This document shows, one piece after another, positions 1 through 64,000 of a stretch of DNA of 64,000 nucleotides. Within the stretch, counting starts at the first letter, position 1. Every line of letters begins with the position of its first letter. The stretch lies in the NCBI GenBank assembly GCA_020523885.1, contig JAJAPY010000005.1, forward strand, positions 99,536 to 163,535. The letters are read 5' to 3'. The translations under genes were made by a program, and so were the position numbers. The notes under the pieces were generated by a model. That model saw nothing but the letters and a program-made list of their open reading frames with translations, was not told the DNA's origin and searched no databases. Source of the DNA: Candidatus Liberimonas magnetica (GTDB taxonomy: Bacteria; Elusimicrobiota; Endomicrobiia; Endomicrobiales; JAFGIL01).

Positions 1-2
1 GC

Positions 3-3000
3 GGAATGGCTGGTATAAACACGATAGAAGGGCAGGTGAAGTATCCTGAAGGCGTTACAGGAAGCCCTAAAATTATTGTAAAGGCTTATGATATGTATAA
101 CCCGGCCAGTGAATACAAAAAGGAAATTTACGGACTTGGATACTATAAAATAGAGAATGTTCCGGATATACAGAACTGCGTAGTTGAAGCCTTTGTTGAC
201 TACAACTGGGACTGGATGGCAAACGCAAGTGAACCAAAAGCAAAATCATCTGCATTTTCAATAGCTTCTTCAAGCGGAGTGGGCGGCAAAGTTACCAAAG
301 ACCTTGAACTTGCAAAGCAGGAACTTACAAAAACAAGTATAATAACTACTATAAGAATAAGCGTCACGGATGAAAACAACCCGGAAGCATCTTTAAGCGG
401 TGCGGATGTAATTATGTATGATCCCGGAAATTTTGATGATTGGATGCCGGAAAACGATGTTTTCATTTCAAGCAAGACCACAACCGCATGGAAAGGAACA
501 GGCTACAATAAATATAATGTAGAGTTCCCTTCAGTTACGGTCACGGTGTCACCGGACGGCGGGCCGTGGTATAACTACCAGTTCAAGGTTATAAAGAACG
601 GGTATAAGTTTAACAGTATAGGCCAGTCTTTTTCAAGCTGGGATAACAGCCAGGTTAAAAATATGTATATTTCAATGAAGTCAAAACCTGCAGTTACGGT
701 TTCAAATATTGATATAACACCAGCTTCAAAAGAGATAACCCCGGACAATGACGGCAATGACGACAGGGCAAGCTTCAAGTTTAAATACTCGGTTGCCACA
801 ACCCAGCCAAGCTGGGACAACGGCGCTCAGGCAAAACTTATCATAGATACAAACAAGGACGGCAAATACGAGCCGATGAACTGGAGCATATTCGTGTATA
901 TAGACGGGAAACAGTTTATTAAGTGGAATGCAATAGATCAAAAACCGGATCCAAACATTTTCATTGACTTTATGAACCCGGATTATACTAAACTGAAAGG
1001 CCCGATTTCATGGGAAGAACAGGACAAGTATTCAGCCGGCTATGATGCCACTATGGAATGGTGGATAGATTCCTGGAACCTGAAGTTAGACGGCAATTCA
1101 ATGTCGCAGGATGTTGAAATGGTCTGGGAAGGCAGGGACAACCGCTGGCAGCCGCTTAAAAACAGCACATACAACTGGAAACTTCAGCTTAACGACCAGA
1201 GCGCAAGTGAGGCTAAATTTGGCGTGTTGTACAGCACAACCGGTGTTATAAAAATTAAAACGTCGTCTATAAAAGGCTATGTTATGCAACCCGATGGCAC
1301 AACTCCTATAGAAGGCGCAAAGGTGAATGCAGGCGGCCCTATGGCGTGGGGAGAAACCTATACCGATTCAACAGGGCTTTTTGAAATCGCGGGCCTTAGG
1401 GTTTCAGGCACAAACGAGTTTTACTTTTTGTCAGCAGAAGCTAAAGGGTTTACAAGAAAAGAAATGAACAACCTTGTTATACCTGCTTCAGGGACATTGA
1501 CGCTAACTGACCCGATAAAGCTTGATGCAGGCGTAAAATTGTCTGGCAACTTGATAATACCCAACCCGCCGAAGAAAGGGAGTTTAAGGGACAACATGGG
1601 CAACCAGATATTTGACCTGTGGGGAAGGGTAGAAGTATGGCGCACGGACGGCCCGGGCTGGTACAGTGCTGAAGTAAGGGTGCCTCTATCAAGCGGAACT
1701 TTATCTCAGCTGTCAGCTCCGTACGATATATACCTTGAACCAGGCAATTTTTCAATGCAGGTTAATCTGCAGGGTTATGTGTCAAAAACCATAGATATTG
1801 AAATAAAGAGCGCTGCAAAAACGCAGGATGTTGAGATGACTAAATCAGCTGTGCTTACCGGCGTGATTAAACTGCCTGTAACTACGCTTGCCGAAGTTAC
1901 TGCTTTGCAGGAAGAAGCCCAGAAAAAAGGATACTGGGGCGGGTTATGGATGAACATACACGGTGAGTCAAAGGACAGGAAGTTCAGCTGCGGTACTGGC
2001 ATCAGCTTTGACTTCTTTGAACTGCAGAACTCGACTACTTATGCAAAGAACTTTATGATGGACACGCTTATACCCGGTACAACATATACATTTACAGTAG
2101 AATCAAACGGCGTGTTTGCCATGAACCAGTTCACGTTAACTATGCCTAAATCAGGCGTAAAAAACGTCGGAACGATTTCTCTTGGTTACGGCGCAAAACT
2201 TACAGGAAGCATAGTAATAGGCGATGTTTTGGGAGAGAAGATAGAAGCCGTTAAATACGGAGGCGGGTATACGTCTATGATGGGTACAACCCCTGTTCAG
2301 GGTGTTCCTATCTGGCTTGACATACAGAACACAAACACTTACAGCTACCACGGAACAGAAGTAAGGATTTCTTCTTCAGCTGCAGGCACTTATTCATACG
2401 AAATAAGGGGCCTTTCAAGCGGGTGGCACGAAATAGACATGCATGGAATACAGGGTGCTGACATAACGCCGTCGCTTGAGTCAAGAAAGGTCTATGTGTC
2501 AACAGTTACAAATACCATGTCCAACCCGGCCATAGCTCCAACTATAACTATAAAAAATCCAACCGGTATTTTAAAAGGAGCTATTACCAACTCATCCGGC
2601 AAGGATGTTGACTGGACGAAAGTTGCTGTAACAGTAGTAACTTTAGGGAAAGAGGGAGGCAGCCCTACCCCTCTAAACGTTGAGAGCGACGGCACATTTA
2701 CAGTAAATGAACTGATGACTACCGACTATATAGTTTGGGGAACCGAGTATGATGTAAAACCCGGCGAAGGTGTCGGCATGTTTGGAGTGCCAAGCGGCAA
2801 GGTTTCAACTTTCATGAAACTTGTTGCAACGCAGAGCGGCGGCGCTACCACATATCTTACCGCTGATTTAAAACCTGCGTCAACTATATACCTGAGGTTA
2901 TACAGCGCTTCACCGGCAACGATTACGGATATAATCGCAAAAACTACAACTTATATGGGCAATTCCGACGGCCAGAATTTCGGCATATCTCGCATACAGT

Positions 3001-6000
3001 CTATAACCCTGAGGAAGCTTGCCGAGCAGATGGAACAGATGGAATCAGGAAGTTCTAAGGAAAAGGTAATAGTTGACGGTGAAGAAATTGATACACATAC
3101 GAAAGCAAAAGAAATAGCTTTTGAAGGCATCCTTGTTGAAAGCCTTACAACTGCAAATACGGTTGTATTTAAATTAAACGGGCTTGAAAAAGGCATATAT
3201 TTTGCCTATCCTATGGTAAATTTCAAGATGATTGACTGGAATGAGCAAGGGAATACAGGATCGAATACGGGTCCGAATACAGGACCAACAGTTACTTCAA
3301 CAACCGGCGGCTCCGACACCATGGGTGGAACGTATAACTATGGCCCGAGGTATAAGGTTGTAGAATATGCCTATGCCAGCTCGCCTATGGACAAATACAT
3401 AGTCCTGGATGAGAACACCGAAGAATACGCGGATTTTACACTTGGAGACGGGCTCACATTAAACGGTTCCATAACAAGGCCGTCCGGAAACTACACGTCA
3501 GCGCAGACAGTGGAAGTAACCCTCAGGAACGCTGTCACAAACGATGCGATTTATACAAAAACCGTTACATACAGCACAACTACAAGGGTAAACACGCAGT
3601 CATATACATTTGATAAGGTAGGGGCAGGCAAGTATATCCTGGTTGCAAAATCTGCGGATTATAAGGTATATACAAAATCCGTAGAGGTAACCAAGGTAAC
3701 CGGAACAGACACCCTTTCTGCTATCAAGCTTACAAAGGGAGCGACACTTACGGGCCAGATAGTTAATGAAGACGGAACCGGGATTTCTGAAGGCGCATAT
3801 ATTCAGTGCGAAGCCTACCCGTATGTGGAAGGCTCATACATGAATTCCGGCATGTCTAACGTTACCATATCAAGCGAAACAGCTACAAGGGGTGTGTTTA
3901 CATTCCCGAACCTGCCCGGCGGCACCTACCAGGTGAAAGCCTCAATGACAAGCGGCGCGAAGTTAAACCTGGTTGCAAAAGTGAAAGCCGGAATAACTGT
4001 GCCTGATTCAGAAACCACGGTTGATGTGGGCTCATTGATACTTAAAAAAGCCACTTCAATAAAAGGAACGGTGAAAAATACAAGCGGCACACCGCTTTCA
4101 AACATCCGTGTTCAGGCATACCCGCTTGATTCGCAGAGGAAAGAAAACAACGAGCTTGAGACAAAGACTGATAAAGACGGCGTGTTCATGATAAAAGGCG
4201 TGGACTCAAGCATAAAGAACTGGTCAGTTAAAGTAAATGCCAGAGAAGAAGACCCGACAAAGAGGGCAGAGCTTAAAGTAAACTACGGGACAGCCTTAAG
4301 GTTCATAGATGTTACAGCAAAGACGGACCTTGGCACGATATCGTTGTCTGCTTCCAATGCTTCGGTGGCTGGAACGGTAAAGACTCCGGACAATTCGCAG
4401 ATAACGCTGCCTTTCCCTGTAGAGGGAATAAACAATGCGGATTTCCCAGCGGCTCTTGTCATACTTCAGTCGCAGGAAGACCTTGCTACAGGCGACCCGA
4501 TGAGCGGCACAAAAGTTATTTCTGCTGGTTCCGGGGAGTTTGTAATAGACGGGGTAGTTTCAGGCAACTATACGCTGAAAATATTTGCAAAGAAGTTTGC
4601 CACGTATTCAAGCACAGTGACAGTTAAAGCCGGAATAAACGAACTAGGCGACATTATGCTTGCCAAAGGAGCCACGGTTTCAGGCTCGATACGCACGCAG
4701 ACAGGAAAGAAGGTATCAAAGAGCGATGCAAGCATGGTAGTAGCTGCAACAAGGGATTTCAAGAAAGTTGTCTTCGGTTCGCTTGCAATAAACCCGACAA
4801 CGCTTGAAGTGGACAACTACGAGATAGTGGGCCTTGAACCGGGAGTAAACTATTTCCTTGTGCTTGTGGCGCCGCAGACAGGAAAGGTGTATGTTGACCT
4901 GAAATCAACGGCAGCTGCAACCAATGCAACATATATTAACCACCCGATAGTGTACAAGAAAATACCTCCGATGTTTGAAGCAAAGGCATTTAAGACAACA
5001 TTGGCAGGCAGTATCTTAAAAGGCGAGATGACTATACAGGGCCAGACTATCAAGTTTAAAGGGATATTCGACGATTACGATGTAGACCTCTCCCAGATAA
5101 GCACGACCCAGACCTACGACATCTATTTCATACTCTCGTTTATCTCGCAGCCTGTAATGGAAGAAACAGCAGGCGCGATAGTTTCAACAACGACAGCGTC
5201 AACCGGCGTTTATGTGCCTATGAGCCTTGCTGATTCCCGGAAAGCTCTTTCTATTGCCTATATACCTTCAGCCGCAGATATAACGGCCGGGTATTTTGAG
5301 TTGAAGTTCAGCGGCCGGAATTCAGAAGGGTTGGTGGGTAATGATACGTACAAGTTCTACATAGGAGAAGACGGAAGGTCAGAGAAAGTCGTAAACCCGA
5401 TGATAGGCGGAAATATAGCGCTCGGTGAAGGGGACAGCACCGGTATAGACGTACCGTCCGGAGTGGAGTTTGAAGGCTCGGATAACGATATAGCGATATC
5501 AAGCGGAGTAAAGGCTCAGGTTATAAAGGTGTTAAGCGAAACCGTTGTGCTTGCAGGCCCGGGTACAAGGTTTGGGCCGAAGAAGTATGCGCCGCAATGT
5601 TTCTCCACGAAACTTGCAAACCCAAGCTCGTATCCGACAGGCGGGACGCTTATGAGCAGTATTTACGACCTGCAGGTCAAGCTTGTGTCAGGGCCGCTTG
5701 CAACGATAGCGTCAAACAGCTCGGTAGGCGTTAAGATACAGATATCTTCGGCTGCCCTAAATGTTGCGGACCAGAACGACCTTGGGCTGTATCATTATGA
5801 TACAGGGACATCTAAATGGGTGCCTGAAGCGACCGGCACAAGTGCGGCAGCTAACATAGACTGGAGCAACCTGCTCTTGAGCATGAACGTAAGCCATTTC
5901 TCGAAGTTTGCAGTGTTCTATGTGCCTGGATCAGCCCCTGTAGTGGTATCTTCGAGCACGGTTGCAACCGACCTTTCAAATGTGATATTCTATCCTAACC

Positions 6001-6278
6001 CGTATAAGTCAGGGGTAACAAGTTATGACGGGGCCGATGGGGTTAAAGATAAGATCAACATAAAGAACCTGACAGCAAGGGCAAAGCTGAAGATCTACAA
6101 TATAGCAGGAGAACTGGTTGGCGATTATGACAAGAACGATGCGACTTCCGGGACTTTGCAGTGGGATATGATGAACAAAGACGATAAGAAACTGGCAAGC
6201 GGGGTGTACATATATTACATTACAAATCCCGATAACAGTGCTCACAAAGCTGTCGGCAAATTTGCTATAATAAAATAA
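3..6278 (+). CDS. Giant modular cell-surface protein (5'-truncated by window edge)
   Basis: The reading frame is open from the first bases, and the first ATG (base 6) lacks a signal peptide and an SD site. The paralogue at 10980-21854 has 1,555 residues before the equivalent point, so the true start is probably upstream. About 2,090 residues are visible. Near residue 235 there is a module with an acidic DNDGNDD stretch (Ca2+-site-like). From residue ~420 a long series of carboxypeptidase-regulatory-like/prealbumin-like beta modules follows, with recurring 'IKGxV...G.PI.GA.V' openings. The last ~100 residues (YPNPYK...ASGVYIYYI) resemble an FlgD-Ig/T9SS type-A sorting domain. Likely role: secreted or outer-surface structural or adhesive protein; no enzymatic motif was seen. 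It is followed by a heptad hairpin and a FecR-domain gene. The function is inferred only from architecture. Confidence 0.85.
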   Translation, partial: GMAGINTIEGQVKYPEGVTGSPKIIVKAYDMYNPASEYKKEIYGLGYYKIENVPDIQNCVVEAFVDYNWDWMANASEPKAKSSAFSIASSSGVGGKVTKDLELAKQELTKTSIITTIRISVTDENNPEASLSGADVIMYDPGNFDDWMPENDVFISSKTTTAWKGTGYNKYNVEFPSVTVTVSPDGGPWYNYQFKVIKNGYKFNSIGQSFSSWDNSQVKNMYISMKSKPAVTVSNIDITPASKEITPDNDGNDDRASFKFKYSVATTQPSWDNGAQAKLIIDTNKDGKYEPMNWSIFVYIDGKQFIKWNAIDQKPDPNIFIDFMNPDYTKLKGPISWEEQDKYSAGYDATMEWWIDSWNLKLDGNSMSQDVEMVWEGRDNRWQPLKNSTYNWKLQLNDQSASEAKFGVLYSTTGVIKIKTSSIKGYVMQPDGTTPIEGAKVNAGGPMAWGETYTDSTGLFEIAGLRVSGTNEFYFLSAEAKGFTRKEMNNLVIPASGTLTLTDPIKLDAGVKLSGNLIIPNPPKKGSLRDNMGNQIFDLWGRVEVWRTDGPGWYSAEVRVPLSSGTLSQLSAPYDIYLEPGNFSMQVNLQGYVSKTIDIEIKSAAKTQDVEMTKSAVLTGVIKLPVTTLAEVTALQEEAQKKGYWGGLWMNIHGESKDRKFSCGTGISFDFFELQNSTTYAKNFMMDTLIPGTTYTFTVESNGVFAMNQFTLTMPKSGVKNVGTISLGYGAKLTGSIVIGDVLGEKIEAVKYGGGYTSMMGTTPVQGVPIWLDIQNTNTYSYHGTEVRISSSAAGTYSYEIRGLSSGWHEIDMHGIQGADITPSLESRKVYVSTVTNTMSNPAIAPTITIKNPTGILKGAITNSSGKDVDWTKVAVTVVTLGKEGGSPTPLNVESDGTFTVNELMTTDYIVWGTEYDVKPGEGVGMFGVPSGKVSTFMKLVATQSGGATTYLTADLKPASTIYLRLYSASPATITDIIAKTTTYMGNSDGQNFGISRIQSITLRKLAEQMEQMESGSSKEKVIVDGEEIDTHTKAKEIAFEGILVESLTTANTVVFKLNGLEKGIYFAYPMVNFKMIDWNEQGNTGSNTGPNTGPTVTSTTGGSDTMGGTYNYGPRYKVVEYAYASSPMDKYIVLDENTEEYADFTLGDGLTLNGSITRPSGNYTSAQTVEVTLRNAVTNDAIYTKTVTYSTTTRVNTQSYTFDKVGAGKYILVAKSADYKVYTKSVEVTKVTGTDTLSAIKLTKGATLTGQIVNEDGTGISEGAYIQCEAYPYVEGSYMNSGMSNVTISSETATRGVFTFPNLPGGTYQVKASMTSGAKLNLVAKVKAGITVPDSETTVDVGSLILKKATSIKGTVKNTSGTPLSNIRVQAYPLDSQRKENNELETKTDKDGVFMIKGVDSSIKNWSVKVNAREEDPTKRAELKVNYGTALRFIDVTAKTDLGTISLSASNASVAGTVKTPDNSQITLPFPVEGINNADFPAALVILQSQEDLATGDPMSGTKVISAGSGEFVIDGVVSGNYTLKIFAKKFATYSSTVTVKAGINELGDIMLAKGATVSGSIRTQTGKKVSKSDASMVVAATRDFKKVVFGSLAINPTTLEVDNYEIVGLEPGVNYFLVLVAPQTGKVYVDLKSTAAATNATYINHPIVYKKIPPMFEAKAFKTTLAGSILKGEMTIQGQTIKFKGIFDDYDVDLSQISTTQTYDIYFILSFISQPVMEETAGAIVSTTTASTGVYVPMSLADSRKALSIAYIPSAADITAGYFELKFSGRNSEGLVGNDTYKFYIGEDGRSEKVVNPMIGGNIALGEGDSTGIDVPSGVEFEGSDNDIAISSGVKAQVIKVLSETVVLAGPGTRFGPKKYAPQCFSTKLANPSSYPTGGTLMSSIYDLQVKLVSGPLATIASNSSVGVKIQISSAALNVADQNDLGLYHYDTGTSKWVPEATGTSAAANIDWSNLLLSMNVSHFSKFAVFYVPGSAPVVVSSSTVATDLSNVIFYPNPYKSGVTSYDGADGVKDKINIKNLTARAKLKIYNIAGELVGDYDKNDATSGTLQWDMMNKDDKKLASGVYIYYITNPDNSAHKAVGKFAIIK

Positions 6279-6285
6279 AGAAAAC

Positions 6286-6363
6286 AGCGGATAGCGTTTA
6301 GCGTAGAGCGGATAGGAAAGTCAATGACTTTAACTATACGCTAAACGCTATGCGCTCTACGCT
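6286..6363. repeat. Heptad-word hairpin, AGCGNNN family (copy 1)
   Basis: The left arm 6286-6315 is four 7-nt words (agcggat, agcgttt, agcgtag, agcggat) plus AG. The right arm 6334-6363 read in reverse complement is again four words of the form AGCGNNN (agcgtag, agcgcat, agcgttt, agcgtat) plus AG. It lies between the giant gene and the FecR gene. The arms pair word against word with mismatches confined to the last three bases of each word. It could act as a transcript-end hairpin; no T-tract follows. Confidence 0.8.
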
Positions 6364-6383
6364 AAAAATTATGGGAGGGTTTT

Positions 6384-7835
6384 ATGAAAAAGTTAGCTAT
6401 GCTGGTGTTGTCGATGTTTTTGTGCACCGCGGTGCTTGAGGCTGCAAAACCCATCAAAGCGGTCATCTCAAAAACTAGGGGCGAGGTTTTGGTAAAAATT
6501 GACGACAATTCTGCCTGGAAAAAGGGTTATGAGTCTATGCCGTTAGATGAAAATGCAACCCTTAAAACTAATTGGTGGGGAAATGTAACCCTTACCTTGA
6601 ACGACGGCAGCAAGATAAGCGTAAAAGGGAACTCCCAGATAAAACTAAATAACCTTGGCGACAGCGACCGCACGGTTGAGCAGCAGAAAGGCAAATCCAT
6701 TTTCAAGATAAATAAAATGTGGGGAGGCAAGAAGTTCCAGTGCAAAACACCGGTTGCCGTATGTTCTGTCCGCGGCACAGAGTTCGGTGTTGAAGTTGGC
6801 GACGACAACTCATCCACCTTTAAGGTGTACAGCGGGCTTGTGGATGTGATGGGTGGAAAAGACACGATAACCTTAAACCCGAATGAGAAGATAGATGTCA
6901 AAGAAAATATCCCGATGGGTGCGCCTACAGCTTTCTCTGCAAGCGACAACAAAGAAAAAGGCGAGATTGTAAAATCGGCTATAGCCCAGAACGCGGGCCT
7001 TGAAGTCTCTGCAGACATGACAAAGGAAGCGATACAGAAAGCTGCTGCGGACGAAATGCGGCTTGCCGAGTACCAGCAGGGCAAAACCATAGTTGACGCC
7101 TTCGGACAGCGTGTAAGGATTCAGGAATACATAGTAAGGACCGCTGTTGACCAGTATAAGCTTGTGGTCTTAAATGAAAGAAATGCAAGATACGATTATT
7201 TTACCAACAAACAGACATTTAATACCACTCTTCCTACGGATTTATCGGTTGCAAACAAAGCCTGGAGAGAATGGAATGACGGTGCAAAAACAACCACTCC
7301 TTCGTATTACCTGACAGCTAACGAATCAGCGGCATCAAATACCAAGGATATCGTGACTTGGGGTTACACCGGCGGCCATACAACCGGGGCAACCGGTTCA
7401 GGAGCTCATTTTTATAACGGCTATTATTTCAAAATAAACGGAAATTCTAAGATAGCCTATAACCCTACGACCGCAGGCGGTACTGCAAACTCAACAAGCG
7501 ATATTACCTGGTCAGTAGTCGGCACGAATATGGCCCACAGCGCGTTCCTTACCTGGTGGGATGCAAATATTGTTATAGACACTCCTTCCGGAGCAGACAA
7601 AATGCATACAAGCATGGATGTTGCAAATTTCGGGAACGGCACTTCTTATAAAGAACAATATTATACGATTACAGACCTTGGCAAGATAGCTTCTTCTTCA
7701 GATTATTCAAAGAACGGGGCCTATGCCTATAACCAGGAAATGGTATTATCAGGAAGCGAGTTCACCGGAACAGACGGAAAAATAGATATCTGCGTGGAAC
7801 CCAAGATATTTCGTGACGCCGGCCTGATAAAATAA
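6384..7835 (+). CDS. Secreted FecR-domain protein
   Basis: 483 aa, with SD GGGAGGG just before the ATG. Residues 1-20 form a signal peptide (MKK, hydrophobic core, cleavage near LEA|AKP). Residues ~25-165 carry a FecR-type beta domain ('AVISKTRGEVLVK', 'TLNDGSKISVKGNSQI', 'TPVAVCSVRGTEFGVEV'). In such proteins this domain is periplasmic, and here it is not attached to an anti-sigma membrane segment. A short helical linker (~195-260) leads to a ~220-residue C-terminal region without a recognised family. It sits between the two giant surface-protein genes, which suggests an envelope role alongside them; the ligand is unknown. There is no adjacent ECF sigma gene, so classical Fec signalling is unlikely. 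Confidence 0.8.
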   Translation: MKKLAMLVLSMFLCTAVLEAAKPIKAVISKTRGEVLVKIDDNSAWKKGYESMPLDENATLKTNWWGNVTLTLNDGSKISVKGNSQIKLNNLGDSDRTVEQQKGKSIFKINKMWGGKKFQCKTPVAVCSVRGTEFGVEVGDDNSSTFKVYSGLVDVMGGKDTITLNPNEKIDVKENIPMGAPTAFSASDNKEKGEIVKSAIAQNAGLEVSADMTKEAIQKAAADEMRLAEYQQGKTIVDAFGQRVRIQEYIVRTAVDQYKLVVLNERNARYDYFTNKQTFNTTLPTDLSVANKAWREWNDGAKTTTPSYYLTANESAASNTKDIVTWGYTGGHTTGATGSGAHFYNGYYFKINGNSKIAYNPTTAGGTANSTSDITWSVVGTNMAHSAFLTWWDANIVIDTPSGADKMHTSMDVANFGNGTSYKEQYYTITDLGKIASSSDYSKNGAYAYNQEMVLSGSEFTGTDGKIDICVEPKIFRDAGLIK

Positions 7836-7841
7836 ACCGTA

Positions 7842-7860
7842 TTCCACCTCGGAGGTGGAA
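7842..7860. promoter_or_regulatory. Perfect 8-bp-arm palindrome before hicB
   Basis: TTCCACCT/AGGTGGAA arms separated by CGG, placed 6 bp after the FecR stop codon. The right arm contains an SD-like GGAGGTGG, and a GTG at 7855 lies within it. It could be a HicB autoregulatory operator, a translational hairpin hiding the SD, or the 3' hairpin of the FecR gene. Sequence alone does not decide between these. Confidence 0.45.
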
Positions 7861-7872
7861 CTGGGTAAAATT

Positions 7873-8097
7873 ATGGATAAAAAGTATTCGGCTATTTACG
7901 AGAAAAGAGGGAAATGGTATATTGGCTATATAAAAGAATTAGCCGGAGTAAATAGCCAGGGGAAAACCCTTAAAGAAGTTAAAAGGAATTTAAAGGAAGC
8001 TTTAAATTTAGTTTTAGACGCAAAAGAAAAGTTGTCTTATGATGACAAAATGCCAGATAAGGTATTTAGAGAATCCATTTTTACCATTGGTAAATGA
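7873..8097 (+). CDS. hicB: HicB-like antitoxin
   Basis: 74 aa from ATG 7873, giving the usual HicB opening (MDKKYSAIYEKRGKWYIGYI). An in-frame GTG at 7855 would add six residues; no start is clearly favoured by spacing from the SD at 7851-7858. The N-terminal half is the degenerate RNase-H-like HicB fold ('YSAIYEKRGKWYIGYIKEL.GVNSQGKTLKEVKRNLKEAL'). There is little room for a C-terminal DNA-binding domain, so this is a short-form HicB. HicB proteins bind and neutralise HicA. It overlaps hicA by 4 nt (ATGA), which implies translational coupling, and the antitoxin comes first. Confidence 0.8.
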   Translation: MDKKYSAIYEKRGKWYIGYIKELAGVNSQGKTLKEVKRNLKEALNLVLDAKEKLSYDDKMPDKVFRESIFTIGK

Positions 8098-8279
8098 AAA
8101 GGAAAGAGCTGGTTTACTATTTACGGATACATAGTTGCGTACTTTTGAGAGAAGGGAAAAGGCATAGTGTATTTGTAAATTTAAATAATGACAAAGTTTC
8201 AACGGTTCCAAGGCACAAAGAGATAAATGATTTTTTGGCAAAAAAGATATGCAGGGATTTAGAAATAAAAGAATTATAA
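8094..8279 (+). CDS. hicA: HicA-like mRNA interferase toxin
   Basis: 61 aa, a normal length for HicA. HicA toxins are small dsRBD-fold ribonucleases that cut mRNA. The expected pattern is visible: an N-terminal helix (KRKELVYYLRIH), the strand and catalytic-His segment 'LLREGKRHSVFVN' (His near residue 24), then 'STVPRHKEINDFLAKKICRDLEI'. It starts inside the hicB stop codon. The pair lies between a FecR-domain gene and an outer-membrane barrel gene in the same orientation, an unusual place for a toxin-antitoxin module; it may be transcribed with them. Confidence 0.82.
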   Translation: MKRKELVYYLRIHSCVLLREGKRHSVFVNLNNDKVSTVPRHKEINDFLAKKICRDLEIKEL

Positions 8280-8332
8280 ATAAATTTTGCAATTTGATTT
8301 TTTCATTTTGCAATAAATTTACGGAGGTAGGA

Positions 8333-9538
8333 ATGAAAAGGTTTTTGAGCATTTTAGCAGCGCTGTGTTTGTTGGTTGGTTCAAGTTACGCGGTTGATGT
8401 GGCGCCGGTACTTAACGCGTCTTTGTCCGGCGGGCAGAACACTTTTAAGGGAGATACCAGCAGTTTCAGCGGGAACCTTAACTTAAACATTATCCCGGCG
8501 CTGAAATACTCTGACAAGTTTTCGCTTATCCCGATGTATAACCTTGAATACAGGGAAATAAAGCAGGTAAAAGAGCTTGCCGACGGGAACATCCTGTTCC
8601 AGAAAGGCTTAAGCCATAACATAGCGATAAAACCTATATGGAGCCTTAAGGGAGACATGAAACTGAGGCTTCGTGCAGGCTATATGATACAGCAGTTAAA
8701 GGAAGCAGCAAGCGAAGATTTGTCAAGCGGAGCTTTTAACTACAGCAAGATTACCGCAGGGGCAGAAATAGCAAACGGCGACTCATACAGCGTCGGTATT
8801 AATATGTACAGCATCGCATACCCCAACTACGGCGACCTGGTGGCTAAAAACCCGGCTTTTTCCGTTGTCGCGACAAGCGCTCCAGTGCTCGGCAACAACA
8901 TCCTTGATTTTACAGCGTACGAACTTCTTACTACCAAAAAATTAAATCTCAGCAATTCAGTAATCCTTGACGCCACCCTGGACTATACGATAAAACAGTT
9001 CGGCGACCAGAAAACCGCTTCAGATATAAGCACGGTTTCAGGCACAAAGAGAAGCGATAATGCGCTTTTAATAAACCTGTTCCCGTCCATGGCCATAGTG
9101 CCCACAGGGCCCACCACAATGTTCGGCGGATTGAGCCTTAACTATGTAAATTATACTTCAAACCAGAATTATGCAGACCCTAAAGGCCCGAAGTTTACGT
9201 CCAACTACTATAATTACGGCGAAATAAAAATAGCCCCTATAATAAACCTGGCATTTAATAAAATACCTTTAAAAGTCGGGATAACCTATGAAATGGCCAT
9301 GAGGAACTATTCCGACAGGCTCACCCAGGACGTTAACGGCAATTATACCGCAGACAAGATGTATATAAACACAACGTATTTAATGGTAACTGCATCTTAT
9401 CCTGTGCTTGAGAATTTGAACATATTTTTAACTCCGAGCATGCTTACAAGCACGTCAAATATGAAATATGAAAGCGTTTACCAGTATAATTACGATGCAT
9501 CGAGCATCTTTGCAGGCGTAAATTATTCTTTTGAATAA
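8333..9538 (+). CDS. Outer-membrane beta-barrel-like protein
   Basis: 402 aa from ATG 8333, chosen because a strong SD (GGAGGTAG) sits 4 nt upstream and the protein then begins with a signal peptide (MKRFLSILAALCLLVGSSYA|VDV). A longer in-frame start at 8249 would overlap hicA and hide the signal. The mature part alternates short polar and aromatic strands ('YLMVTASYPVLENLNIFLTPSML', 'IFAGVNYSFE') and ends near an aromatic residue, as outer-membrane barrels do. No specific family was recognised. It lies directly upstream of the PorV-family gene and probably shares an envelope function with it. Confidence 0.7.
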   Translation: MKRFLSILAALCLLVGSSYAVDVAPVLNASLSGGQNTFKGDTSSFSGNLNLNIIPALKYSDKFSLIPMYNLEYREIKQVKELADGNILFQKGLSHNIAIKPIWSLKGDMKLRLRAGYMIQQLKEAASEDLSSGAFNYSKITAGAEIANGDSYSVGINMYSIAYPNYGDLVAKNPAFSVVATSAPVLGNNILDFTAYELLTTKKLNLSNSVILDATLDYTIKQFGDQKTASDISTVSGTKRSDNALLINLFPSMAIVPTGPTTMFGGLSLNYVNYTSNQNYADPKGPKFTSNYYNYGEIKIAPIINLAFNKIPLKVGITYEMAMRNYSDRLTQDVNGNYTADKMYINTTYLMVTASYPVLENLNIFLTPSMLTSTSNMKYESVYQYNYDASSIFAGVNYSFE

Positions 9539-9545
9539 AAAAGAC

Positions 9546-9638
9546 AGCGTAGAGCGTACAGCGTAGAGCGGATAGTAGAGTCAAAACAAGCTATGATTTT
9601 GATTTTTTCTATACGCTAAACGCTATCCGCTATCCGCT
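9546..9638. repeat. Heptad-word hairpin, AGCGNNN family (copy 2)
   Basis: Left arm 9546-9575: agcgtag, agcgtac, agcgtag, agcggat, AG. Right arm 9609-9638 in reverse complement: agcggat, agcggat, agcgttt, agcgtat, AG. Each arm is 30 nt of four heptads plus AG, the same layout as the copy at 6286-6363 but with a different order of words. It sits between the barrel gene and the PorV-family gene. Confidence 0.8.
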
Positions 9639-9657
9639 AGTTAATGGAGGTAGTAAA

Positions 9658-10569
9658 ATGGTTAGAAAATTTATGTTGTTGATGTTGTCTTTATGTCTTT
9701 GTGCAAACCTGGGTTTTAGTGCAAGCCAGGGAACTTCAGGAGCTCAGTTTTTAAAGATTACATCCGCTCCAAGGCCTTCCGGTATGGGCGGTGCATTTAC
9801 GGCGGTAAGCGGGGATATTAACAGCATAGCTTTTAACCCTGCTGGCCTGGCTTCTCTTGAAAAGAAGGATGCTATCCTTGTGCAGAATAACTGGCTCCAG
9901 GATATAACGAACCAGTTCGTGGCATTCGGCCTGCCTATTAAGGATTTCGGGACGCTTGGAATTGCGGTTAATATGCTGACTATTAAAGATATAAAAAAGT
10001 ATGACAATACCGCAACAGCCCAGGGCACCTACGGCGCTAACGATATGGCTATTACACTCGGCTATGCGAAAGCTGTCAGCGAAAAACTAAGCCTGGGTTT
10101 AAATGCCAAGTCCATAAGCTCAAAAATAGACGATCAGACCGCTTCGGCAATGGCAGCAGACGTAGGAACGCTTTATAAAGCGTCTTCAAAGCTTGATTTG
10201 GCCCTTGCAGCCCAGAACATAGGCTCAAGCATGAAGTTTATAGCCGAAGGTGACCCGCTTCCTCTTACGATCAAGCTTGGCGGAGCGTATAAACCGTCTG
10301 AAAAACTGGTGTTGGCTTTAGATATAAATTCGCCTAACGACAGCGACCTTTATTTTGCCGTAGGCGGAGAATATTCTATATCTGCGGGCGAAAAACTTGT
10401 ATTTCCTGTAAGAGTCGGCTACCGTACAGGCATGCAGACAGGCGGCCTTTCCGGCCTAGGTACAGGGCTTGGGATAATGTATAACAGTGTTTTTGGAGTG
10501 GACCTTGCGTGGAACCCGGGCGGCGACCTTGGCGATGCCATGAAGTTCGGTTTAAGGTTCTGCTTCTAA
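9658..10569 (+). CDS. PorV/PorQ-family outer-membrane protein
   Basis: 303 aa with SD GGAGGTAG. Residues 1-22 are a signal peptide (cleavage near GFS|ASQ). The family hallmark follows at once: 'GAQFLKITSAPRPSGMGGAF', then 'TAVSGDINSIAFNPAGLAS'. The remainder is strand-rich and the protein ends in 'KFGLRFCF', a C-terminal aromatic typical of barrels. In Bacteroidetes, PorV shuttles type IX secretion substrates to the surface; relatives occur in other diderm phyla. Its position between two genes for giants with sorting-domain-like C termini supports a related export or anchoring role, but no other T9SS component is in the window. A terminator hairpin follows. Confidence 0.85.
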   Translation: MVRKFMLLMLSLCLCANLGFSASQGTSGAQFLKITSAPRPSGMGGAFTAVSGDINSIAFNPAGLASLEKKDAILVQNNWLQDITNQFVAFGLPIKDFGTLGIAVNMLTIKDIKKYDNTATAQGTYGANDMAITLGYAKAVSEKLSLGLNAKSISSKIDDQTASAMAADVGTLYKASSKLDLALAAQNIGSSMKFIAEGDPLPLTIKLGGAYKPSEKLVLALDINSPNDSDLYFAVGGEYSISAGEKLVFPVRVGYRTGMQTGGLSGLGTGLGIMYNSVFGVDLAWNPGGDLGDAMKFGLRFCF

Positions 10570-10613
10570 CATAAAAAATAAGCAATTAATATATTAGCAA
10601 TTTTCTAACCATT

Positions 10614-10655
10614 AAAATCAGCAGAACTTATTTGGAGGTTCTGCTGATTTTCTTT
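10614..10655 (+). terminator. Rho-independent terminator after the PorV-family gene
   Basis: A perfect 14-bp stem (10614-10627 with 10638-10651, GC-rich core CAGCAGAAC) with a 10-nt loop is followed by CTTTT. It lies 45 bp after the stop codon and separates the surface operon from the giant gene. Confidence 0.8.
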
Positions 10656-10715
10656 TATCCCGCAGTTTTAAAAACCACATGTATGCACGTGGGGTTTCGT
10701 GAATAGTTTCATTCC

Positions 10716-10792
10716 TGTCATTGTATGACATTTCCGTAAAAAACGGAAGCCATTTTTTGGGGCATTTGCCCCGCTTTTGTGACTAAAATCAC
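10716..10792. other. Run of four small perfect hairpins upstream of the giant gene
   Basis: Four consecutive short inverted repeats lie within 77 bp: TGTCAT/ATGACA (10716-10730), TTCCGT/ACGGAA (10732-10748), GGGGCA/TGCCCC (10759-10772) and GTGA/TCAC (10779-10792). CCAC/GTGG at ~10675-10692 and CCAG/CTGG at ~10800-10824 may extend the series. It occupies the 410-bp gene-free gap before the giant gene, upstream of the predicted promoter, so it is more likely DNA-level, or a small transcript of its own, than a leader of the giant mRNA. No known RNA class was recognised. Confidence 0.5.
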
Positions 10793-10860
10793 CTTTTTGC
10801 CAGTTCCGACACAAATTTAGCTGGTATTTCAATAATTTTGTAGTTTTTTCTATATAATCA

Positions 10861-10889
10861 TTGACTATTATATCGTTATCAGTTATATA
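10861..10889 (+). promoter_or_regulatory. Sigma70-type promoter for the giant surface protein
   Basis: TTGACT (10861-10866), a 17-bp spacer, then TATATA (10884-10889), ~90 nt before the ATG. This leaves an AT-rich 5' UTR of ~80 nt with a GGAGGGG SD. Confidence 0.6.
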
Positions 10890-10979
10890 AGTATTGTCTG
10901 CAAACTACGTTAATTATTCAAAAGACATAGATTGATCGTTTAAATCTTAAAAAAATGCAGTATTTTAAATGGAGGGGTT

Positions 10980-13900
10980 ATGTTTAGAAAATTTTTATTT
11001 GTTCTAACATTATGTGCGCTTGGGTTTATGATTACACCAGGGGCTTTTGCCGCAGGGCACATTGATGGTTACCTTTCCTATAATGGTTCAGCTGTAGGAA
11101 ACTGGATAGTATGGCTTTCAACAAGCGATGGCTCAGGCGGCGGCGCTGTGCCCAGGTCAAGGGGGACAAGCGGTGATTTCTGTATACAAGTCCTAACCCC
11201 AGGCACGACCTGGTATCAGTTTAATTTTGTCGGCACTATTTTTGATAATTATTATGTTCACGCAATGATAGATGACCCTGCGAAAGCCCATGATTACTCT
11301 TCCGGAAGTTTTCCAGGCTGGGCTACGACTATAGTAGCATGCAAAGACCCCGGCGAACCAACCGGCAAAACAAGCGGGACGTACTATACAGGGAATGACT
11401 ATGGAGTAAGCTATGGAGGCAACCCGGTATATGTCGCTATCGTTGACCCTGAAGCCCCTAACGTGCCGCCAACGACAGGGCTTACAGCTCCAGCTTCCGG
11501 CGCGTCATTGAATGGAGACAGCGCTTCCAGCGCTATAACGATAACAGGGACTGCCTCAGACACCGACGGCTCAATAGCGAAAGTAAATTTTTATGTACAA
11601 CAGAGCTGGTCGCCGAACTTTATTCTCATCTCTTCCGGTATATATAGCACAGGGGTTTATATAAATTATAATAATAATCAATATTGGAAGATATACAACG
11701 ACAACAATGTAGCAAGCGATGCCGGCGCAAAACTGTATATGACTGCGCAAGACGACGACGGCGCTATCAGCACCTCTACCCCGAGAGCAATAAAAATATT
11801 AAAACAGAACACGCCAAAAACTATAACCATAGTAAAACCTAATCAATGGGCGGCGGTTACAGGCAATGTAATGATTAACGCAACGATACAAGGCGCGGGT
11901 AGAGCGGATGAAACATCGGATTTTAGGGTATATATAAGCACGATACCAGGCTATCTAGGTGTTAACTCGATTGCCGGCACGGCAAACGATAGTGTCACTT
12001 ACTCTACTTTTACCTGGAACTCTATGGGACTTCAAACAGGGACAACCGCGTACATCCGGGTAAAAACCCATTTGGATGCAAGCGGTACCCTCTACTATTA
12101 TTCAAATATAACCACCGTGACCGTCAACCATGCAAACCAGAACCCGACTTGCGGGCTTGTGCTTCCTGGTTCTAATTTATACGGTATGGCTGTGATAAGC
12201 GGTACAGCAAATGATTTTGAGATGCAGCTGAAAAACTGGATTTTTTATGTTGACGGGAGTTTGACGGCACAGGGCAACCTAAATCCGGGCGAAAATTGGC
12301 CGTACCCGGGGTTTTCTATAACTTTTAATACGGATAATTTAACCAACGGAAGCCATAACTTAAAGTTTGTCGTGTATGATCAGATAAACAGTTCAGGTAC
12401 TTATAACATAAGTAAAACTGTCAACAATACGACTCCAAAAGTTTTTATAATAACTCCGTCAAGCGGAGCCGCTGTTTCGGGTATTGTGACCATATCAGGA
12501 ACTGCCCAGGACAGGAACGGAGGTTCTTTGCAATCCGCTGAACTGTATCTGACCTCTTCAGGAGGCAGTTATATTGCTTCAAAAACCATGTCGGGAAACT
12601 CTTTTCAGTTTATATGGTATTCAACAGGAACGGCAAATAACACTAACAAGCCTATCAGGGTGCGTGTTTATGACAACGAAGGGGGCGGGTTCGGCGAAAA
12701 ACTCATTTATGTCAATCTTTACAATGCCCCTAATAATGTGCCTGTTGTAACCATATCAACTCCTATCGCAGGAGGGCATGTTGTTAATCCTATGATAGTT
12801 AAAGGCACTGCGGTAGACAGCGACAGCAATATCACAAGCATTGAGTTCCGGGTAGGCGACTCTTTACTTCAAACTATATACATGTCCACAAAGACCGTTG
12901 TTTTTAACGAAAGTATAAATATAGCAACAATACAGGCAGGCAACCGTGTACTTTACGTCCGGGCATATCAACAAGGAGGCGGGTACGGGGTAGCTAGTCA
13001 GGGTATTAATGTACCTCTTGTCAGTACAGCGCCAGCTGCCTGCGGAATAGTTTATCCTACAAACGGATTAAATATTACGGGGCCTGTAACCATAATGGGA
13101 ACGGCTACCGGTGAGACGTCCTATTCTGGAGTTAAGGTATATGTAAGCAACTATTCTAATTTTTCTTCATCAACGGTTTTCTATATGTCTTCCCAGGGAA
13201 GCGGGGCTTATGCTAGTGTGGCTCAATGGTCGCCTACGGGAAACGGCACCAGATACTTTAAGATGATATCCAATACAGGAATTGAATCGCCGGTTGTATC
13301 GGTACTGGCAAACGGCGGGCCTTCGGCAAAGATCACTTATCCTACAAACGATACCATAATTAGCGGCCTTATAACGATAAGCGGGACAGCGGCTGCGGAC
13401 ACTATTTATAGCGTGCAGCTAAAAATAGCTGATAACAACCTGTTTACCAGCGGGCTTGTTACTAAGACTATGACGTTTTCAGGCGGGTTTTATACAACTA
13501 ACTGGACTCCGACTACAAGCGGTTTTAAATACATGAAGATGCTGGCAAGCATAAGCGGCACATCAACGCAGGTAGAGTCTCCTGTTGTAAACCCGACAGT
13601 AAATTTTAGCGGAACAGTCGGGCCTACGGCAAAGATAGTTTATCCAGCTATAGACCAGGTTATAACCGCGGCGACTACTATAAGCGGCACAGCATACGGC
13701 GGAACTGTCAGCGGCACGCCGCAGGTGATAGTCGGAGCTGACTCAAGCTTTACACAGAACAGCGGCTGGATGAACATGCAGGTTTCAAGCGGATGTTATT
13801 TCTGGAACTGGCCTGCACTTGAAAATGGGGTAAGGTATATTAAAATGAAGGCGACTATAAACGGGACATTTGTTGAATCCAGCATGACTAATGTAACCGT

Positions 13901-16900
13901 GAACAATGGCAGCGGAGTAACTCCGCCGACAAGTTCGATTACATATCCGTTTAACAATACTACAATACTCGGCCTGGTAACTGTCTCAGGCACTTGTACG
14001 GGCACTAATGTTGATTTTATAAGGCTGTTGGTAAGCAATAATTTTAACGGCAATTATCCTGTAGAAATAGTGCCGAACGAGGCGATACAGGCAACAAACA
14101 ACTCGACCCTCTATACGTTCAACTGGACTCCTACCGGAGACGGGCCCAGGTACCTGAGGATGAGGGTGCGTTCAAACGGGACTGATTTCCAGTCTGCGCT
14201 CCCGGCCCAGGTTACCGTAAGCGGAAGCGGTACAATGACTGACGGGAACAAGATAGAAGGCAATATTTATTATAACGTATTCCCGAAAATATCCGGCATT
14301 TTCCGTTTGATAATATCTACTTCGTCGAATATTAATGACAGGGGCGCATACAAGAAAAACGAGCCGAGATATGACTGGGCATCGCCTTACACATATTTTT
14401 ATCATTATACAGTTACAGATGTATCGCCGGCAGGTTACTATTATATCCATGCTTTAATGGATTGTGACAGCGACGGAATATATGATGCCGGCACAGAGCC
14501 TCATGCTTCAGCTGATTCCAGTGTACAGGTTACCAACACGCTTAAAGGTGTGAAGGATTTATACATAGAAAACCCTCCTGCAGTCTCATATGTTAAGATT
14601 CATGAACCAAAAGCAGGGACAAGTGTTTTCGGCCAGGTAAATGTTAACATCGAGGCATTTAAAACAGGCGATACAATAAACAAAGTTGAGTTTTATGTTG
14701 ACGGAACAAAGGTGCCATACAGCGATATTTACAACACCTGGGTCTATGACCCGTTCTGGGCGAACTGGCAGTGGAACACATCACAATTAACCGCAGGGAC
14801 TCATGTCGTAAGCTGTAAAGCAACCACGTACACACAGGGAAGTATAATCATCAGTTCGGTTAGCGTGAATGTAAGCGCAACGCTGTTAAAGAAACTGAGC
14901 GGAAATGTAATGTACAACGGCAACAACCCGGGTAATGTTAGAATTGAAGCATTTATGGGCACTACTAAAGACAATAAAGGCCCTGTTGTTGCAAACGCAA
15001 GTATCCCGGGCCCGCAATATTTCAGTTTGACCGTGCCCACAACAGGGTCCTATTACCTGCAGGCTTTTAAGGATGTAAACGACAACGGCTCATACGATAC
15101 AGGCGAGCCGGTTTCTACTTACAGCGGCCCCTGGGTGTTGGCAGGAAGCTTGAATGAAAAGGGAGGAATAATCCTTGATTTATTTGACACTACTTCGGGC
15201 GGTATATCTAAGATAGAAGGGAACATAAACTATCCGGGGTTCCGCGCTTCAAAAGACCTTCATATCGTGCTTTCTACAGGCGCAGGGCTTGGCCAGCAGG
15301 GGTATGATTTTGTAAGAGAGATCATGCTCTGGGACCCGCCTTTCCCGGCCTGGTATTCATTCTCGAACCTTCCGGCTGACAACTATTATATAACGGCTTA
15401 TATGGAGAAAAACGGCATAGCGGGCTATCAACAGGGAGAACCGGTGGGCGGTTACGGGATGACAGTTTCAACAATGCCTCCGGTTGTTATAGCTCTGGTT
15501 GACCAGGAACAGAAGTACCTGGACAATTTCAATATCATGAATCCGGGATACAATGTTGATTCCACAGGCCAGGTTTATAAAGCTCCTGTCCCCGGCACAG
15601 GCGGGACAACCGGTCCTATCGGCGGGGTTCCTGCCCCTGCGCAGTCAATAAACTCTGTTTACGGGCATATAAAGTCGTCCGAGACTATAAGCACCAACGC
15701 AAAGGTTATTGTAAGAGTGTACGACGAATTTAACCCCGGGCAGAATTATCAGAGAGAGGTTTTTGGGCTTGGTTTTTACAAGATAGAGAATATTCCCGAT
15801 ATTTCAAACTGCAGGGTAGAAGCTTTTGTTGATTATAACTTTAACTTTAACGCTGATGCCACGGAACCGAAAGCGAAACTGGAGAGCTTTTCTTTAATGG
15901 CGGCCAGCGGGACAGCGGCTTCTGTTGAAAAGAACCTTTTCCTTGCAGTTGGGAAAGTGGAAAAAAGCGCAATGACCGTTACAATAAGGGGCAAGATACA
16001 GAAAAACAATGGTGAGCCTTTGGGCGATGCGACAGTCCGCATGTACGATACGGGCGGGTTTGACGATTTTATGATGGAAAATGATGTTTTAAAATCAACA
16101 AAAACAACCAACTCATCCTGGTCGCGCGACAGCCAGAACAACACCTACAACGTTGAGCTTACGTCCGTAACCGTTTATAAGTCCATAGACCCTCTGTCCG
16201 GGCCTTTCTACTGGTACGAATTTAAAGTCAGCGCAAGCGGGTATAAGGTAGCAATGCAGAGAGAAAACTTTTCCGGCACAAGCGGCCAGGTAAAATATAT
16301 CAATATAACTGTGGAGACAAAACCGACAATTACCTGCAGCAGCCTCATTATTACTCCGGCATCCAAAGAAATATCTCCGGACAATGACGGGACAGATGAC
16401 AGGGCAACGTTTAAATTCAAATACTCGGTGGCGACATCTATAAAGAACTGGGAAAACGGGGCACAGGCAAAACTTATAATAGATACGGACAATAACGGGC
16501 AGTATAGCCCCATGAACTGGGGTATTTTTGTAAATATCGACGGCAAAGAGTTTATTAAGTGGGACTCTGCTGCAGGCAGGCCTGATCCTTCCATATTTAT
16601 TGATTTCATGGACCCGGATTATGATAAATTGAAAGGGCCTGTTACCTGGGAAGAAAAAGACAAGTACTCGTCAGGTTTTGACTCTACCATGGACTGGTGG
16701 ATAGACTCCTGGAGTTTAAAACCCGAAGGCGATGCTTTAACGGCTAACGTTGAAATGGTGTGGGAAGGAAGGGACAACCGCTGGCAGCCGCTTAAAAACG
16801 GCACATATAAATGGAAACTGGTTCTTGACGACCCCGGTCAGTTCGATGAAACAGACGGGGTAATATTCAGCACTACCGGCACGATAACAATTAAAGGAGC

Positions 16901-19900
16901 TTCGATTAAAGGCCAGGTAAAAGCAAAGGACGCCAATGGCAATTTAATACCTGTTGAAGGAGCCAAAGTTAATGCCGGCGGGCCTAATGCCTGGGGAGAG
17001 GTATTTACTTCTTCTGCAGGAGTGTTTGAAGTATCAGGCTTGAGAGTATCCGGGCCTAACGAATACTATTACTTATCGGTAGATGCCAAAGGATATGTAA
17101 GGCAGGAGTTTATGAACCTTCAGATACTTGCATCCGGCACTCTTGATATTAAGGACCCGGTAATACTTGAGTCAGGGGTTAAGGTTTCAGGAAATTTAAC
17201 TATTCCAAACCCGCCCAAAAAAGGTACGTTAAGGGATAATATGGGCAATCAGATATTTGACCTATGGGGCAGGATCGAGGCCTGGAGAACGGACGGCCCT
17301 GGCTGGTACAGCGCTGAAGTAAGAATCCCATTGTCTACAGCTACGCTGGCACAGATAACAGCGCCTTACGAATTATACCTTGAGCCCGGCAACTTCAATA
17401 TGCAGGTAACTGTTCCGGGTTATGTGTCACAAACCATTGATGTGGCTATGGGCAATTCCGTAAAAACACAGGATATTTCGCTTAGTAAATCAGCTGTCCT
17501 TGCAGGCCAGATAAAACTTCCTGTGGGAACAAGTGCAGAACTTGCCGCGTTACAGGAAGAAGCGCAGAAGAAAGGGTTCTGGAACAGCATCTGGGTAAAT
17601 ATTCACGGCGAATCAAAAGATAAGAAAAGCAATGTAAATAACGGAGTAAACTTTGCGTTCTTTGAACTGCAAAACTCAACTACCTATGCAAAAGAGTTCA
17701 GGATAGATACGCTGATTCCAGGGACTACCTATACATTTACGGTAGATACAATGGGCATGTTTGCCATGCAGCAGTTCAGTGTTGTCATGCCTAAAACAGG
17801 CGGGAAAAATGTTGGCAATATTATCCTCAGTTACGGAGCAAAGATGAAAGGGAAGGTAATAGTAGCCGATGCCCTGGGCAACAGGATAGAATCAGCTAAT
17901 TTTGGCGGGTATATGTCGATGATAGGGACAACAACGCCCAAAGGTGTCCCGATATACCTGGATATAAGGAACACCCAGACTTACAGCTACCATCATATGG
18001 AAGTTTTTATATCCTCTACAGCTGCCGGAACGTATGATTATGAAATCAGGGGCTTATCGAGCGGCTGGCACGAGATAGAAATAAACGGGCTTGGCGGCGT
18101 TGATATAGTGCCCGCGATAGAGTCAAGAAAGGTCTTTGTTTCGACCGGCACCAGCAAAAATCCCGAGGGAAACACTGTTACAGCTGCGTCTTGCCCGGAC
18201 ATTACTTTGAAAAAACCGTCCGGGATCTTAAGAGGAGCGATTACTAACTCCACAGGCAGGAACATTGACTGGTCAAAAGTGGCTGTGTCTGTTTCTAACA
18301 TGGGAGGAGACGGCGGAGAGGCTTCTGACATAGTAGGAGTAGAAAATGACGGGACATTTACGATAAATAACCTGATTACAACGGATATGGTTATTTTTGG
18401 CACCGAGTATGACGTAAAACCCGGTGAAGCAGGCTCAAAAGGCGGCCAGTTCGGCAGCCCGTCAGGCCGGGCATCTACGTTTTTAAAAACAATAAAAACC
18501 CAGAGCGGCGGGACCACAACGTATTTTACAGCTGAACTGAAACCTGCTTCAACGATATATGTAAGGATAAATGCTTCGACGGATACCATTAAGTATATAA
18601 TCGCTAAAACAACCGGTTATATCTATACCGGAAGCGGTTCAGTTCCTCATATAACGCGCATTCAGCCTTTAACCTTAAGAAAACTGGGTGAAGAGCTGGA
18701 AAGATCGTATTATGGCGGCAAAGAAATTGCAGACGACATAGATCAGAGGAAAGGGCCCGGCGCAAAGGAAGTTGCTTTCACAGGAGAATATGTCCCGGGG
18801 CTTAGCTCAGACACCACGGCTGTTTTTAAACTTTGCGGGCTTGAAAAAGGCATATATTTCGCCTATCCGCTTGTAAACTATAAAATGTATATAGGCGCAA
18901 CAGGAGTTAACGGCCAGAGGCCGCCGCTTCTGGAATACAAATACGCGAGCTTTCCCCTGGATAAATATATTGTTTTAGGTGAAAACGAAGAAAAATACGC
19001 GGATTTTGTTTTAGGAAGCGGAGTAACCTTAAACGGTTCTATAACAAGGCCGTCCGGTAACTATGCTTCTGCACAAACCATCGATCTCAGCTTAAGAAAC
19101 CCGTCTTCCAACGATAAGGTTTACTCAAAGACGGTAACGTTTTCCACCTCTACAAGGGTAAACACGCAGTCGTTTGCCTTTGAAAAGGTATCTGCGGGCA
19201 AATACATACTGGTGGTAAAGTCCGCGGACTACAAGATATACACGAAATCAATCGAGATAACAAATGTCGGAGGCAGTGAGGCCCTGGCCGCGATAAAACT
19301 TGCCAAAGGAGCAACCCTTACCGGCAGGATAGTAAACGAAGACGGAACGGGAATTTCTGACGGCGTGTTTGTGAGCTGTGAGGCTTATCCCTATGTTGAA
19401 GGCTCCTACATGGACTCCAACATGGCAAACGTTACTGTGTCAAGCGATACGGCAACGCGCGGAGTCTTTACGTTCCCGAACCTGCCCGGCGGCACATACC
19501 TGGCCAAAGCGTCTTTAAACTCCAGCGCCAGGACCAACCTTGTTGCGAAAATAAAAGCCGGTATAACCGTGCCTGACTCAGAAACGGTTCTTGACGCGGG
19601 ATCGCTTATACTTAAGAAAGCAACGTCAATAAAAGGCATAGTAAAAGAATCAAACGGCAAGCCGCTGGCCAACATGAGAGTTCAGGCATACCCGGTTGAT
19701 TCCCAGAGAAAAGAAAATAACGAGCTGGAAACAAAAACCGACAAGGACGGCGTGTTCGTAGTAAAAGGCGTTGACCCTGCCATAAAGAACTGGGCTGTAA
19801 AGATAAACGTAAGGGAAGACGATACCACGAAAAAAGCGGAAAGCTCGGTTAACTACGGGACAGCTTTGAGGTTTGTAGATGTGGCGGCGAAGAACGACCT

Positions 19901-21854
19901 GGGCACTGTTACGCTTTCAGTGGCAAACGCGCTTCTTACAGGAACGGTAAAAACGCCGGACAATTCCCAGCTTACCCTTCCGTTCCCTGTTGAAGGTATA
20001 AACGATGCTGATTACCCTGCAGCGCTGGTTATTTTGCAGTCTCAGGATGACCTGGCGACAGGCGACCCGATGAGCGGCGCAAAAGTTATTTCCACGGGTT
20101 CAGGCGAGTTTGCCCTGGACGGACTGGTAGCGGGCAGATACAACTTAAAGGTATTTGCCAAGAAGTTTGCGACCTATACAAGCACTATCACAATTAAAAG
20201 CGGAGAAAACAAAACCGGGGATATCGTTCTTGCGCAGGGCGCTTCCGTTTCAGGTTCTATCCGCACGCAGGCGGGAAAGAAGATATCCAGGAGCGATGCA
20301 AGCATAGTAGTAGCCGCAACAAGGGATTTCAAGAAGGTTGTTTTCGGCTCATTGGCTGTTAACCCGACAACGCTTGAAGTGGACAGCTACGAGATAGTGG
20401 GCCTTGAGCCCGGGGTAAATTATTTCCTTGTTCTTGTGGCTCCGCAGACAGGCAAGGTATATGTTGACCTCAAATCTACCGCGGCCGCCACCAGCACAAC
20501 GTACATAAACCACCCGATACTGTATAAGAAAATATCGCCTACGTTTGAGGCAAAGGCCTTTAAGACAACGCTTGCAGGAAGTATCCTGAAAGGCGAAATG
20601 AATATACAAGGACAGACAATAATTTTTAAAGGTCTTTTTGATGATTACGATGTAGATATGTCCGCGATAGATATCAATCAGGTATATAATGTGTACCTTA
20701 TTCTGTCATTTATCTCGCAGCCTGTTATGGAAGACGATGTAAGGGCTATCGTGTCTACAACTACGGCGTCAAGCGGCGTTTTTGTTCCTATGAGCCTCGC
20801 TGATTCCAGGAAAGCCTTGTCCATAGCCTATATCCCTTCAGCTGCTGATATAACAAGAGGGTATTTTGAACTGCAGTTTAGCGGCCGCAATTCAGAAGGG
20901 CTCGTGGGAAGCGACAATTACAAGTTTTATGTAGGCGAAGACGGCCGGAGCGAGAAGGTAGTTAACCCGATGGTAGGCGGAAACATAGCGCTGGGTGAGG
21001 GAGACGGTACCGGTATAGACATACAGTCCGGTGTGGAGTTTGAAGGCTCAGATAACGACATAGCGATATCAAGCGGAGTAAAGATGCAGGTTATCAAAGT
21101 GCAGAACGAAACCGTAGTGCTTGCCGGGCCCGGGACAAGGTTTGCTCCGAAAAGGTATGCACCGCAGTGTTTTTCGACAAAACTGCCTGCCCCGAGCTCG
21201 TATCCGGCAGACGGAACGCTTATGAGCAGCATCTACGATCTGCAGGTAAAATTAGTCTCAGGGCCGCTTGCAACGATAGCGTCTAACAGCTCGGTAGGAA
21301 TAAAAGTGCAGATATCGTCAGCGGCACTTAGCATACCCCTGGACAAACAGGACGATTTAGGACTCTTCCACTATGATACAGGAACAACCAAATGGGTAAA
21401 AGAAATAACAGGGCCTCTTGGTTCGCTCGTGGACTGGGGCAACCTGCTCTTAAGCGTGAACGTGAACCACTTCTCAAAGTTTGCCGTGTTCTATGTGCCG
21501 AGCGCCCCGGTTATAGTTCCGTCTACAGGAACGACCGTAGCCGCCGACCTTTCAAACGTGATAGTTTACCCCAACCCGTATAAGTACGGTGTGACAAATT
21601 ACGACGGAGCCGACAGCGTCAAGGACAAGATAAACATCAAGAACCTGACAGCCCGGGCAAAGATAAAGCTCTACAACATAGCCGGCGAGCTTGTAAACGA
21701 TTATGAAAAAGACGATGCGACCTCCGGCACGTTGCAATGGGACATGAAAAATAAGGACGGTAACAAGCTTGCAAGCGGTGTTTATATCTATTACATAACA
21801 AACCCGGATAACAGCACACACAAAGCTGTCGGTAAGTTTTCGATAATTAAATAA
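10980..21854 (+). CDS. Giant secreted Ig-like/carboxypeptidase-regulatory-like surface protein
   Basis: 3,624 aa; SD GGAGGGG; signal peptide 1-24 (GAFA|AG). After a ~135-residue N-terminal domain, residues ~160-1085 carry roughly ten Ig-like repeats of the bacterial Ig type ('ISGTA.D..G.I..VEFYVDG'). Residues ~1090-1555 carry three prealbumin-like modules ('EGNINY...', 'DVNDNGSYDTGEP'-type acidic turns). Residues 1556-3624 are a full-length paralogue of the protein at 3-6278: same order, same DNDGTDD acidic module, same FlgD/T9SS-type-A-like C-terminal domain (YPNPYKYG...ASGVYIYYI). A signal peptide plus sorting-like C terminus indicates export to the outer surface. Likely roles are adhesion, sheath or matrix; none is shown. 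No frameshift or stop interrupts 10.9 kb. The two paralogues differ by many synonymous changes, so the duplication is not recent. Confidence 0.88.
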   Translation: MFRKFLFVLTLCALGFMITPGAFAAGHIDGYLSYNGSAVGNWIVWLSTSDGSGGGAVPRSRGTSGDFCIQVLTPGTTWYQFNFVGTIFDNYYVHAMIDDPAKAHDYSSGSFPGWATTIVACKDPGEPTGKTSGTYYTGNDYGVSYGGNPVYVAIVDPEAPNVPPTTGLTAPASGASLNGDSASSAITITGTASDTDGSIAKVNFYVQQSWSPNFILISSGIYSTGVYINYNNNQYWKIYNDNNVASDAGAKLYMTAQDDDGAISTSTPRAIKILKQNTPKTITIVKPNQWAAVTGNVMINATIQGAGRADETSDFRVYISTIPGYLGVNSIAGTANDSVTYSTFTWNSMGLQTGTTAYIRVKTHLDASGTLYYYSNITTVTVNHANQNPTCGLVLPGSNLYGMAVISGTANDFEMQLKNWIFYVDGSLTAQGNLNPGENWPYPGFSITFNTDNLTNGSHNLKFVVYDQINSSGTYNISKTVNNTTPKVFIITPSSGAAVSGIVTISGTAQDRNGGSLQSAELYLTSSGGSYIASKTMSGNSFQFIWYSTGTANNTNKPIRVRVYDNEGGGFGEKLIYVNLYNAPNNVPVVTISTPIAGGHVVNPMIVKGTAVDSDSNITSIEFRVGDSLLQTIYMSTKTVVFNESINIATIQAGNRVLYVRAYQQGGGYGVASQGINVPLVSTAPAACGIVYPTNGLNITGPVTIMGTATGETSYSGVKVYVSNYSNFSSSTVFYMSSQGSGAYASVAQWSPTGNGTRYFKMISNTGIESPVVSVLANGGPSAKITYPTNDTIISGLITISGTAAADTIYSVQLKIADNNLFTSGLVTKTMTFSGGFYTTNWTPTTSGFKYMKMLASISGTSTQVESPVVNPTVNFSGTVGPTAKIVYPAIDQVITAATTISGTAYGGTVSGTPQVIVGADSSFTQNSGWMNMQVSSGCYFWNWPALENGVRYIKMKATINGTFVESSMTNVTVNNGSGVTPPTSSITYPFNNTTILGLVTVSGTCTGTNVDFIRLLVSNNFNGNYPVEIVPNEAIQATNNSTLYTFNWTPTGDGPRYLRMRVRSNGTDFQSALPAQVTVSGSGTMTDGNKIEGNIYYNVFPKISGIFRLIISTSSNINDRGAYKKNEPRYDWASPYTYFYHYTVTDVSPAGYYYIHALMDCDSDGIYDAGTEPHASADSSVQVTNTLKGVKDLYIENPPAVSYVKIHEPKAGTSVFGQVNVNIEAFKTGDTINKVEFYVDGTKVPYSDIYNTWVYDPFWANWQWNTSQLTAGTHVVSCKATTYTQGSIIISSVSVNVSATLLKKLSGNVMYNGNNPGNVRIEAFMGTTKDNKGPVVANASIPGPQYFSLTVPTTGSYYLQAFKDVNDNGSYDTGEPVSTYSGPWVLAGSLNEKGGIILDLFDTTSGGISKIEGNINYPGFRASKDLHIVLSTGAGLGQQGYDFVREIMLWDPPFPAWYSFSNLPADNYYITAYMEKNGIAGYQQGEPVGGYGMTVSTMPPVVIALVDQEQKYLDNFNIMNPGYNVDSTGQVYKAPVPGTGGTTGPIGGVPAPAQSINSVYGHIKSSETISTNAKVIVRVYDEFNPGQNYQREVFGLGFYKIENIPDISNCRVEAFVDYNFNFNADATEPKAKLESFSLMAASGTAASVEKNLFLAVGKVEKSAMTVTIRGKIQKNNGEPLGDATVRMYDTGGFDDFMMENDVLKSTKTTNSSWSRDSQNNTYNVELTSVTVYKSIDPLSGPFYWYEFKVSASGYKVAMQRENFSGTSGQVKYINITVETKPTITCSSLIITPASKEISPDNDGTDDRATFKFKYSVATSIKNWENGAQAKLIIDTDNNGQYSPMNWGIFVNIDGKEFIKWDSAAGRPDPSIFIDFMDPDYDKLKGPVTWEEKDKYSSGFDSTMDWWIDSWSLKPEGDALTANVEMVWEGRDNRWQPLKNGTYKWKLVLDDPGQFDETDGVIFSTTGTITIKGASIKGQVKAKDANGNLIPVEGAKVNAGGPNAWGEVFTSSAGVFEVSGLRVSGPNEYYYLSVDAKGYVRQEFMNLQILASGTLDIKDPVILESGVKVSGNLTIPNPPKKGTLRDNMGNQIFDLWGRIEAWRTDGPGWYSAEVRIPLSTATLAQITAPYELYLEPGNFNMQVTVPGYVSQTIDVAMGNSVKTQDISLSKSAVLAGQIKLPVGTSAELAALQEEAQKKGFWNSIWVNIHGESKDKKSNVNNGVNFAFFELQNSTTYAKEFRIDTLIPGTTYTFTVDTMGMFAMQQFSVVMPKTGGKNVGNIILSYGAKMKGKVIVADALGNRIESANFGGYMSMIGTTTPKGVPIYLDIRNTQTYSYHHMEVFISSTAAGTYDYEIRGLSSGWHEIEINGLGGVDIVPAIESRKVFVSTGTSKNPEGNTVTAASCPDITLKKPSGILRGAITNSTGRNIDWSKVAVSVSNMGGDGGEASDIVGVENDGTFTINNLITTDMVIFGTEYDVKPGEAGSKGGQFGSPSGRASTFLKTIKTQSGGTTTYFTAELKPASTIYVRINASTDTIKYIIAKTTGYIYTGSGSVPHITRIQPLTLRKLGEELERSYYGGKEIADDIDQRKGPGAKEVAFTGEYVPGLSSDTTAVFKLCGLEKGIYFAYPLVNYKMYIGATGVNGQRPPLLEYKYASFPLDKYIVLGENEEKYADFVLGSGVTLNGSITRPSGNYASAQTIDLSLRNPSSNDKVYSKTVTFSTSTRVNTQSFAFEKVSAGKYILVVKSADYKIYTKSIEITNVGGSEALAAIKLAKGATLTGRIVNEDGTGISDGVFVSCEAYPYVEGSYMDSNMANVTVSSDTATRGVFTFPNLPGGTYLAKASLNSSARTNLVAKIKAGITVPDSETVLDAGSLILKKATSIKGIVKESNGKPLANMRVQAYPVDSQRKENNELETKTDKDGVFVVKGVDPAIKNWAVKINVREDDTTKKAESSVNYGTALRFVDVAAKNDLGTVTLSVANALLTGTVKTPDNSQLTLPFPVEGINDADYPAALVILQSQDDLATGDPMSGAKVISTGSGEFALDGLVAGRYNLKVFAKKFATYTSTITIKSGENKTGDIVLAQGASVSGSIRTQAGKKISRSDASIVVAATRDFKKVVFGSLAVNPTTLEVDSYEIVGLEPGVNYFLVLVAPQTGKVYVDLKSTAAATSTTYINHPILYKKISPTFEAKAFKTTLAGSILKGEMNIQGQTIIFKGLFDDYDVDMSAIDINQVYNVYLILSFISQPVMEDDVRAIVSTTTASSGVFVPMSLADSRKALSIAYIPSAADITRGYFELQFSGRNSEGLVGSDNYKFYVGEDGRSEKVVNPMVGGNIALGEGDGTGIDIQSGVEFEGSDNDIAISSGVKMQVIKVQNETVVLAGPGTRFAPKRYAPQCFSTKLPAPSSYPADGTLMSSIYDLQVKLVSGPLATIASNSSVGIKVQISSAALSIPLDKQDDLGLFHYDTGTTKWVKEITGPLGSLVDWGNLLLSVNVNHFSKFAVFYVPSAPVIVPSTGTTVAADLSNVIVYPNPYKYGVTNYDGADSVKDKINIKNLTARAKIKLYNIAGELVNDYEKDDATSGTLQWDMKNKDGNKLASGVYIYYITNPDNSTHKAVGKFSIIK

Positions 21855-21857
21855 AAC

Positions 21858-21950
21858 AGCCTACAGCGTATAGCGTTTAGGAAAGGCAGGGTCTATAACT
21901 ATCCGTTGAACGCTATTAGCACGTTCGTTTTCACGTTCGTTTTCACGTTT
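21858..21950. repeat. Degenerate heptad hairpin followed by a 12-bp tandem repeat
   Basis: Left arm 21858-21880: agcctac, agcgtat, agcgttt, AG. The right side (about 21893-21919) in reverse complement contains agcgttc, aacggat and AG, a decayed copy of the AGCGNNN hairpin. Next to it, 21921-21950 is ~2.5 copies of the 12-mer acgttcgttttc. It lies just after the giant gene stop. The rest of the gap to 22110 is AT-rich, with no gene seen. Confidence 0.65.
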
Positions 21951-22110
21951 GATAAATAGATGAGTTTTTTATATAATAAAAAAGAAATGGAAAATTCTAA
22001 ACTCTGAATTCTATATAGACATAAAACTCGAAAATTAAAACCTAAATCGGGTTTATTTTTTTGCCTTATATTTAATATTTTAGGTTTAGGATTTTAAGGA
22101 GTATTTAGAT

Positions 22111-24015
22111 ATGGAAAAAAAGAAGATCATAAGCCTTGCTATTTCTTCGGGAGTCGGTTTGTTTGTTTTGTTTTTGTGGATGTTCAGTGCCCTGGATATG
22201 TGGGAAAATAAGATAACCAACAGCCATTTTACCCGCAGGGGGCTTGTTGAGCCTTCAGATAAAATAGCTATTGTGGCAGTAGATGAGGAATCAATAAATA
22301 AGCTTGGCCGCTGGCCGTGGGCAAGAAGCGTTCACGCAAACCTTATAAATAAATTAACAGCCCTGGGCGCCAAAGCGATAGTCTTCGATGTTCTGTTTAC
22401 TGAAGCCGATAAAGAAAAACCCCTGGCTGACGAACAATTGGGAAAAGCTGCCAAGAAATCCGGCAAGGTGGTGTTCGGATGTTTTTTTCAGACAGACCAG
22501 TCAGGCGCGCCGGTAAAGTCTTTGGAACCGATAGAAAGCATAAAAAAGGACACGCGTACCGGGTTCGTAAATATATTTACTGAGCTTGACGGAGTAAACC
22601 GCAAAGTTTCGCTTGTGATGGATTTTGAAAACGATAAAATACCTTCTCTTAGCCTGGCGGGCTTGTCGTTATACCTTAACCAAAAACCCGAAGATATAAT
22701 AAAGGAACGTAAAATCGCAGTTGACGAATTCAACGAAATGATAGTCAATTTTTCAGGCGGGTATGAGTCCTTCCCGTACTATTCCTTTTCAAAGGTCTTG
22801 AACGGAGAGATACCTGCCGAAAAGATAAAAGACAAAATAATACTGGTCGGCGGCACAGCTGCAGGGCTTTTTGATTTTAAAGCCATACCTTTTGTCCCTA
22901 TTTTCCCGGGAGTGGAGATACATGCAAACGCAATGTCGAATATATTGCTTAATAATTACCTGAGACAATGGCCCGGGATCTGTACTTTTATACTTATTAT
23001 TATTTTTGCACTCCTCTCGGGAATGGTTTTCGGCCAGTTTGCCCCCTGGAAAGGAGGGGTTACAACAGTTATCGTATTCATCGGGTATTTTGTATTCACT
23101 TATTATATGTTTAAGATCAAATATGTGCTTGCCGAATTCGTGGCCCCTGCTGCAAGCTTGTCTTTAAGCTATGTCGGGGTGTTGTTTTACAGGTTTATGA
23201 CTGAAGAAAAAGAGAAACGCTGGATAAAGAAAAGTTTCAGCACTTATTTAAACCCGCATGTGCTTGAGGAAATAATCAAGGACCCGGCTTCTCTTAAACT
23301 CGGCGGGCAAAAACAAAACCTTTCAATCCTGTTTTCGGATATAAGAGGTTTTACCACTATTTCCGAAAGCCTCTCGCCGGAAGGCGTAGTGGAGCTTCTT
23401 AATGAATACTTAACAAAAATGGTGGAAGTGGTTTTTCGGCATGAAGGGACGCTCGATAAATTCATCGGAGACGCTGTTATGGCTTTTTGGGGAGCTCCGA
23501 TCCCGCAAAAAGACCATGCCCGCAAAGCCGTGATGTGCGGTATAGAAATGGTCGAAGAACTGGAAAAACTTCAGGCAAAATGGCAGGCTGAAGGAAAAAC
23601 CATTATTAAGATAGGAGTTGGAATTAATTCAGGCAATGTAATTGTAGGCAACATGGGGTCTATGGAGAGGATGGACTATACCGTAATCGGAGATGACGTT
23701 AATCTGGCTAGCAGGCTGGAAAGTTTAAACAAAGAATACAAAACTGTAATGATTATTTCAGAAGAAACATACAAACAGGTAGAGGATTTAGTGGAAGCAA
23801 AGCCCTTGGGCGGAGTAAAGGTTAAAGGCAAAGCAAAGGCCGTAAATATTTATGGTGTATTTGGCAGGAAAGGCGCGCCAAAAGAAATCTTTGAGCTCCA
23901 TCTTGATGAAAACATAAAAAAAGCCTATGCATCGACAAAAGAGCCGCCTAAAGAGAAAGAAAAAGAAAACAAGAAATTTAACCCTGATGAAAGAATGGAG
24001 TTCCCTAAAAAATAG
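22111..24015 (+). CDS. CHASE2-domain class III adenylate cyclase
   Basis: 634 aa, SD AAGGAG. One N-terminal TM (residues ~8-27) is followed by an extracytoplasmic CHASE2 sensor ('IAIVAVDEESINKLGRWPWAR', residues ~50-285) and three TM segments (~290-375). The cytoplasmic class III cyclase domain spans ~405-595. Metal-binding aspartates are in 'FSDIRGFT' and 'FIGDAVMAFWG'; Lys in 'LDKFIGD' and Asp in 'MDYTVIGDD' are the pair that selects ATP, so it should make cAMP. The C-terminal ~40 residues are charged and low-complexity. It probably senses an envelope signal. It stands between the giant surface gene and DUF3307, with hairpin repeats on both sides, so it may be monocistronic. Confidence 0.92.
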   Translation: MEKKKIISLAISSGVGLFVLFLWMFSALDMWENKITNSHFTRRGLVEPSDKIAIVAVDEESINKLGRWPWARSVHANLINKLTALGAKAIVFDVLFTEADKEKPLADEQLGKAAKKSGKVVFGCFFQTDQSGAPVKSLEPIESIKKDTRTGFVNIFTELDGVNRKVSLVMDFENDKIPSLSLAGLSLYLNQKPEDIIKERKIAVDEFNEMIVNFSGGYESFPYYSFSKVLNGEIPAEKIKDKIILVGGTAAGLFDFKAIPFVPIFPGVEIHANAMSNILLNNYLRQWPGICTFILIIIFALLSGMVFGQFAPWKGGVTTVIVFIGYFVFTYYMFKIKYVLAEFVAPAASLSLSYVGVLFYRFMTEEKEKRWIKKSFSTYLNPHVLEEIIKDPASLKLGGQKQNLSILFSDIRGFTTISESLSPEGVVELLNEYLTKMVEVVFRHEGTLDKFIGDAVMAFWGAPIPQKDHARKAVMCGIEMVEELEKLQAKWQAEGKTIIKIGVGINSGNVIVGNMGSMERMDYTVIGDDVNLASRLESLNKEYKTVMIISEETYKQVEDLVEAKPLGGVKVKGKAKAVNIYGVFGRKGAPKEIFELHLDENIKKAYASTKEPPKEKEKENKKFNPDERMEFPKK

Positions 24016-24099
24016 ACTACAGACTACAGACCACAGACTAAAGACTTAATGCTTGCTAAATAATGTTTTCTTTAGTCTGTAGTCTTTAGTCAAAAGTCT
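24014..24099. repeat. Heptad-word hairpin, AGACNNN family
   Basis: Left arm 24014-24047: agactac, agactac, agaccac, agactaa, agactt. Right arm 24069-24099 in reverse complement: agacttt, tgactaa, agactac, agactaa, aga. The heptad architecture matches the AGCGNNN hairpins but the core word differs. The arm begins inside the cyclase stop codon and the element ends 12 bp before the DUF3307 start. Confidence 0.8.
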
Positions 24100-24110
24100 G
24101 ATAATAAATT

Positions 24111-24806
24111 ATGATTATTTTCTGGCGTTTAATTCTAGCCCATCTGCTGACGGATTTTACCCTGCAGACGAATTTTATTGCTAAATGGAAGCGGGAAACC
24201 GTTTGGGGGTGTATAGCACATTCTCTGGTTTTCATGATATCTGCCGGCATACTTTGTTATGAGTATTTAACGGCCACCTGGGTAACGATAGGGCCAAACA
24301 TAATAATCTACGGCTGGATGGCGATACTTTTTCTAACCATATTCCATTTTTTTGAAGACCAGTGGCGTATCTGGACGATACAAAAATTAGACTCGCCGGA
24401 TTCATTCCCTTTCTTTCTCTGGGATCAGTTCATCCATGTTATTTTTATCTTTGTCCTGTTTCCGCAAAACGGAGGGTTGTTCCCTGAAAAATGGGTGCTC
24501 TTATTGATCCTTTTTATCCTGACCACGCACTTTACAACGATCTTTATTTATTATTTTGAAAAAGGCATCTACGGGCAGGCCCAAATCCCTCTGGGCAGAA
24601 AATATATTTCCATGACGGCAAGGCTGGTCATTGCGATGACGCTCCTTCTGCCGGGTAAATGGGCATTGAGTTTTATCGTGATCTTCCTGGCAGATGAGAT
24701 CTACCACCGTTTAACAAATAAACAAGAATTTACAAGGGTAAACTGGATGATAGGGAATTTATTGGCTGTTATTTTTGGGCTTATCGCACGGTACGTATAT
24801 TATTAG
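24111..24806 (+). CDS. DUF3307 integral membrane protein
   Basis: 231 aa with about six hydrophobic segments spread along its length. The N-terminal 'LILAHLLTDFTLQTNFIAKWK' is the DUF3307 signature, followed by 'AHSLVF'. The family is uncharacterised; some members sit beside phage- or stress-related regulators. No clear SD was found before ATG 24111 because the heptad hairpin occupies the site, so translation may be weak. It is followed by ~155 bp of AT-rich spacer before the TetR promoter. Confidence 0.75.
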   Translation: MIIFWRLILAHLLTDFTLQTNFIAKWKRETVWGCIAHSLVFMISAGILCYEYLTATWVTIGPNIIIYGWMAILFLTIFHFFEDQWRIWTIQKLDSPDSFPFFLWDQFIHVIFIFVLFPQNGGLFPEKWVLLLILFILTTHFTTIFIYYFEKGIYGQAQIPLGRKYISMTARLVIAMTLLLPGKWALSFIVIFLADEIYHRLTNKQEFTRVNWMIGNLLAVIFGLIARYVYY

Positions 24807-24961
24807 AATATCTAAAATTAGCATAGGCCATATTAAACCCCCTGGCCCATAGCCTTTTTAGTATTAAATTAATCCATTCTAAATTATTCTATAGAGCAAA
24901 ACCGCCAGAACTTCTTTCCATTATTATTTTTTATATGAGCCTGAAGAAAATAATAAAACTA

Positions 24962-25008
24962 TTGACATTGTAACTAAACGTATGTATAATTATACTACCG
25001 TATAGTTA
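24962..25008 (+). promoter_or_regulatory. Promoter with overlapping TetR-type operator
   Basis: Consensus promoter TTGACA (24962-24967), 17-bp spacer, TATAAT (24985-24990). A 38-bp imperfect palindrome (24971-25008; 15 of 19 positions pair) is centred on the -10 box, with outer arms TAACTAaACG / CGTaTAGTTA. This is the position expected for an autorepressor site. It lies 20 bp before the tetR ATG and probably controls the whole efflux operon downstream. Confidence 0.82.
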
Positions 25009-25028
25009 TAATGTTTAAGGAGGGCTCT

Positions 25029-25673
25029 ATGACCAGGCCTTCAGGCAATGTTGACAAAAAGCTTTTGGAAGCCGCAAAGGAACTTCTTCCTAAAACCGGG
25101 TTTACTAATCTGTCCGTTAGGATGGTAACCAAGAGGGCAGGTGTGAACCTCGGGATGTTCAACTATCATTTCAAAACAAAAGAAGCATTTATAGAAAAAC
25201 TTTTGACAGAGACATACGAAGAATTTTTTAAAAAGTTCACCCTCGAAGCTCAGACAGGAAAAACCTCTCTGGAACAGTTCAAAAATGCTATATTTGCCGT
25301 TGCGGTCTTTGCAAGAGATAACCGCCACATGATAGCAATGCTCATAGAAGATGTGCTTCTTGGGAACGCAAAGATAGTTGAATTTATCAGGCAAAACATG
25401 ACAAAACACGTGGTTATTTTAGTTAAGCTTCTGCGAAAATGCCAAAAAGACGGTTATCTGGTAAAAATACCTTTATTTAATATCCTGCCCCTAATTGCTG
25501 CATCAATAATAGGGCCGAATGTCATAATACGCCTTGCAGAAAAACATATTGCTACGAACCTTAAATTGAAATTTATGGTAAAACTTATAAGTACCCAGAT
25601 ACTTTCGGATAAAGCTATAAACCAGAGGCTGAAAGTTGTGTTTAAAGGGCTTGCTCCGGGGGGTGCGGAATGA
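25029..25673 (+). CDS. TetR/AcrR-family repressor of the efflux operon
   Basis: 214 aa from ATG 25029, chosen because AAGGAGG precedes it at good spacing; an upstream in-frame ATG at 25011 would consume the SD. The N-terminal helix-turn-helix (residues ~10-55) includes 'LSVRMVTKRAGVNLGMFNYH', then 'FKTKEAFIEKLL', the classic TetR DNA-binding pattern. The C-terminal helical ligand-binding domain is of normal length. It is first in the operon, and its stop overlaps the tolC-like start (ATGA). In E. coli the related ybhGFSR exporter is likewise controlled by a TetR-family protein (CecR). The ligand is unknown. Confidence 0.88.
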   Translation: MTRPSGNVDKKLLEAAKELLPKTGFTNLSVRMVTKRAGVNLGMFNYHFKTKEAFIEKLLTETYEEFFKKFTLEAQTGKTSLEQFKNAIFAVAVFARDNRHMIAMLIEDVLLGNAKIVEFIRQNMTKHVVILVKLLRKCQKDGYLVKIPLFNILPLIAASIIGPNVIIRLAEKHIATNLKLKFMVKLISTQILSDKAINQRLKVVFKGLAPGGAE

Positions 25674-27007
25674 AGAAAATGTTTGTGTTATTACCGCTCC
25701 TTTTATCTTTTACGCTTTGGGCAAATGAAGGCAGAGTCTTTAAATTCAGCTATGACGACATGGAAAATAAATCGCTTGAAAGCTCTGCTAAGCTTAAAGC
25801 TTTGAACTATGATTTTGAAGCTTTTAACGAAAAAGCCAAACAACAAAAATCTTTTCTTATGCCTGCTCTTACGCTTGACGGTTATTACAAATATAATACA
25901 ATTGTCCCTGAGATCGATATGGCTGCCGGGCCTGCTGCAATAACAAAAAAATTGGGAGATAACCAGAACTATTCTTTCGGCCCCTCCCTTTCCTGGGTAG
26001 TGTGGGATAAAGGCGCTTCTAAGAACGGCTGGCACTCGTTTGAAGCCGGCGCCAGTGCCAGGCAATATGAATTTGAAGGCGCTTCAAGGCAGCTGAAACT
26101 TGCCTGTGCAAAAATGTATTTTCAGCTCAGTCTTTGTTCAGAGCAGGTCATGCTGTTAAATGATTCTCTTATACTGGCACAGAAACAGTACAGCGATATT
26201 CTTCTTAATGTAAAAGCAGGGAATAAAAGCAGGAAAGACGAGCTTTCTTCGCACACTGAAGTCCTTTCCCGCACAAGGCAGCTTGAACAGGCAAAAACCG
26301 ATTTCTCAACTGCTTTAAGACAGATAGCTTCACTTTCAAGTATAACTCTTTCAACAGGCACATTTTTACCTGATACTATTATGCATGATCAAAGAAATGC
26401 TGAAAATTATTTATACCTTGATACTCTTGACGCACTCATTTTAAAATTTAAGAATTACTCTGAAGCCACCTTCTGGGAAAAAAGCCCGGACCTGGAGGTT
26501 TTTGACGAGTTAGCAAGTTCAGCAAAGTATGCTCAGGAATCCGCGAACTCCGGATTGTGGCCCCGGCTTTCATTTTCTGCGCGTTCAAGCATTGATTATC
26601 CCAACGGCCCGAAAATAGAGTCTTTTAACCAGACTTCAGCGGGAGCGAACTTTTCCATGCCTATTTTTGAAGCTGGAAAAACAAAGGCAAAAGCAAAAGA
26701 GTATGAATACACATGTAAATCAAGCATAGAAAAGAAAAAACAGAAAGAAAAAGACCTGGCAGAGCTCTGGCAGGAGACAAAAGATATAATTGCCGGGCTT
26801 TTGAAACAGTATAAAATTAACGAAGAAATGATAAATGAAGCCCAGGAACTTGCTTCGATTGTCTATAAATCCTACAGCGCAGGCAGCACAACCTACCTTG
26901 AGGTAGAAAATGCCAATTTCCGCTTACTCGAAGCAAAGATGCAGCAGGTAAAAACAAAAGTTCAGCTTCTGATGCATTATGCAGTTATGCGAAGCCTGGC
27001 AAAATAG
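25670..27007 (+). CDS. TolC-family outer-membrane efflux protein
   Basis: 445 aa, signal peptide 1-18 (LWA|NEG). Two OEP repeats of long coiled-coil helices are visible: residues ~125-220 ('LKLACAKMYFQLSLCSEQVM'), and ~325-440 ('AKAKEYEYTCKSSIEKKKQK', 'AGSTTYLEVENANFRLLEAK'), the latter being the typical TolC second repeat. It forms the trimeric channel of tripartite pumps. Translation is coupled to tetR by a 4-nt overlap. A heptad hairpin follows before the adaptor gene. Presence of its own OMF gene distinguishes this cluster from E. coli ybhGFSR. Confidence 0.9.
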   Translation: MKKMFVLLPLLLSFTLWANEGRVFKFSYDDMENKSLESSAKLKALNYDFEAFNEKAKQQKSFLMPALTLDGYYKYNTIVPEIDMAAGPAAITKKLGDNQNYSFGPSLSWVVWDKGASKNGWHSFEAGASARQYEFEGASRQLKLACAKMYFQLSLCSEQVMLLNDSLILAQKQYSDILLNVKAGNKSRKDELSSHTEVLSRTRQLEQAKTDFSTALRQIASLSSITLSTGTFLPDTIMHDQRNAENYLYLDTLDALILKFKNYSEATFWEKSPDLEVFDELASSAKYAQESANSGLWPRLSFSARSSIDYPNGPKIESFNQTSAGANFSMPIFEAGKTKAKAKEYEYTCKSSIEKKKQKEKDLAELWQETKDIIAGLLKQYKINEEMINEAQELASIVYKSYSAGSTTYLEVENANFRLLEAKMQQVKTKVQLLMHYAVMRSLAK

Positions 27008-27020
27008 AAAAAACAAAATC

Positions 27021-27154
27021 CGAATCTCGAATTTCGAAAAAATATTAAATAAGCAAACGGAAAACAACAAAAAATATAAATTCAAGCAATGAAGTTTTTG
27101 GTATTTGAATATTTGATATTGCAGTTTTTTTCGGATTTCGAGATTGCCTATTCG
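27021..27154. repeat. Heptad-word hairpin, CGAANNN family
   Basis: Left: cgaatct (27021), cgaattt, cgaaaaa (to 27041). Right (27127-27154) in reverse complement: cgaatag, gcaatct, cgaaatc, cgaaaaa. It is again built of 7-nt words and occupies the tolC-hlyD gap inside the efflux operon; the loop of ~85 nt is AT-rich. Confidence 0.75.
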
Positions 27155-27180
27155 AAATTATTCTAATATGGGAGCTAAGT

Positions 27181-27909
27181 ATGAAAAAGAAACTTATTCC
27201 GCTGGCAGCTGTCATAATTATCGCGGTTATTGCTGTTGTTATCAGCATTAACAGGCACAGGGATTTTTTGTATGCCGGGACAATTGAAGCCACAGAACTG
27301 GATATATCGTCGAGGCTTTCAGGTGTTATTGATACGCTTGCCGTACGTGAAGGCGATGACGTGAAAAAGGGGAATTTACTTGTAAAACTTTCCTGTGAGG
27401 ATATAGTTGTAGCGGCACAGGCAGCTGAGCGTGATTACAGGCGGGGCTTGGAGCTTGTAAAAGCGGGTTCTATGGACCAGGGCAGTTTTGATAAAGTGCG
27501 TTTCCGCTATGATGATGCTAAAGTCAGAAGTTCATGGGTAACAATGCAAGCGCCGGTTGATGCGACCGTTATTTTGCGGTTTCATGAACCGGGAGAACTT
27601 GTGGTCTCAGGCACAAAGATACTTCGCCTGGCAGAACTCGATAAAGTGTGGGCTTATGTCTATGTGCCTCAGCCGCTGCTGGGCAAGCTGTCTTTAGGCA
27701 TGAAAACTGAAGGCGTAGTGTCGGACTCGGACATGAAAAAAGTGGACGGAACGATAATAAAAATAAACAGCGAGGCTGAATTTACCCCGAAAAACGTCCA
27801 GACAAAAAAAGAGAGGACCCGCCTTGTTTACGGTATAAAAATAGAGTTTGAAAACAGAGACAGATATTTAAAACCGGGCATGACAGTGGAAATAAAACTG
27901 CCGGACTAA
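27181..27909 (+). CDS. HlyD/YbhG-type periplasmic adaptor (membrane fusion protein)
   Basis: 242 aa. N-terminal membrane anchor (residues 4-24), then a biotinyl-lipoyl-like half ('GTIEATELDISSRLSGVIDT', residues ~33-52, and 'VREGDDVKKGNLLVKL'). A very short helical hairpin (~80-120) follows, then the second lipoyl half ('MQAPVDATVILRFHEPGELV') and beta-barrel ('VWAYVYVPQPLLGKLSLGMK'). It links the inner-membrane ABC transporter to the TolC-like channel. It is shorter than the usual ~330 aa because the hairpin is reduced. Confidence 0.88.
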   Translation: MKKKLIPLAAVIIIAVIAVVISINRHRDFLYAGTIEATELDISSRLSGVIDTLAVREGDDVKKGNLLVKLSCEDIVVAAQAAERDYRRGLELVKAGSMDQGSFDKVRFRYDDAKVRSSWVTMQAPVDATVILRFHEPGELVVSGTKILRLAELDKVWAYVYVPQPLLGKLSLGMKTEGVVSDSDMKKVDGTIIKINSEAEFTPKNVQTKKERTRLVYGIKIEFENRDRYLKPGMTVEIKLPD

Positions 27910-27927
27910 GGGGACGGTCTTAAGATA

Positions 27928-28068
27928 GAGGCTGTTGCCGAACTCCTAAAGTGTCATTGCGAGGAGTCCAAAGGACGACGTGGCAATCTACTTTACGACG
28001 ATAATATATTTTTGAGATTGCTTCGCTAACGCTCGCAATGACAGAAAATAGAGTTCGGCAACAGGCTC
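27928..28068. repeat. 141-bp palindromic element with CATTGCGAG core
   Basis: Terminal arms 27928-27945 and 28051-28068 match at 17 of 18 positions. Inner arms (27952-27988 and 28014-28041) carry GTCATTGCGAG...GGCAATCT and its complement, a dispersed palindromic word known from many unrelated bacterial genomes. It is inserted between hlyD and the first ATPase gene, splitting the efflux operon. Confidence 0.8.
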
Positions 28069-28096
28069 GATATCAAGATAACTTGTTTGAAATAAA

Positions 28097-28831
28097 ATGG
28101 ATACGATAAAAAATATCAGTATTACTGTAGAAAACCTGAACAAAAACTTTGAGCAAACACAGGCATTGGCTTCGCTTTTTTTGAATCTGGAAAGCGCATC
28201 GCTGCACGGTATTATAGGCCCGGACGGCGCAGGCAAAACTACGTGCTTAAGGATCCTGGCAGGGTTGCTTCATCCAACTTCAGGAAAAGTTAAATATTTT
28301 TGCGGGCAGGATCAGATTCAATTTGATGCCTTAAGGCCGCACATAGGCTATATGCCTTCAAAGGCGAGCCTTTATCCTGACCTGTCTATCGAAGAGCACC
28401 TGAGGTTTTTTAAAAGCTTATATTCCCTTGATGAAAAACTTTACAGGCAAAAGACAGAAGAACTCTTTAAAATAACAAGGCTTGATAAGTTCCGCGACAG
28501 GAAAGCAGGCGAGCTGTCAGGCGGTATGTATAAAAAAGCCGCTCTCATGTGCGCCCTCCTGCAGTCGCCCAGGGTTCTTTTGCTTGACGAGCCCACCAAC
28601 GGTGTTGACCCGATATCTAGGCGCGAGTTCTGGGAGTTATTATACAGCCTTATTGAACAAAAGACCCTTGTTGTGGTAACGACGGCATACATGGATGAAG
28701 CGGAACGCTGCAGCAAAGTGCATTTTATAGAAAGCGGCAGGGTGATCTTAAGCGGGGAACCGGGTAAGATACTGCAAGAAAAGGGTGTTAAGGATTTCGG
28801 CGAGCTGTTTCTAAAAGAGGAAGCGAAATGA
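28097..28831 (+). CDS. ABC transporter ATP-binding protein (YbhF N-half-like)
   Basis: 244 aa. Walker A GPDGAGKTT (residues 41-49), signature LSGG near 136, Walker B LLLDEPTNGVD near 158-168, then 'TTAYMDEAERC' (H-loop position occupied by TTAY rather than the usual His). All are hallmarks of an ABC-2 drug-export ATPase. E. coli YbhF is a fusion of two such domains; here they are separate, adjacent genes overlapping by 4 nt. The SD before ATG 28097 is poor. It probably pairs with the next gene as a heterodimer. Confidence 0.9.
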   Translation: MDTIKNISITVENLNKNFEQTQALASLFLNLESASLHGIIGPDGAGKTTCLRILAGLLHPTSGKVKYFCGQDQIQFDALRPHIGYMPSKASLYPDLSIEEHLRFFKSLYSLDEKLYRQKTEELFKITRLDKFRDRKAGELSGGMYKKAALMCALLQSPRVLLLDEPTNGVDPISRREFWELLYSLIEQKTLVVVTTAYMDEAERCSKVHFIESGRVILSGEPGKILQEKGVKDFGELFLKEEAK

Positions 28832-29751
28832 AGGAAAGCATAACTGCGATAAGCATAAAAAACCTGACCGTCCAATTCGGCCATTTTAAAGCCGTTGACG
28901 ATATAAGCTTTGATGTTCTTAAAGGCGAGATATTCGGATTTTTAGGCGCGAATGGAGCGGGTAAAACTACAACCATACGCGTTCTCTGCGGGCTGCTTGA
29001 CCCGGGAAAAGGGGAAATAAGGTTTGCAGATAAAGAGCTTTCAAATAACCGAATGTCTATTAAAAAAATGGTCGGCTACATGTCCCAGAAATTCACTCTT
29101 TACGATGATTTAACAGTAAAAGAAAACATAATGTTTAAAGCTGCATTAAGAAGTCTTTCTGAAACAGAAGCGAAGCTTAAAATGGACGAACTCCTTGAAT
29201 TCATAGGGTTTAAATATGATCTTTCAACGCTTGTACGGGACCTTCCTTTGGGCGTAAAACAGCAGGTTTCGCTTGCCGCCTGCCTGCTTCACGGCCCGGA
29301 AGTCATATTTTTGGACGAGCCTACTTCAGGGGTATCTCCGTCAGTGCGCCTTAAATTCTGGAACCTGATAAGAGAGCTTGCAAAAAACGGAAAAACCGTT
29401 ATAGTCACAACTCATTATATGGACGAAGCAGAGAACTGCTCAAGAATAGCTCTCATGCGGGCTGGAAAACTGATAGCTTTGGACAGCCCGGCAGACCTTA
29501 AGAAAACCACGTATCCCGGTATGCTGGCTGAGGTCAGGTTTTTGTCAGGCAGGCATGAAGCTGCGGGTGTTTTTGAAGAATTGGGTGTTTCTGCCTGGTG
29601 GCCGTACGGCTTAAAGTATCATGTTGTTTTTGATTCGAAACTGCACGCGGATAATTTTTTGCGGGCGCTTCCTTCAACTATGGCAGGCAGGTTTATTTCT
29701 CCTTCATTAGAGGATGTTTTTATAAGGCTTGTGGAGGGCTTAAACAGATGA
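28828..29751 (+). CDS. ABC transporter ATP-binding protein (YbhF C-half-like)
   Basis: 307 aa. Walker A GANGAGKTT (40-48) and Walker B 'VIFLDEPTSGVSP' are intact, with H-loop 'VTTHYMDEAENC'. The signature motif is degenerate: LPLGVKQQV instead of LSGGQ, as seen in second domains of YbhF/RbbA-type transporters, which implies one asymmetric ATP site in the heterodimer. The ~75-residue C-terminal extension resembles the DrrA-type regulatory tail. It overlaps its neighbours by 4 nt on both sides. Confidence 0.9.
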   Translation: MKESITAISIKNLTVQFGHFKAVDDISFDVLKGEIFGFLGANGAGKTTTIRVLCGLLDPGKGEIRFADKELSNNRMSIKKMVGYMSQKFTLYDDLTVKENIMFKAALRSLSETEAKLKMDELLEFIGFKYDLSTLVRDLPLGVKQQVSLAACLLHGPEVIFLDEPTSGVSPSVRLKFWNLIRELAKNGKTVIVTTHYMDEAENCSRIALMRAGKLIALDSPADLKKTTYPGMLAEVRFLSGRHEAAGVFEELGVSAWWPYGLKYHVVFDSKLHADNFLRALPSTMAGRFISPSLEDVFIRLVEGLNR

Positions 29752-30866
29752 ACGATAAGTTTAGTTTATCGCGTTCTATGGCGATAGCTTTAAAAGAAAC
29801 TATGCATATCCGCAGGGATCCGTTCATACTTGCCATGGCCGCGGGTTTGCCAGTTATTCTAGTTATTTTCTTCGGGTTTGCGATAAATTTTGATTTTAAA
29901 AATATAAACCTTGCTGTTTTTGACATGGACCACTCAAAACAATCAAGGGAACTTGCCAGGCTATTCGGTTCATCGGAGTATTTCAACGTTAAAACACAAA
30001 ATTTTGAGACAAATCCGATCAGGGAAGTTGAATCCGAGCGTTCATCGGTTGCTGTTGTTATAAATCCTGAATTTTCCAAAAATATTTCCCTTCAAATAGG
30101 TGCAAAAGTGCAGGTCTTAGTAGACGGGACGGACAACATGAAATCTGGGGTAATAATAGGATATATTGCAGGCTTAAGACAGATCGTAAACAGGTTTTTT
30201 TCTTCCGTTCCGCAGAAAAACCCGCTTGAGATAAGTACGAGGTTCCTGTACAACCCGGAGCTTGATACCCAGTGGTTTGTTGTGCCGGGGTTAATTGTTG
30301 TTGTGACAGGTCTGCTTTCTATTTTTATGACAGCCCTGACTGTTGCCCGGGAGTGGGAAAACGGTTCAATGGAGCTTATACTTTCCACACCCGTAAAACC
30401 GGTAGAGGTAATAGCAGGGAAAATCCTTCCGTATCTCGGTCTTGGGCTTATAGCGATAGTTTTTGTTTATACGGTTGCAAGGGTGGTTTTCGGTGTGCCT
30501 TTTCTCGGCAGTTATACACTTTTATCTGTTGCATGCGTTTTGTTTATAACAACTCTTCTTGCCCAGGGGATCCTAATATCTGTTGCAACACGCCAGCAGC
30601 AGAAAGCTATGCAGATAGCCATGGTAGCAGGACTCCTACCCGCTCTTTTGCTCTCAGGGTTTGTTTTTCCTATTGAAAGCATGCCGGTTTTTTTCAGGTA
30701 TTTCACCATGATACTTCCTGCCCGGTGGTTCATGGACATAATAAGAGGAATATTCTTAAAGGGTGCGGGTATAAGAGAGCTTTACGTTCCTTTTGCCGCT
30801 TTATTTCTTATGAACGTATTCTTCGTATTTGCTGCCGTAAAGCGTTTTAAAAAGGATATAGAATAA
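29748..30866 (+). CDS. ABC-2 type permease (YbhS-like)
   Basis: 372 aa. N-terminal TM (residues ~25-45), a ~130-residue periplasmic domain, then five TM segments in the C-terminal half. The family motif 'LTVAREWENGSMELILSTPV' (near residue 200) is the elbow/coupling region. Starts inside the stop of the ATPase gene. With the following permease it should form the membrane heterodimer of the exporter. Confidence 0.9.
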   Translation: MNDKFSLSRSMAIALKETMHIRRDPFILAMAAGLPVILVIFFGFAINFDFKNINLAVFDMDHSKQSRELARLFGSSEYFNVKTQNFETNPIREVESERSSVAVVINPEFSKNISLQIGAKVQVLVDGTDNMKSGVIIGYIAGLRQIVNRFFSSVPQKNPLEISTRFLYNPELDTQWFVVPGLIVVVTGLLSIFMTALTVAREWENGSMELILSTPVKPVEVIAGKILPYLGLGLIAIVFVYTVARVVFGVPFLGSYTLLSVACVLFITTLLAQGILISVATRQQQKAMQIAMVAGLLPALLLSGFVFPIESMPVFFRYFTMILPARWFMDIIRGIFLKGAGIRELYVPFAALFLMNVFFVFAAVKRFKKDIE

Positions 30867-30906
30867 TAGATAGAGGCGTCAGGAATCAGGCTGCACTTCA
30901 AATAAA

Positions 30907-32013
30907 ATGAATAACAGCATAAGAATAATTATCGGATTTGTAAAAAAGGAATTTTCGCAGGCCCTGCGCGACCCTGTGATGAGGGTTTTTATATTTGTTG
31001 CGCCTGTCCTTCAGCTTACTATTTTTGGTTTTGCCATAAACAACGAGTTCAAGAACCTGAAGCTTGCAATATTCAGTGATCCTACAGATGTGGTTGCCAG
31101 GCAGCTGTCTGATACTATGTATTCTGGAGGCTGGTTTTTGCCTGCCCGGCCCAAAGGTGATGCTTTTCAAACTTTACAGTCAGGCAGGGCAGATGCGGTT
31201 CTTGTAATGCCGCGGCAGGGGCTTACAAAAACTTATGCAAAAAACGAAACTGTAATCCAGCTTTTAATTGACGCAAAAAACGCTACTAAAGCCAGGGCTA
31301 TAGACACTTATGTCAGGTCGATAGTGCAGAAGTTCGTTTTGGATAATTTATCCGGAGAGAAGCCCTCAGTCCCTGTAGTTTTTGATATTAGAGTCCTTTA
31401 CAACCCGACTATGGAAACTTCGATATTTATGGTACCGGGCATTATGACGCTTATAATGAGCCTTATTACAATAATTATGGTGAGCATGTCTCTTGCAAGG
31501 GAAAAGGAGCTCGGCACCTTTGAAACTATTATAGCTGCACCGATTGCTAAATGGCAGATCATAGCAGGTAAGGCTGTGCCCTATATGTTAATAGGGCTGC
31601 TTGATGCGCTGATCGTTTTAAGTGCAGGTGTAATCTTGTTTAACGTCCCGATCAGAGGGTCTTTGTTATTTCTTATTACGGCAACCATGGTTTTTGTAAC
31701 TACTACAGTAAGTATCGGGCTTTTGGTTTCTTCAATCGCCCAAAATCAACAGCAGGCAATGATGGGGACTTTTATGTTTTTGTTCCCGGCAATGCTTTTA
31801 TCGGGCGTAATGTTCCCTATAGAAAATATGCCGGCTGTAATACAGTTTGTGGCATATTTTAACCCGCTTATGTATTATGTCAAAGTTATAAGGAATGTCA
31901 TGCTTAAAGGCGCAAATCCGGAAGTCGTGATCAGCTGTATTGCCATGCTTTTTGCGATCGGAAGCATCGTAGTTGTTGCCACTATCCTTCGTTTTAGGCA
32001 GAAACTAAATTAG
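30907..32013 (+). CDS. ABC-2 type permease (YbhR-like)
   Basis: 368 aa, same layout as the preceding permease: one N-terminal TM, a periplasmic domain, five C-terminal TMs, and the motif 'SLAREKELGTFETIIAAPI' (near 195-215). 'LSGVMFPIENMP' is shared with its partner's 'LSGFVFPIESMP'. It ends the operon; a ~345-bp gap follows. The ATG is 40 bp after the previous stop, with no strong SD. Confidence 0.9.
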   Translation: MNNSIRIIIGFVKKEFSQALRDPVMRVFIFVAPVLQLTIFGFAINNEFKNLKLAIFSDPTDVVARQLSDTMYSGGWFLPARPKGDAFQTLQSGRADAVLVMPRQGLTKTYAKNETVIQLLIDAKNATKARAIDTYVRSIVQKFVLDNLSGEKPSVPVVFDIRVLYNPTMETSIFMVPGIMTLIMSLITIIMVSMSLAREKELGTFETIIAAPIAKWQIIAGKAVPYMLIGLLDALIVLSAGVILFNVPIRGSLLFLITATMVFVTTTVSIGLLVSSIAQNQQQAMMGTFMFLFPAMLLSGVMFPIENMPAVIQFVAYFNPLMYYVKVIRNVMLKGANPEVVISCIAMLFAIGSIVVVATILRFRQKLN

Positions 32014-32076
32014 AGATAATACTATTTTATCAACTATCCGTTTAAATTCTTTCCCTGAAATTCTGGCATCAATCCC

Positions 32077-32180
32077 GCGACCTGGAATCCCCCGTCTTCA
32101 GACGTGGGAGGAATGCGTTCGCATTCGTCCCGGGAGGGCGACAGATTTTAGAAACCTCCGGCTTCGGCTGGAGGGGTCGC
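32077..32180. mobile_element. GC-rich structured relic resembling an IS200/IS605 right end
   Basis: In the 345-bp gap between the efflux operon and the glycosyltransferase gene, GCGACC (32077) pairs with GGTCGC (32180). Inside are CCC-CGTCTTCAGACG-TGGGAGG, GAATGC/GCATTC and CCTCCGGC-TTC-GGCTGGAGG hairpins. The first, with CTTCAG in the loop and a GGGAGG tail, recalls the right end (omega-RNA 3' region) of IS605-family elements. There is no TnpA or TnpB gene nearby. The rest of the gap is AT-rich with no ORF of note. Confidence 0.4.
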
Positions 32181-32359
32181 CACTAATATTTTATTATTGT
32201 TGTCTTTTCATCATAAAATTAATAAAATACACTATAAACATAAACCAATATAATATCTTTTATCCCTTAAGTCCGCTAGCTCTTGGCCTGTGTAAGAACT
32301 TAGATGAGACGGATAAAGTAAAGTGTTGTTTAAAATATAATATTCTTTAATCTTAAATC

Positions 32360-33997
32360 ATGAATACAAAGGTCTTATTAATTATTGCAGCAATAATTCT
32401 CGTCTATATATTCAATGCAGCTTATTTTGGAAGCAAACTCGTCAATTACGAAACTGAATCAATAGCAAACCTTTATTCGCCGGATGTCCCGAATTATTAT
32501 GATGCTCTGAAGAACCTCGATATTAACAAATTCTGCTTAACATTTAAATACAATCCTTTCCCGCCCTTTTATGAAATAAGCGCTGCAGTTTCACTGCTTA
32601 TAGTAGGCATGAACTGGACATTCATGAATATCTTAAATAACTCTATATTTCTGTTGATTTTGCTGGTCTTTACTTTCTTAACCGGTTATGAAATTAAAGA
32701 TAGGCAGACAGGAGTTATTGCATTGCTGCTTGTGGCTGCACATCCTTTTATAATAGGGATATTCCGGAGTTATTCCCTTGATTTTGCTTTTATGAGCGTT
32801 ATGGTTATGTCTATATATTTCCTCATAAAATCCGAGTTTTTTAAAAACAGGGACCAAAGCATTTATTTTGCCTTAAGCTGCGCCCTGGGGATGCTGATAA
32901 AGGAATCATTCAGTGGTTTTATTATCGGGCCGATAATGATAGCTTTTTTCAGTACCTGTCAGGAAACGTATAAAAGAAATTACAAAGCTTTGATAAACTT
33001 TACGATTTTTTGTTTTCTTTTCCTGCTCTTAATAACCCCGTATTATTTTTATTTTGACGGCCTAAAAAATATGCTCGCAAGCGCCAAACGGGAACCTGCG
33101 CTCTTAGCCTGGTATGAATGGGAAAGTTTACGGCTGGTCCCTCTGGGCACGTTCGAAAACCTGCTCGGAGCGCCGTTTTATTTAGCCGGGATTGCTGGGC
33201 TATATTATCTTATCATCGGCAAAAGGTCGTTGAAAATATATACCCTGGTTTCTATTATAATAGTTTCAGATATTATCCTGATCTCTATACCGCATTTTAA
33301 ATTCTTAAGGTATTTGTTGCCTCAGCTTCCTGCGCTTTTAATAATATGTGCTTTAGGTCTAAGATGTTTAATAGACAGGTGGGCAGGAAAGTTGGCTCTT
33401 GTTATTACGATTACAGCCTCCATTTTTACATATATTTTTATTACTTACGGAATAAGCACTGTGAAAATTCACAATATAGGCGACTGGTTAGCAAAAGGAT
33501 ACACAAGGTATTATTCTTCCGACATGATCCAGCCGCTTGCACAGGCAAAAGAAATAAGCGCTCACTTGGCCGATATTTTAAACAGCAGTTTTCCCGGGAA
33601 AGTCAATAAAATAAAAGCAATGCATGAACCAGGTTATATCCCTCAACTCTTTGTCTTAAATAAAACAGATACTCTTAATTTAGAATATTATTTCAATACC
33701 TTTTTTTGGTTTAATAATATTTTTGTAAAACAGGACATAAAATGCCTGAATAGTATTGACGATATCAATGTTGTCTATTCAAATCGTAGTAAAATTGATT
33801 TCATCCTGACCGGCGTACCTGCAGGAGAAGGCTCCTATGCCGGTTCGTTTGATTTCATAAAAAAATACCTGAACCTGGACCCCAAAAAAAATTATAATGA
33901 CTATGAACAAATGTGGAACGAAACACTAAAATCCTTCAACAAACGTGAACTATTATGCAAAAACTCAAGCCTGGAATTTTACCTTTATTCTAAATAA
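32360..33997 (+). CDS. GT39/ArnT-like polytopic glycosyltransferase
   Basis: 545 aa. A TM at residues 4-24 is followed by a periplasmic loop ('NLYSPDVPNYYDALKNLDIN...NPFPPFYEI'), which occupies the position of the acidic catalytic loop of GT-C enzymes. About nine further TMs extend to residue ~360 and a soluble C-terminal domain follows. Such enzymes move sugars from a polyprenyl-phosphate donor to lipid or protein on the outer face of the inner membrane. The 'GxLIKESFSGF' segment in TM helices is typical. Substrate unknown. The gene is flanked by mobile relics on both sides and stands alone. Confidence 0.7.
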   Translation: MNTKVLLIIAAIILVYIFNAAYFGSKLVNYETESIANLYSPDVPNYYDALKNLDINKFCLTFKYNPFPPFYEISAAVSLLIVGMNWTFMNILNNSIFLLILLVFTFLTGYEIKDRQTGVIALLLVAAHPFIIGIFRSYSLDFAFMSVMVMSIYFLIKSEFFKNRDQSIYFALSCALGMLIKESFSGFIIGPIMIAFFSTCQETYKRNYKALINFTIFCFLFLLLITPYYFYFDGLKNMLASAKREPALLAWYEWESLRLVPLGTFENLLGAPFYLAGIAGLYYLIIGKRSLKIYTLVSIIIVSDIILISIPHFKFLRYLLPQLPALLIICALGLRCLIDRWAGKLALVITITASIFTYIFITYGISTVKIHNIGDWLAKGYTRYYSSDMIQPLAQAKEISAHLADILNSSFPGKVNKIKAMHEPGYIPQLFVLNKTDTLNLEYYFNTFFWFNNIFVKQDIKCLNSIDDINVVYSNRSKIDFILTGVPAGEGSYAGSFDFIKKYLNLDPKKNYNDYEQMWNETLKSFNKRELLCKNSSLEFYLYSK

Positions 33998-34075
33998 ATC
34001 CAGAACAATAGATATTTGGCAGATAGAGCGGAATTGATTCCTTTGAAAAAGAGACGCGAAATAATGTTTTAAGTT

Positions 34076-34109
34076 CGGTGTCAGGCTTCTCTAACTACAC
34101 TAACTTATA
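34076..34109 (+). repeat. ~33-bp dispersed repeat (copy A)
   Basis: Core GGTGTCAGGCTTCTCTAAC. It matches 40154-40186 in the opposite orientation (about 30 of 33 positions). The gene-free stretch 34000-34313 around it otherwise shows nothing recognisable. Confidence 0.65.
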
Positions 34110-34313
34110 AAATGGATTTTGGTCGTAATCTTCTCTGAAAATTGTCAATACATAAAAATAGATAGCAAAAAAGGCAGTTTTGATCTTTGATCAATCTTCT
34201 CTTCGTTCCCTTGAGAACACAAAATAGCGATTCGACCTCTAGTCCCTTAATCCATAATTCGAGCCCTGAAGGCTAATTATGACGGAAGGCGACTAGAAGA
34301 ATATATAATAATA

Positions 34314-34634
34314 TTATGCCGCATATTTCCGCGGTCCGTTATAAGGTCGTTCTTCATAATTACGGTTCTCCGAAAGACAACGGTATATTACTTCTGAAAG
34401 TCTTCTGGCGATAACTGCAATAGCAACATTAGGACCTTTTCGTTTTCTCATTCGTGAAAAGAGAGCTCGGAAATAAGGTGAAGATCTAATAGCGGCCCAT
34501 GCTGCCTCAACAAAAGCATACCGGAGCCAGTGATTGCAAGTCGATATGAGTCTGCCATGGGATACAATACCGCCTGTAGAGTAAGGGACGTTGATACAAT
34601 ATAGCGATAATGAATTTGTTGACTCACGCGGGAT
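34314..34634 (-). pseudogene. IS110-family transposase, C-terminal remnant
   Basis: About 105 residues on the minus strand match the C-terminal (transposase_20-type) part of IS110 transposases: 'GGIVSHGRLIS', 'HWLRYAFVEAAWAAIRSSPY', 'MRKRKGPNVAIAVIARRLSE'. The RuvC-like N-terminal DEDD domain is missing. The frame opens at 34658, but the first ~9 codons come from a tRNA-Ser-like sequence (34637-34657), so the ATG there is accidental. This is a dead fragment. Confidence 0.8.
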
Positions 34635-34636
34635 GC

Positions 34637-34657
34637 TGGCGCTGGTCTTGAAAACCA
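34637..34657 (+). other. tRNA-Ser(UGA) anticodon-arm fragment
   Basis: Exact 21-nt match to positions 45832-45852 of the intact tRNA-Ser gene, spanning the end of the D region through the anticodon loop (TCTTGAAAA). The flanks do not continue the tRNA. It abuts the truncated IS110 transposase. Confidence 0.7.
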
Positions 34658-34763
34658 CTCCCCGAAGTATAGATATCGTCAGTGGAATACATATATTAAC
34701 CTTACTTGTGTCAGTTTTGTGTCAGGCCTTTCGTCCCTGGGCCTAAAATTTGAAAACACTCCC

Positions 34764-35032
34764 AGTGTAGTGTTATTGAAATACCTTGACATTTGGATGC
34801 CCAGATTTGAGGTGATTTCAAGGCGCGAAGAGGGAGCAATGCAAAAGCATTGTAAGCGATGAGCAACGCAGAAATCGCCCAAAGATGGGCATCCCCTTCG
34901 GGCTGAGGGTCTTTTAACCATCTTCATCGTTGTTCTGTCGCTCACATACTTTCAAGTAGGCTCGCTCCTCACTCCTTGAAGCTGGCTAAAATACCCTCAG
35001 CAAATGTCAAGTTATTTCAGTAACACTACACT
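34764..35032. mobile_element. 269-bp MITE-like element with 32-bp terminal inverted repeats
   Basis: TIRs 34764-34795 and 35001-35032 match at 30 of 32 positions. Between them are two further inverted repeats: GATGCCC...GATTTC (34796-34819) against its complement ending near 34893, and CTGAGGGT (near 34899) against ACCCTCAG (near 35000). The element would fold as a three-way junction. It has no intact gene; a short minus-strand frame inside is incidental. No clear target-site duplication. Confidence 0.75.
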
Positions 35033-35131
35033 AAAATACTTCTTCGGTTTGCTCCCTTATCACCATGTCTAAATTAGAGGCTACCTTAAAATAGACTTGA
35101 CTATTTTCAAGTATAGATGTAAAATAGGCAT

Positions 35132-36361
35132 ATGAAAAACATCTCCCGCACTATTTATGCATCGTTGTTGAACACTCTCACGGCTGAAGGCAAGATGGTC
35201 CTTGTTTCCGGGCCGCGTCAGTCAGGCAAAACCACATTTTCCAGGCAAACAGCCGAAAACTTCAAGAACTCAGTATATTTCAACTGGGATACATTCTCGG
35301 ACAGGAAGCTTTTTGCCGCAGATCCCCTCTTTTTCACCAAGCTTAACCGCGTAAACGAATCAAAACCGCTCATCATCCTCGATGAGATCCATAAATACCG
35401 CAAATGGAAAAATTACCTCAAAGGCATATACGATGAATACGGCAAGGATTATCAGTTCATGGTTACCGGAAGCGGCCGGATGGATATAGGCAGCAAAGGC
35501 GGCGAGGCGCTTACCGGACGCTACTTCCACATGAACGTGTTTCCTTTTACAATCGCAGAACTTGCTGGGCATAATAGGAAATTTGATCAGTTCTATGCCT
35601 CGCCGATAAAGCATTTCGATTCGGCTAACAGCCCTAATACCCACAAAATATGGAATACCCTGATGAAGTATAGCGGTTTCCCGGAGCCGTTCTTGAAGGC
35701 GGACGAAGCATTTTACCGCCGCTGGTCAAACGACTATGCGCACAATATTATCCGCGAAGACATACGCACGACCTTTGAGTTGAAAAATGTCGACTCGTTG
35801 GAGCTATTGTTCTCTCTTATGCCCTCCAAAGTCGGCAGCCCGTTTTCTATAAGCGGCGCGGCGGAGAATCTACAGGTTTCGTATGACACAATCAAAAACT
35901 GGACTCGCCTGCTGGATGCTTTCTATGTCACGTTTACAATTCCCACCTGGACAAAAAAAGTCGCACGCTCAATTCTTAAGGAAAAAAAGACCTACCTTTT
36001 CAATTATGCAGAAATTGATGAGATGGGAGCCCGGTTTGAAAACGCGGTGGCGCTTGAGCTGTGGCGCGCGGTTAATAGCTGGACTCAAGCGGGACTTGGC
36101 AGGTTCAAGCTGTCTTTCCTTAAGACTAAGGACGGAGCAGAGGTTGATTTTCTCATAACCCAGGCCGACAAGCCTTTCCTGCTGGTGGAAACAAAGCTTA
36201 GCGATGATAATATGTCCAAAGCAATGATGACGTTTCAAAATAAATTGATGGTGCCCGCGGTTCAGTTAGTGAACCGTGACAATGTGTTTAGACAGTTTAA
36301 AAACGGTCAGCAAGAGGTGTTGGTAATCAGCGCGCATCGCTGGCTTTCTACACTTCCATAA
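35132..36361 (+). CDS. AAA ATPase with DUF4143 (ExeA/AAA_14 type)
   Basis: 409 aa. Walker A GPRQSGKTT (residues 27-35); Walker B 'LIILDEIHK' (80-88); 'VTGSGRMDI' sensor-like segment near 115. C-terminal DUF4143 has a nuclease-like ending ('FLKTKDGAEVDFLITQADKP', then 'LLVETKLS', i.e. D...E-T-K, a PD-(D/E)XK-like pattern, near residues 330-355). These proteins are common in accessory regions of bacteria and archaea; their function is unresolved. It lies between a MITE and an IS3 element, so it probably arrived as cargo. Confidence 0.85.
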   Translation: MKNISRTIYASLLNTLTAEGKMVLVSGPRQSGKTTFSRQTAENFKNSVYFNWDTFSDRKLFAADPLFFTKLNRVNESKPLIILDEIHKYRKWKNYLKGIYDEYGKDYQFMVTGSGRMDIGSKGGEALTGRYFHMNVFPFTIAELAGHNRKFDQFYASPIKHFDSANSPNTHKIWNTLMKYSGFPEPFLKADEAFYRRWSNDYAHNIIREDIRTTFELKNVDSLELLFSLMPSKVGSPFSISGAAENLQVSYDTIKNWTRLLDAFYVTFTIPTWTKKVARSILKEKKTYLFNYAEIDEMGARFENAVALELWRAVNSWTQAGLGRFKLSFLKTKDGAEVDFLITQADKPFLLVETKLSDDNMSKAMMTFQNKLMVPAVQLVNRDNVFRQFKNGQQEVLVISAHRWLSTLP

Positions 36362-36608
36362 TAACGCTATAAATCCTTTGTTCGTATATTAAATTATGTT
36401 GCTTTGGGGTGTACCCTTACGTATGGACACTCAGTTAGTCAAATGCTGACAAGGTGTTGTTGCCTTTGACGTTGCGACTTTGACTTTAAGAAAGAAGAAG
36501 TAGCCGCCGTGGTGTTGACGTTTTTTCTTTTTTGCTACTTTTTTCTTTGTGAATTGCTGTGAATAACCGCAAAAACGGTGATTATCTTTCCACAAGGTCT
36601 TTGAAATC

Positions 36609-37445
36609 TTATCCGCTTATGGATGCTGGCTGAATATCAGCCGGTTTAGCAGTATTTAAAAGAGCCTCGAATTCGTCTGGCGGAACATACCCGATAGAAG
36701 AATGCAGACGCTTGGTGTTGTAAACCTGCTCTATGAAATACGGGGTGCGTTCAATAACATCATCAACCGTATGGTATTCGTTCAAATAAACTTCTTCGTA
36801 TTTGAACGTTTTAAAAAAGCTTTCGGCACTGGCATTTTCATACGGATTACCCTGCTTGGACATACTGCTTAAAATGCCATGCTCTTTTAAAACATCAACA
36901 TATTCTTTGCAGGCATACTGCACTCCGTGATCCGAATGATGAATGCACCCTGGCGCAGGACTCCGTCTTTTTATGGCCATTTTAAGAGCTTCTACAACAA
37001 AAGAAGCGTCCAGTGTCAAAGACAGGGCATATCCTATCACTTTGCGCGAAAACAAGTCAAGAACCGCTGCCAGAAACACGAACCCGCGTAAAAGATGAAT
37101 GTAGGTTATGTCGGCAACCCATATTTGATTTATCTGTACCGGAACAATGTCTTTTATCAGGTTCGGGTATCTCAGAAACTTGTGGTTTGAATTCGTCGTT
37201 ACCCTGTATGCCCTTGGCTGCTTGCATTGAAGATTCTGTTCCCTGACTATACGCTCTACACGTTTATGGTTGACTGAGCTCCACTCTTTTTCGCGTCGGA
37301 GTTGCTTATAAATGCGCCTTTGTCCGTATCCGGGAAATTCCTCAGCGATTTCTTCTATGCGTTTTGTGAGGTTTTCTTCATACTTCTGTTCTTCGGGTGT
37401 CTTATGCTGCCTGTAATAGTAGGTGCTCTTTGGCATTTCCATCAA
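36609..37445 (-). CDS. IS3-family transposase OrfB (DDE integrase core)
   Basis: 278 aa as an independent frame from ATG 37445 (MMEMPKSTYYYRQHK). The frame stays open upstream and reads the normal fused-protein linker ('FIKEHQYFVETTRRGCELME') from ~37520, so the real product is probably an OrfAB fusion made by -1 frameshifting. HTH_21 then rve domain; catalytic D-D-E in 'WVADITYIH', 'IHHSDHGVQY' and 'NASAESFFKTFK'. Overlaps orfA by 4 nt. Confidence 0.92.
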   Translation of the reverse strand: MMEMPKSTYYYRQHKTPEEQKYEENLTKRIEEIAEEFPGYGQRRIYKQLRREKEWSSVNHKRVERIVREQNLQCKQPRAYRVTTNSNHKFLRYPNLIKDIVPVQINQIWVADITYIHLLRGFVFLAAVLDLFSRKVIGYALSLTLDASFVVEALKMAIKRRSPAPGCIHHSDHGVQYACKEYVDVLKEHGILSSMSKQGNPYENASAESFFKTFKYEEVYLNEYHTVDDVIERTPYFIEQVYNTKRLHSSIGYVPPDEFEALLNTAKPADIQPASISG

Positions 37446-37789
37446 TTCGCACCCCCTTCGCGTTGTTTCAACGAAGTATTGGTGCTCTTTGATAAACGCT
37501 CTTTTGTCTTTTGCAGTTGTCGGGCATATTCTTGAGCTTTTTTTAAAAACTCTATCTCCATGGCCTGACGCCCGACCATCTGCTCAAGCCTGGCTATCTT
37601 TTCCTGATATCCAGCTTCATTAACCGGTGTGTTGTTGAACCGTCCTCTTTGATGGGCATCTATCCACCGGGTTAACAATGTCGGTGAAATCGTGTGCTTG
37701 CGCGCTACGGCTGTCTTGCTCATTTCACCGCTTAATGCTTCTTCTACTATCTGCTGCTTTTGTTCTTTTGTAAACCGTCTGTATGTCAT
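37442..37789 (-). CDS. IS3-family OrfA (helix-turn-helix, leucine zipper)
   Basis: 115 aa. HTH_Tnp_1-type domain ('RRFTKEQKQQIVEEALSGEM', 'KTAVARKHTISPTLLTRWI') and a C-terminal coiled coil ('KIARLEQMVGRQAMEIEFLK'). Near 37536-37545 the minus strand reads TTTTTAAAAAAAGC: an A_AAA_AAG slippery heptamer in the orfA frame, the usual -1 frameshift site producing OrfAB. It binds the IS ends. Confidence 0.9.
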   Translation of the reverse strand: MTYRRFTKEQKQQIVEEALSGEMSKTAVARKHTISPTLLTRWIDAHQRGRFNNTPVNEAGYQEKIARLEQMVGRQAMEIEFLKKAQEYARQLQKTKERLSKSTNTSLKQREGGAN

Positions 37790-37872
37790 GACAAGAGCCC
37801 TCCTTTTAGGGTCCTTGTCAGCTATTTTAACTTTTTAACTTATTTTGTGTCCAGTTTTAAGGGTACAGTCCA

Positions 37873-38243
37873 GAGTATTAAAAAAACAAATCATAAAAAG
37901 GACCCAGTATAGGCCCTAGTTGTCTCAAGTCTGTCCCAAGTTTAGACATTGGCAATGACAATGATCATGTCCATAATAAATAATGGGGATCTCACTGATA
38001 GTATCTTTCAGTTTTAGCATGTAATATACAGGTGCGTTAATAATGTGCGGGGTTATTTATGAAGAAGAATTATACATTTAAGTGTTTGGGTCCGATACCT
38101 TCCTTCGTATGCCTGGGTATGTAAATATCCTAAATCACCAATAAACAAGGTGAGAAATGCTAATTTATATGTTATTTGCCAAAACTATCAAAAAAAGTTA
38201 AAATTAACCTATATTTCACAGATATAGGAGCTTTACATAAAAT
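37873..38243. other. Gene-free spacer between IS3 and the AlbA_2 ATPase gene
   Basis: ~370 bp, AT-rich, without a plausible gene. AGGAG at ~38226 lies ahead of the next ATG. No clear promoter or repeat was seen. Confidence 0.6.
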
Positions 38244-39761
38244 ATGGCATTACCTATAAATATTGACGAATTAATAAATGGGCAAGCTGTTGAATCCGAA
38301 AGAATTGAGTTCAAGGAAGGCTGGAATCCTGAAGCCATACTTCACTCGCTCTGTGCCTTTGCCAATGATTTAAATAATTGGGGCGGGGGATATATAATTA
38401 TTGGCATAAAATGTAATAAGGGTAAGCCTATCCTGCCGCCTGTAGGATTAAGTCCAGAACAAATTGATTCTTACCAAAGAAAGCTTCTTGAGCTTTGCCA
38501 TAGAATTACTCCACACTATTTTCCTGTTTCTTCGGTTGAAAAATATGATGGTAAAAATATTCTGGTTTTGTGGGCTCACGGAGGCGAAACAAGGCCTTAT
38601 AAAGCCCCAAAAACGCTTGCAAAGAAATCAGAGCAAATATATTTTGTGAGAAGATTTGCCTCAACAGTAAAGGCAAATCAGTCTGAGCAAAACCAGCTCT
38701 ATACTCTGGCTACGAAAGTACCGTTTGATGACAGAATTAATCAGGATGCTTCAATAGAAGAGTTCAGTCCGCACCTTATTAAGGCATTCCTGAAAGAAGC
38801 AGGCAGCGATTTGCTTTCAATAATGGATTCTATGTCCTTGAAAGAATTATGTACTCAAATGCAGATTGCCCGTGGCTCAAAGGAATTCTTTAGGCCTATC
38901 AACGCGGGACTTCTTCTTTTTACCAATAATCCTGAAAAATATTTTAGAGATACACGGATTGAAGTTGTTGAATATCAGGACGAAATAGGCGACAAGTTTA
39001 CTGAAAAAATATTCACAGGCCCTATCCATAGCCAGCTTAGAGAAGCGCTCCAATATATTAAAAACATAGTTGTTAAAGAAGAAGTAAGAAAGATTCCTGA
39101 TCAAGCAAAAGCAATGAGGTTTTTTAATTATCCTTATACAGCGATTGAAGAATCTCTTGCCAATGCGGTATATCATAAAAGTTATGATGAAAGAAATCCT
39201 ATAGAGGTTAATGTTCGGCACGATAAGATTGAAATATTATCTTTTCTCGGGCCTGTCCCTCCCATAGACAATAAAGCCCTTAAGAAGAAAACACTAATTG
39301 CTCATATGTATCGCAATAGGCGCATAGGAGATTTTCTTAAAGAGATAGATTTAACTGAAGGCAGAAGCACCGGTTTTCCTAAAATACGCCAGGCAATGAA
39401 GTTCAACGGCTCACCACAGCCGATTTTTGAAACCAATAAAACCCGAGATTATTTTTTAACAATACTGCCGATACATCCAAAGTTTAAGACTAAAGCAAAA
39501 CTTGCATCTGGTCCAAGTGAGCAAGTCAGTGAGCAAGTCAGTGAGCAAGTCTTAAAAATACTTGAGTACTGCGATGTGCCCAGGAAGAAGCAGGAAATAC
39601 TAGAACATCTTGGTTTAAGCAGTGTGTTTATGAATTACAAAAGACATATATTACCTTTAATAGAAAAAAGTCTGCTTGAACTTACAATACCAGACAAGCC
39701 TCAGAGCAGTAAACAGAAATATAAAACAACAGAAAAAGGATTGGCATATATAAAAAAGTAA
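38244..39761 (+). CDS. AlbA_2/Schlafen-type ATP-binding protein with C-terminal winged helix
   Basis: 505 aa. AlbA_2 domain at residues ~15-135 ('ESERIEFKEGWNPEAILHSL', 'GGGYIIIGIK'), a GHKL-type HATPase_c_4 segment at ~295-370 ('EESLANAVYHKSY' N-box, 'DKIEILSFLGPVPP', 'EGRSTGFPKIRQAM'), then a winged helix at ~430-505. The DNA encodes a triple SEQV repeat (39516-39551) between the two parts, common as a linker in this family. These proteins are usually called transcriptional regulators or 'divergent AAA'; many lie in defence or mobile regions. A terminator follows directly. Confidence 0.82.
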   Translation: MALPINIDELINGQAVESERIEFKEGWNPEAILHSLCAFANDLNNWGGGYIIIGIKCNKGKPILPPVGLSPEQIDSYQRKLLELCHRITPHYFPVSSVEKYDGKNILVLWAHGGETRPYKAPKTLAKKSEQIYFVRRFASTVKANQSEQNQLYTLATKVPFDDRINQDASIEEFSPHLIKAFLKEAGSDLLSIMDSMSLKELCTQMQIARGSKEFFRPINAGLLLFTNNPEKYFRDTRIEVVEYQDEIGDKFTEKIFTGPIHSQLREALQYIKNIVVKEEVRKIPDQAKAMRFFNYPYTAIEESLANAVYHKSYDERNPIEVNVRHDKIEILSFLGPVPPIDNKALKKKTLIAHMYRNRRIGDFLKEIDLTEGRSTGFPKIRQAMKFNGSPQPIFETNKTRDYFLTILPIHPKFKTKAKLASGPSEQVSEQVSEQVLKILEYCDVPRKKQEILEHLGLSSVFMNYKRHILPLIEKSLLELTIPDKPQSSKQKYKTTEKGLAYIKK

Positions 39762-39839
39762 ATCTCTGAAGTTGTGAAAACTTATATGACAAAATGAGGG
39801 GATTATGAGTGCCAGCGTAAAAGGAATATAATTTTAATA

Positions 39840-39871
39840 CCACACTTAAAAATATCTAGTGTGGTTTTTTT
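39840..39871 (+). terminator. Rho-independent terminator
   Basis: CCACACT (39840-39846) pairs with AGTGTGG (39858-39864), followed by seven T residues. Ends the AlbA_2 gene transcript. Confidence 0.8.
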
Positions 39872-39888
39872 GTTGTAAAGGAATATGA

Positions 39889-40104
39889 ATGACACTTACT
39901 AAGCAACAGGCCAAAGAAAACCTTTCAAAACTTATTATAAAGTTTGAAACAGAAATTGCTTCTGGCCGGGCATATGAGTTTAACGAAGAAGCCACAAAAA
40001 TGGCTTTCATTGAACCTTTACTAAAGGATGTCCTCGGCTGGAATGTTAACGACCATAATGAAGTAAATCCTGAATATAAAGTTTCCCGTAAACGGGTGGA
40101 TTAA
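39889..40104 (+). pseudogene. N-terminal fragment of a restriction endonuclease subunit (HsdR/type IIG-like)
   Basis: 71 codons with SD AAAGGAA. 'EFNEEATKMAFIEPLLKDVL', then 'GWN...NEVNPEYKVSRKRVD' is the conserved N-terminal HsdR_N-type opening of large restriction enzymes, where 'RKRVDY' leads into the nuclease core. The frame stops immediately after RVD, exactly where a repeat-rich segment (40105-40190) begins. The remainder of the gene is absent, so it is a truncated relic. Confidence 0.7.
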
Positions 40105-40153
40105 TGAAGTACTATATTATGTACTTAGTGAAGTCAGGCACTGTCTTTTATAA

Positions 40154-40186
40154 TATAGTTAGTGAAGTTAGAGAAGCCTGACACCG
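40154..40186 (-). repeat. ~33-bp dispersed repeat (copy B)
   Basis: Inverted copy of 34076-34109. It belongs to a palindromic segment in which GTCAGGC (40133) faces GCCTGAC (40176), and which begins at the premature stop of the restriction-gene fragment. Confidence 0.65.
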
Positions 40187-40204
40187 GATTTCGATTGTAC
40201 TTTT

Positions 40205-40663
40205 ATGACAAAACAAAAATCACTAGCTAAATCATTGGCCCTAATTTTTAAGGGTATCAAAGGACTACGGGACACATTCAATAATGAACGTCAATTTACT
40301 ATTGATGGTCGTCTCGTTGGCGATATTGGCGAGGTCATTGTCGCAATCGAATATAAGGTAGTTCTTGATAAAACTTCACAACCATGTTATGATGCAACGA
40401 GTCTTGATGGAAGACGCGTACAAATTAAAGCTACATTCCAAAATCAACTTACTTTTAAAATCGTTCCGGACTACTATATAGGTCTTAAACTGAATGAAAA
40501 TGGTACTTATGAAGAGGTTTATAATGGTCCTGGCAAGTATATTCGCGAGCGTTACTCGAAACGAAAAGGGATTGGTGTGAACCTCCTAAGATTTCCAGTT
40601 TCTGAGCTTAAAAAATTGCAAACAAATGTTAATAAAGATGAAAAGATACCACGTAGGCAATAG
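40205..40663 (+). CDS. DUF6998-like protein, PD-(D/E)XK-type pattern
   Basis: 152 aa. After an N-terminal helical region, 'LVGDIGEVIVAIEY' (E43) and 'YDATSLDGRRVQIKATF' (D63, Q73-x-K75) give the E...D...QxK order of restriction-endonuclease-like folds, as in the DUF6998 family. Probably a small nuclease-like or DNA-binding protein associated with mobile or defence loci; activity unproven. It follows the truncated restriction gene in the same orientation and opens an AT-rich run of genes ending at 45579. Confidence 0.6.
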   Translation: MTKQKSLAKSLALIFKGIKGLRDTFNNERQFTIDGRLVGDIGEVIVAIEYKVVLDKTSQPCYDATSLDGRRVQIKATFQNQLTFKIVPDYYIGLKLNENGTYEEVYNGPGKYIRERYSKRKGIGVNLLRFPVSELKKLQTNVNKDEKIPRRQ

Positions 40664-40709
40664 ATTATGAATTTGCATTAAGTACAAATAGTATTTAAAA
40701 TAGACACAT

Positions 40710-41255
40710 ATGGATATTAATACATCGGTTGGATCTAAGATTAATGAATTGATTTCTGAATTTAATAACTTTCCAGACAAATTTCTTACGGAAGAGGATG
40801 TTAGGGGTTATCTTTATCACCTTCTCTTGAGAGATTTTGGGGAATACCAGAGTACGAAAAATCAGACCGTATCAATTGCTATTCACAATGAAGTGCGCTG
40901 GTATGGCGATAATAACAAGCTGAAATATAGGTCAGATATTGTGTTGGTTGATGTTGGTGCGTTAATAACGCAGGAAAAAACAGGGTTAAGACTGCCATCA
41001 AAAGGTTACATGTTTAATAAATTTAATGCATTAATAGAATTGAAATTACGTAGGATAAATGGTAAATCAGATAAGCAATTTTTGAAAGATATAAGGGCGG
41101 AAAGACGAAAAATAAATAAACTTCATAGAGAATTAGAAGATGGAATATGTAATTTTATCTCATTTCTTATAGTTTTTGATAAGAAAAACAACCTGGAGTT
41201 CAGTTGTCGGAATGATGATTTTGCTAAAGAGTTTTATATATTTTGCGATGCATAA
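40710..41255 (+). CDS. Uncharacterised PD-(D/E)XK-like nuclease
   Basis: 181 aa. 'LKYRSDIVLVDV' (D76) and 'FNALIELKLRR' (E110-x-K112) form a D...ExK active-site pattern; the charged helix after it ('QFLKDIRAERRKINKLHREL') fits the fold. No family name was recognised. It lies 130 bp upstream of the Lamassu-like cassette in the same direction, so it may belong to it or be a separate defence gene. Both ends of the frame are clean. Confidence 0.55.
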   Translation: MDINTSVGSKINELISEFNNFPDKFLTEEDVRGYLYHLLLRDFGEYQSTKNQTVSIAIHNEVRWYGDNNKLKYRSDIVLVDVGALITQEKTGLRLPSKGYMFNKFNALIELKLRRINGKSDKQFLKDIRAERRKINKLHRELEDGICNFISFLIVFDKKNNLEFSCRNDDFAKEFYIFCDA

Positions 41256-41387
41256 AATGCTATAGTGCAAATTGAAAAGAACGGGTAAGGAATTAATAAG
41301 AAATGATGGATAAGAGAACAAATATTGTATTACCTAACTATGGACCCAAGAACCTCGTATTAAAGAACAGATTATTTGAGGTAAAAA

Positions 41388-42629
41388 ATGCAAGATAATC
41401 CTATCAATAAATATAATCACGCTGACCCGGGCGATAATGTGCAAATGTGTTTTCGATATCAGCAAGGTTATGGGGTTGTCTTGTTGCTTGGTAGCTTTTC
41501 AGGAAAACTTCCTTATAAATCCATATGGTGTGAGCACTATGAGGATTTTCTTGGAGAAAGAAATGATGGAAAATATGATGCGTACCAAATAAAAACAAAA
41601 AAACCGGAATTGGGGGCTTGGAAATTAAATGATAAAGATTTGCTAAAATCTATAAAAAGATTTTCCGAGCTTGAGCAATTAGCGTCAGAACGAATTAATG
41701 CATTTAAGTTTGTTTCTAACGCTGATTATTATAATTCACTTCAAAAAATTGAACAATGTCCAGTCAAATTCCTGGAAGCTTGTCAAAAAAGTAGTGGTGA
41801 GGATAGTATTCAAACACCTTTTAAACAAGCTTTTTCAAGTATGTCAAGAAAAGTTAATTGTCCAAAAGAGCTTTTGTTCCGAACCTTAAAAAAGACTGAT
41901 TTACTCAAGGGGCCAGGGAAAGAGACATTTGATGATGAAATTTGTGTTACCCATATGGAGAGTGTAGATGCTTTAAAGGGATGTATTATTTACGAACGTA
42001 ATAAAATCAAAGATAAACTAATCGATTTGATTTATAAAGCATCATCCCTTCATCTTTCAGACCCTAATAAACATTGGATTCCTCTAAATAATGTACCAAA
42101 CATTGATCCAAAGTTGTCAGCAAAAAAAATATTGATTGCGACGGTGGCACTAATTATTGAAGAAGAAAGAATAACACCACCCTTTCGCTACTTGCAAGGA
42201 AGTACTCAAATTAGAATAGGCAAATTTAAAAAACATGAATCAATATTAGCGAAAAAATTGACTCGTGGCGGATTAGAGATAGATTTGGAGTCATTTATGC
42301 AACGTTCGTTGGCCGCTGAAAAAAACTTGATTGAATTAGGATATCGGAATTCACAAAATGCTAAAGAGGTGATCGATCATATAGCGAAATTTGTTAAATA
42401 TGAATGTAATGATTCTTATAGGTTGTATTATGATGAAAATAATATATTTGGACCGGCTATGTATAAGGATATAATTAATAGAATTAGAGAGATAGCCAGT
42501 AAAAAGTCTGAGAAAGTATATGGATTGGATTATGAATGTCTAATAGGGATAGCTGGATTGCTGACATCTGAGTGTCATATATGGTGGAGTAAAAAATTTA
42601 ATCTTAAAGAGGAAGACAATGTTGTCTAG
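41388..42629 (+). CDS. lmuA: Lamassu LmuA-like effector, Cap4/DUF4297 dsDNA endonuclease
   Basis: 413 aa, SD GAGGTAAAAA. The N terminus has the DUF4297/Cap4 pattern: 'DPGDNVQMCFRYQQGYG', then E49 and D53 in 'CEHYEDFLG' and 'YDAYQIKTKK' (Y66-Q67-x-K69), the E...QxK core of this restriction-like nuclease. Residues ~200-413 are a helical region that in Lamassu/DdmA proteins mediates assembly with the SMC-like subunit. Overlaps the next gene by 11 nt. Lamassu (ABC-three-component) systems respond to phage or plasmid DNA and release this nuclease, causing abortive infection or plasmid loss. Confidence 0.8.
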   Translation: MQDNPINKYNHADPGDNVQMCFRYQQGYGVVLLLGSFSGKLPYKSIWCEHYEDFLGERNDGKYDAYQIKTKKPELGAWKLNDKDLLKSIKRFSELEQLASERINAFKFVSNADYYNSLQKIEQCPVKFLEACQKSSGEDSIQTPFKQAFSSMSRKVNCPKELLFRTLKKTDLLKGPGKETFDDEICVTHMESVDALKGCIIYERNKIKDKLIDLIYKASSLHLSDPNKHWIPLNNVPNIDPKLSAKKILIATVALIIEEERITPPFRYLQGSTQIRIGKFKKHESILAKKLTRGGLEIDLESFMQRSLAAEKNLIELGYRNSQNAKEVIDHIAKFVKYECNDSYRLYYDENNIFGPAMYKDIINRIREIASKKSEKVYGLDYECLIGIAGLLTSECHIWWSKKFNLKEEDNVV

Positions 42630-43170
42630 AATTGTTTTTGCATCTACTTTGGAGCTTAACGACGAAATACATATGGCAAGACTATTGATTCTATTACATC
42701 AATATGGTGGCAAGAGGAATAGGCCGATTGAGGGCATAACAAAACTAGCCAAAGCAGATTTTTTGCTCAGATATCCTAACTGTTTGCAAAGAGTATTAAG
42801 TAAACATTATTCTGATTCATCTTACCCTAAAATTCAAGAATACGAAAAGCAAAATGTCGAAAATAAGATGGTGCGATATAAGTATGGCCCTTGGGATTCA
42901 AGGTTTCGTAGATGGATGGGATTGCTTGTCTCAAAGAATTTGGCTCGAGTATATACCAAGGGGAAGACCATTTATATCGAATTAACAAATGAAGGGGCTA
43001 GGGTGGCTTACGTTCTTGAAAAGAAATCTGAATTTGCAGACTATGGCCTGAGAAGTTCACTTGTTGCCACAATAGTTAAAAAATATTCTGCTTCAGCTTT
43101 GAAAAACTATATTTATGAAGTATTTCCAGAGTTGTTAAGCATGAAATTGGGAGAAGAAATAAAAATATGA
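42619..43170 (+). CDS. lmuC: Lamassu LmuC/ABC-3C middle component
   Basis: 183 aa. Position between the nuclease and SMC-like ATPase, overlap on both sides (11 and 4 nt), size, and a winged-helix-like 'RLLILLHQYGGKRNRPIEGI...LAKADFLLRYP' followed by 'NKMVRYKYGPWDSRFRRWMG' and 'IYIELTNEGARVAYVL' identify the small middle component. The conserved 'YGPWD' turn is characteristic. It bridges effector and ATPase. The assignment leans on context as well as sequence. Confidence 0.75.
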   Translation: MLSRIVFASTLELNDEIHMARLLILLHQYGGKRNRPIEGITKLAKADFLLRYPNCLQRVLSKHYSDSSYPKIQEYEKQNVENKMVRYKYGPWDSRFRRWMGLLVSKNLARVYTKGKTIYIELTNEGARVAYVLEKKSEFADYGLRSSLVATIVKKYSASALKNYIYEVFPELLSMKLGEEIKI

Positions 43171-45140
43171 ATTTTAGAATTGATAAATTACGAATTGATT
43201 TTAAAAAATCTACCGAAGAAATTATTTTTAATAGATTGAATTTCTTTTATGGTTCAATGGGAGCAGGCAAATCTACTATAGCAAGATTAATTGATTATTG
43301 TCTTGGTGGAAACTTAGAAGAAACACCTGCACTGCAATCCGAGTTTGTTTCAATAACCTTAGAAGCAATTGTTGGCGACTACATTGTGTCCTTAACTCGT
43401 GACAAGAATAATAATAATATTAAGGTACTTTGGGGGCAAGGTTTAAGAAAAAGTAATAGTTTAAATATACCTGCCAGAGATAAAAATGGAGAATTAATCC
43501 CAGATACAGGAGTTGAGGCTATATCTGATTTCATCTTTTATCTAAATGGAATTCAGCCCCCGAAAGTTAGAAAAAGTAAAGTAAGAGAAGATTCTGAGTT
43601 AATCCCATTAAGTTTGCGTGATGTATTTTGGTATTGCTATTTGGATCAAGATGAAATTGACAGTTCGTTCTTTAATCTAGAGTTAGACGCTGATCCATTT
43701 AGACGTCAAAAAAGCAAGGATGTTATAAGGTATCTGATTGGATTTCATCAGGATAAGGTTGCTTCTTTGGAAATGCAAGTTGAGAATTTACGACAAAGAA
43801 AAGAGAGTATTTTGCAAGGCGCAGAGGCTTTGTACGGTGCGCTAAAAAAAATTGGTATGAATTCAGAAAGAGATATAGAAGCAGAAGAAGAAGAATATAA
43901 AAAAGAATTGAATGAGATTGCGACAACTAAAGATTCTGTCCGAAATATTCCAGACACTAAATTACGGCATTCAACAGAGGAGTATAGGGAAAATGCACGT
44001 GTATTAAATAATCAGATTGTCCAGTCCGAAGAAGCATTAAGTGAAATCAATAAAATGATTGAAAATCATGAGCAGTTGAAAAACGAGCTTATAATGCTGG
44101 CTATAAAAGCTGATCGAGTGATGGCTGCAAGGGTAGTTCTCTCTGCTGCAGATTTTATTAATTGTCCTAGATGTGCATCAGAATTGCCGCGAAGAGAGGA
44201 GGGTAATTGTAAGGTTTGTGGTCAAAAAGAAAGTGATATAGCAGAAAGTGATAGAGAAGATATAAAGATACAAAAAGCTGACCTGAAAATGAGGGTAAAC
44301 GAGATTGAGGAAATCTTAGAGAAGCATGTGGAAAAACGTGTAATGTTAGAAAAAGAAATAGCAGATTCTAGGCAAAAAAAGGAAGAGCTAGATTATAGGT
44401 TGTCTAAGGCTTTAAAGCATTATGATTCCATTGTGATGTCAAATTTAATATCACTAGAAGCTCGTTCTGCAAAGATTGAAGAATACCTAAGAAGTTTATT
44501 AAAAAACAAAGCATTAATAAAGCAATATGAAGAAATGTATGAAAATTCAGGTAAGATAGCAGAAAAAGAAAAAACATTGAGACGCGAATTGTTAGAAGAG
44601 AGAAAACGTGCGGAAAGAGATACTAGCAATTTAAAAAATCTCGAGGACTTATTTCTAGACTGTTTGATTAGAGCAAAGCTTCCTGGTATTAAAGAAGAAG
44701 ATATGGTTACAATACCAACGAATAATTTGTATCCATCGGTTCACAGCAAAGGCATGGAGAACATTGCTGTCACTAATTTTTCTAATTATGGAAGTGGAGG
44801 AAAGAAAACGTTGTTTAAAGCATGCTTCGCGTTAGCTATACATAGGCTTTCTGTCAAAACGGGCAATATTATTCCCAATCTATTAATAATCGATACACCT
44901 ATGAAAAATATTAGTGAGCGAGAAAATAGAGTGCAATTTGAAGGGTTTTATAATTTATTGTATGATTTGGCGTCCAGTGAATTGCAAAATACACAGTTTA
45001 TAATAATTGACAAAGAATTCTTCCCTCCGAAGCAAGAGTTTCAAGATATTTTTGTGAGACATATGAAGCCAAACGAAAAACATACGAAACCAGGAGAAAA
45101 TAGAACCCCCCCATTGATACCATATTATAATGGACATTGA
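43167..45140 (+). CDS. lmuB: Lamassu LmuB-like SMC/Rad50-type ABC ATPase with zinc hook
   Basis: 657 aa. Walker A 'GSMGAGKST' (29-37). A long coiled coil on each side of a Rad50-like zinc hook (CPRC ~332-335 and CKVC ~347-350). Signature 'NYGSGGKKT' (~540) and Walker B 'NLLIIDTPMKN' (~571-581). The residue after the Walker B Asp is Thr, not the catalytic Glu of Rad50/SMC; DxP variants are common in ABC-three-component ATPases. Such subunits sense DNA ends or topology and hold the nuclease in check. The start codon lies within the lmuC stop. Confidence 0.85.
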   Translation: MNFRIDKLRIDFKKSTEEIIFNRLNFFYGSMGAGKSTIARLIDYCLGGNLEETPALQSEFVSITLEAIVGDYIVSLTRDKNNNNIKVLWGQGLRKSNSLNIPARDKNGELIPDTGVEAISDFIFYLNGIQPPKVRKSKVREDSELIPLSLRDVFWYCYLDQDEIDSSFFNLELDADPFRRQKSKDVIRYLIGFHQDKVASLEMQVENLRQRKESILQGAEALYGALKKIGMNSERDIEAEEEEYKKELNEIATTKDSVRNIPDTKLRHSTEEYRENARVLNNQIVQSEEALSEINKMIENHEQLKNELIMLAIKADRVMAARVVLSAADFINCPRCASELPRREEGNCKVCGQKESDIAESDREDIKIQKADLKMRVNEIEEILEKHVEKRVMLEKEIADSRQKKEELDYRLSKALKHYDSIVMSNLISLEARSAKIEEYLRSLLKNKALIKQYEEMYENSGKIAEKEKTLRRELLEERKRAERDTSNLKNLEDLFLDCLIRAKLPGIKEEDMVTIPTNNLYPSVHSKGMENIAVTNFSNYGSGGKKTLFKACFALAIHRLSVKTGNIIPNLLIIDTPMKNISERENRVQFEGFYNLLYDLASSELQNTQFIIIDKEFFPPKQEFQDIFVRHMKPNEKHTKPGENRTPPLIPYYNGH

Positions 45141-45291
45141 TAATCTTTGTTGTAATGGAATAATAGGAGACATGGTAAAATTGACATTATAAAGTAAGAA
45201 TTCTGGGCATTGTGTCATAAAGAATATTTTCGAAAATATTATATACAATTTACTTAAACTCAAAAATATATCTGGATAAAGGAAATGGAAT

Positions 45292-45579
45292 ATGTCAAAG
45301 GATAATGAAATTATGGATTTCTTACATAAAAATGTTTTTGATCCGATTCTAGATTCTCCAAATGCATCAAATAGTTTAAAACAAGGTGTTCGTTTAACTA
45401 TTATGAGAATGAATGAAAGGGATACTAAAGGCAAAATACTTTACTATTGGTCAGCAATTGTAGGTACAGAGAGGAGTACTGAATTTGCTCGAAGTATGCG
45501 AAATGAAGGTTTTACACGTTTTGAAGAAGTTATTGATGAATTCCGAGATAGGTTTAATGATGAATGGCTAGCATCATAG
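45292..45579 (+). CDS. Small protein of unknown function
   Basis: 95 aa, SD AAGGAAATGG. Acidic, helical, no TM: 'DFLHKNVFDPILDSPNASNS', 'GVRLTIMRMNERDTKGKILY', and a C-terminal 'FEEVIDEFRDRFNDEWL'. Not recognised. It is 150 bp after lmuB, in the same direction and with the same AT-rich composition, so it may be an accessory of the island. The coherent helical pattern and SD make it a likely real gene. The following 230 bp up to tRNA-Ser hold only a tRNA promoter. Confidence 0.6.
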   Translation: MSKDNEIMDFLHKNVFDPILDSPNASNSLKQGVRLTIMRMNERDTKGKILYYWSAIVGTERSTEFARSMRNEGFTRFEEVIDEFRDRFNDEWLAS

Positions 45580-45732
45580 GAATTCCAACTAAGCATCAAG
45601 AATCAAGAGAAGGAAAGGGTCAATAGACATATAGAATAGTGCCAAGCCCTCCTTTGCGTTCTGGTGTCAGATTAGGCATGCTGCTATATATATGTTAAGT
45701 AGCAGAAAACAACAGCCACAAAAACAGCCACA

Positions 45733-45761
45733 TTGGAAATATGCGGAGAAAATGCTATAAT
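45733..45761 (+). promoter_or_regulatory. Promoter of tRNA-Ser
   Basis: TTGGAA (45733-45738), 17-bp spacer, TATAAT (45756-45761), about 49 bp before the tRNA 5' end. Confidence 0.5.
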
Positions 45762-45809
45762 GGTGCAGGAACACAAATCAATTGTAAAATCAAATTGTTA
45801 TTTGTAGAT

Positions 45810-45897
45810 GGAAGGATGGCCGAGTGGTTGATGGCGCTGGTCTTGAAAACCAGTGTATCCTTTTAGGGTACCGGGGGTTCAAATCCCTCTCCTTCCG
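45810..45897 (+). tRNA. tRNA-Ser(UGA)
   Basis: 88 nt. Acceptor GGAAGGA/TCCTTCC, anticodon stem CTGGT/ACCAG with loop CTTGAAA (anticodon TGA), a long variable arm (GTATCC...GGGTAC) as in class II tRNAs, T-arm GGGGGTTCAAATCCC, discriminator G. CCA is not encoded. The last bases are duplicated downstream (see 45880-46083). Confidence 0.95.
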
Positions 45898-46083
45898 TTT
45901 TCTTTTGGGAGAGCAAGCCAACTGCTTGGTTTGCGTGGGGATTTGAAAGACGGAGACATGTCTGAGTTTCCCGAAGGGAAGGCGAAGACGGCGAGTCGGG
46001 GTCGCAAAAAATTCCCGTCAGGGAATTTATTTGTGACCAAATCCCTCTCCTTCCGTTTTCTTATTTGATAGGGGGATTTGAAA
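45880..46083. repeat. tRNA-Ser tail duplication with GC-rich insert
   Basis: A 25-nt exact direct repeat (45880-45904 and 46038-46062, containing AAATCCCTCTCCTTCCG) places a second copy of the tRNA-Ser 3' end 158 bp downstream. Each copy is followed by GGGGATTTGAAA (45937, 46072), whose first part is the complement of CAAATCCC, so a long hairpin can form. The insert contains TTCCCGAAGGGAA, AGACATGTCT and GAATTTATT-adjacent stems. A frame across it overlaps the tRNA and is not taken as a gene. Confidence 0.75.
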
Positions 46084-46219
46084 AAATACCGAACGAGTTT
46101 TCAACGGGGAAGTGCTGCTGCAGTTAAAATTCTTATAAGAAGCGGCCTCTCCTTACGCTTTTTATTTATAATACATTTGGAGGAATTCCATTGAATAGTT
46201 GTAAATGCAGCGTTAACCC

Positions 46220-46272
46220 TTGACAAAAGATATATAATTCATTATAATGAACATACGTTCAGTATAATGAAC
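46220..46272 (+). promoter_or_regulatory. Promoter with tandem palindromic operators for the MNT gene
   Basis: TTGACA (46220-46225), 17 bp, TATAAT (46243-46248). Two near-identical palindromes, TTCATTATAATGAAC (46238-46252) and TTCAGTATAATGAAC (46258-46272), are spaced exactly 20 bp apart; the first covers the -10. Two helical turns on one face fits cooperative autorepression by the winged-helix MNT protein that follows. Confidence 0.8.
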
Positions 46273-46284
46273 AGTGGGGCTGAT

Positions 46285-46818
46285 ATGAAAAGTGTATTTG
46301 TGCTTACAAATACGCAGAAGGTGTTAGATTGCTTAACAAAGCATCCGGGTGAGCAATTCCTTGCAAATGATATTCAAAATGAATTGAAAATCAGTAAGGG
46401 CGGGGTAAACCAGTCCTTGCGGGAATTGGCAAATGAGGATTTAATAAATAGAGATAAGAAGGGCAAGGTTTATCTATATTCTTTAAATCATTCTAATGCT
46501 ATAGTAAAACAATTCAAAATATTGAAAAATATAGAATTAATATACGCTTTAGTGAATAAACTAAAAGACAAAAGTGAAAAAATCATTTTGTTTGGAAGTA
46601 CATCAAGGGGAGAGGATTCCTCACAAAGCGACATTGACTTATTTATTTTAACAAAAGTTTCTGATGAAGTTTACAAGATATTTAATAAATATAAAACTAA
46701 AAGAAAAATTCAATTAATAGTCAGAAATACTGTTGAATACATGAAGATGGAAGATAAGGAAAAAGTATTTTTTGAAGAAATAAACAGAGGTGTCGTAATC
46801 TGGGAGAAGAAAGAATGA
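46285..46818 (+). CDS. Winged-helix-MNT nucleotidyltransferase (antitoxin-like)
   Basis: 177 aa from ATG 46285 (SD-like GTGGGG). An earlier ATG at 46267 falls inside the second operator and is less likely. Residues ~5-70 are a winged helix ('LANDIQNELKISKGGVNQSL'). Residues ~90-175 are a MNT-type nucleotidyltransferase with 'LFGSTSRGEDSSQSDIDLFI' (GS-x10-DxD). In MNT/HEPN systems the transferase AMPylates and silences the HEPN RNase. Its partner just downstream is disrupted. Confidence 0.82.
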   Translation: MKSVFVLTNTQKVLDCLTKHPGEQFLANDIQNELKISKGGVNQSLRELANEDLINRDKKGKVYLYSLNHSNAIVKQFKILKNIELIYALVNKLKDKSEKIILFGSTSRGEDSSQSDIDLFILTKVSDEVYKIFNKYKTKRKIQLIVRNTVEYMKMEDKEKVFFEEINRGVVIWEKKE

Positions 46819-47248
46819 ACCAGGAATTTTAAGACTGTTTGAAGAGGAATAAGATCCAGGATTTTTCAAGAGGAAAGGCGCTTGTAGAAAAGGAATTAAA
46901 GACGCAAAACAGGATTTTAACTCTGCCAAGGAAAGTTTTGAAAATAAAAATTATAAATGGGCTACTGTTCAATCATATTATTCAATGTTTCATTGTGCAA
47001 GGGCATTATTGTATATTGAGAATTTTAGAGAAAAAAGTCATTTCTGTTTAATTATAGCGATCAGGGCTTTGTATGTTGATAAAAAATTACTTCCGCACAG
47101 CCTAATCGAAAGTCTGCAAAAAGCGAAGATATTAAGAGAAAATGCCGATTATTATGATGATTGGTCGGAGAAAGCTGCAGAATCTTTGTTAAAATCAGCT
47201 GAGCAATTTATAGAAATAAGTAATAAACTGATTTCACAAAAGCAATAA
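46815..47248 (+). pseudogene. HEPN-domain protein, disrupted by a stop and a frameshift
   Basis: ATG 46815 overlaps the MNT stop (ATGA), but codon 6 is TAA ('MNQEF*DCLKRNKIQDFSRG'). The frame then continues to ~46900 and shifts; the +2 frame carries the rest of the HEPN domain ('DFNSAKESFENKNYKWATVQ', 'SYYSMFHCARALLYIENFRE', '...LIESLQKAKILRENADYY'). Joined, the pieces give a normal ~140-residue HEPN protein. Two lesions indicate a real pseudogene unless there is sequencing error. No RX4H toxin motif was seen in the intact part. Confidence 0.75.
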
Positions 47249-47348
47249 CATATTTTATTATTCAAAATCCTCTCTCCTTACGTACTTCGACTCACAGTTC
47301 GACAAGCTCACTGTTCGCTCACTAAAAGTTTTCTTTTTACAGGAATTT

Positions 47349-47987
47349 ATGAATAAACTAAAATTAATTGAAAAAGAAGTTAGGGATAGGCTGTCAAGAA
47401 TCCATGGCAGCCATGATTGGGAACATACTAAAAGAGTTTATAACATGGCATTGCATATAGGTAAAAAGGAGAAAGCGGATATTTTAATAATCAAACTTGC
47501 TGCCTTGCTTCATGACATAGCAAGAGACGAACAAGACAGGTCAAACGGGAAAATCTGCCATGCTAAAAAAGGGGCGGAGATAGCCCAAAAGATCCTAATA
47601 AAATATAAATTCAGCAAAGGTTTAATAGATCAAGTCCTTCATTGTATACAAGCTCACAGGTTTAGAGAAAAAACAAAACCGGATTCTTTAGAGGCAAAGG
47701 TATTGTTCGATTCCGATAAATTAGATTCTATCGGTGCGGTAGGTATAGCAAGAGCGTACCACTTTGCAGGAAGCCTGGGAGCAAAACTTCATAACAAGGA
47801 TGTTGATATAGCTAAAACCAAATCATATTCAACGGATGATACCGGCTACAGGGAATATCTGGTAAAATTGAAATATATAAAAAATATAGTTTATACGAAT
47901 GAAGGCAAAAGAATCGCAAGAGAAAGGCATAAGTTTATGGAAAGTTATTTTAACAGGCTTAATAAAGAGGTGGAAGGCAAACTTTAA
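47349..47987 (+). CDS. HD-domain phosphohydrolase
   Basis: 212 aa. HD superfamily metal ligands: His in 'HDWEHTKRVYNMAL', the HD doublet in 'AALLHDIARDE', further His in 'HAKKGAEIA' and 'HCIQAHRF', and Asp in 'LFDSDKLDSIGAVGIARA'. This matches the YedJ/uncharacterised HD hydrolase group, likely acting on a nucleotide or phosphate ester; substrate unknown. A GTTCGACAAGCTCACTG-type repeat word lies in the upstream gap. It is followed by a shared terminator facing cspA. Confidence 0.82.
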   Translation: MNKLKLIEKEVRDRLSRIHGSHDWEHTKRVYNMALHIGKKEKADILIIKLAALLHDIARDEQDRSNGKICHAKKGAEIAQKILIKYKFSKGLIDQVLHCIQAHRFREKTKPDSLEAKVLFDSDKLDSIGAVGIARAYHFAGSLGAKLHNKDVDIAKTKSYSTDDTGYREYLVKLKYIKNIVYTNEGKRIARERHKFMESYFNRLNKEVEGKL

Positions 47988-48088
47988 ATATGGGGCAGTT
48001 GCTTTCTTGATTACAGTGAGTAACAGTTTATGATTCCAGTGATACTTCGAAAGGCATTAATGCACTGGATTTTTGACAGGAACTAAAC

Positions 48089-48128
48089 AAAAACCCCGAT
48101 CAGAAAATGAATCCTGGTCGGGGTTTTT
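48089..48128. terminator. Bidirectional terminator between HD and cold-shock genes
   Basis: CCCCGATCAG/CTGGTCGGGG stem (48094-48103, 48114-48123), flanked by A5 on the left and T5 on the right, serves the convergent genes on either side. Confidence 0.85.
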
Positions 48129-48145
48129 AGACTAACAAAGGTTGG

Positions 48146-48349
48146 TTATACTTTTCTTATATTAGCAGCTTTGGGCCCTTTATCTGATTCTACAATGTCA
48201 AATTCCACATTGTCGCCTTCAGCCAAAGATTTGAAACCCTCAGCCTTGACTTCAGAAAAATGTGCAAACACGTCCTTACTACCATCGTCGCAAGAAATAA
48301 AACCATAACCCTTCTTGTCATTGAACCATTTTACTTTGCCTTTTGCCAT
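48146..48349 (-). CDS. cspA: Cold-shock domain protein
   Basis: 67 aa from ATG 48349 (minus strand), chosen because AGGTGAG precedes it and the product begins [10 protein letters not shown] as in all Csp proteins; a longer frame to 48409 is not needed. RNP1 'KGYGFI' and RNP2 'VFAHF' are both present. It is a single-stranded nucleic acid chaperone, often induced on cold or growth transitions. It is transcribed from a strong promoter with a ~100-nt leader. Confidence 0.95.
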
Positions 48350-48458
48350 TAAAAACTCACCTGCCTTCTTACTACCCGGGAAAACCCAAAGGTATTTACT
48401 GAATTGCAAATCCCATCAAAAGCAGAATTAAAATGCAATTGGACCGGCAATTAGAAGT

Positions 48459-48487
48459 ATTATAGGTAAAATTAATTATTTTGTCAA
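48459..48487 (-). promoter_or_regulatory. Promoter of the cold-shock gene
   Basis: On the minus strand TTGACA (48487-48482), 17-bp spacer, TATAAT (48464-48459): full consensus. The start site would be near 48452, giving a leader of about 100 nt, typical for csp mRNAs. Confidence 0.8.
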
Positions 48488-48590
48488 ATATAGTTTAAAA
48501 AAAATTCTTTAAAAAAAACGAATAATTCTGGAAAAAATAAAATAAATATGATAAATTATAAGTGATAATTCTATTAAACTGGAGCCGAAA

Positions 48591-49016
48591 ATGATAGAAA
48601 ATAAAAGAAAATATGAAAGGCATAACTTAGAAATCCCTATAAAGATTCAATTAGGCGATATTGTTTTTGACAAAACAGAATATTTAAATGATATCAGCAT
48701 GAGCGGGTTGTCTTTTAAATCCAAATCCCCTATTGATAAGGAAACAATAATTTATATAAAAATACCTCTTCTAAAGCCGGTCTTTGAAGCAAAGGGAAAA
48801 GTGGTATGGTGCAAAAAAGCAGAAGGATATTATAATGTAGGCATAAAGTTCATAGAAATAGCGGATTCTTTCAAGCTCAGGATGGTTGAGCAGATATGCC
48901 ATATAGAAAAGTATAAAAAGGAAATATGCAAGAATGAAAACAGACAGGTAACCGGAGAAGAAGCAGCTCTTGAGTGGATAAGAAAGTATGCCAAATCCTT
49001 TCCGCATTATAAATAA
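48591..49016 (+). CDS. PilZ-domain c-di-GMP-binding protein
   Basis: 141 aa, SD GGAG. PilZ motifs are present: 'RKYERHNLEIPI' (RxxxR) and 'NDISMSGLSF' (DxSxxG), followed by the beta barrel ('GKVVWCKKAEGYYNVGIKFI'). A ~35-residue C-terminal helical tail is extra. It is a stand-alone cyclic di-GMP receptor, probably affecting surface or motility functions; no GGDEF/EAL gene is in the window. A strong terminator follows. Confidence 0.88.
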   Translation: MIENKRKYERHNLEIPIKIQLGDIVFDKTEYLNDISMSGLSFKSKSPIDKETIIYIKIPLLKPVFEAKGKVVWCKKAEGYYNVGIKFIEIADSFKLRMVEQICHIEKYKKEICKNENRQVTGEEAALEWIRKYAKSFPHYK

Positions 49017-49050
49017 AAATAAATTTTAATATTTATATAAGATATATATT

Positions 49051-49096
49051 AAATACCCTTTTTAGCATCAGAATAATAAAAAGGGTATTTCTATTT
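49051..49096 (+). terminator. Rho-independent terminator after the PilZ gene
   Basis: A perfect 13-bp stem: AAATACCCTTTTT (49051-49063) with AAAAAGGGTATTT (49078-49090), followed by CTATTT. Confidence 0.75.
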
Positions 49097-49163
49097 AAAA
49101 GTATTTGAAAATACAATGAATTTGTGGTCATAAAAAAAATCAGTAAAATTAGTATAAAAAACT

Positions 49164-49192
49164 TTGATTTTTTTTGTTAAATAAGGTATAAT
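49164..49192 (+). promoter_or_regulatory. Promoter of the lytic transglycosylase gene
   Basis: TTGATT (49164-49169), 17 bp, TATAAT (49187-49192). The start site is near 49199, giving a leader of ~145 nt. Confidence 0.65.
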
Positions 49193-49198
49193 TTATAT

Positions 49199-49342
49199 CG
49201 AAAACGAAGTTCCATGGCATTACACTTCATGCTGAGGTTTTTGCAAAGGGAGACGGCCATAGCATATTATCTTCGCATTCATTTACTGGCTTGTGCCCGG
49301 AATAATCTGCGAAGACGGATAAATTGTTAAAGGGGGCTTTAT
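49199..49342 (+). ncRNA. Possible structured mRNA leader (class unknown)
   Basis: The leader contains CTTCGCA/TGCGAAG (perfect 7-bp stem, 49272-49278 with 49308-49314), ATGGC/GCCAT (about 49213 and 49256) and a conserved-looking GCAAAGGGAGACGGCC (49244). It is more GC-rich than the surrounding AT-rich spacer. GCAAAG faintly recalls c-di-GMP-I riboswitches, but the GGCAAACC segment is missing. Called only as a candidate cis-regulatory RNA. Confidence 0.35.
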
Positions 49343-50755
49343 ATGTTAAACTATGAATATTTAATCGCATTACTCCGAAATTACTTAAAAAACAGCTGGG
49401 TTAAAAGGTCTTTCATCCTTTTAGCCGGAATGAGCTTAACTGTCGGGATATATTCCGATATCGGCAATAACAAAATGTCAGCTATGACTAACGAGTTTTT
49501 TGAAAAAGCGGCACAGCAGAAGGACAAGAATAACGTTCAAAAAACATTACGCAAAGCAGAGAGGCTGTTTGAAAAGGCCGTGAGAAGTTATAACGGCGGT
49601 AACAGGCAGAAAGCCAATGAATATTATTGCAGGGCATTAGCTTCTCTTGCTCAGATTGACTTGGACCTTGTGATGCAGCATTCCTTGAACGAAGATTACC
49701 AGAACATTTTTAGTAAATTAAACAAATCGCTTAATACTCCCGAAGCGGCTCCAATTGAATCCCAGGGTGTAAAAAACTATACAATACCTATAGATAAAGA
49801 TAATGAACTTGTAAAAAAGTATATGGAAATCTATTCTACAGGTGAAGGCAAAGAAAGGGTAAGAAAAGCTCTTGAGAGATCCGGAAAATACAGGGAAATG
49901 ATACTTTCAGTGCTTCATGAATACAACCTTCCGGAAGAACTCCAGTATTTACCGATAGTTGAAAGCCTTTTTAATAACAATACATTATCAAGTGCCGGCG
50001 CTCTTGGGATTTGGCAAATAATGCCAAAAAGAGCAAGGGCCTTAAATTTAAAAGTGAACTATTGGGTAGATGAAAGAAAAGACCCTGAAAAAGCCACGCG
50101 TGCGGCAGCTCAATACCTGAAAGACCTCTATTTAATGTTCGATGATTGGCACCTTGCGCTCCAGGCCTATAACAGAGGAGAGTTCGGCCTGTCCAGGGAC
50201 CTGGCTTATGCCAAAGCAACGAATATTTACCAGGTTAGCGACAGAAAAGCCGTACCGAAAGAAACAGAAAATTTTGTTCCTCAGTTTATGGTAGCCGCTT
50301 TTATAGGGGACAACTACAAGGAATACGGTTTTGGGGATATGGAGTTCGAAAAACCAATGGTCTATGATGAAGTTATAGTAAACAATGTCATAGATTTAAA
50401 GATCGTCGCACAATGTACCAGCACTACGCTTGAAAAAATAAAGGAGCTGAACCCGTCTTTGATGGCCTGGTGTACTCCGCATAACTATGACAATTTTAAA
50501 TTAAAGCTTCCTGCCGGGACCAGAGATGAGTTTGTGGAAAAGATCGCAAAGGTAACAGACCTAAACCCTTCAGGCGGGTTTGTCAAGTATAAGGTCCAGA
50601 AAGGCGATTGTTTAAGCAAGATAGCAAAGAGGTTTTTTACTTCTATAAGCATATTAAAAACTGATAATAATATTAGAAAAGAAACAAAACTGCGCGAGAA
50701 TCAGGTCCTGGTTGTCAGGCCGGGCAAGAAGTTTTTTGAAAAAAAGAATACCTAG
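49343..50755 (+). CDS. MltD-like membrane-bound lytic transglycosylase with LysM
   Basis: 470 aa, SD AAAGGGGG. Cytoplasmic ~18 residues, an N-terminal TM/signal (~20-38), a helical region, then an SLT domain (~185-310): catalytic Glu in 'LQYLPIVESLFNN', then 'SAGALGIWQIMP' and 'LALQAYNRGEFG'. The C-terminal LysM (~410-460, 'VKYKVQKGDCLSKIAKRFF') binds peptidoglycan; MltD often has two LysM, and 'NNVIDLKIVAQCTSTTLEKI' (~350) looks like a degenerate first one. It cleaves peptidoglycan with 1,6-anhydro product formation. Confidence 0.9.
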   Translation: MLNYEYLIALLRNYLKNSWVKRSFILLAGMSLTVGIYSDIGNNKMSAMTNEFFEKAAQQKDKNNVQKTLRKAERLFEKAVRSYNGGNRQKANEYYCRALASLAQIDLDLVMQHSLNEDYQNIFSKLNKSLNTPEAAPIESQGVKNYTIPIDKDNELVKKYMEIYSTGEGKERVRKALERSGKYREMILSVLHEYNLPEELQYLPIVESLFNNNTLSSAGALGIWQIMPKRARALNLKVNYWVDERKDPEKATRAAAQYLKDLYLMFDDWHLALQAYNRGEFGLSRDLAYAKATNIYQVSDRKAVPKETENFVPQFMVAAFIGDNYKEYGFGDMEFEKPMVYDEVIVNNVIDLKIVAQCTSTTLEKIKELNPSLMAWCTPHNYDNFKLKLPAGTRDEFVEKIAKVTDLNPSGGFVKYKVQKGDCLSKIAKRFFTSISILKTDNNIRKETKLRENQVLVVRPGKKFFEKKNT

Positions 50756-50839
50756 TATAGAATTTAAAGATTCTGTATTTATGGTTCGACTTCGCTTACT
50801 ATACTGAGCCTGTTGAAGCATTACACAGGTTTTAACTAA

Positions 50840-50885
50840 GATTACACAGATTACGTTGTCACCTGTATTTTTAATCTGTGTAATC
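50840..50885. repeat. GATTACACAGATTA hairpin
   Basis: GATTACACAGATTA (50840-50853) and its exact complement TAATCTGTGTAATC (50872-50885). The same 14-mer recurs at 62332-62345. It lies between the transglycosylase and dehydrogenase genes. Confidence 0.75.
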
Positions 50886-50938
50886 ATTTTTTTAATTTAT
50901 GAATGCAAAAAGTTTTTGAAGGGATTAACCTGTAAAAA

Positions 50939-51895
50939 ATGCCTAATTTAAAACCTAAGGTGTCGATAATCGGATGCGGTGCGGTAGGTACAAGATATGC
51001 CTATGCTTTAATGATAAAAGGGCTTGCCCGCCAGATAGTAATGGTTGACCCGAATAAAAAAAGGCTGGCAGGAGATGTCTTAGACCTCAGCCACGGCGCC
51101 CCGTATGTATCGAATGTCGATATAATAAACGGGGAATACTCTGATATAGCAAACTCCGAACTGGTAGTAATTACCGCAGGCAAGAGCACACTTCCCGGTC
51201 AATCCAGGCTTGACGTAGCTAAAGTAAACAGCGAACTTTTTAAGAAGATTATCCCTGATATAGTAAAATATGCTCCCGGTGCGGTCCTCCTGGTAGTATC
51301 AAACCCTGTCGATGTTCTTTCCTATGTGGCCTATAAAATATCCGGAAAAAACGAAAAAGAAATCATTGGTTCAGGTACGGTGCTTGATTCGGCCAGGCTC
51401 CGCTACCTTTTAGGAAAGGAGTGCAGGATAGACCCCAAAAGTATTCATGCCTATATACTGGGCGAGCACGGAGACAGCGAGTTTCCTGTCTGGAGCAGGG
51501 CCATGATCGGCGGCACTCTGTTCAAGAATTACTGCCTGGCATGTAAAGAAGCGCGTACCTGTAACCATGAAGAAAAACTTGAAAATATTTTTAACCAGGT
51601 CAAAAACTCTGCCTATAATATCATAGAGGATAAAGGAGAGACCTCTTACGGGGTTGGGCTCTCGCTGGTGAGGATTAGTCAAGGCATATTGCGCGACGAG
51701 AACTCAATTCATCCTGTATCTTATCTGGTAAAAGGTTATCTCGGGGTAAAAGATGTTTATATGAGCCTGCCTGCGATAGTTAATTCCGGAGGAGTACGGG
51801 AAGTATTGGAATTAGATTTAGACGAAAAAGAACAGCTGGCTTTTAAGAATTCCAGCCAGGCGATCAGGAAAGTTCTTAACGAAATCGGTTTTTAA
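50939..51895 (+). CDS. L-lactate/malate dehydrogenase family protein (LDH-like)
   Basis: 318 aa. NAD-binding 'SIIGCGAVGTRYAYAL' (residues 9-24), with Asp in 'VMVDPN' favouring NAD. Catalytic His in 'LGEHGDSEFPVWS', Arg in 'GQSRLDVAKVN' and 'LDSARLRYLL'. The specificity residue that is Gln in LDH and Arg in MDH (102, dogfish numbering) aligns with Thr84, so the substrate is uncertain. An extra cysteine-bearing 'CLACKEARTCNH' insertion follows 'GGTLFKNY'. The overall pattern ('KGETSYGVG', 'SIHPVSYLVKGYLGVKDVYM') favours LDH. It is followed closely by DUF1015 and may be its operon partner. Confidence 0.8.
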   Translation: MPNLKPKVSIIGCGAVGTRYAYALMIKGLARQIVMVDPNKKRLAGDVLDLSHGAPYVSNVDIINGEYSDIANSELVVITAGKSTLPGQSRLDVAKVNSELFKKIIPDIVKYAPGAVLLVVSNPVDVLSYVAYKISGKNEKEIIGSGTVLDSARLRYLLGKECRIDPKSIHAYILGEHGDSEFPVWSRAMIGGTLFKNYCLACKEARTCNHEEKLENIFNQVKNSAYNIIEDKGETSYGVGLSLVRISQGILRDENSIHPVSYLVKGYLGVKDVYMSLPAIVNSGGVREVLELDLDEKEQLAFKNSSQAIRKVLNEIGF

Positions 51896-51922
51896 TCTTA
51901 AATAAATGGAGGGGCTTAGATC

Positions 51923-53131
51923 ATGGCAGTGATAAAACCCTTTTGCGGGGTAAGGTACTTTGGAAGAGATATATCTAAGTTGGTTTGTCCGCCCTATGAT
52001 ATTATATCTGAGAAGGAGAAAAACGAACTAAAGAAAACCTCGCGCTTTAATCTGGTAAGGATTGAACTGCCGGACCAAACCCGGGGCAAAGACAAATATA
52101 AAAATGCGAAATTTCTGTTCAATGACTGGCTGCAAAAAGACATCTTGGAACAGGACACTAAGGAATCTTTTTATTTATATGAACAGTATTTCAAAGATAA
52201 GACTAAATTTAAATCAAGAAAAGGTTTTTTTGCTGCGCTAAAACTTGAAAACCCTCATAAAGGTGTTGTAAAACCTCATGAAAAAACACTGGCCAAGCCG
52301 AAGGAAGACAGGCTTAACCTGATCAGGGCTGTCCAGGCGAACATAAGCCCTATTTTCGGGCTTTTTAATGATGATAATAAAAGCTTAATAAAACTATGCG
52401 ATAAAACAGCATCACAAAAAGCAACATCTTATGCTAAAGATAGCAGCGGGGTAACCCATAAGCTGTGGAAAATCGATGATGAAGCAGGCTTAAACCTGTT
52501 AAAAAAAGTTTTGAAGGGCCAGGATATTTTTATAGCCGATGGCCATCACAGGTATGAAACTGCATGGAATTACCTCAATGAAAGAAAAAAATCAGCGTCT
52601 TATAAAAAAGCTGCGGGGTATAATTATGTTTTGACATATCTTTGTTCCATGGAAGACCCCGGGCTGGTCGTCTGGCCGACACACAGGGTCTTTACCGCAC
52701 CAAAAGATATCGAAGAAAATATAGCTAAATATTTTAATATTTTGCCAAAAAACAAGTTCATGAAATTATCTTTAAAAACACCCCAGCCGATCCTTATTTA
52801 CTATAAAGGGAAATCAAGGGCCTTGGCTGTAAAGAATGAGCGTATCCTGAAAAAAGCAATGCCCGATAAATGCAAAGCTTATCAGGAACTGGGGGTAAGC
52901 ATATTGCACAATGTGTTATTAAAGGACCTTCAGGCAGAAGACCTTACGTATTTAAAAAGCGAAAAGGAAGCATATAAGCTTGCGGACAAAAAAGGAAATA
53001 TGGCGGCGATAGTCCCGGCAACGCCTGTAAAATCCGTAAAAGAAATTGCCCTTGCAGGCCAGACAATGCCTCAGAAGTCAACATATTTTTATCCTAAAGT
53101 AATAACCGGCATGGTCATTAATAGGTTTTAA
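51923..53131 (+). CDS. DUF1015 family protein
   Basis: 402 aa, SD GGAGGGG. Family hallmarks: 'VCPPYDIISEKEKNELKK', 'SRFNLVRIELP', 'HEKTLAKPKEDRLNLIRAVQ', 'ISPIFGLF', and 'FIADGHHRYETAWNYL' (the conserved GHHRYET). This widespread family is of unknown biochemical function, full length here. It lies 27 bp after the dehydrogenase gene and 23 bp before the CvpA-like gene, so the four genes 50939-54594 look like one transcription unit. Confidence 0.9.
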   Translation: MAVIKPFCGVRYFGRDISKLVCPPYDIISEKEKNELKKTSRFNLVRIELPDQTRGKDKYKNAKFLFNDWLQKDILEQDTKESFYLYEQYFKDKTKFKSRKGFFAALKLENPHKGVVKPHEKTLAKPKEDRLNLIRAVQANISPIFGLFNDDNKSLIKLCDKTASQKATSYAKDSSGVTHKLWKIDDEAGLNLLKKVLKGQDIFIADGHHRYETAWNYLNERKKSASYKKAAGYNYVLTYLCSMEDPGLVVWPTHRVFTAPKDIEENIAKYFNILPKNKFMKLSLKTPQPILIYYKGKSRALAVKNERILKKAMPDKCKAYQELGVSILHNVLLKDLQAEDLTYLKSEKEAYKLADKKGNMAAIVPATPVKSVKEIALAGQTMPQKSTYFYPKVITGMVINRF

Positions 53132-53154
53132 AACTATATGGCAGGAGAATTTTA

Positions 53155-53703
53155 ATGAATATTTTTGATCTGGCAGTAGTTGCCTTGTTGGCTGCGAGCA
53201 TATATTTTGGATACAAAACCGGGATTATAACAAGTTTTTTTTATGTTTTAAGCGGGTTTATAGGTATGTGGGCGGCTCAGGAGTTTGTAAATGAGCCAAA
53301 ACTTAATTATTATCTCGTTTTTCTGGCAAGTGCAGGAGTGGTGATCCTTGTAGGTTTTTTTATAAGTCATTTGATAAAAAAACTTCCGTTTTCCTGGATC
53401 GACCACCTGTTCGGCGTGTTTCTCGGGATCATTCTTGGTTTTGTTATTATTGGAACGGTCATTTTTCCCGTTTCCTATCACCTGCCCCAAAAAACAAGGA
53501 ACGCGGTAGCCACTTCGTTTACCGCAGAAAAACTTATACCGCGGTTCCAGAAAATGTTCCCGAAAGTGAAACAATTTAACTTAAACGATATAAAAGATAA
53601 GATATCTCTTCCTGAATTTCCGAAAAGCCTAAGTTTTAAACTGCCGGCGGCTTTAAAAAAGATAAGCTTCTTTAATAAAATTAACAATAAACTAACTTCG
53701 TAA
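53155..53703 (+). CDS. CvpA-family membrane protein
   Basis: 182 aa. Four TM segments in the N-terminal 120 residues ('NIFDLAVVALLAASIYFGYK', 'GFIGMWAAQEFV', 'LVFLASAGVVILVGFFISHL', 'HLFGVFLGIILGFVIIGTVI') and a soluble basic tail, as in CvpA/colicin V production proteins. Role in the envelope is unclear. One base separates its stop from the first possible hisG start. Confidence 0.78.
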   Translation: MNIFDLAVVALLAASIYFGYKTGIITSFFYVLSGFIGMWAAQEFVNEPKLNYYLVFLASAGVVILVGFFISHLIKKLPFSWIDHLFGVFLGIILGFVIIGTVIFPVSYHLPQKTRNAVATSFTAEKLIPRFQKMFPKVKQFNLNDIKDKISLPEFPKSLSFKLPAALKKISFFNKINNKLTS

Positions 53704-53721
53704 TTGGATAAGGAGAATAAA

Positions 53722-54594
53722 TTGAAAAAGTTAAAACTTGGTTTCCCAAAAGGAAGTCTGCAGGATTCTACGCTTGAATTGTTTAAAAAAGCGGGTATCC
53801 GCATAGATGCAGCATCCCGGTCATATTTCCCAAGTTGCGATGACCCTGAACTTGATATTATGATGGTACGGTCTCAGGAAATGGCGAAGTATGTAGAGGA
53901 CGGAGTGTTTGATGCAGGGCTTACCGGATACGATTGGATATGCGAAACTAACTCTAAAGTAAAAGAAGTATGCGAACTTATATATGCAAAAAGCGGTTTC
54001 CGTCCAGTTAGATGGGTGCTTGCCGTGCCGAACAGTTCAAAAATAAGGTCGGTTAAAGACCTTAAAGGAAAACGCGTGGCAACTGAACTGGTAAGGTATG
54101 TAAAAAGGTTTTTTGCCAAAAACAAAGTCAAGGCTGAAGTGGAGTTTTCCTGGGGCGCAACGGAAGCAAAAGCTCCTGCCCTGGTAGATGCAATAGTAGA
54201 ACTTACGGAAACAGGTTCATCGCTACGTGCCAACAATTTGAGGGTTATTCAGGAAATACTAGTTTCTACAACGCGTTTTATCGCCAATTACGGTTCTTTA
54301 AAAGACCCGTGGAAGAAAAATAAAATAGAGAACCTGGCGATCCTTTTAAAAGGCGCGCTGGATGCAGAAGGCATGGTAGGTTTAAAAATGAACGTGGCAA
54401 AAAAGAACCTGGGCAGGATAAACAGAATACTTCCGGCTCTTAAAAAACCCACTATATCGGAATTAAGCATAGACGGATGGGTTGCGCTTGAAGTAATAAT
54501 GGAAGAAAAGACAGTAAAAAAAATAATCCCGGAACTCAAAAGAGCCGGCGCCGAAGGAATAATCGAGTACCCGCTAAATAAAATAATATACTGA
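53722..54594 (+). CDS. hisG: ATP phosphoribosyltransferase, long form
   Basis: 290 aa from TTG 53722, preferred over TTG 53704 because AAGGAG precedes it at 7 nt and the product then begins [16 protein letters not shown]. It catalyses the first step of histidine synthesis (ATP + PRPP). 'GFPKGSL', '[12 protein letters not shown]' and the PRPP-binding-like '[19 protein letters not shown]' are visible; the extra C-terminal ~80 residues ('[20 protein letters not shown]') form the regulatory domain of the HisZ-independent form, usually inhibited by histidine. Other his genes are not in the window. Confidence 0.92.
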
Positions 54595-54612
54595 TAAACG
54601 TGAGGTAAAAAA

Positions 54613-54900
54613 ATGGCAGCAAATGAAATATCGAAAGTTTTACGCAAGCATGACGACCTTCTGAAAAAATATAACGTCAAAGCTGTTTTTTTGTTTGGCT
54701 CCTGCCTGCGCAGCGAAGAAAAGGAAAACAGTGACATAGATTTTATTATAGATTTCAAAGAACCTGTTAGTATTCTTGAACATGTTAAATTAAAAAACGA
54801 ACTGGAAATAATTTTTGGCAGGCAGGTTGACATTGTAACACGCAAAGCCTTAAAACCTGCAATTCGCGAGAATATTTTAAAAGAGGCCGTGGCTGTATGA
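54613..54900 (+). CDS. mntA: MntA-like nucleotidyltransferase antitoxin
   Basis: 95 aa. MNT motif 'VFLFGSCLRSEEKENSDIDF' (GS-x10-DxD) and the third Asp region 'GRQVDIVT'. MntA-type antitoxins transfer AMP to a conserved Tyr of HepT to block its RNase activity. ATG follows 'GAGGTAAAAAA'. Overlaps hepT by 4 nt. The pair sits between hisG and gltX in the same direction. Confidence 0.88.
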   Translation: MAANEISKVLRKHDDLLKKYNVKAVFLFGSCLRSEEKENSDIDFIIDFKEPVSILEHVKLKNELEIIFGRQVDIVTRKALKPAIRENILKEAVAV

Positions 54901-55241
54901 GGAATAACAAGTTGTATCTGGAAGATATCAGAGAAGCAGCTGCAAGGATAATGGAGTATACCCGGCCATTGACATCGGATGGTTTTGTTTCAGATACAAA
55001 AACTTTCGATGCAGTAATAAGAAACCTGGAAATTATCGGAGAAGCGGCAAAAAACATTCCTGAAGCTTTTAAAAGCAAGTATCCGGACGTGGAATGGAAA
55101 GCGATCGTTGGAATGAGGAATATCCTTACTCATGAATATTTCGGGCTGGATTATGAAGAAATCTGGAAAACTATAAAAAAAGAGATACCGGACCTAAAAA
55201 AAGCAGTGGAAAAGATACTTGGTGAACTTACAAATGAATGA
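54897..55241 (+). CDS. hepT: HepT-like HEPN RNase toxin (DUF86)
   Basis: 114 aa, all-helical HEPN/DUF86. The catalytic RX4HxY motif is intact in 'RNILTHEYF', along with 'LEIIGEAAKNIPE', the family signature. The Tyr of this motif is the known AMPylation target. The gene overlaps gltX by 8 nt, so its expression may be tied to a housekeeping gene. Confidence 0.88.
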   Translation: MRNNKLYLEDIREAAARIMEYTRPLTSDGFVSDTKTFDAVIRNLEIIGEAAKNIPEAFKSKYPDVEWKAIVGMRNILTHEYFGLDYEEIWKTIKKEIPDLKKAVEKILGELTNE

Positions 55242-56754
55242 CGTCAGGGTTCGTTTCGCTCCATCGCCTACGGGTTACCTTCATATAGGAGGCGCAAGGA
55301 CAGCGCTTTTTAACTGGCTTTTTGCCAGGAATATGAAAGGTAAATTTATACTTCGAATAGAAGATACAGACGAGGTGCGCTCTACCGCACAATCGGTGGG
55401 CGCTATCATTGAAAGCATGAAATGGCTCGGGCTTGACTGGGACGAAGGGCCAACCCAAATTGAAGACAAGGTTAGTGATGATAAGAGATTTTTAATAAGC
55501 GGGAGAAATTATTTAGGAAATTGTCCTCCATACTTTCAGATGGAAGCCAAAGAAAAAGGTATCTATCAAGAATTTGTAGATAAACTTATCACTCAAGACA
55601 AGGTTTATCCATGTTATTGCACAAACGAAGATGTAGAAACAATGCGCCAGAAAGCACAAGCCAAAAAACAGATCCCGAAATACGATGGCACCTGTCGCAA
55701 ACTGACTAACCTTGAAAGAGATCAAAAAAAAGCTAAAGGCCTTCCGTCAGTTATTAGGTTTAAAATGCCGGATGAAGGCAGTGTTTCATTTGACGACATA
55801 GTACGGGGATATGTGTCATTTGAAAACGCAGTACTGGATGATTTTGTTATTATGAAAGCAAATGGTGTGCCGACATATAACTTTGCCTGTGTTGTTGACG
55901 ATTTCAGGATGCAAATATCTCATGTAATAAGAGGTGACGATCATCTGTCAAATACTCCAAAACAGATTCACCTTTATAATGCCCTAGGTTTCCAATTGCC
56001 AAAGTTCGCACATCTTTCTATGATACTTGGGTCAGACGGGTCGCGGCTTTCAAAGCGCCACGGGCACACATCCGTGCTTGAATATAGGAGCGACGGTTAC
56101 CTGCCTGGCGCCCTGGTGAACTATCTTGCCCTCTTGGGCTGGTCTACTACGGAGAGCCAGCAGCTTTTTAAACTTGATGAATTGATAAAGAAATTTTCAC
56201 TTGAAAGGTGTTCTAAAAACCCTGCTGTTTTTGATAACCAGAAACTTCAGTGGATGAACGGCGAATATATAAGGCAGCTTTCGCCCGAAAACCTGAAAGA
56301 AAACTTCTATTCCTGGCTTGGCAAAAACCCGGAAGTTCAAGCAAAGATAAGCTCCTGGGACAGGAATTTGATCGACAGGCTCATTGTCATGGAACAGGAA
56401 AAGATAAAGCTTTTAAAGGATATACCCGGGCTTATTGACATATTCTTTGTTGATGCTGTAGAATATCAACCTGAAGCTGTTGAAAAGGTGCTAAAAAAAG
56501 ACAGCGCTAAAATGGTCCTTGAAGAGAACCTGAAAAACCTCGGCGGTTTAAACGATTTTAATGCGGATACTTTAGAAAAGTATGCCAGGGATTTTGCAGC
56601 ACAGAAGACCCTGGGTACAGGCAAGGTTTTCCATCCTCTTAGAGTAGCTGTTTCAGGCAGGACACAAGGGCCGAGCCTTTTCCACATGATGGAGATCCTG
56701 GGGAAAGAAAAAACTTTAAAAAGAATAAATGAATGCCTGATGAAATGTTTCTAA
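55234..56754 (+). CDS. gltX: Glutamyl-tRNA synthetase
   Basis: 506 aa from ATG 55234 (MNDVRVRFAPSPTGYLHIGG). Class I synthetase: HIGH motif 'PTGYLHIGG' and KMSKS-equivalent 'SRLSKRHG'. 'CYCTNEDVE' and 'HVIRGDDHLSNTPKQ' are typical for GluRS. The region 'EDKVSDDKRFLISGRNYLGN' (~74-94) looks like a short insertion relative to common GluRS. Charges tRNA-Glu (whether also tRNA-Gln cannot be told; a tRNA-Gln gene lies nearby). SD is weak, consistent with coupling to hepT. Confidence 0.93.
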   Translation: MNDVRVRFAPSPTGYLHIGGARTALFNWLFARNMKGKFILRIEDTDEVRSTAQSVGAIIESMKWLGLDWDEGPTQIEDKVSDDKRFLISGRNYLGNCPPYFQMEAKEKGIYQEFVDKLITQDKVYPCYCTNEDVETMRQKAQAKKQIPKYDGTCRKLTNLERDQKKAKGLPSVIRFKMPDEGSVSFDDIVRGYVSFENAVLDDFVIMKANGVPTYNFACVVDDFRMQISHVIRGDDHLSNTPKQIHLYNALGFQLPKFAHLSMILGSDGSRLSKRHGHTSVLEYRSDGYLPGALVNYLALLGWSTTESQQLFKLDELIKKFSLERCSKNPAVFDNQKLQWMNGEYIRQLSPENLKENFYSWLGKNPEVQAKISSWDRNLIDRLIVMEQEKIKLLKDIPGLIDIFFVDAVEYQPEAVEKVLKKDSAKMVLEENLKNLGGLNDFNADTLEKYARDFAAQKTLGTGKVFHPLRVAVSGRTQGPSLFHMMEILGKEKTLKRINECLMKCF

Positions 56755-56905
56755 AAGATGTAATTATCCCGCCAAGGCGGGATGTCACCCGTCCTTCGCC
56801 CCTTACGGGGACTACGGACGCCGTCGTCCAAAGCCTGACTATGGCGTCGGACGAGGACACAGCGTTATTAAAGGGAGCCTCCGGCTCCTGCCAGAGGAGT
56901 CCCAT
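56755..56905. other. GC-rich hairpin cluster between gltX and DUF1844
   Basis: 150 bp containing TCCCGCC-AA-GGCGGGA (56768), CGCCCCTTACGGGG, a longer GTCGTCC...GGCGTCGGACGAG inverted repeat and GGAGCCTCCGGCTCC (56876). One short frame crosses it but follows no coding pattern. It is similar in character to the inserts next to both tRNA genes. Confidence 0.5.
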
Positions 56906-57244
56906 ATGGAACAAAAAAACATGAACCCGCATTTTTTAAGTATTGTTATGGTTTTTGCCGGCAGCTGCTGGCAGCATTTAGGGAAAGTCCCGAACCAGAT
57001 AACAGGCAAAATTGAAAAAGACCTGGCCCAGGCGCAAATGGCCATTGATATACTTGATATGTTAAGCCAAAAGACAAAAGGCAACCTGACAAGCGAAGAA
57101 GATAAATTTCTTTTAAGTACACTTAGCGATTTACAGTTGAATTATGCGGATGAAGTAGATAAAGAAGCAAAAACACCTCAGCCACAGGTTAAAGAAGAAC
57201 AAAAAACGGAAACAAAGCAAACGGATCCAGAGGTAAAGAAATAA
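56906..57244 (+). CDS. DUF1844 domain protein
   Basis: 112 aa. 'FLSIVMVFAGSCWQHLGKVP' and 'DLAQAQMAIDILDMLSQKTK', then 'GNLTSEEDKFLLSTLSDLQL' match DUF1844, a small conserved domain of unknown function found in several diderm phyla. The C-terminal ~30 residues are Lys/Glu/Gln-rich and disordered. SD AGAGGAG. Confidence 0.85.
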   Translation: MEQKNMNPHFLSIVMVFAGSCWQHLGKVPNQITGKIEKDLAQAQMAIDILDMLSQKTKGNLTSEEDKFLLSTLSDLQLNYADEVDKEAKTPQPQVKEEQKTETKQTDPEVKK

Positions 57245-57298
57245 AAAGTCTTGTCGTTTACTTTGTACTATGCACTCTAAACTATGAACTGTAGTTAT

Positions 57299-57391
57299 AT
57301 TGCCCCGTGGGCCGCAGTCCGAGGAATAACGAGGACATGGTTTGCGGCGGGTGCGAGAAGGTGAGCACCCCGGCAACACAGGCTGGCAATT
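57299..57391. repeat. Hairpin element carrying a copy of the tRNA-Gln 5' end
   Basis: ATTGCCCCGTGG (57299-57310) is an exact copy of 57424-57435, the tRNA-Gln 5' end plus two bases. The element continues with GCCGCAG...TTGCGGC and GGGTGCGAGAAGGTGAGCACCC hairpins and closes with GGCAAT (57385-57390), complementary to its ATTGCC start. Confidence 0.6.
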
Positions 57392-57425
57392 ACAGTTAAA
57401 AGAAGTTTTTAAATAAGGTTTTAAT

Positions 57426-57499
57426 TGCCCCGTGGTGTAACGGTAACACAATCGGCTCTGGACCGGTAATTCAAGGTTCAAATCCTTGCGGGGCAGCCA
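57426..57499 (+). tRNA. tRNA-Gln(CUG)
   Basis: 71-nt body plus encoded CCA (57497-57499). Acceptor TGCCCCG/CGGGGCA, discriminator G, anticodon loop CTCTGGA (anticodon CTG), T-loop GGTTCAAATCC. The D-loop is short (GTGTAACGGTAACAC). Confidence 0.93.
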
Positions 57500-57859
57500 C
57501 TCTTTGGCGACAGAACTCCAAAAGAGAGAATTCCAGAGCCTAGCAAAAAAGCATTGAATTATTAAGTATTTTAGTGACGATCATTGAAACATCAAAATTG
57601 AGCAAAAAATAAAGACTCAATTAGAGAGGTTTAGCCAGAGAAATAGCTTGATAAATCATGCAAATATTTATCTCTGTATCTCTAAATTGGCTGATCCAAA
57701 AAATCAAAAGTTTCAGAGCTATTTTGGCTTTTTTATTGATTTTTTAGCGTATTTTAAGTAGGCTAAAAAGCTCTGAACCAAAAATCGCCGTATAATTTGA
57801 AAATAAAGGCAAAACCCCTCTCTTTTAAAACAGAGAGGTCAAGCAGAAAAAGAAAATAA
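57500..57859. other. Gene-free spacer with inverted repeats after tRNA-Gln
   Basis: 360 bp, AT-rich. TTCAGAGCT (about 57712) faces AGCTCTGAA (57769), TTAGAGAGGTTTAGCC (about 57621) has a partial complement around 57676-57695, and CCTCTCTTTTAAAACAGAGAGG (57817-57838) is a hairpin just before the HEPN gene. No ORF seen. Confidence 0.55.
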
Positions 57860-58252
57860 ATGGATAAAAAAGCTTATAAATCATCAGAAGAATGGTTTAG
57901 CCAGGCAGACTACGACATAGAAACCGCAAAGGCCATGTTGAAAACTCGCAGGTACATATATGCTGTTTTTATGTGCCACCTTTCAGTAGAAAAGGCATTG
58001 AAGGGGATTTATACAAAAGTCTTGGAAAAGGATGCTCCAAAAACGCACAATCTAATATACCTTTACGAGCAAACAAAGCTTCAGATGCCAGATGAAATAC
58101 TGCGATTTGTAAACAACTTAAATGATTTAAGCATTCCTACAAGGTATCCCGATGAACTTAAATCAATGATGGTTAATTATAATAAAGACAGAACGCAAAA
58201 GATTTTCGATGAAACAAAAAAGGTGTTATCATGGCTAAAAGAACAATTATAA
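57860..58252 (+). CDS. HEPN-domain protein
   Basis: 130 aa. HEPN pattern: 'WFSQADYDIETAKAMLKTRR', 'YIYAVFMCHLSVEKALKGIY', 'KTHNLIYLYEQT', and a 'YPDEL' turn before the last helices. The RX4H RNase motif is not present, so this belongs to the non-HepT HEPN group usually paired with MNT proteins. Overlaps the next gene by 22 nt; here HEPN comes first, the reverse of the other two pairs in the window. Confidence 0.85.
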   Translation: MDKKAYKSSEEWFSQADYDIETAKAMLKTRRYIYAVFMCHLSVEKALKGIYTKVLEKDAPKTHNLIYLYEQTKLQMPDEILRFVNNLNDLSIPTRYPDELKSMMVNYNKDRTQKIFDETKKVLSWLKEQL

Positions 58253-58563
58253 GAGCGAAAGATTTATTATTTAAGTTATTCCGAGAAAGAGATATATCAT
58301 TAGAGAAAGTAGTGGTATTCGGATCTTATGCAAAAAAAACCGCCCGGCCCGACAGTGATCTTGATATAATAGTTGTCTCAAGGGCCTTCAGGGATAAGGA
58401 CATATTTAAGAGGGTGGAACTTGCAAGCGGAATAAGTGGAAGCCTAGTTCATGCAATGAATAAACCAATTGATTTGATGTTCTACTCTGATAAAGAATGG
58501 GAAAGCGGTTCCTCAATAATAATGAATACAGCCAAGCATGAAGGGCTGGTATTTAGCAAATAG
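58231..58563 (+). CDS. MNT-type nucleotidyltransferase
   Basis: 110 aa. 'VVVFGSYAKKTARPDSDLDI' (GS-x10-DxD) and 'NKPIDLMFYSDKEW' (third Asp). Longer than the hisG-linked MntA, with a basic N-terminal helix. Expected to act with the preceding HEPN protein as an AMPylation-based toxin-antitoxin or stress module. Confidence 0.85.
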   Translation: MAKRTIIRAKDLLFKLFRERDISLEKVVVFGSYAKKTARPDSDLDIIVVSRAFRDKDIFKRVELASGISGSLVHAMNKPIDLMFYSDKEWESGSSIIMNTAKHEGLVFSK

Positions 58564-59596
58564 TTGCGAATCGGGTTCAGAGCAAAATATGTTGAAATAT
58601 CAATAGAAAACGAGATATAGTTATTTAAGAGTCTGAATCCCTTTGGGGCAGCTTTTTATTTAAGGTCATAACTTTCACTCGACATTTCCAGAGACCATTT
58701 ATACGAAAAGCCAAATAAATCGTCGTAAATCCAAAGTTTAGTGCCTTCAAAGCACTCTCTAACTCCTTATAACACACTACCCAGCCTCAAATACTTAAAA
58801 AATAAACCCAATTTGTATCTCGCTATCTCTAAAAAGCGAGATATGAAAAATTGAAAATTCCAAAGTATATTTAAAGAAAGTGAAAAGTAAAAGTCTGTTT
58901 AAAAAAAGTTTGTATGAATATTTTATGATACATAGAATCAATTAGAATGATTTAAAATATAGAACAATATCTGGCTTATGAATAGCACTTGTACTGAATG
59001 TCCCTAATGCGAGTGGACAATTTGAAATGCATTGAAATATCAGTTGTTATTTGAATTTTTGTATGAGGCAAAACCGGACAAAGATAAGAATCCAGCCCTT
59101 CCTTAAACAGCTTTTAGGAAGAGCTGGGTCAAAACCGATTGACATTGCTGAATAATCGCAAATTGAGCCCTATATTTTATTTATACGTGATACTAAAACT
59201 TTACCCCATTCTTTGGGGCGTCATCCCTTCGGGAGATCACCCGCAGGGTGAAAATCCCGCTTTATCCACGTATAGATTCATAGTGTTCAAGTTTGCGGGA
59301 TAAAAGTATCGCTGTTTCACGCAGGAAAAGCATGAAATATGCTATAATACTGATATTAGCATAGCCCGCAAATCAGAGAGATAGTTATATATCAAGATAA
59401 ACCGGGCAGTTTATAATTCAAAAATCAATTCACTAATATCCAATGTCCCGTCACTGATTTTTCGAAGTTTAAAGTTCGGTTTTTTGCAAGGGAGGGTTAC
59501 ACTTGAGCCTCAACAGATCCTTCGCAATTTTTTATCCTCGATAAATATACATGCCTAAAAATCTTCTACAAAATATTATAGCATCTTTTCTAATTT
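58564..59596. other. 1-kb gene-free region
   Basis: No coding pattern on either strand. Contains an imperfect tRNA-Gln 3'-end copy (58636-58652), a TATCTCGCT/AGCGAGATA hairpin (58816-58843), and a GC-rich patch near 59210-59270 (CCCTTCGGGAGATCACCC... with CCCGC/GCGGG arms). TATAAT at ~59343 could serve the downstream radical SAM gene, but no good -35 box was found. Confidence 0.55.
58636..58652 (+). repeat. Imperfect copy of the tRNA-Gln 3' end (att-like)
   Basis: 14 of 17 positions match 57481-57497 (AATCC....GGGGCAGC). With the tRNA it brackets the HEPN/MNT pair. Confidence 0.4.
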
Positions 59597-62305
59597 ATGG
59601 AAAATAACGATTATTTCAAGCCAGGACAATTATTTAAGTTAAGCTATTTAATTGGCAGGATAAAAAGCATAAGGTCGTTTAAAGATCTCATGCAAAGGCT
59701 TTATAGCGCCTGTGTATTGTTTTATAAAGTAGCGGCCTTTAGGTACGGGAAAAAATACTGGAAGAGGCTTGAAGAAATACGGGATTTGTCTAAAAAAGCC
59801 GGGCTGTTTGTAGAGCAGGGCAAGGCCAGTGCCAGAGAGGGCAGGTATGCCGAGGCGGAAGAAGAATTTAAGGAAGCGATAAAGATAGATGCTAAGAGCG
59901 AGGCAGCACACCAGGAACTTGGGAAAGTTTATTATATCCAGAACAGGCTAAGCGAAGCGGAGGAAGAGTTAGGGAAGGCTATCAAGATAAACAAAAAGAA
60001 CAGGAACACGCAATTGCTGCTGGCAAAGGTATACAGCGCAGAAAATAAATATGTACCTGCTTTGGATGCTTTTTTTAAATTAATCAGTCCCGGCATGGAT
60101 AATACCGGGATATATACAGAAATAGAAATTGTATATGGAATCAGCAAAGAATATGACAAAGCTATAAAAGGGTATAAACAAGCCATAGCCAGGGGTGTTG
60201 ATGATGGCTGGATACATCTTGCATTGACTAAAGTATATCTACAAAAAGAAGTATACGATGATGCTATAAAAGAATATAAAGAAGCCATTAAAAGAGGAAT
60301 GGATACTAAAGGAATACATTTGGATCTTGCCGGGGTGTATATCCGGAAAAAAGACTACGCTAATGCTATAAAGGAATATAAAAAAGCTATAGAAATAGGC
60401 GGAGATGATATAAACACACATTTAGAAATCGCACGTGCATATTACAACAATATGCAATATAACCTTGCTATCGGAGAATGTAGCAGGGCTCAAAAATCTT
60501 ACTCGTCTATTGATGCGCTTCGTATTATGATAAAGGCATATAAGAAACTTAAAAATTATGATTTATGCCTAGAGACGGGCAAGGAGTATATAAAAAGGGA
60601 AAATGAAGAAGATGTTGAATATAATAAAAAATTGATAGATACATTTAAGGCTGAAAATAAAGGCAGAGGCACAGTTGAGGATCTATCAGTTAAGATCATA
60701 AGGACGGCATATTTTGAGAATTTCCCAAAAAGAGAAATAAATTATTCTTTACTGCTGCCTCTCGGGATGGCCCGTATAGTTTCATATCTCAGGTCAAACG
60801 GTATAGAGGTAGACCAGGACGACCTCTATATTAAGGTAAACCAGGGCAATATGTTCGCAGGCGAAGATGAGAGGATAGACAGGGATGTTTTTTTTGATAA
60901 TGAAAGAGTGATAAGGTATGCCCAGGGGAAAGATGATATAGATATCGAAAAAATACTTGAAAAGACAGAGGAGATGACAAGGTTGAAAGGGTATAAAGTT
61001 ATCCTGATTTCCATGTGCACATCATTCGTAGATAAAAGCGGATGCATGTTCGTCCTGGCTCTGGCAAGGTTTTTAAAGAAAAAGTATAACCCGCTTATCA
61101 TCGTCGGCGGGCAGGGCAATACAGTAGAGGATATGGTGAAATACAATAACAAGAACATAGATTTTATAGTTGATAAGAAAGGCGAGAAACCCCTGTTCAT
61201 GCTGCTGTCAGCCTTAAAATATAAGATAGATATAGACAAAATCCCCGATATTTCAATAACGAATAACGGGAAACTAATAAAAACAAACCTGCGCAGCAAG
61301 TTGGATATCATTCCTGATTTTAACGGCCTTCCGCTGGCTCTGTATGAATACAGGAATAAATGGGAACCGGGTGCCGGGTGTGATAAAGAGACAAAGGACA
61401 GCATAGTTGGATTTAATAACAGCAGGACCTTGGTATCACCGTATGTAATGATGGAAGGTTGTTCTCATGAATGCGCTTTCTGTTGTGATTCCACCTCGGA
61501 TATTTTGCTTTCTCTGGACCCGAAAAAAGCAGTAGAGTATATGTCAAAACTAAATAAAATCTACGGTATAAAGTACTTCCTGTTTTTAAATAACACAATA
61601 AACCTGTCAAAGAAATATATAAATGAATTGTGCGATGAAATAATAAATTCAGGCCTTGATATTTTATGGTGCGATTGTGCAAGGGGAGATAACCTTGACA
61701 GCCAGACGCTTTTTAAGATGAGAAAAGCAGGGTGTATAAGGCTGATATACGGCATGGAAACTGCAAGCCCGAGGCTGTTGAAATATGTAGATAAAGAAAT
61801 AAATTTAAAGCGGCTGGAAGACATCATTTCCTGGACCGATGAGGCAGGGATATGGACGGGTATAGAGATAATATGCGGGTTCCCGCACGAGACAAAAGAA
61901 GATATAGAGATGACGGTAGATTTCCTGAATAAAAATAAAAAACACATTAATTGGATCTATTATAATATATTTAAATTACTTCCAACCAGCAGGATAAATT
62001 CAGACCGCAAAAAATACGGGATAGAGAATGTTTTTATAAATGACGAGGCAAAGCAATATGTGAGCGCCAGGTTAAGGACATCGCTGGAAAGTGCTTTTGA
62101 TGAGATAGGCGGTTTAAGGTGGGGCGACAAAATAAAGCAGATGGTAGAAAGGTATGATTATGTCGTAGATAAAACTAAAGTTAACGGCAAAAGCCTTCCT
62201 GATTATGAGATGGAACATTTTTTATTTTATTTGTACTCAAAATACAAAGATAAAAATGAAATATTAAGAGTTTTTAATAAAGTGAGAGACGGTATTAATT
62301 CATAG
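59597..62305 (+). CDS. TPR-B12-binding radical SAM protein
   Basis: 902 aa. Residues ~70-340 contain about seven TPR-like units ('GRYAEAEEEFKEAIKIDAKS', 'VYDDAIKEYKEAIKRG'). Residues ~360-560 are a B12-binding-like domain ('LLPLGMARIVSYLRSNGIEV', 'ILISMCTSFVDKSG', 'PLIIVGGQGN'). The radical SAM core follows (~610-850) with CX3CX2C in 'MEGCSHECAFCCD', then 'LIYGMETASPRLL' and 'EIICGFPHETKEDIEMTVDF'. Such enzymes perform radical methylations or rearrangements; the TPR half suggests a protein or peptide partner. Substrate unknown. Residues 6-194 are encoded by DNA that appears identical to the next gene. Confidence 0.85.
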   Translation: MENNDYFKPGQLFKLSYLIGRIKSIRSFKDLMQRLYSACVLFYKVAAFRYGKKYWKRLEEIRDLSKKAGLFVEQGKASAREGRYAEAEEEFKEAIKIDAKSEAAHQELGKVYYIQNRLSEAEEELGKAIKINKKNRNTQLLLAKVYSAENKYVPALDAFFKLISPGMDNTGIYTEIEIVYGISKEYDKAIKGYKQAIARGVDDGWIHLALTKVYLQKEVYDDAIKEYKEAIKRGMDTKGIHLDLAGVYIRKKDYANAIKEYKKAIEIGGDDINTHLEIARAYYNNMQYNLAIGECSRAQKSYSSIDALRIMIKAYKKLKNYDLCLETGKEYIKRENEEDVEYNKKLIDTFKAENKGRGTVEDLSVKIIRTAYFENFPKREINYSLLLPLGMARIVSYLRSNGIEVDQDDLYIKVNQGNMFAGEDERIDRDVFFDNERVIRYAQGKDDIDIEKILEKTEEMTRLKGYKVILISMCTSFVDKSGCMFVLALARFLKKKYNPLIIVGGQGNTVEDMVKYNNKNIDFIVDKKGEKPLFMLLSALKYKIDIDKIPDISITNNGKLIKTNLRSKLDIIPDFNGLPLALYEYRNKWEPGAGCDKETKDSIVGFNNSRTLVSPYVMMEGCSHECAFCCDSTSDILLSLDPKKAVEYMSKLNKIYGIKYFLFLNNTINLSKKYINELCDEIINSGLDILWCDCARGDNLDSQTLFKMRKAGCIRLIYGMETASPRLLKYVDKEINLKRLEDIISWTDEAGIWTGIEIICGFPHETKEDIEMTVDFLNKNKKHINWIYYNIFKLLPTSRINSDRKKYGIENVFINDEAKQYVSARLRTSLESAFDEIGGLRWGDKIKQMVERYDYVVDKTKVNGKSLPDYEMEHFLFYLYSKYKDKNEILRVFNKVRDGINS
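59611..60178 (+). repeat. 568-bp exact duplicated block (copy 1)
   Basis: Appears identical, by reading line by line, to 62464-63031 (offset 2,853). It encodes the N-terminal region and first TPR units. Identity ends abruptly at 60179. Confidence 0.85.
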
Positions 62306-62345
62306 TATAGGAATTTGAAAATCCTATACTTGATTACACAGATTA
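62303..62345. repeat. Hairpin plus GATTACACAGATTA word between the radical SAM genes
   Basis: AGTATAGGA/TCCTATACT (62303-62329) forms a perfect 9-bp stem overlapping the first gene's stop. GATTACACAGATTA (62332-62345) repeats the word at 50840. Decayed copies (GATTACACCGAGTAAC, TGTAATCAC) follow to ~62395. Confidence 0.65.
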
Positions 62346-62446
62346 TTAACTGCGATTACACCGAGTAACGTTAAAACCGCTTATGTAATCACTGTTATCT
62401 TTATGTAAAAGCTGCGTAATCGACAAGTTCTCGAAGAGGCTGACTT

Positions 62447-64000
62447 GTGGACAGGAACGACGGTTATTTCAAGCCAGGACAATTATTTAAGTTAAGCTAT
62501 TTAATTGGCAGGATAAAAAGCATAAGGTCGTTTAAAGATCTCATGCAAAGGCTTTATAGCGCCTGTGTATTGTTTTATAAAGTAGCGGCCTTTAGGTACG
62601 GGAAAAAATACTGGAAGAGGCTTGAAGAAATACGGGATTTGTCTAAAAAAGCCGGGCTGTTTGTAGAGCAGGGCAAGGCCAGTGCCAGAGAGGGCAGGTA
62701 TGCCGAGGCGGAAGAAGAATTTAAGGAAGCGATAAAGATAGATGCTAAGAGCGAGGCAGCACACCAGGAACTTGGGAAAGTTTATTATATCCAGAACAGG
62801 CTAAGCGAAGCGGAGGAAGAGTTAGGGAAGGCTATCAAGATAAACAAAAAGAACAGGAACACGCAATTGCTGCTGGCAAAGGTATACAGCGCAGAAAATA
62901 AATATGTACCTGCTTTGGATGCTTTTTTTAAATTAATCAGTCCCGGCATGGATAATACCGGGATATATACAGAAATAGAAATTGTATATGGAATCAGCAA
63001 AGAATATGACAAAGCTATAAAAGGGTATAAAGAAGTAATAGCCAGGGGTGTTGATGATGGACGGATACATATTGCATTAGCAAAGGTATATGTACACAAA
63101 GAAGAATACGGTAATGCAATTGTGGAATATAAAAAGGCTATGGAAAGAGGCGGAGATGATATAAACGTACATTTAGATATCGCACGGGCATATTATAAGA
63201 ATGCGCAACACAATCTTGCAATCGAGGAATGTGCCAAGGTCCAGGAAACCGCTCCGTCGCTTGAAGCGCTTCGTATTATGATACAGGTATATAAGAAACT
63301 GAAAAACTTTGATCTATGCATACAGACAGGCAATGAATATATAAAAATGGAAAATGAAAAAGATAAAGAATACAATAAGAAATTATTAGCTATATTCAGC
63401 GTTAATAAAATAAATAGAGGCAGAGAAAAAGAATTAACGGTCAAGATCATCCGTACGCCGTATTTCGAGAAAAAGCCGGAAGATAAGTTAGATTATTGTT
63501 TGCTGCCGCCTATAGGTATTGCGCGGATAGCGTCGTACTTAATGTCAAACGGGATAAAGGTGGACAAAGATGACCTCTACATCAAAGTAAACCATGACAA
63601 CATGTTCGGAAACGAACGAGACAGGATAGACAGGGAAGTCTTCTTTGATGAAAAAAGGGTCTTAGAATACGTGCAGGGGAAAGACGATATAGATATTGAA
63701 AGCATATTTAAAAAAACAGAAGAAAGGACAAAACTGGAAGGATATAATGTTATTTTGATCTCTTTGCCTGCAATAGTAGGCAATACGAGCGGGTATATGT
63801 TCGTCTTATCTTTTGCGAGGTACTTAAAGGGAAAATATAATCCTGTCATCATAATAGGAGGGCTGGATGATACGGTAGTTGATATGATAAGATACGATAA
63901 CAAAAATATTGATTTTATAATTAAAGGGAAAGGTGAGAAACCCCTGTTCATGCTTTTATCAGCCTTGAAATATGGGATAGACGTTCGTAAGATCCCTGAT
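62447..64000 (+). CDS. TPR-B12-binding radical SAM protein, paralogue (3'-truncated by window edge)
   Basis: Open from GTG 62447 (product begins V/M-DRNDGYFKPGQLF; weak SD AGAGG) to the window end, 518 codons with no stop. Residues ~7-195 match the preceding gene at DNA level. After 63031 the two proteins differ substantially but stay aligned: TPR units, then the B12-binding-like domain ('LLPPIGIARIASYLMSNGIK', 'VILISLPAIVGNTSG', 'PVIIIGGLDDTV'). The radical SAM core is expected beyond the edge and is not seen. Probably acts on a related but different substrate. Confidence 0.8.
   Translation, partial: MDRNDGYFKPGQLFKLSYLIGRIKSIRSFKDLMQRLYSACVLFYKVAAFRYGKKYWKRLEEIRDLSKKAGLFVEQGKASAREGRYAEAEEEFKEAIKIDAKSEAAHQELGKVYYIQNRLSEAEEELGKAIKINKKNRNTQLLLAKVYSAENKYVPALDAFFKLISPGMDNTGIYTEIEIVYGISKEYDKAIKGYKEVIARGVDDGRIHIALAKVYVHKEEYGNAIVEYKKAMERGGDDINVHLDIARAYYKNAQHNLAIEECAKVQETAPSLEALRIMIQVYKKLKNFDLCIQTGNEYIKMENEKDKEYNKKLLAIFSVNKINRGREKELTVKIIRTPYFEKKPEDKLDYCLLPPIGIARIASYLMSNGIKVDKDDLYIKVNHDNMFGNERDRIDREVFFDEKRVLEYVQGKDDIDIESIFKKTEERTKLEGYNVILISLPAIVGNTSGYMFVLSFARYLKGKYNPVIIIGGLDDTVVDMIRYDNKNIDFIIKGKGEKPLFMLLSALKYGIDVRKIPD
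62464..63031 (+). repeat. 568-bp exact duplicated block (copy 2)
   Basis: Partner of 59611-60178. The sharp end of identity within a continuous reading frame points to gene conversion or a recent recombination rather than simple whole-gene duplication. Confidence 0.85.

Follow-up and report, generated by a model that had tools for sequence, protein, structure and literature searches.

The window, by which we mean the whole stretch of 64,000 nucleotides analysed here (Candidatus Liberimonas magnetica, G000:C5:99536-163535), carries two consecutive genes on the same strand, gene 1 and gene 2, whose features are compiled in Table 1. An AlphaFold2 model was obtained for gene 1 (mean pLDDT 81.6, pTM 0.71), and the domain limits of its product were taken from the helix/strand list of this model. 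Both proteins follow the same order of tetratricopeptide repeats (TPR), Rossmann domain and radical SAM domain. The CxxxCxxC motif is found in nine of the nine aligned family sequences and reads CSYECAFC in gene 2, where it lies past the window end. Likewise, the Pfam profile Radical_SAM (PF04055) matched all eight bodies scanned, gene 2 among them (5e-14 for gene 1). The B12-binding profile PF02310 gave weak, sub-threshold matches in five of eight members, the best at 0.0022, and no DxHxxG motif was seen in the alignment. Among known structures in the PDB, the fold of the body matched TsrM, MgmA (methyl-coenzyme M reductase glutamine methylase), AprD4 and OxsB, and the TPR part matched consensus TPRs, O-GlcNAc transferase and SPINDLY. 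Going by the fold, the bodies of gene 1 and gene 2 may bind B12. The N-terminal head was also considered as a transmembrane segment and rejected as such, since its hydropathy is too low (19-residue maximum 0.5-1.3); it is amphipathic instead, with a helical moment of 0.53-0.63.

Table 1. Features of gene 1 and gene 2. Positions are those of the window.
Feature	Position	Strand	Description	Basis
Gene 1	59597..62305	+	Head, 8 TPRs, Rossmann (B12-binding-like) and radical SAM domains; 902 aa	ORF; Pfam; AF2 model
5′ edge of gene 1 ahead of the block	59597..59610	+	10/14 bases (71%) match gene 2 62447-62460; background divergence	
Identical block, copy 1	59611..60178	+	Gene 1 codons 5-194: head, TPR1-3, most of TPR4	Exact match; structure boundaries from model
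Head	59621..59785	+	Residues 9-63; amphipathic low-confidence helices, non-TPR	AF2 model; homologous to N-terminus of the C28 TPR-radical SAM-SPASM protein
TPR solenoid of gene 1	59798..60655	+	Residues 68-353; 8 helix pairs	Pfam TPR; AF2 model
TPR unit in gene 1 but not gene 2	60254..60355	+	One 34-residue TPR, about residues 220-253	Alignment
Rossmann / B12-binding-like domain of gene 1	60689..61285	+	Residues 365-563	Pfam; AF2 model; fold search
Radical SAM core of gene 1	61433..62041	+	Residues 613-815	Pfam; AF2 model; fold search
CxxxCxxC motif of gene 1	61460..61483	+	CSHECAFC, for [4Fe-4S] cluster	Alignment
Gene 2	62447..64000 (cut by window end)	+	Paralogue, 867 aa; GTG start; complete on contig, ends at about 65050 in window coordinates (L033:11983-14586)	
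Identical block, copy 2	62464..63031	+	In gene 2	Exact match

Pairwise comparison of the window revealed that the two copies of the block form a maximal exact match of 568 bp at an offset of 2853. Outside the block, the DNA of the two genes agrees at 73.1% of 2016 aligned coding positions, and at this background an unbroken run of 568 identical bases has a probability near 10^-77, assuming that sites are independent. Codons that encode the same residue never differ in spelling within the block (0/189), compared with 150 of 437 outside of it (Fisher P = 3e-28). The outer parts of the genes show a dS of about 1.1 and a dN of about 0.22 (dN/dS about 0.2), whereas dS in the block is below about 0.02, given that none of an estimated 135 or so synonymous sites has changed. 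Measured against the history of the pair, the homogenisation is therefore recent. The initial annotation, which had reported 568 identical bases and read them as a recently homogenised, TPR-containing N-terminal block of two radical SAM paralogues with one domain order, was thus right to the base and, in this part, also in its reading.

The short 5′ edge of gene 1 in front of the block (Table 1) is taken to mark the left end of a conversion tract that lies inside homologous coding DNA, and to the right of the block homologous TPR codons resume at about 73% identity. Upstream of both start codons, no similarity was detected (alignment score 16 versus a shuffled mean of 17.9), and within the two genes we found no tandem DNA repeats of note that could provoke recombination. 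An older conversion reaching deeper into the TPRs was considered because residues 195-345 differ less than residues 346-902 (19/81 versus 131/356 codons, P 0.027), but was discarded as four-fold sites disagree (P 0.47). In the 3.39-Mb genome of 29 contigs, the block occurs twice only, both times in the interior of the 219-kb contig C5; a search for more copies to the right on this contig or in the rest of the genome, as had been proposed earlier, returned none beyond these two.

To what extent the two bodies differ from each other can be judged from the remaining 672 codons, over which the proteins share 65% of their amino acids, the radical SAM domain being the most similar region (73%) and the C-terminus the least (51%). 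When columns agreed by four outgroup sequences were inspected, 135 of the 156 in which a single change could be tested are kept in both genes, while 10 are changed in gene 1 alone and 11 in gene 2 alone. A relative-rate test against the third paralogue gave 59 versus 57 unique changes (P = 0.85). These alignments indicate that the bodies belong to one subfamily as paralogues, are under purifying selection and evolve equally fast, and the anaerobic radical chemistry of the two enzymes is very probably identical or closely related. The description of the two genes as strongly diverging beyond the block hence holds for the divergence but not for its strength, and the notion of different bodies with different chemistry is not sustained for members of one subfamily that both possess the CxxxCxxC motif.

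The third full paralogue is encoded on contig C22 (50% identity), and close relatives were found in four other genomes among the 341 genomes of the phylum searched. A scan of GTDB yielded one relative, in the Endomicrobiales MAG JAFGGC010000012, and three matches to the TPRs only. The TPR half of this wider family is missing from the G191 and G296 relatives and contains many repeats in G288, and the comparison indicates that a conserved body joined to a fast-changing TPR half is the usual family pattern, to which the identical block is an exception. A remnant of the family is also present on C8 (L036:9693-10268), where only the C-terminal ~190 aa of a 5′-truncated gene are left and start abruptly behind an intergenic repeat of the PAKAGIQ/IPAFAGMT type.

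We regard it as highly probable that recent gene conversion between long-diverged tandem paralogues made the block identical. Homologous recombination would have copied about 0.57 kb of the 5′ part of one gene onto the other, in either direction, and a single recent event with both tract ends inside homologous coding sequence would suffice. The locus displays a bounded tract of zero synonymous divergence in otherwise diverged paralogues; the ends of this tract lie in homologous sequence and its flanks are not exchanged, and such a tract in homologous register is the signature of gene conversion. The identity is unlikely to reflect ancestral constraint, since the C22 paralogue and the relatives in the four other phylum genomes have diverged TPR halves, and conversion explains why the block is identical in a part of the protein that usually changes fast. 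Comparable exact blocks between other TPR-radical SAM genes were not found at the loci checked in this and related genomes, and no sister genome with both genes is present among 60 relatives or the 341 phylum genomes. From the tract, which can be read directly in the sequence, we infer the recombination machinery behind it. For prokaryotes, paralogues that evolve in concert have been documented (Wang and Chen 2018, PMC6053082), and as in these cases of gene conversion the paralogues studied here are over-similar across a bounded, sharp-edged tract; unlike them, they carry a single recent and partial tract that is confined to the 5′ fifth of the gene. Taken by itself, the identical block is an ordinary trace of recombination by a known process.

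That the assembler created the second block, or made the two copies identical, appears improbable to us. The end of contig C28 shares exactly 55 bp, and not 56, with C7, which points to a de Bruijn assembler run at k = 55 and, by inference, to short reads; a short-read assembler can merge near-identical copies and thereby make near identity exact, and the 1307-bp exact tandem repeat at the end of C4 looks suspicious. However, both copies of the block are in frame and in register, possess start codons and a TPR continuation and lie inside a 219-kb contig. By reasoning, only one consistent path leads through an assembly graph of the form A-R-U-R-B with one loop, and R could be doubled from nothing only if reads linked the 3′ flank of gene 1 to R. 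Merging could at most convert near-identity into identity, and in the true genome the block may be exact or only nearly identical.

We give very little credence to a cassette or phase-variation system, in which the repeat would let recombination swap one head/TPR part between the bodies and thereby delete or exchange a body. While in-frame direct repeats of 568 bp would indeed permit an in-frame fusion via a 2853-bp deletion, and gene 1 and gene 2 differ in their number of TPRs, there are only two copies and no array, neither a recombinase nor a silent copy was recognised among the neighbouring ORFs, and among the TPR-radical SAM genes of the loci checked no exact block of this kind was seen. 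Just as implausible is a recent partial duplication, in which a copied fragment would have been inserted to give one gene its front end: the block does begin almost at the start codon and the third paralogue is without the head, but homology is already present in the 14 bases ahead of the block, and the right edge of the block runs on in homologous TPR codons, with nothing displaced or duplicated.

Besides gene conversion at the block, the head deserves attention on its own. Its residues 13-62 recur on a TPR-radical SAM-SPASM protein encoded at C28:17199-19088 (42% identity, E 9e-10) and on TPR-radical SAM-SPASM-like proteins of two other Elusimicrobiota, G017 (E 3e-15) and G192 (E 2e-8), and are absent from the other B12-type relatives in C22, G005 and G288. 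TPR1-3 of gene 1 share 46% with C22 versus 28% with C28. Since they are closer to C22 than to C28, it was apparently the head, rather than the block as a whole, that moved between the enzyme classes, and this transfer would have taken place long before the conversion event. Judged from this homology, an N-terminal module common to two radical SAM classes is a finding separate from the identical block. Of the common recognition cassette that the initial annotation had envisaged, the head shared by two enzyme classes remains, albeit as an ancient feature, and the identical block with its two copies does not qualify.

The genome harbors about 12 TPR-radical SAM-SPASM genes, four of them on C1, five on C4, one on C7 and two on C28, with the SPASM domain checked by Pfam for six and assigned to the rest by homology to these. 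Together with three TPR-Rossmann-radical SAM genes, the total of TPR-radical SAM genes amounts to about fifteen. The five genes on C4 are consecutive and partly overlapping on the minus strand (G000:C4:242739-250866, L084:740-8867), and radical SAM and SPASM domains were confirmed by Pfam in three of them; neighbouring pairs or rows of TPR-radical SAM genes also exist in G013, G035 and G324. The more unusual part is the genomic context: this Elusimicrobiota genome is comparatively large, its TPR-radical SAM fusions form an expanded set of which we found no description, and one N-terminal head spans two radical SAM classes; a search of the literature on such fusions in Elusimicrobia gave nothing direct.

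To place gene 1 and gene 2 among characterized enzymes, we compared them with several known systems. Like the class B (cobalamin-binding) radical SAM enzymes TsrM, OxsB, MgmA and PhpK/ApyD, they possess a Rossmann domain followed by a radical SAM domain with the CxxxCxxC motif, and the class B fold matches of the body comprise 6wte, 9ccb and 5ul4. An N-terminal TPR solenoid is, in contrast, not part of the class B families. Local NCBIfam matches remained far below the curated cut-offs (ApyD 104.7 versus 750 bits, PhpK 90.1 versus 600, BchE 86.7 versus 481), and membership in these families was therefore rejected. The best target-normalised fold match of the body is AprD4, a radical SAM diol dehydratase with a B12-like Rossmann domain (6fd2, TM 0.63) and, unlike gene 1 and gene 2, without TPRs. 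AprD4 works without cobalamin; hence, a Rossmann/radical SAM fold need not mean cobalamin. As for the TPR part, the top fold and profile matches are O-GlcNAc transferase and SPINDLY, which similarly fuse an N-terminal TPR superhelix to a catalytic domain; their catalytic domain is unrelated, and the docking principle alone is comparable. In biphenomycin-type RiPP clusters (PMC12707348, PMC12257519), B12-radical SAM enzymes and TPR proteins are likewise combined in the modification of peptides. In those clusters, TPR and radical SAM occur as separate proteins adjoining a precursor peptide gene, whereas they are fused in gene 1 and gene 2, beside which neither a precursor peptide gene nor an obvious partner gene was recognised.

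Based on this architecture, the TPRs most likely serve as a dock for a substrate or partner, as in O-GlcNAc transferase; the superhelix would hold a protein or peptide and present it to the radical SAM active site. The amphipathic helical head, in turn, most likely anchors the enzyme, either to a common partner or to the membrane surface. It is conceivable, though we consider it rather unlikely, that head and TPRs together form an interchangeable dock and that the roughly fifteen enzymes of two classes constitute a modification repertoire, in which the common head would send different chemistries to one partner or membrane site and recombination would keep the docks of gene 1 and gene 2 identical. 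Should TPRs and head indeed recruit substrates, radical chemistry would be targeted to proteins or peptides in a modular way, and gene 1 and gene 2, whose docks are identical and whose bodies have diverged, would then offer a natural experiment that separates docking from catalysis.

In the 533 kb of the genome surveyed as stretches, four exact repeats of more than 100 bp were detected, the block pair included. The longest, of 1307 bp, is a tandem repeat with a period of 1455 in a repetitive 1902-aa ORF at the end of C4 (G000:C4:264049-266810, L066:14050-16811), which may be real or an assembly loop. On C7, a comM-like gene is followed by a Fic-family-like gene and then by a 3′ comM fragment (L081:11202-11695 and about 13858-14351); gene and fragment have 268 exact bases in common, which we read as another recent homogenised or duplicated tract. 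The fourth repeat, of 103 bp, is located in a TPR gene region on C19. Elsewhere in the window, two giant ORFs at 6-6278 (2090 aa) and 10980-21854 (3624 aa) share about 5 kb of diverged paralogous sequence (roughly 601-6278 versus 16.2-21.9 kb), with 42-83% DNA identity in 300-base steps. Upstream of gene 1, at 54613-55241 and 57860-58563, the ORF translations reveal two pairs of small genes that resemble toxin-antitoxin systems of the HEPN/MNT (nucleotidyltransferase) type.
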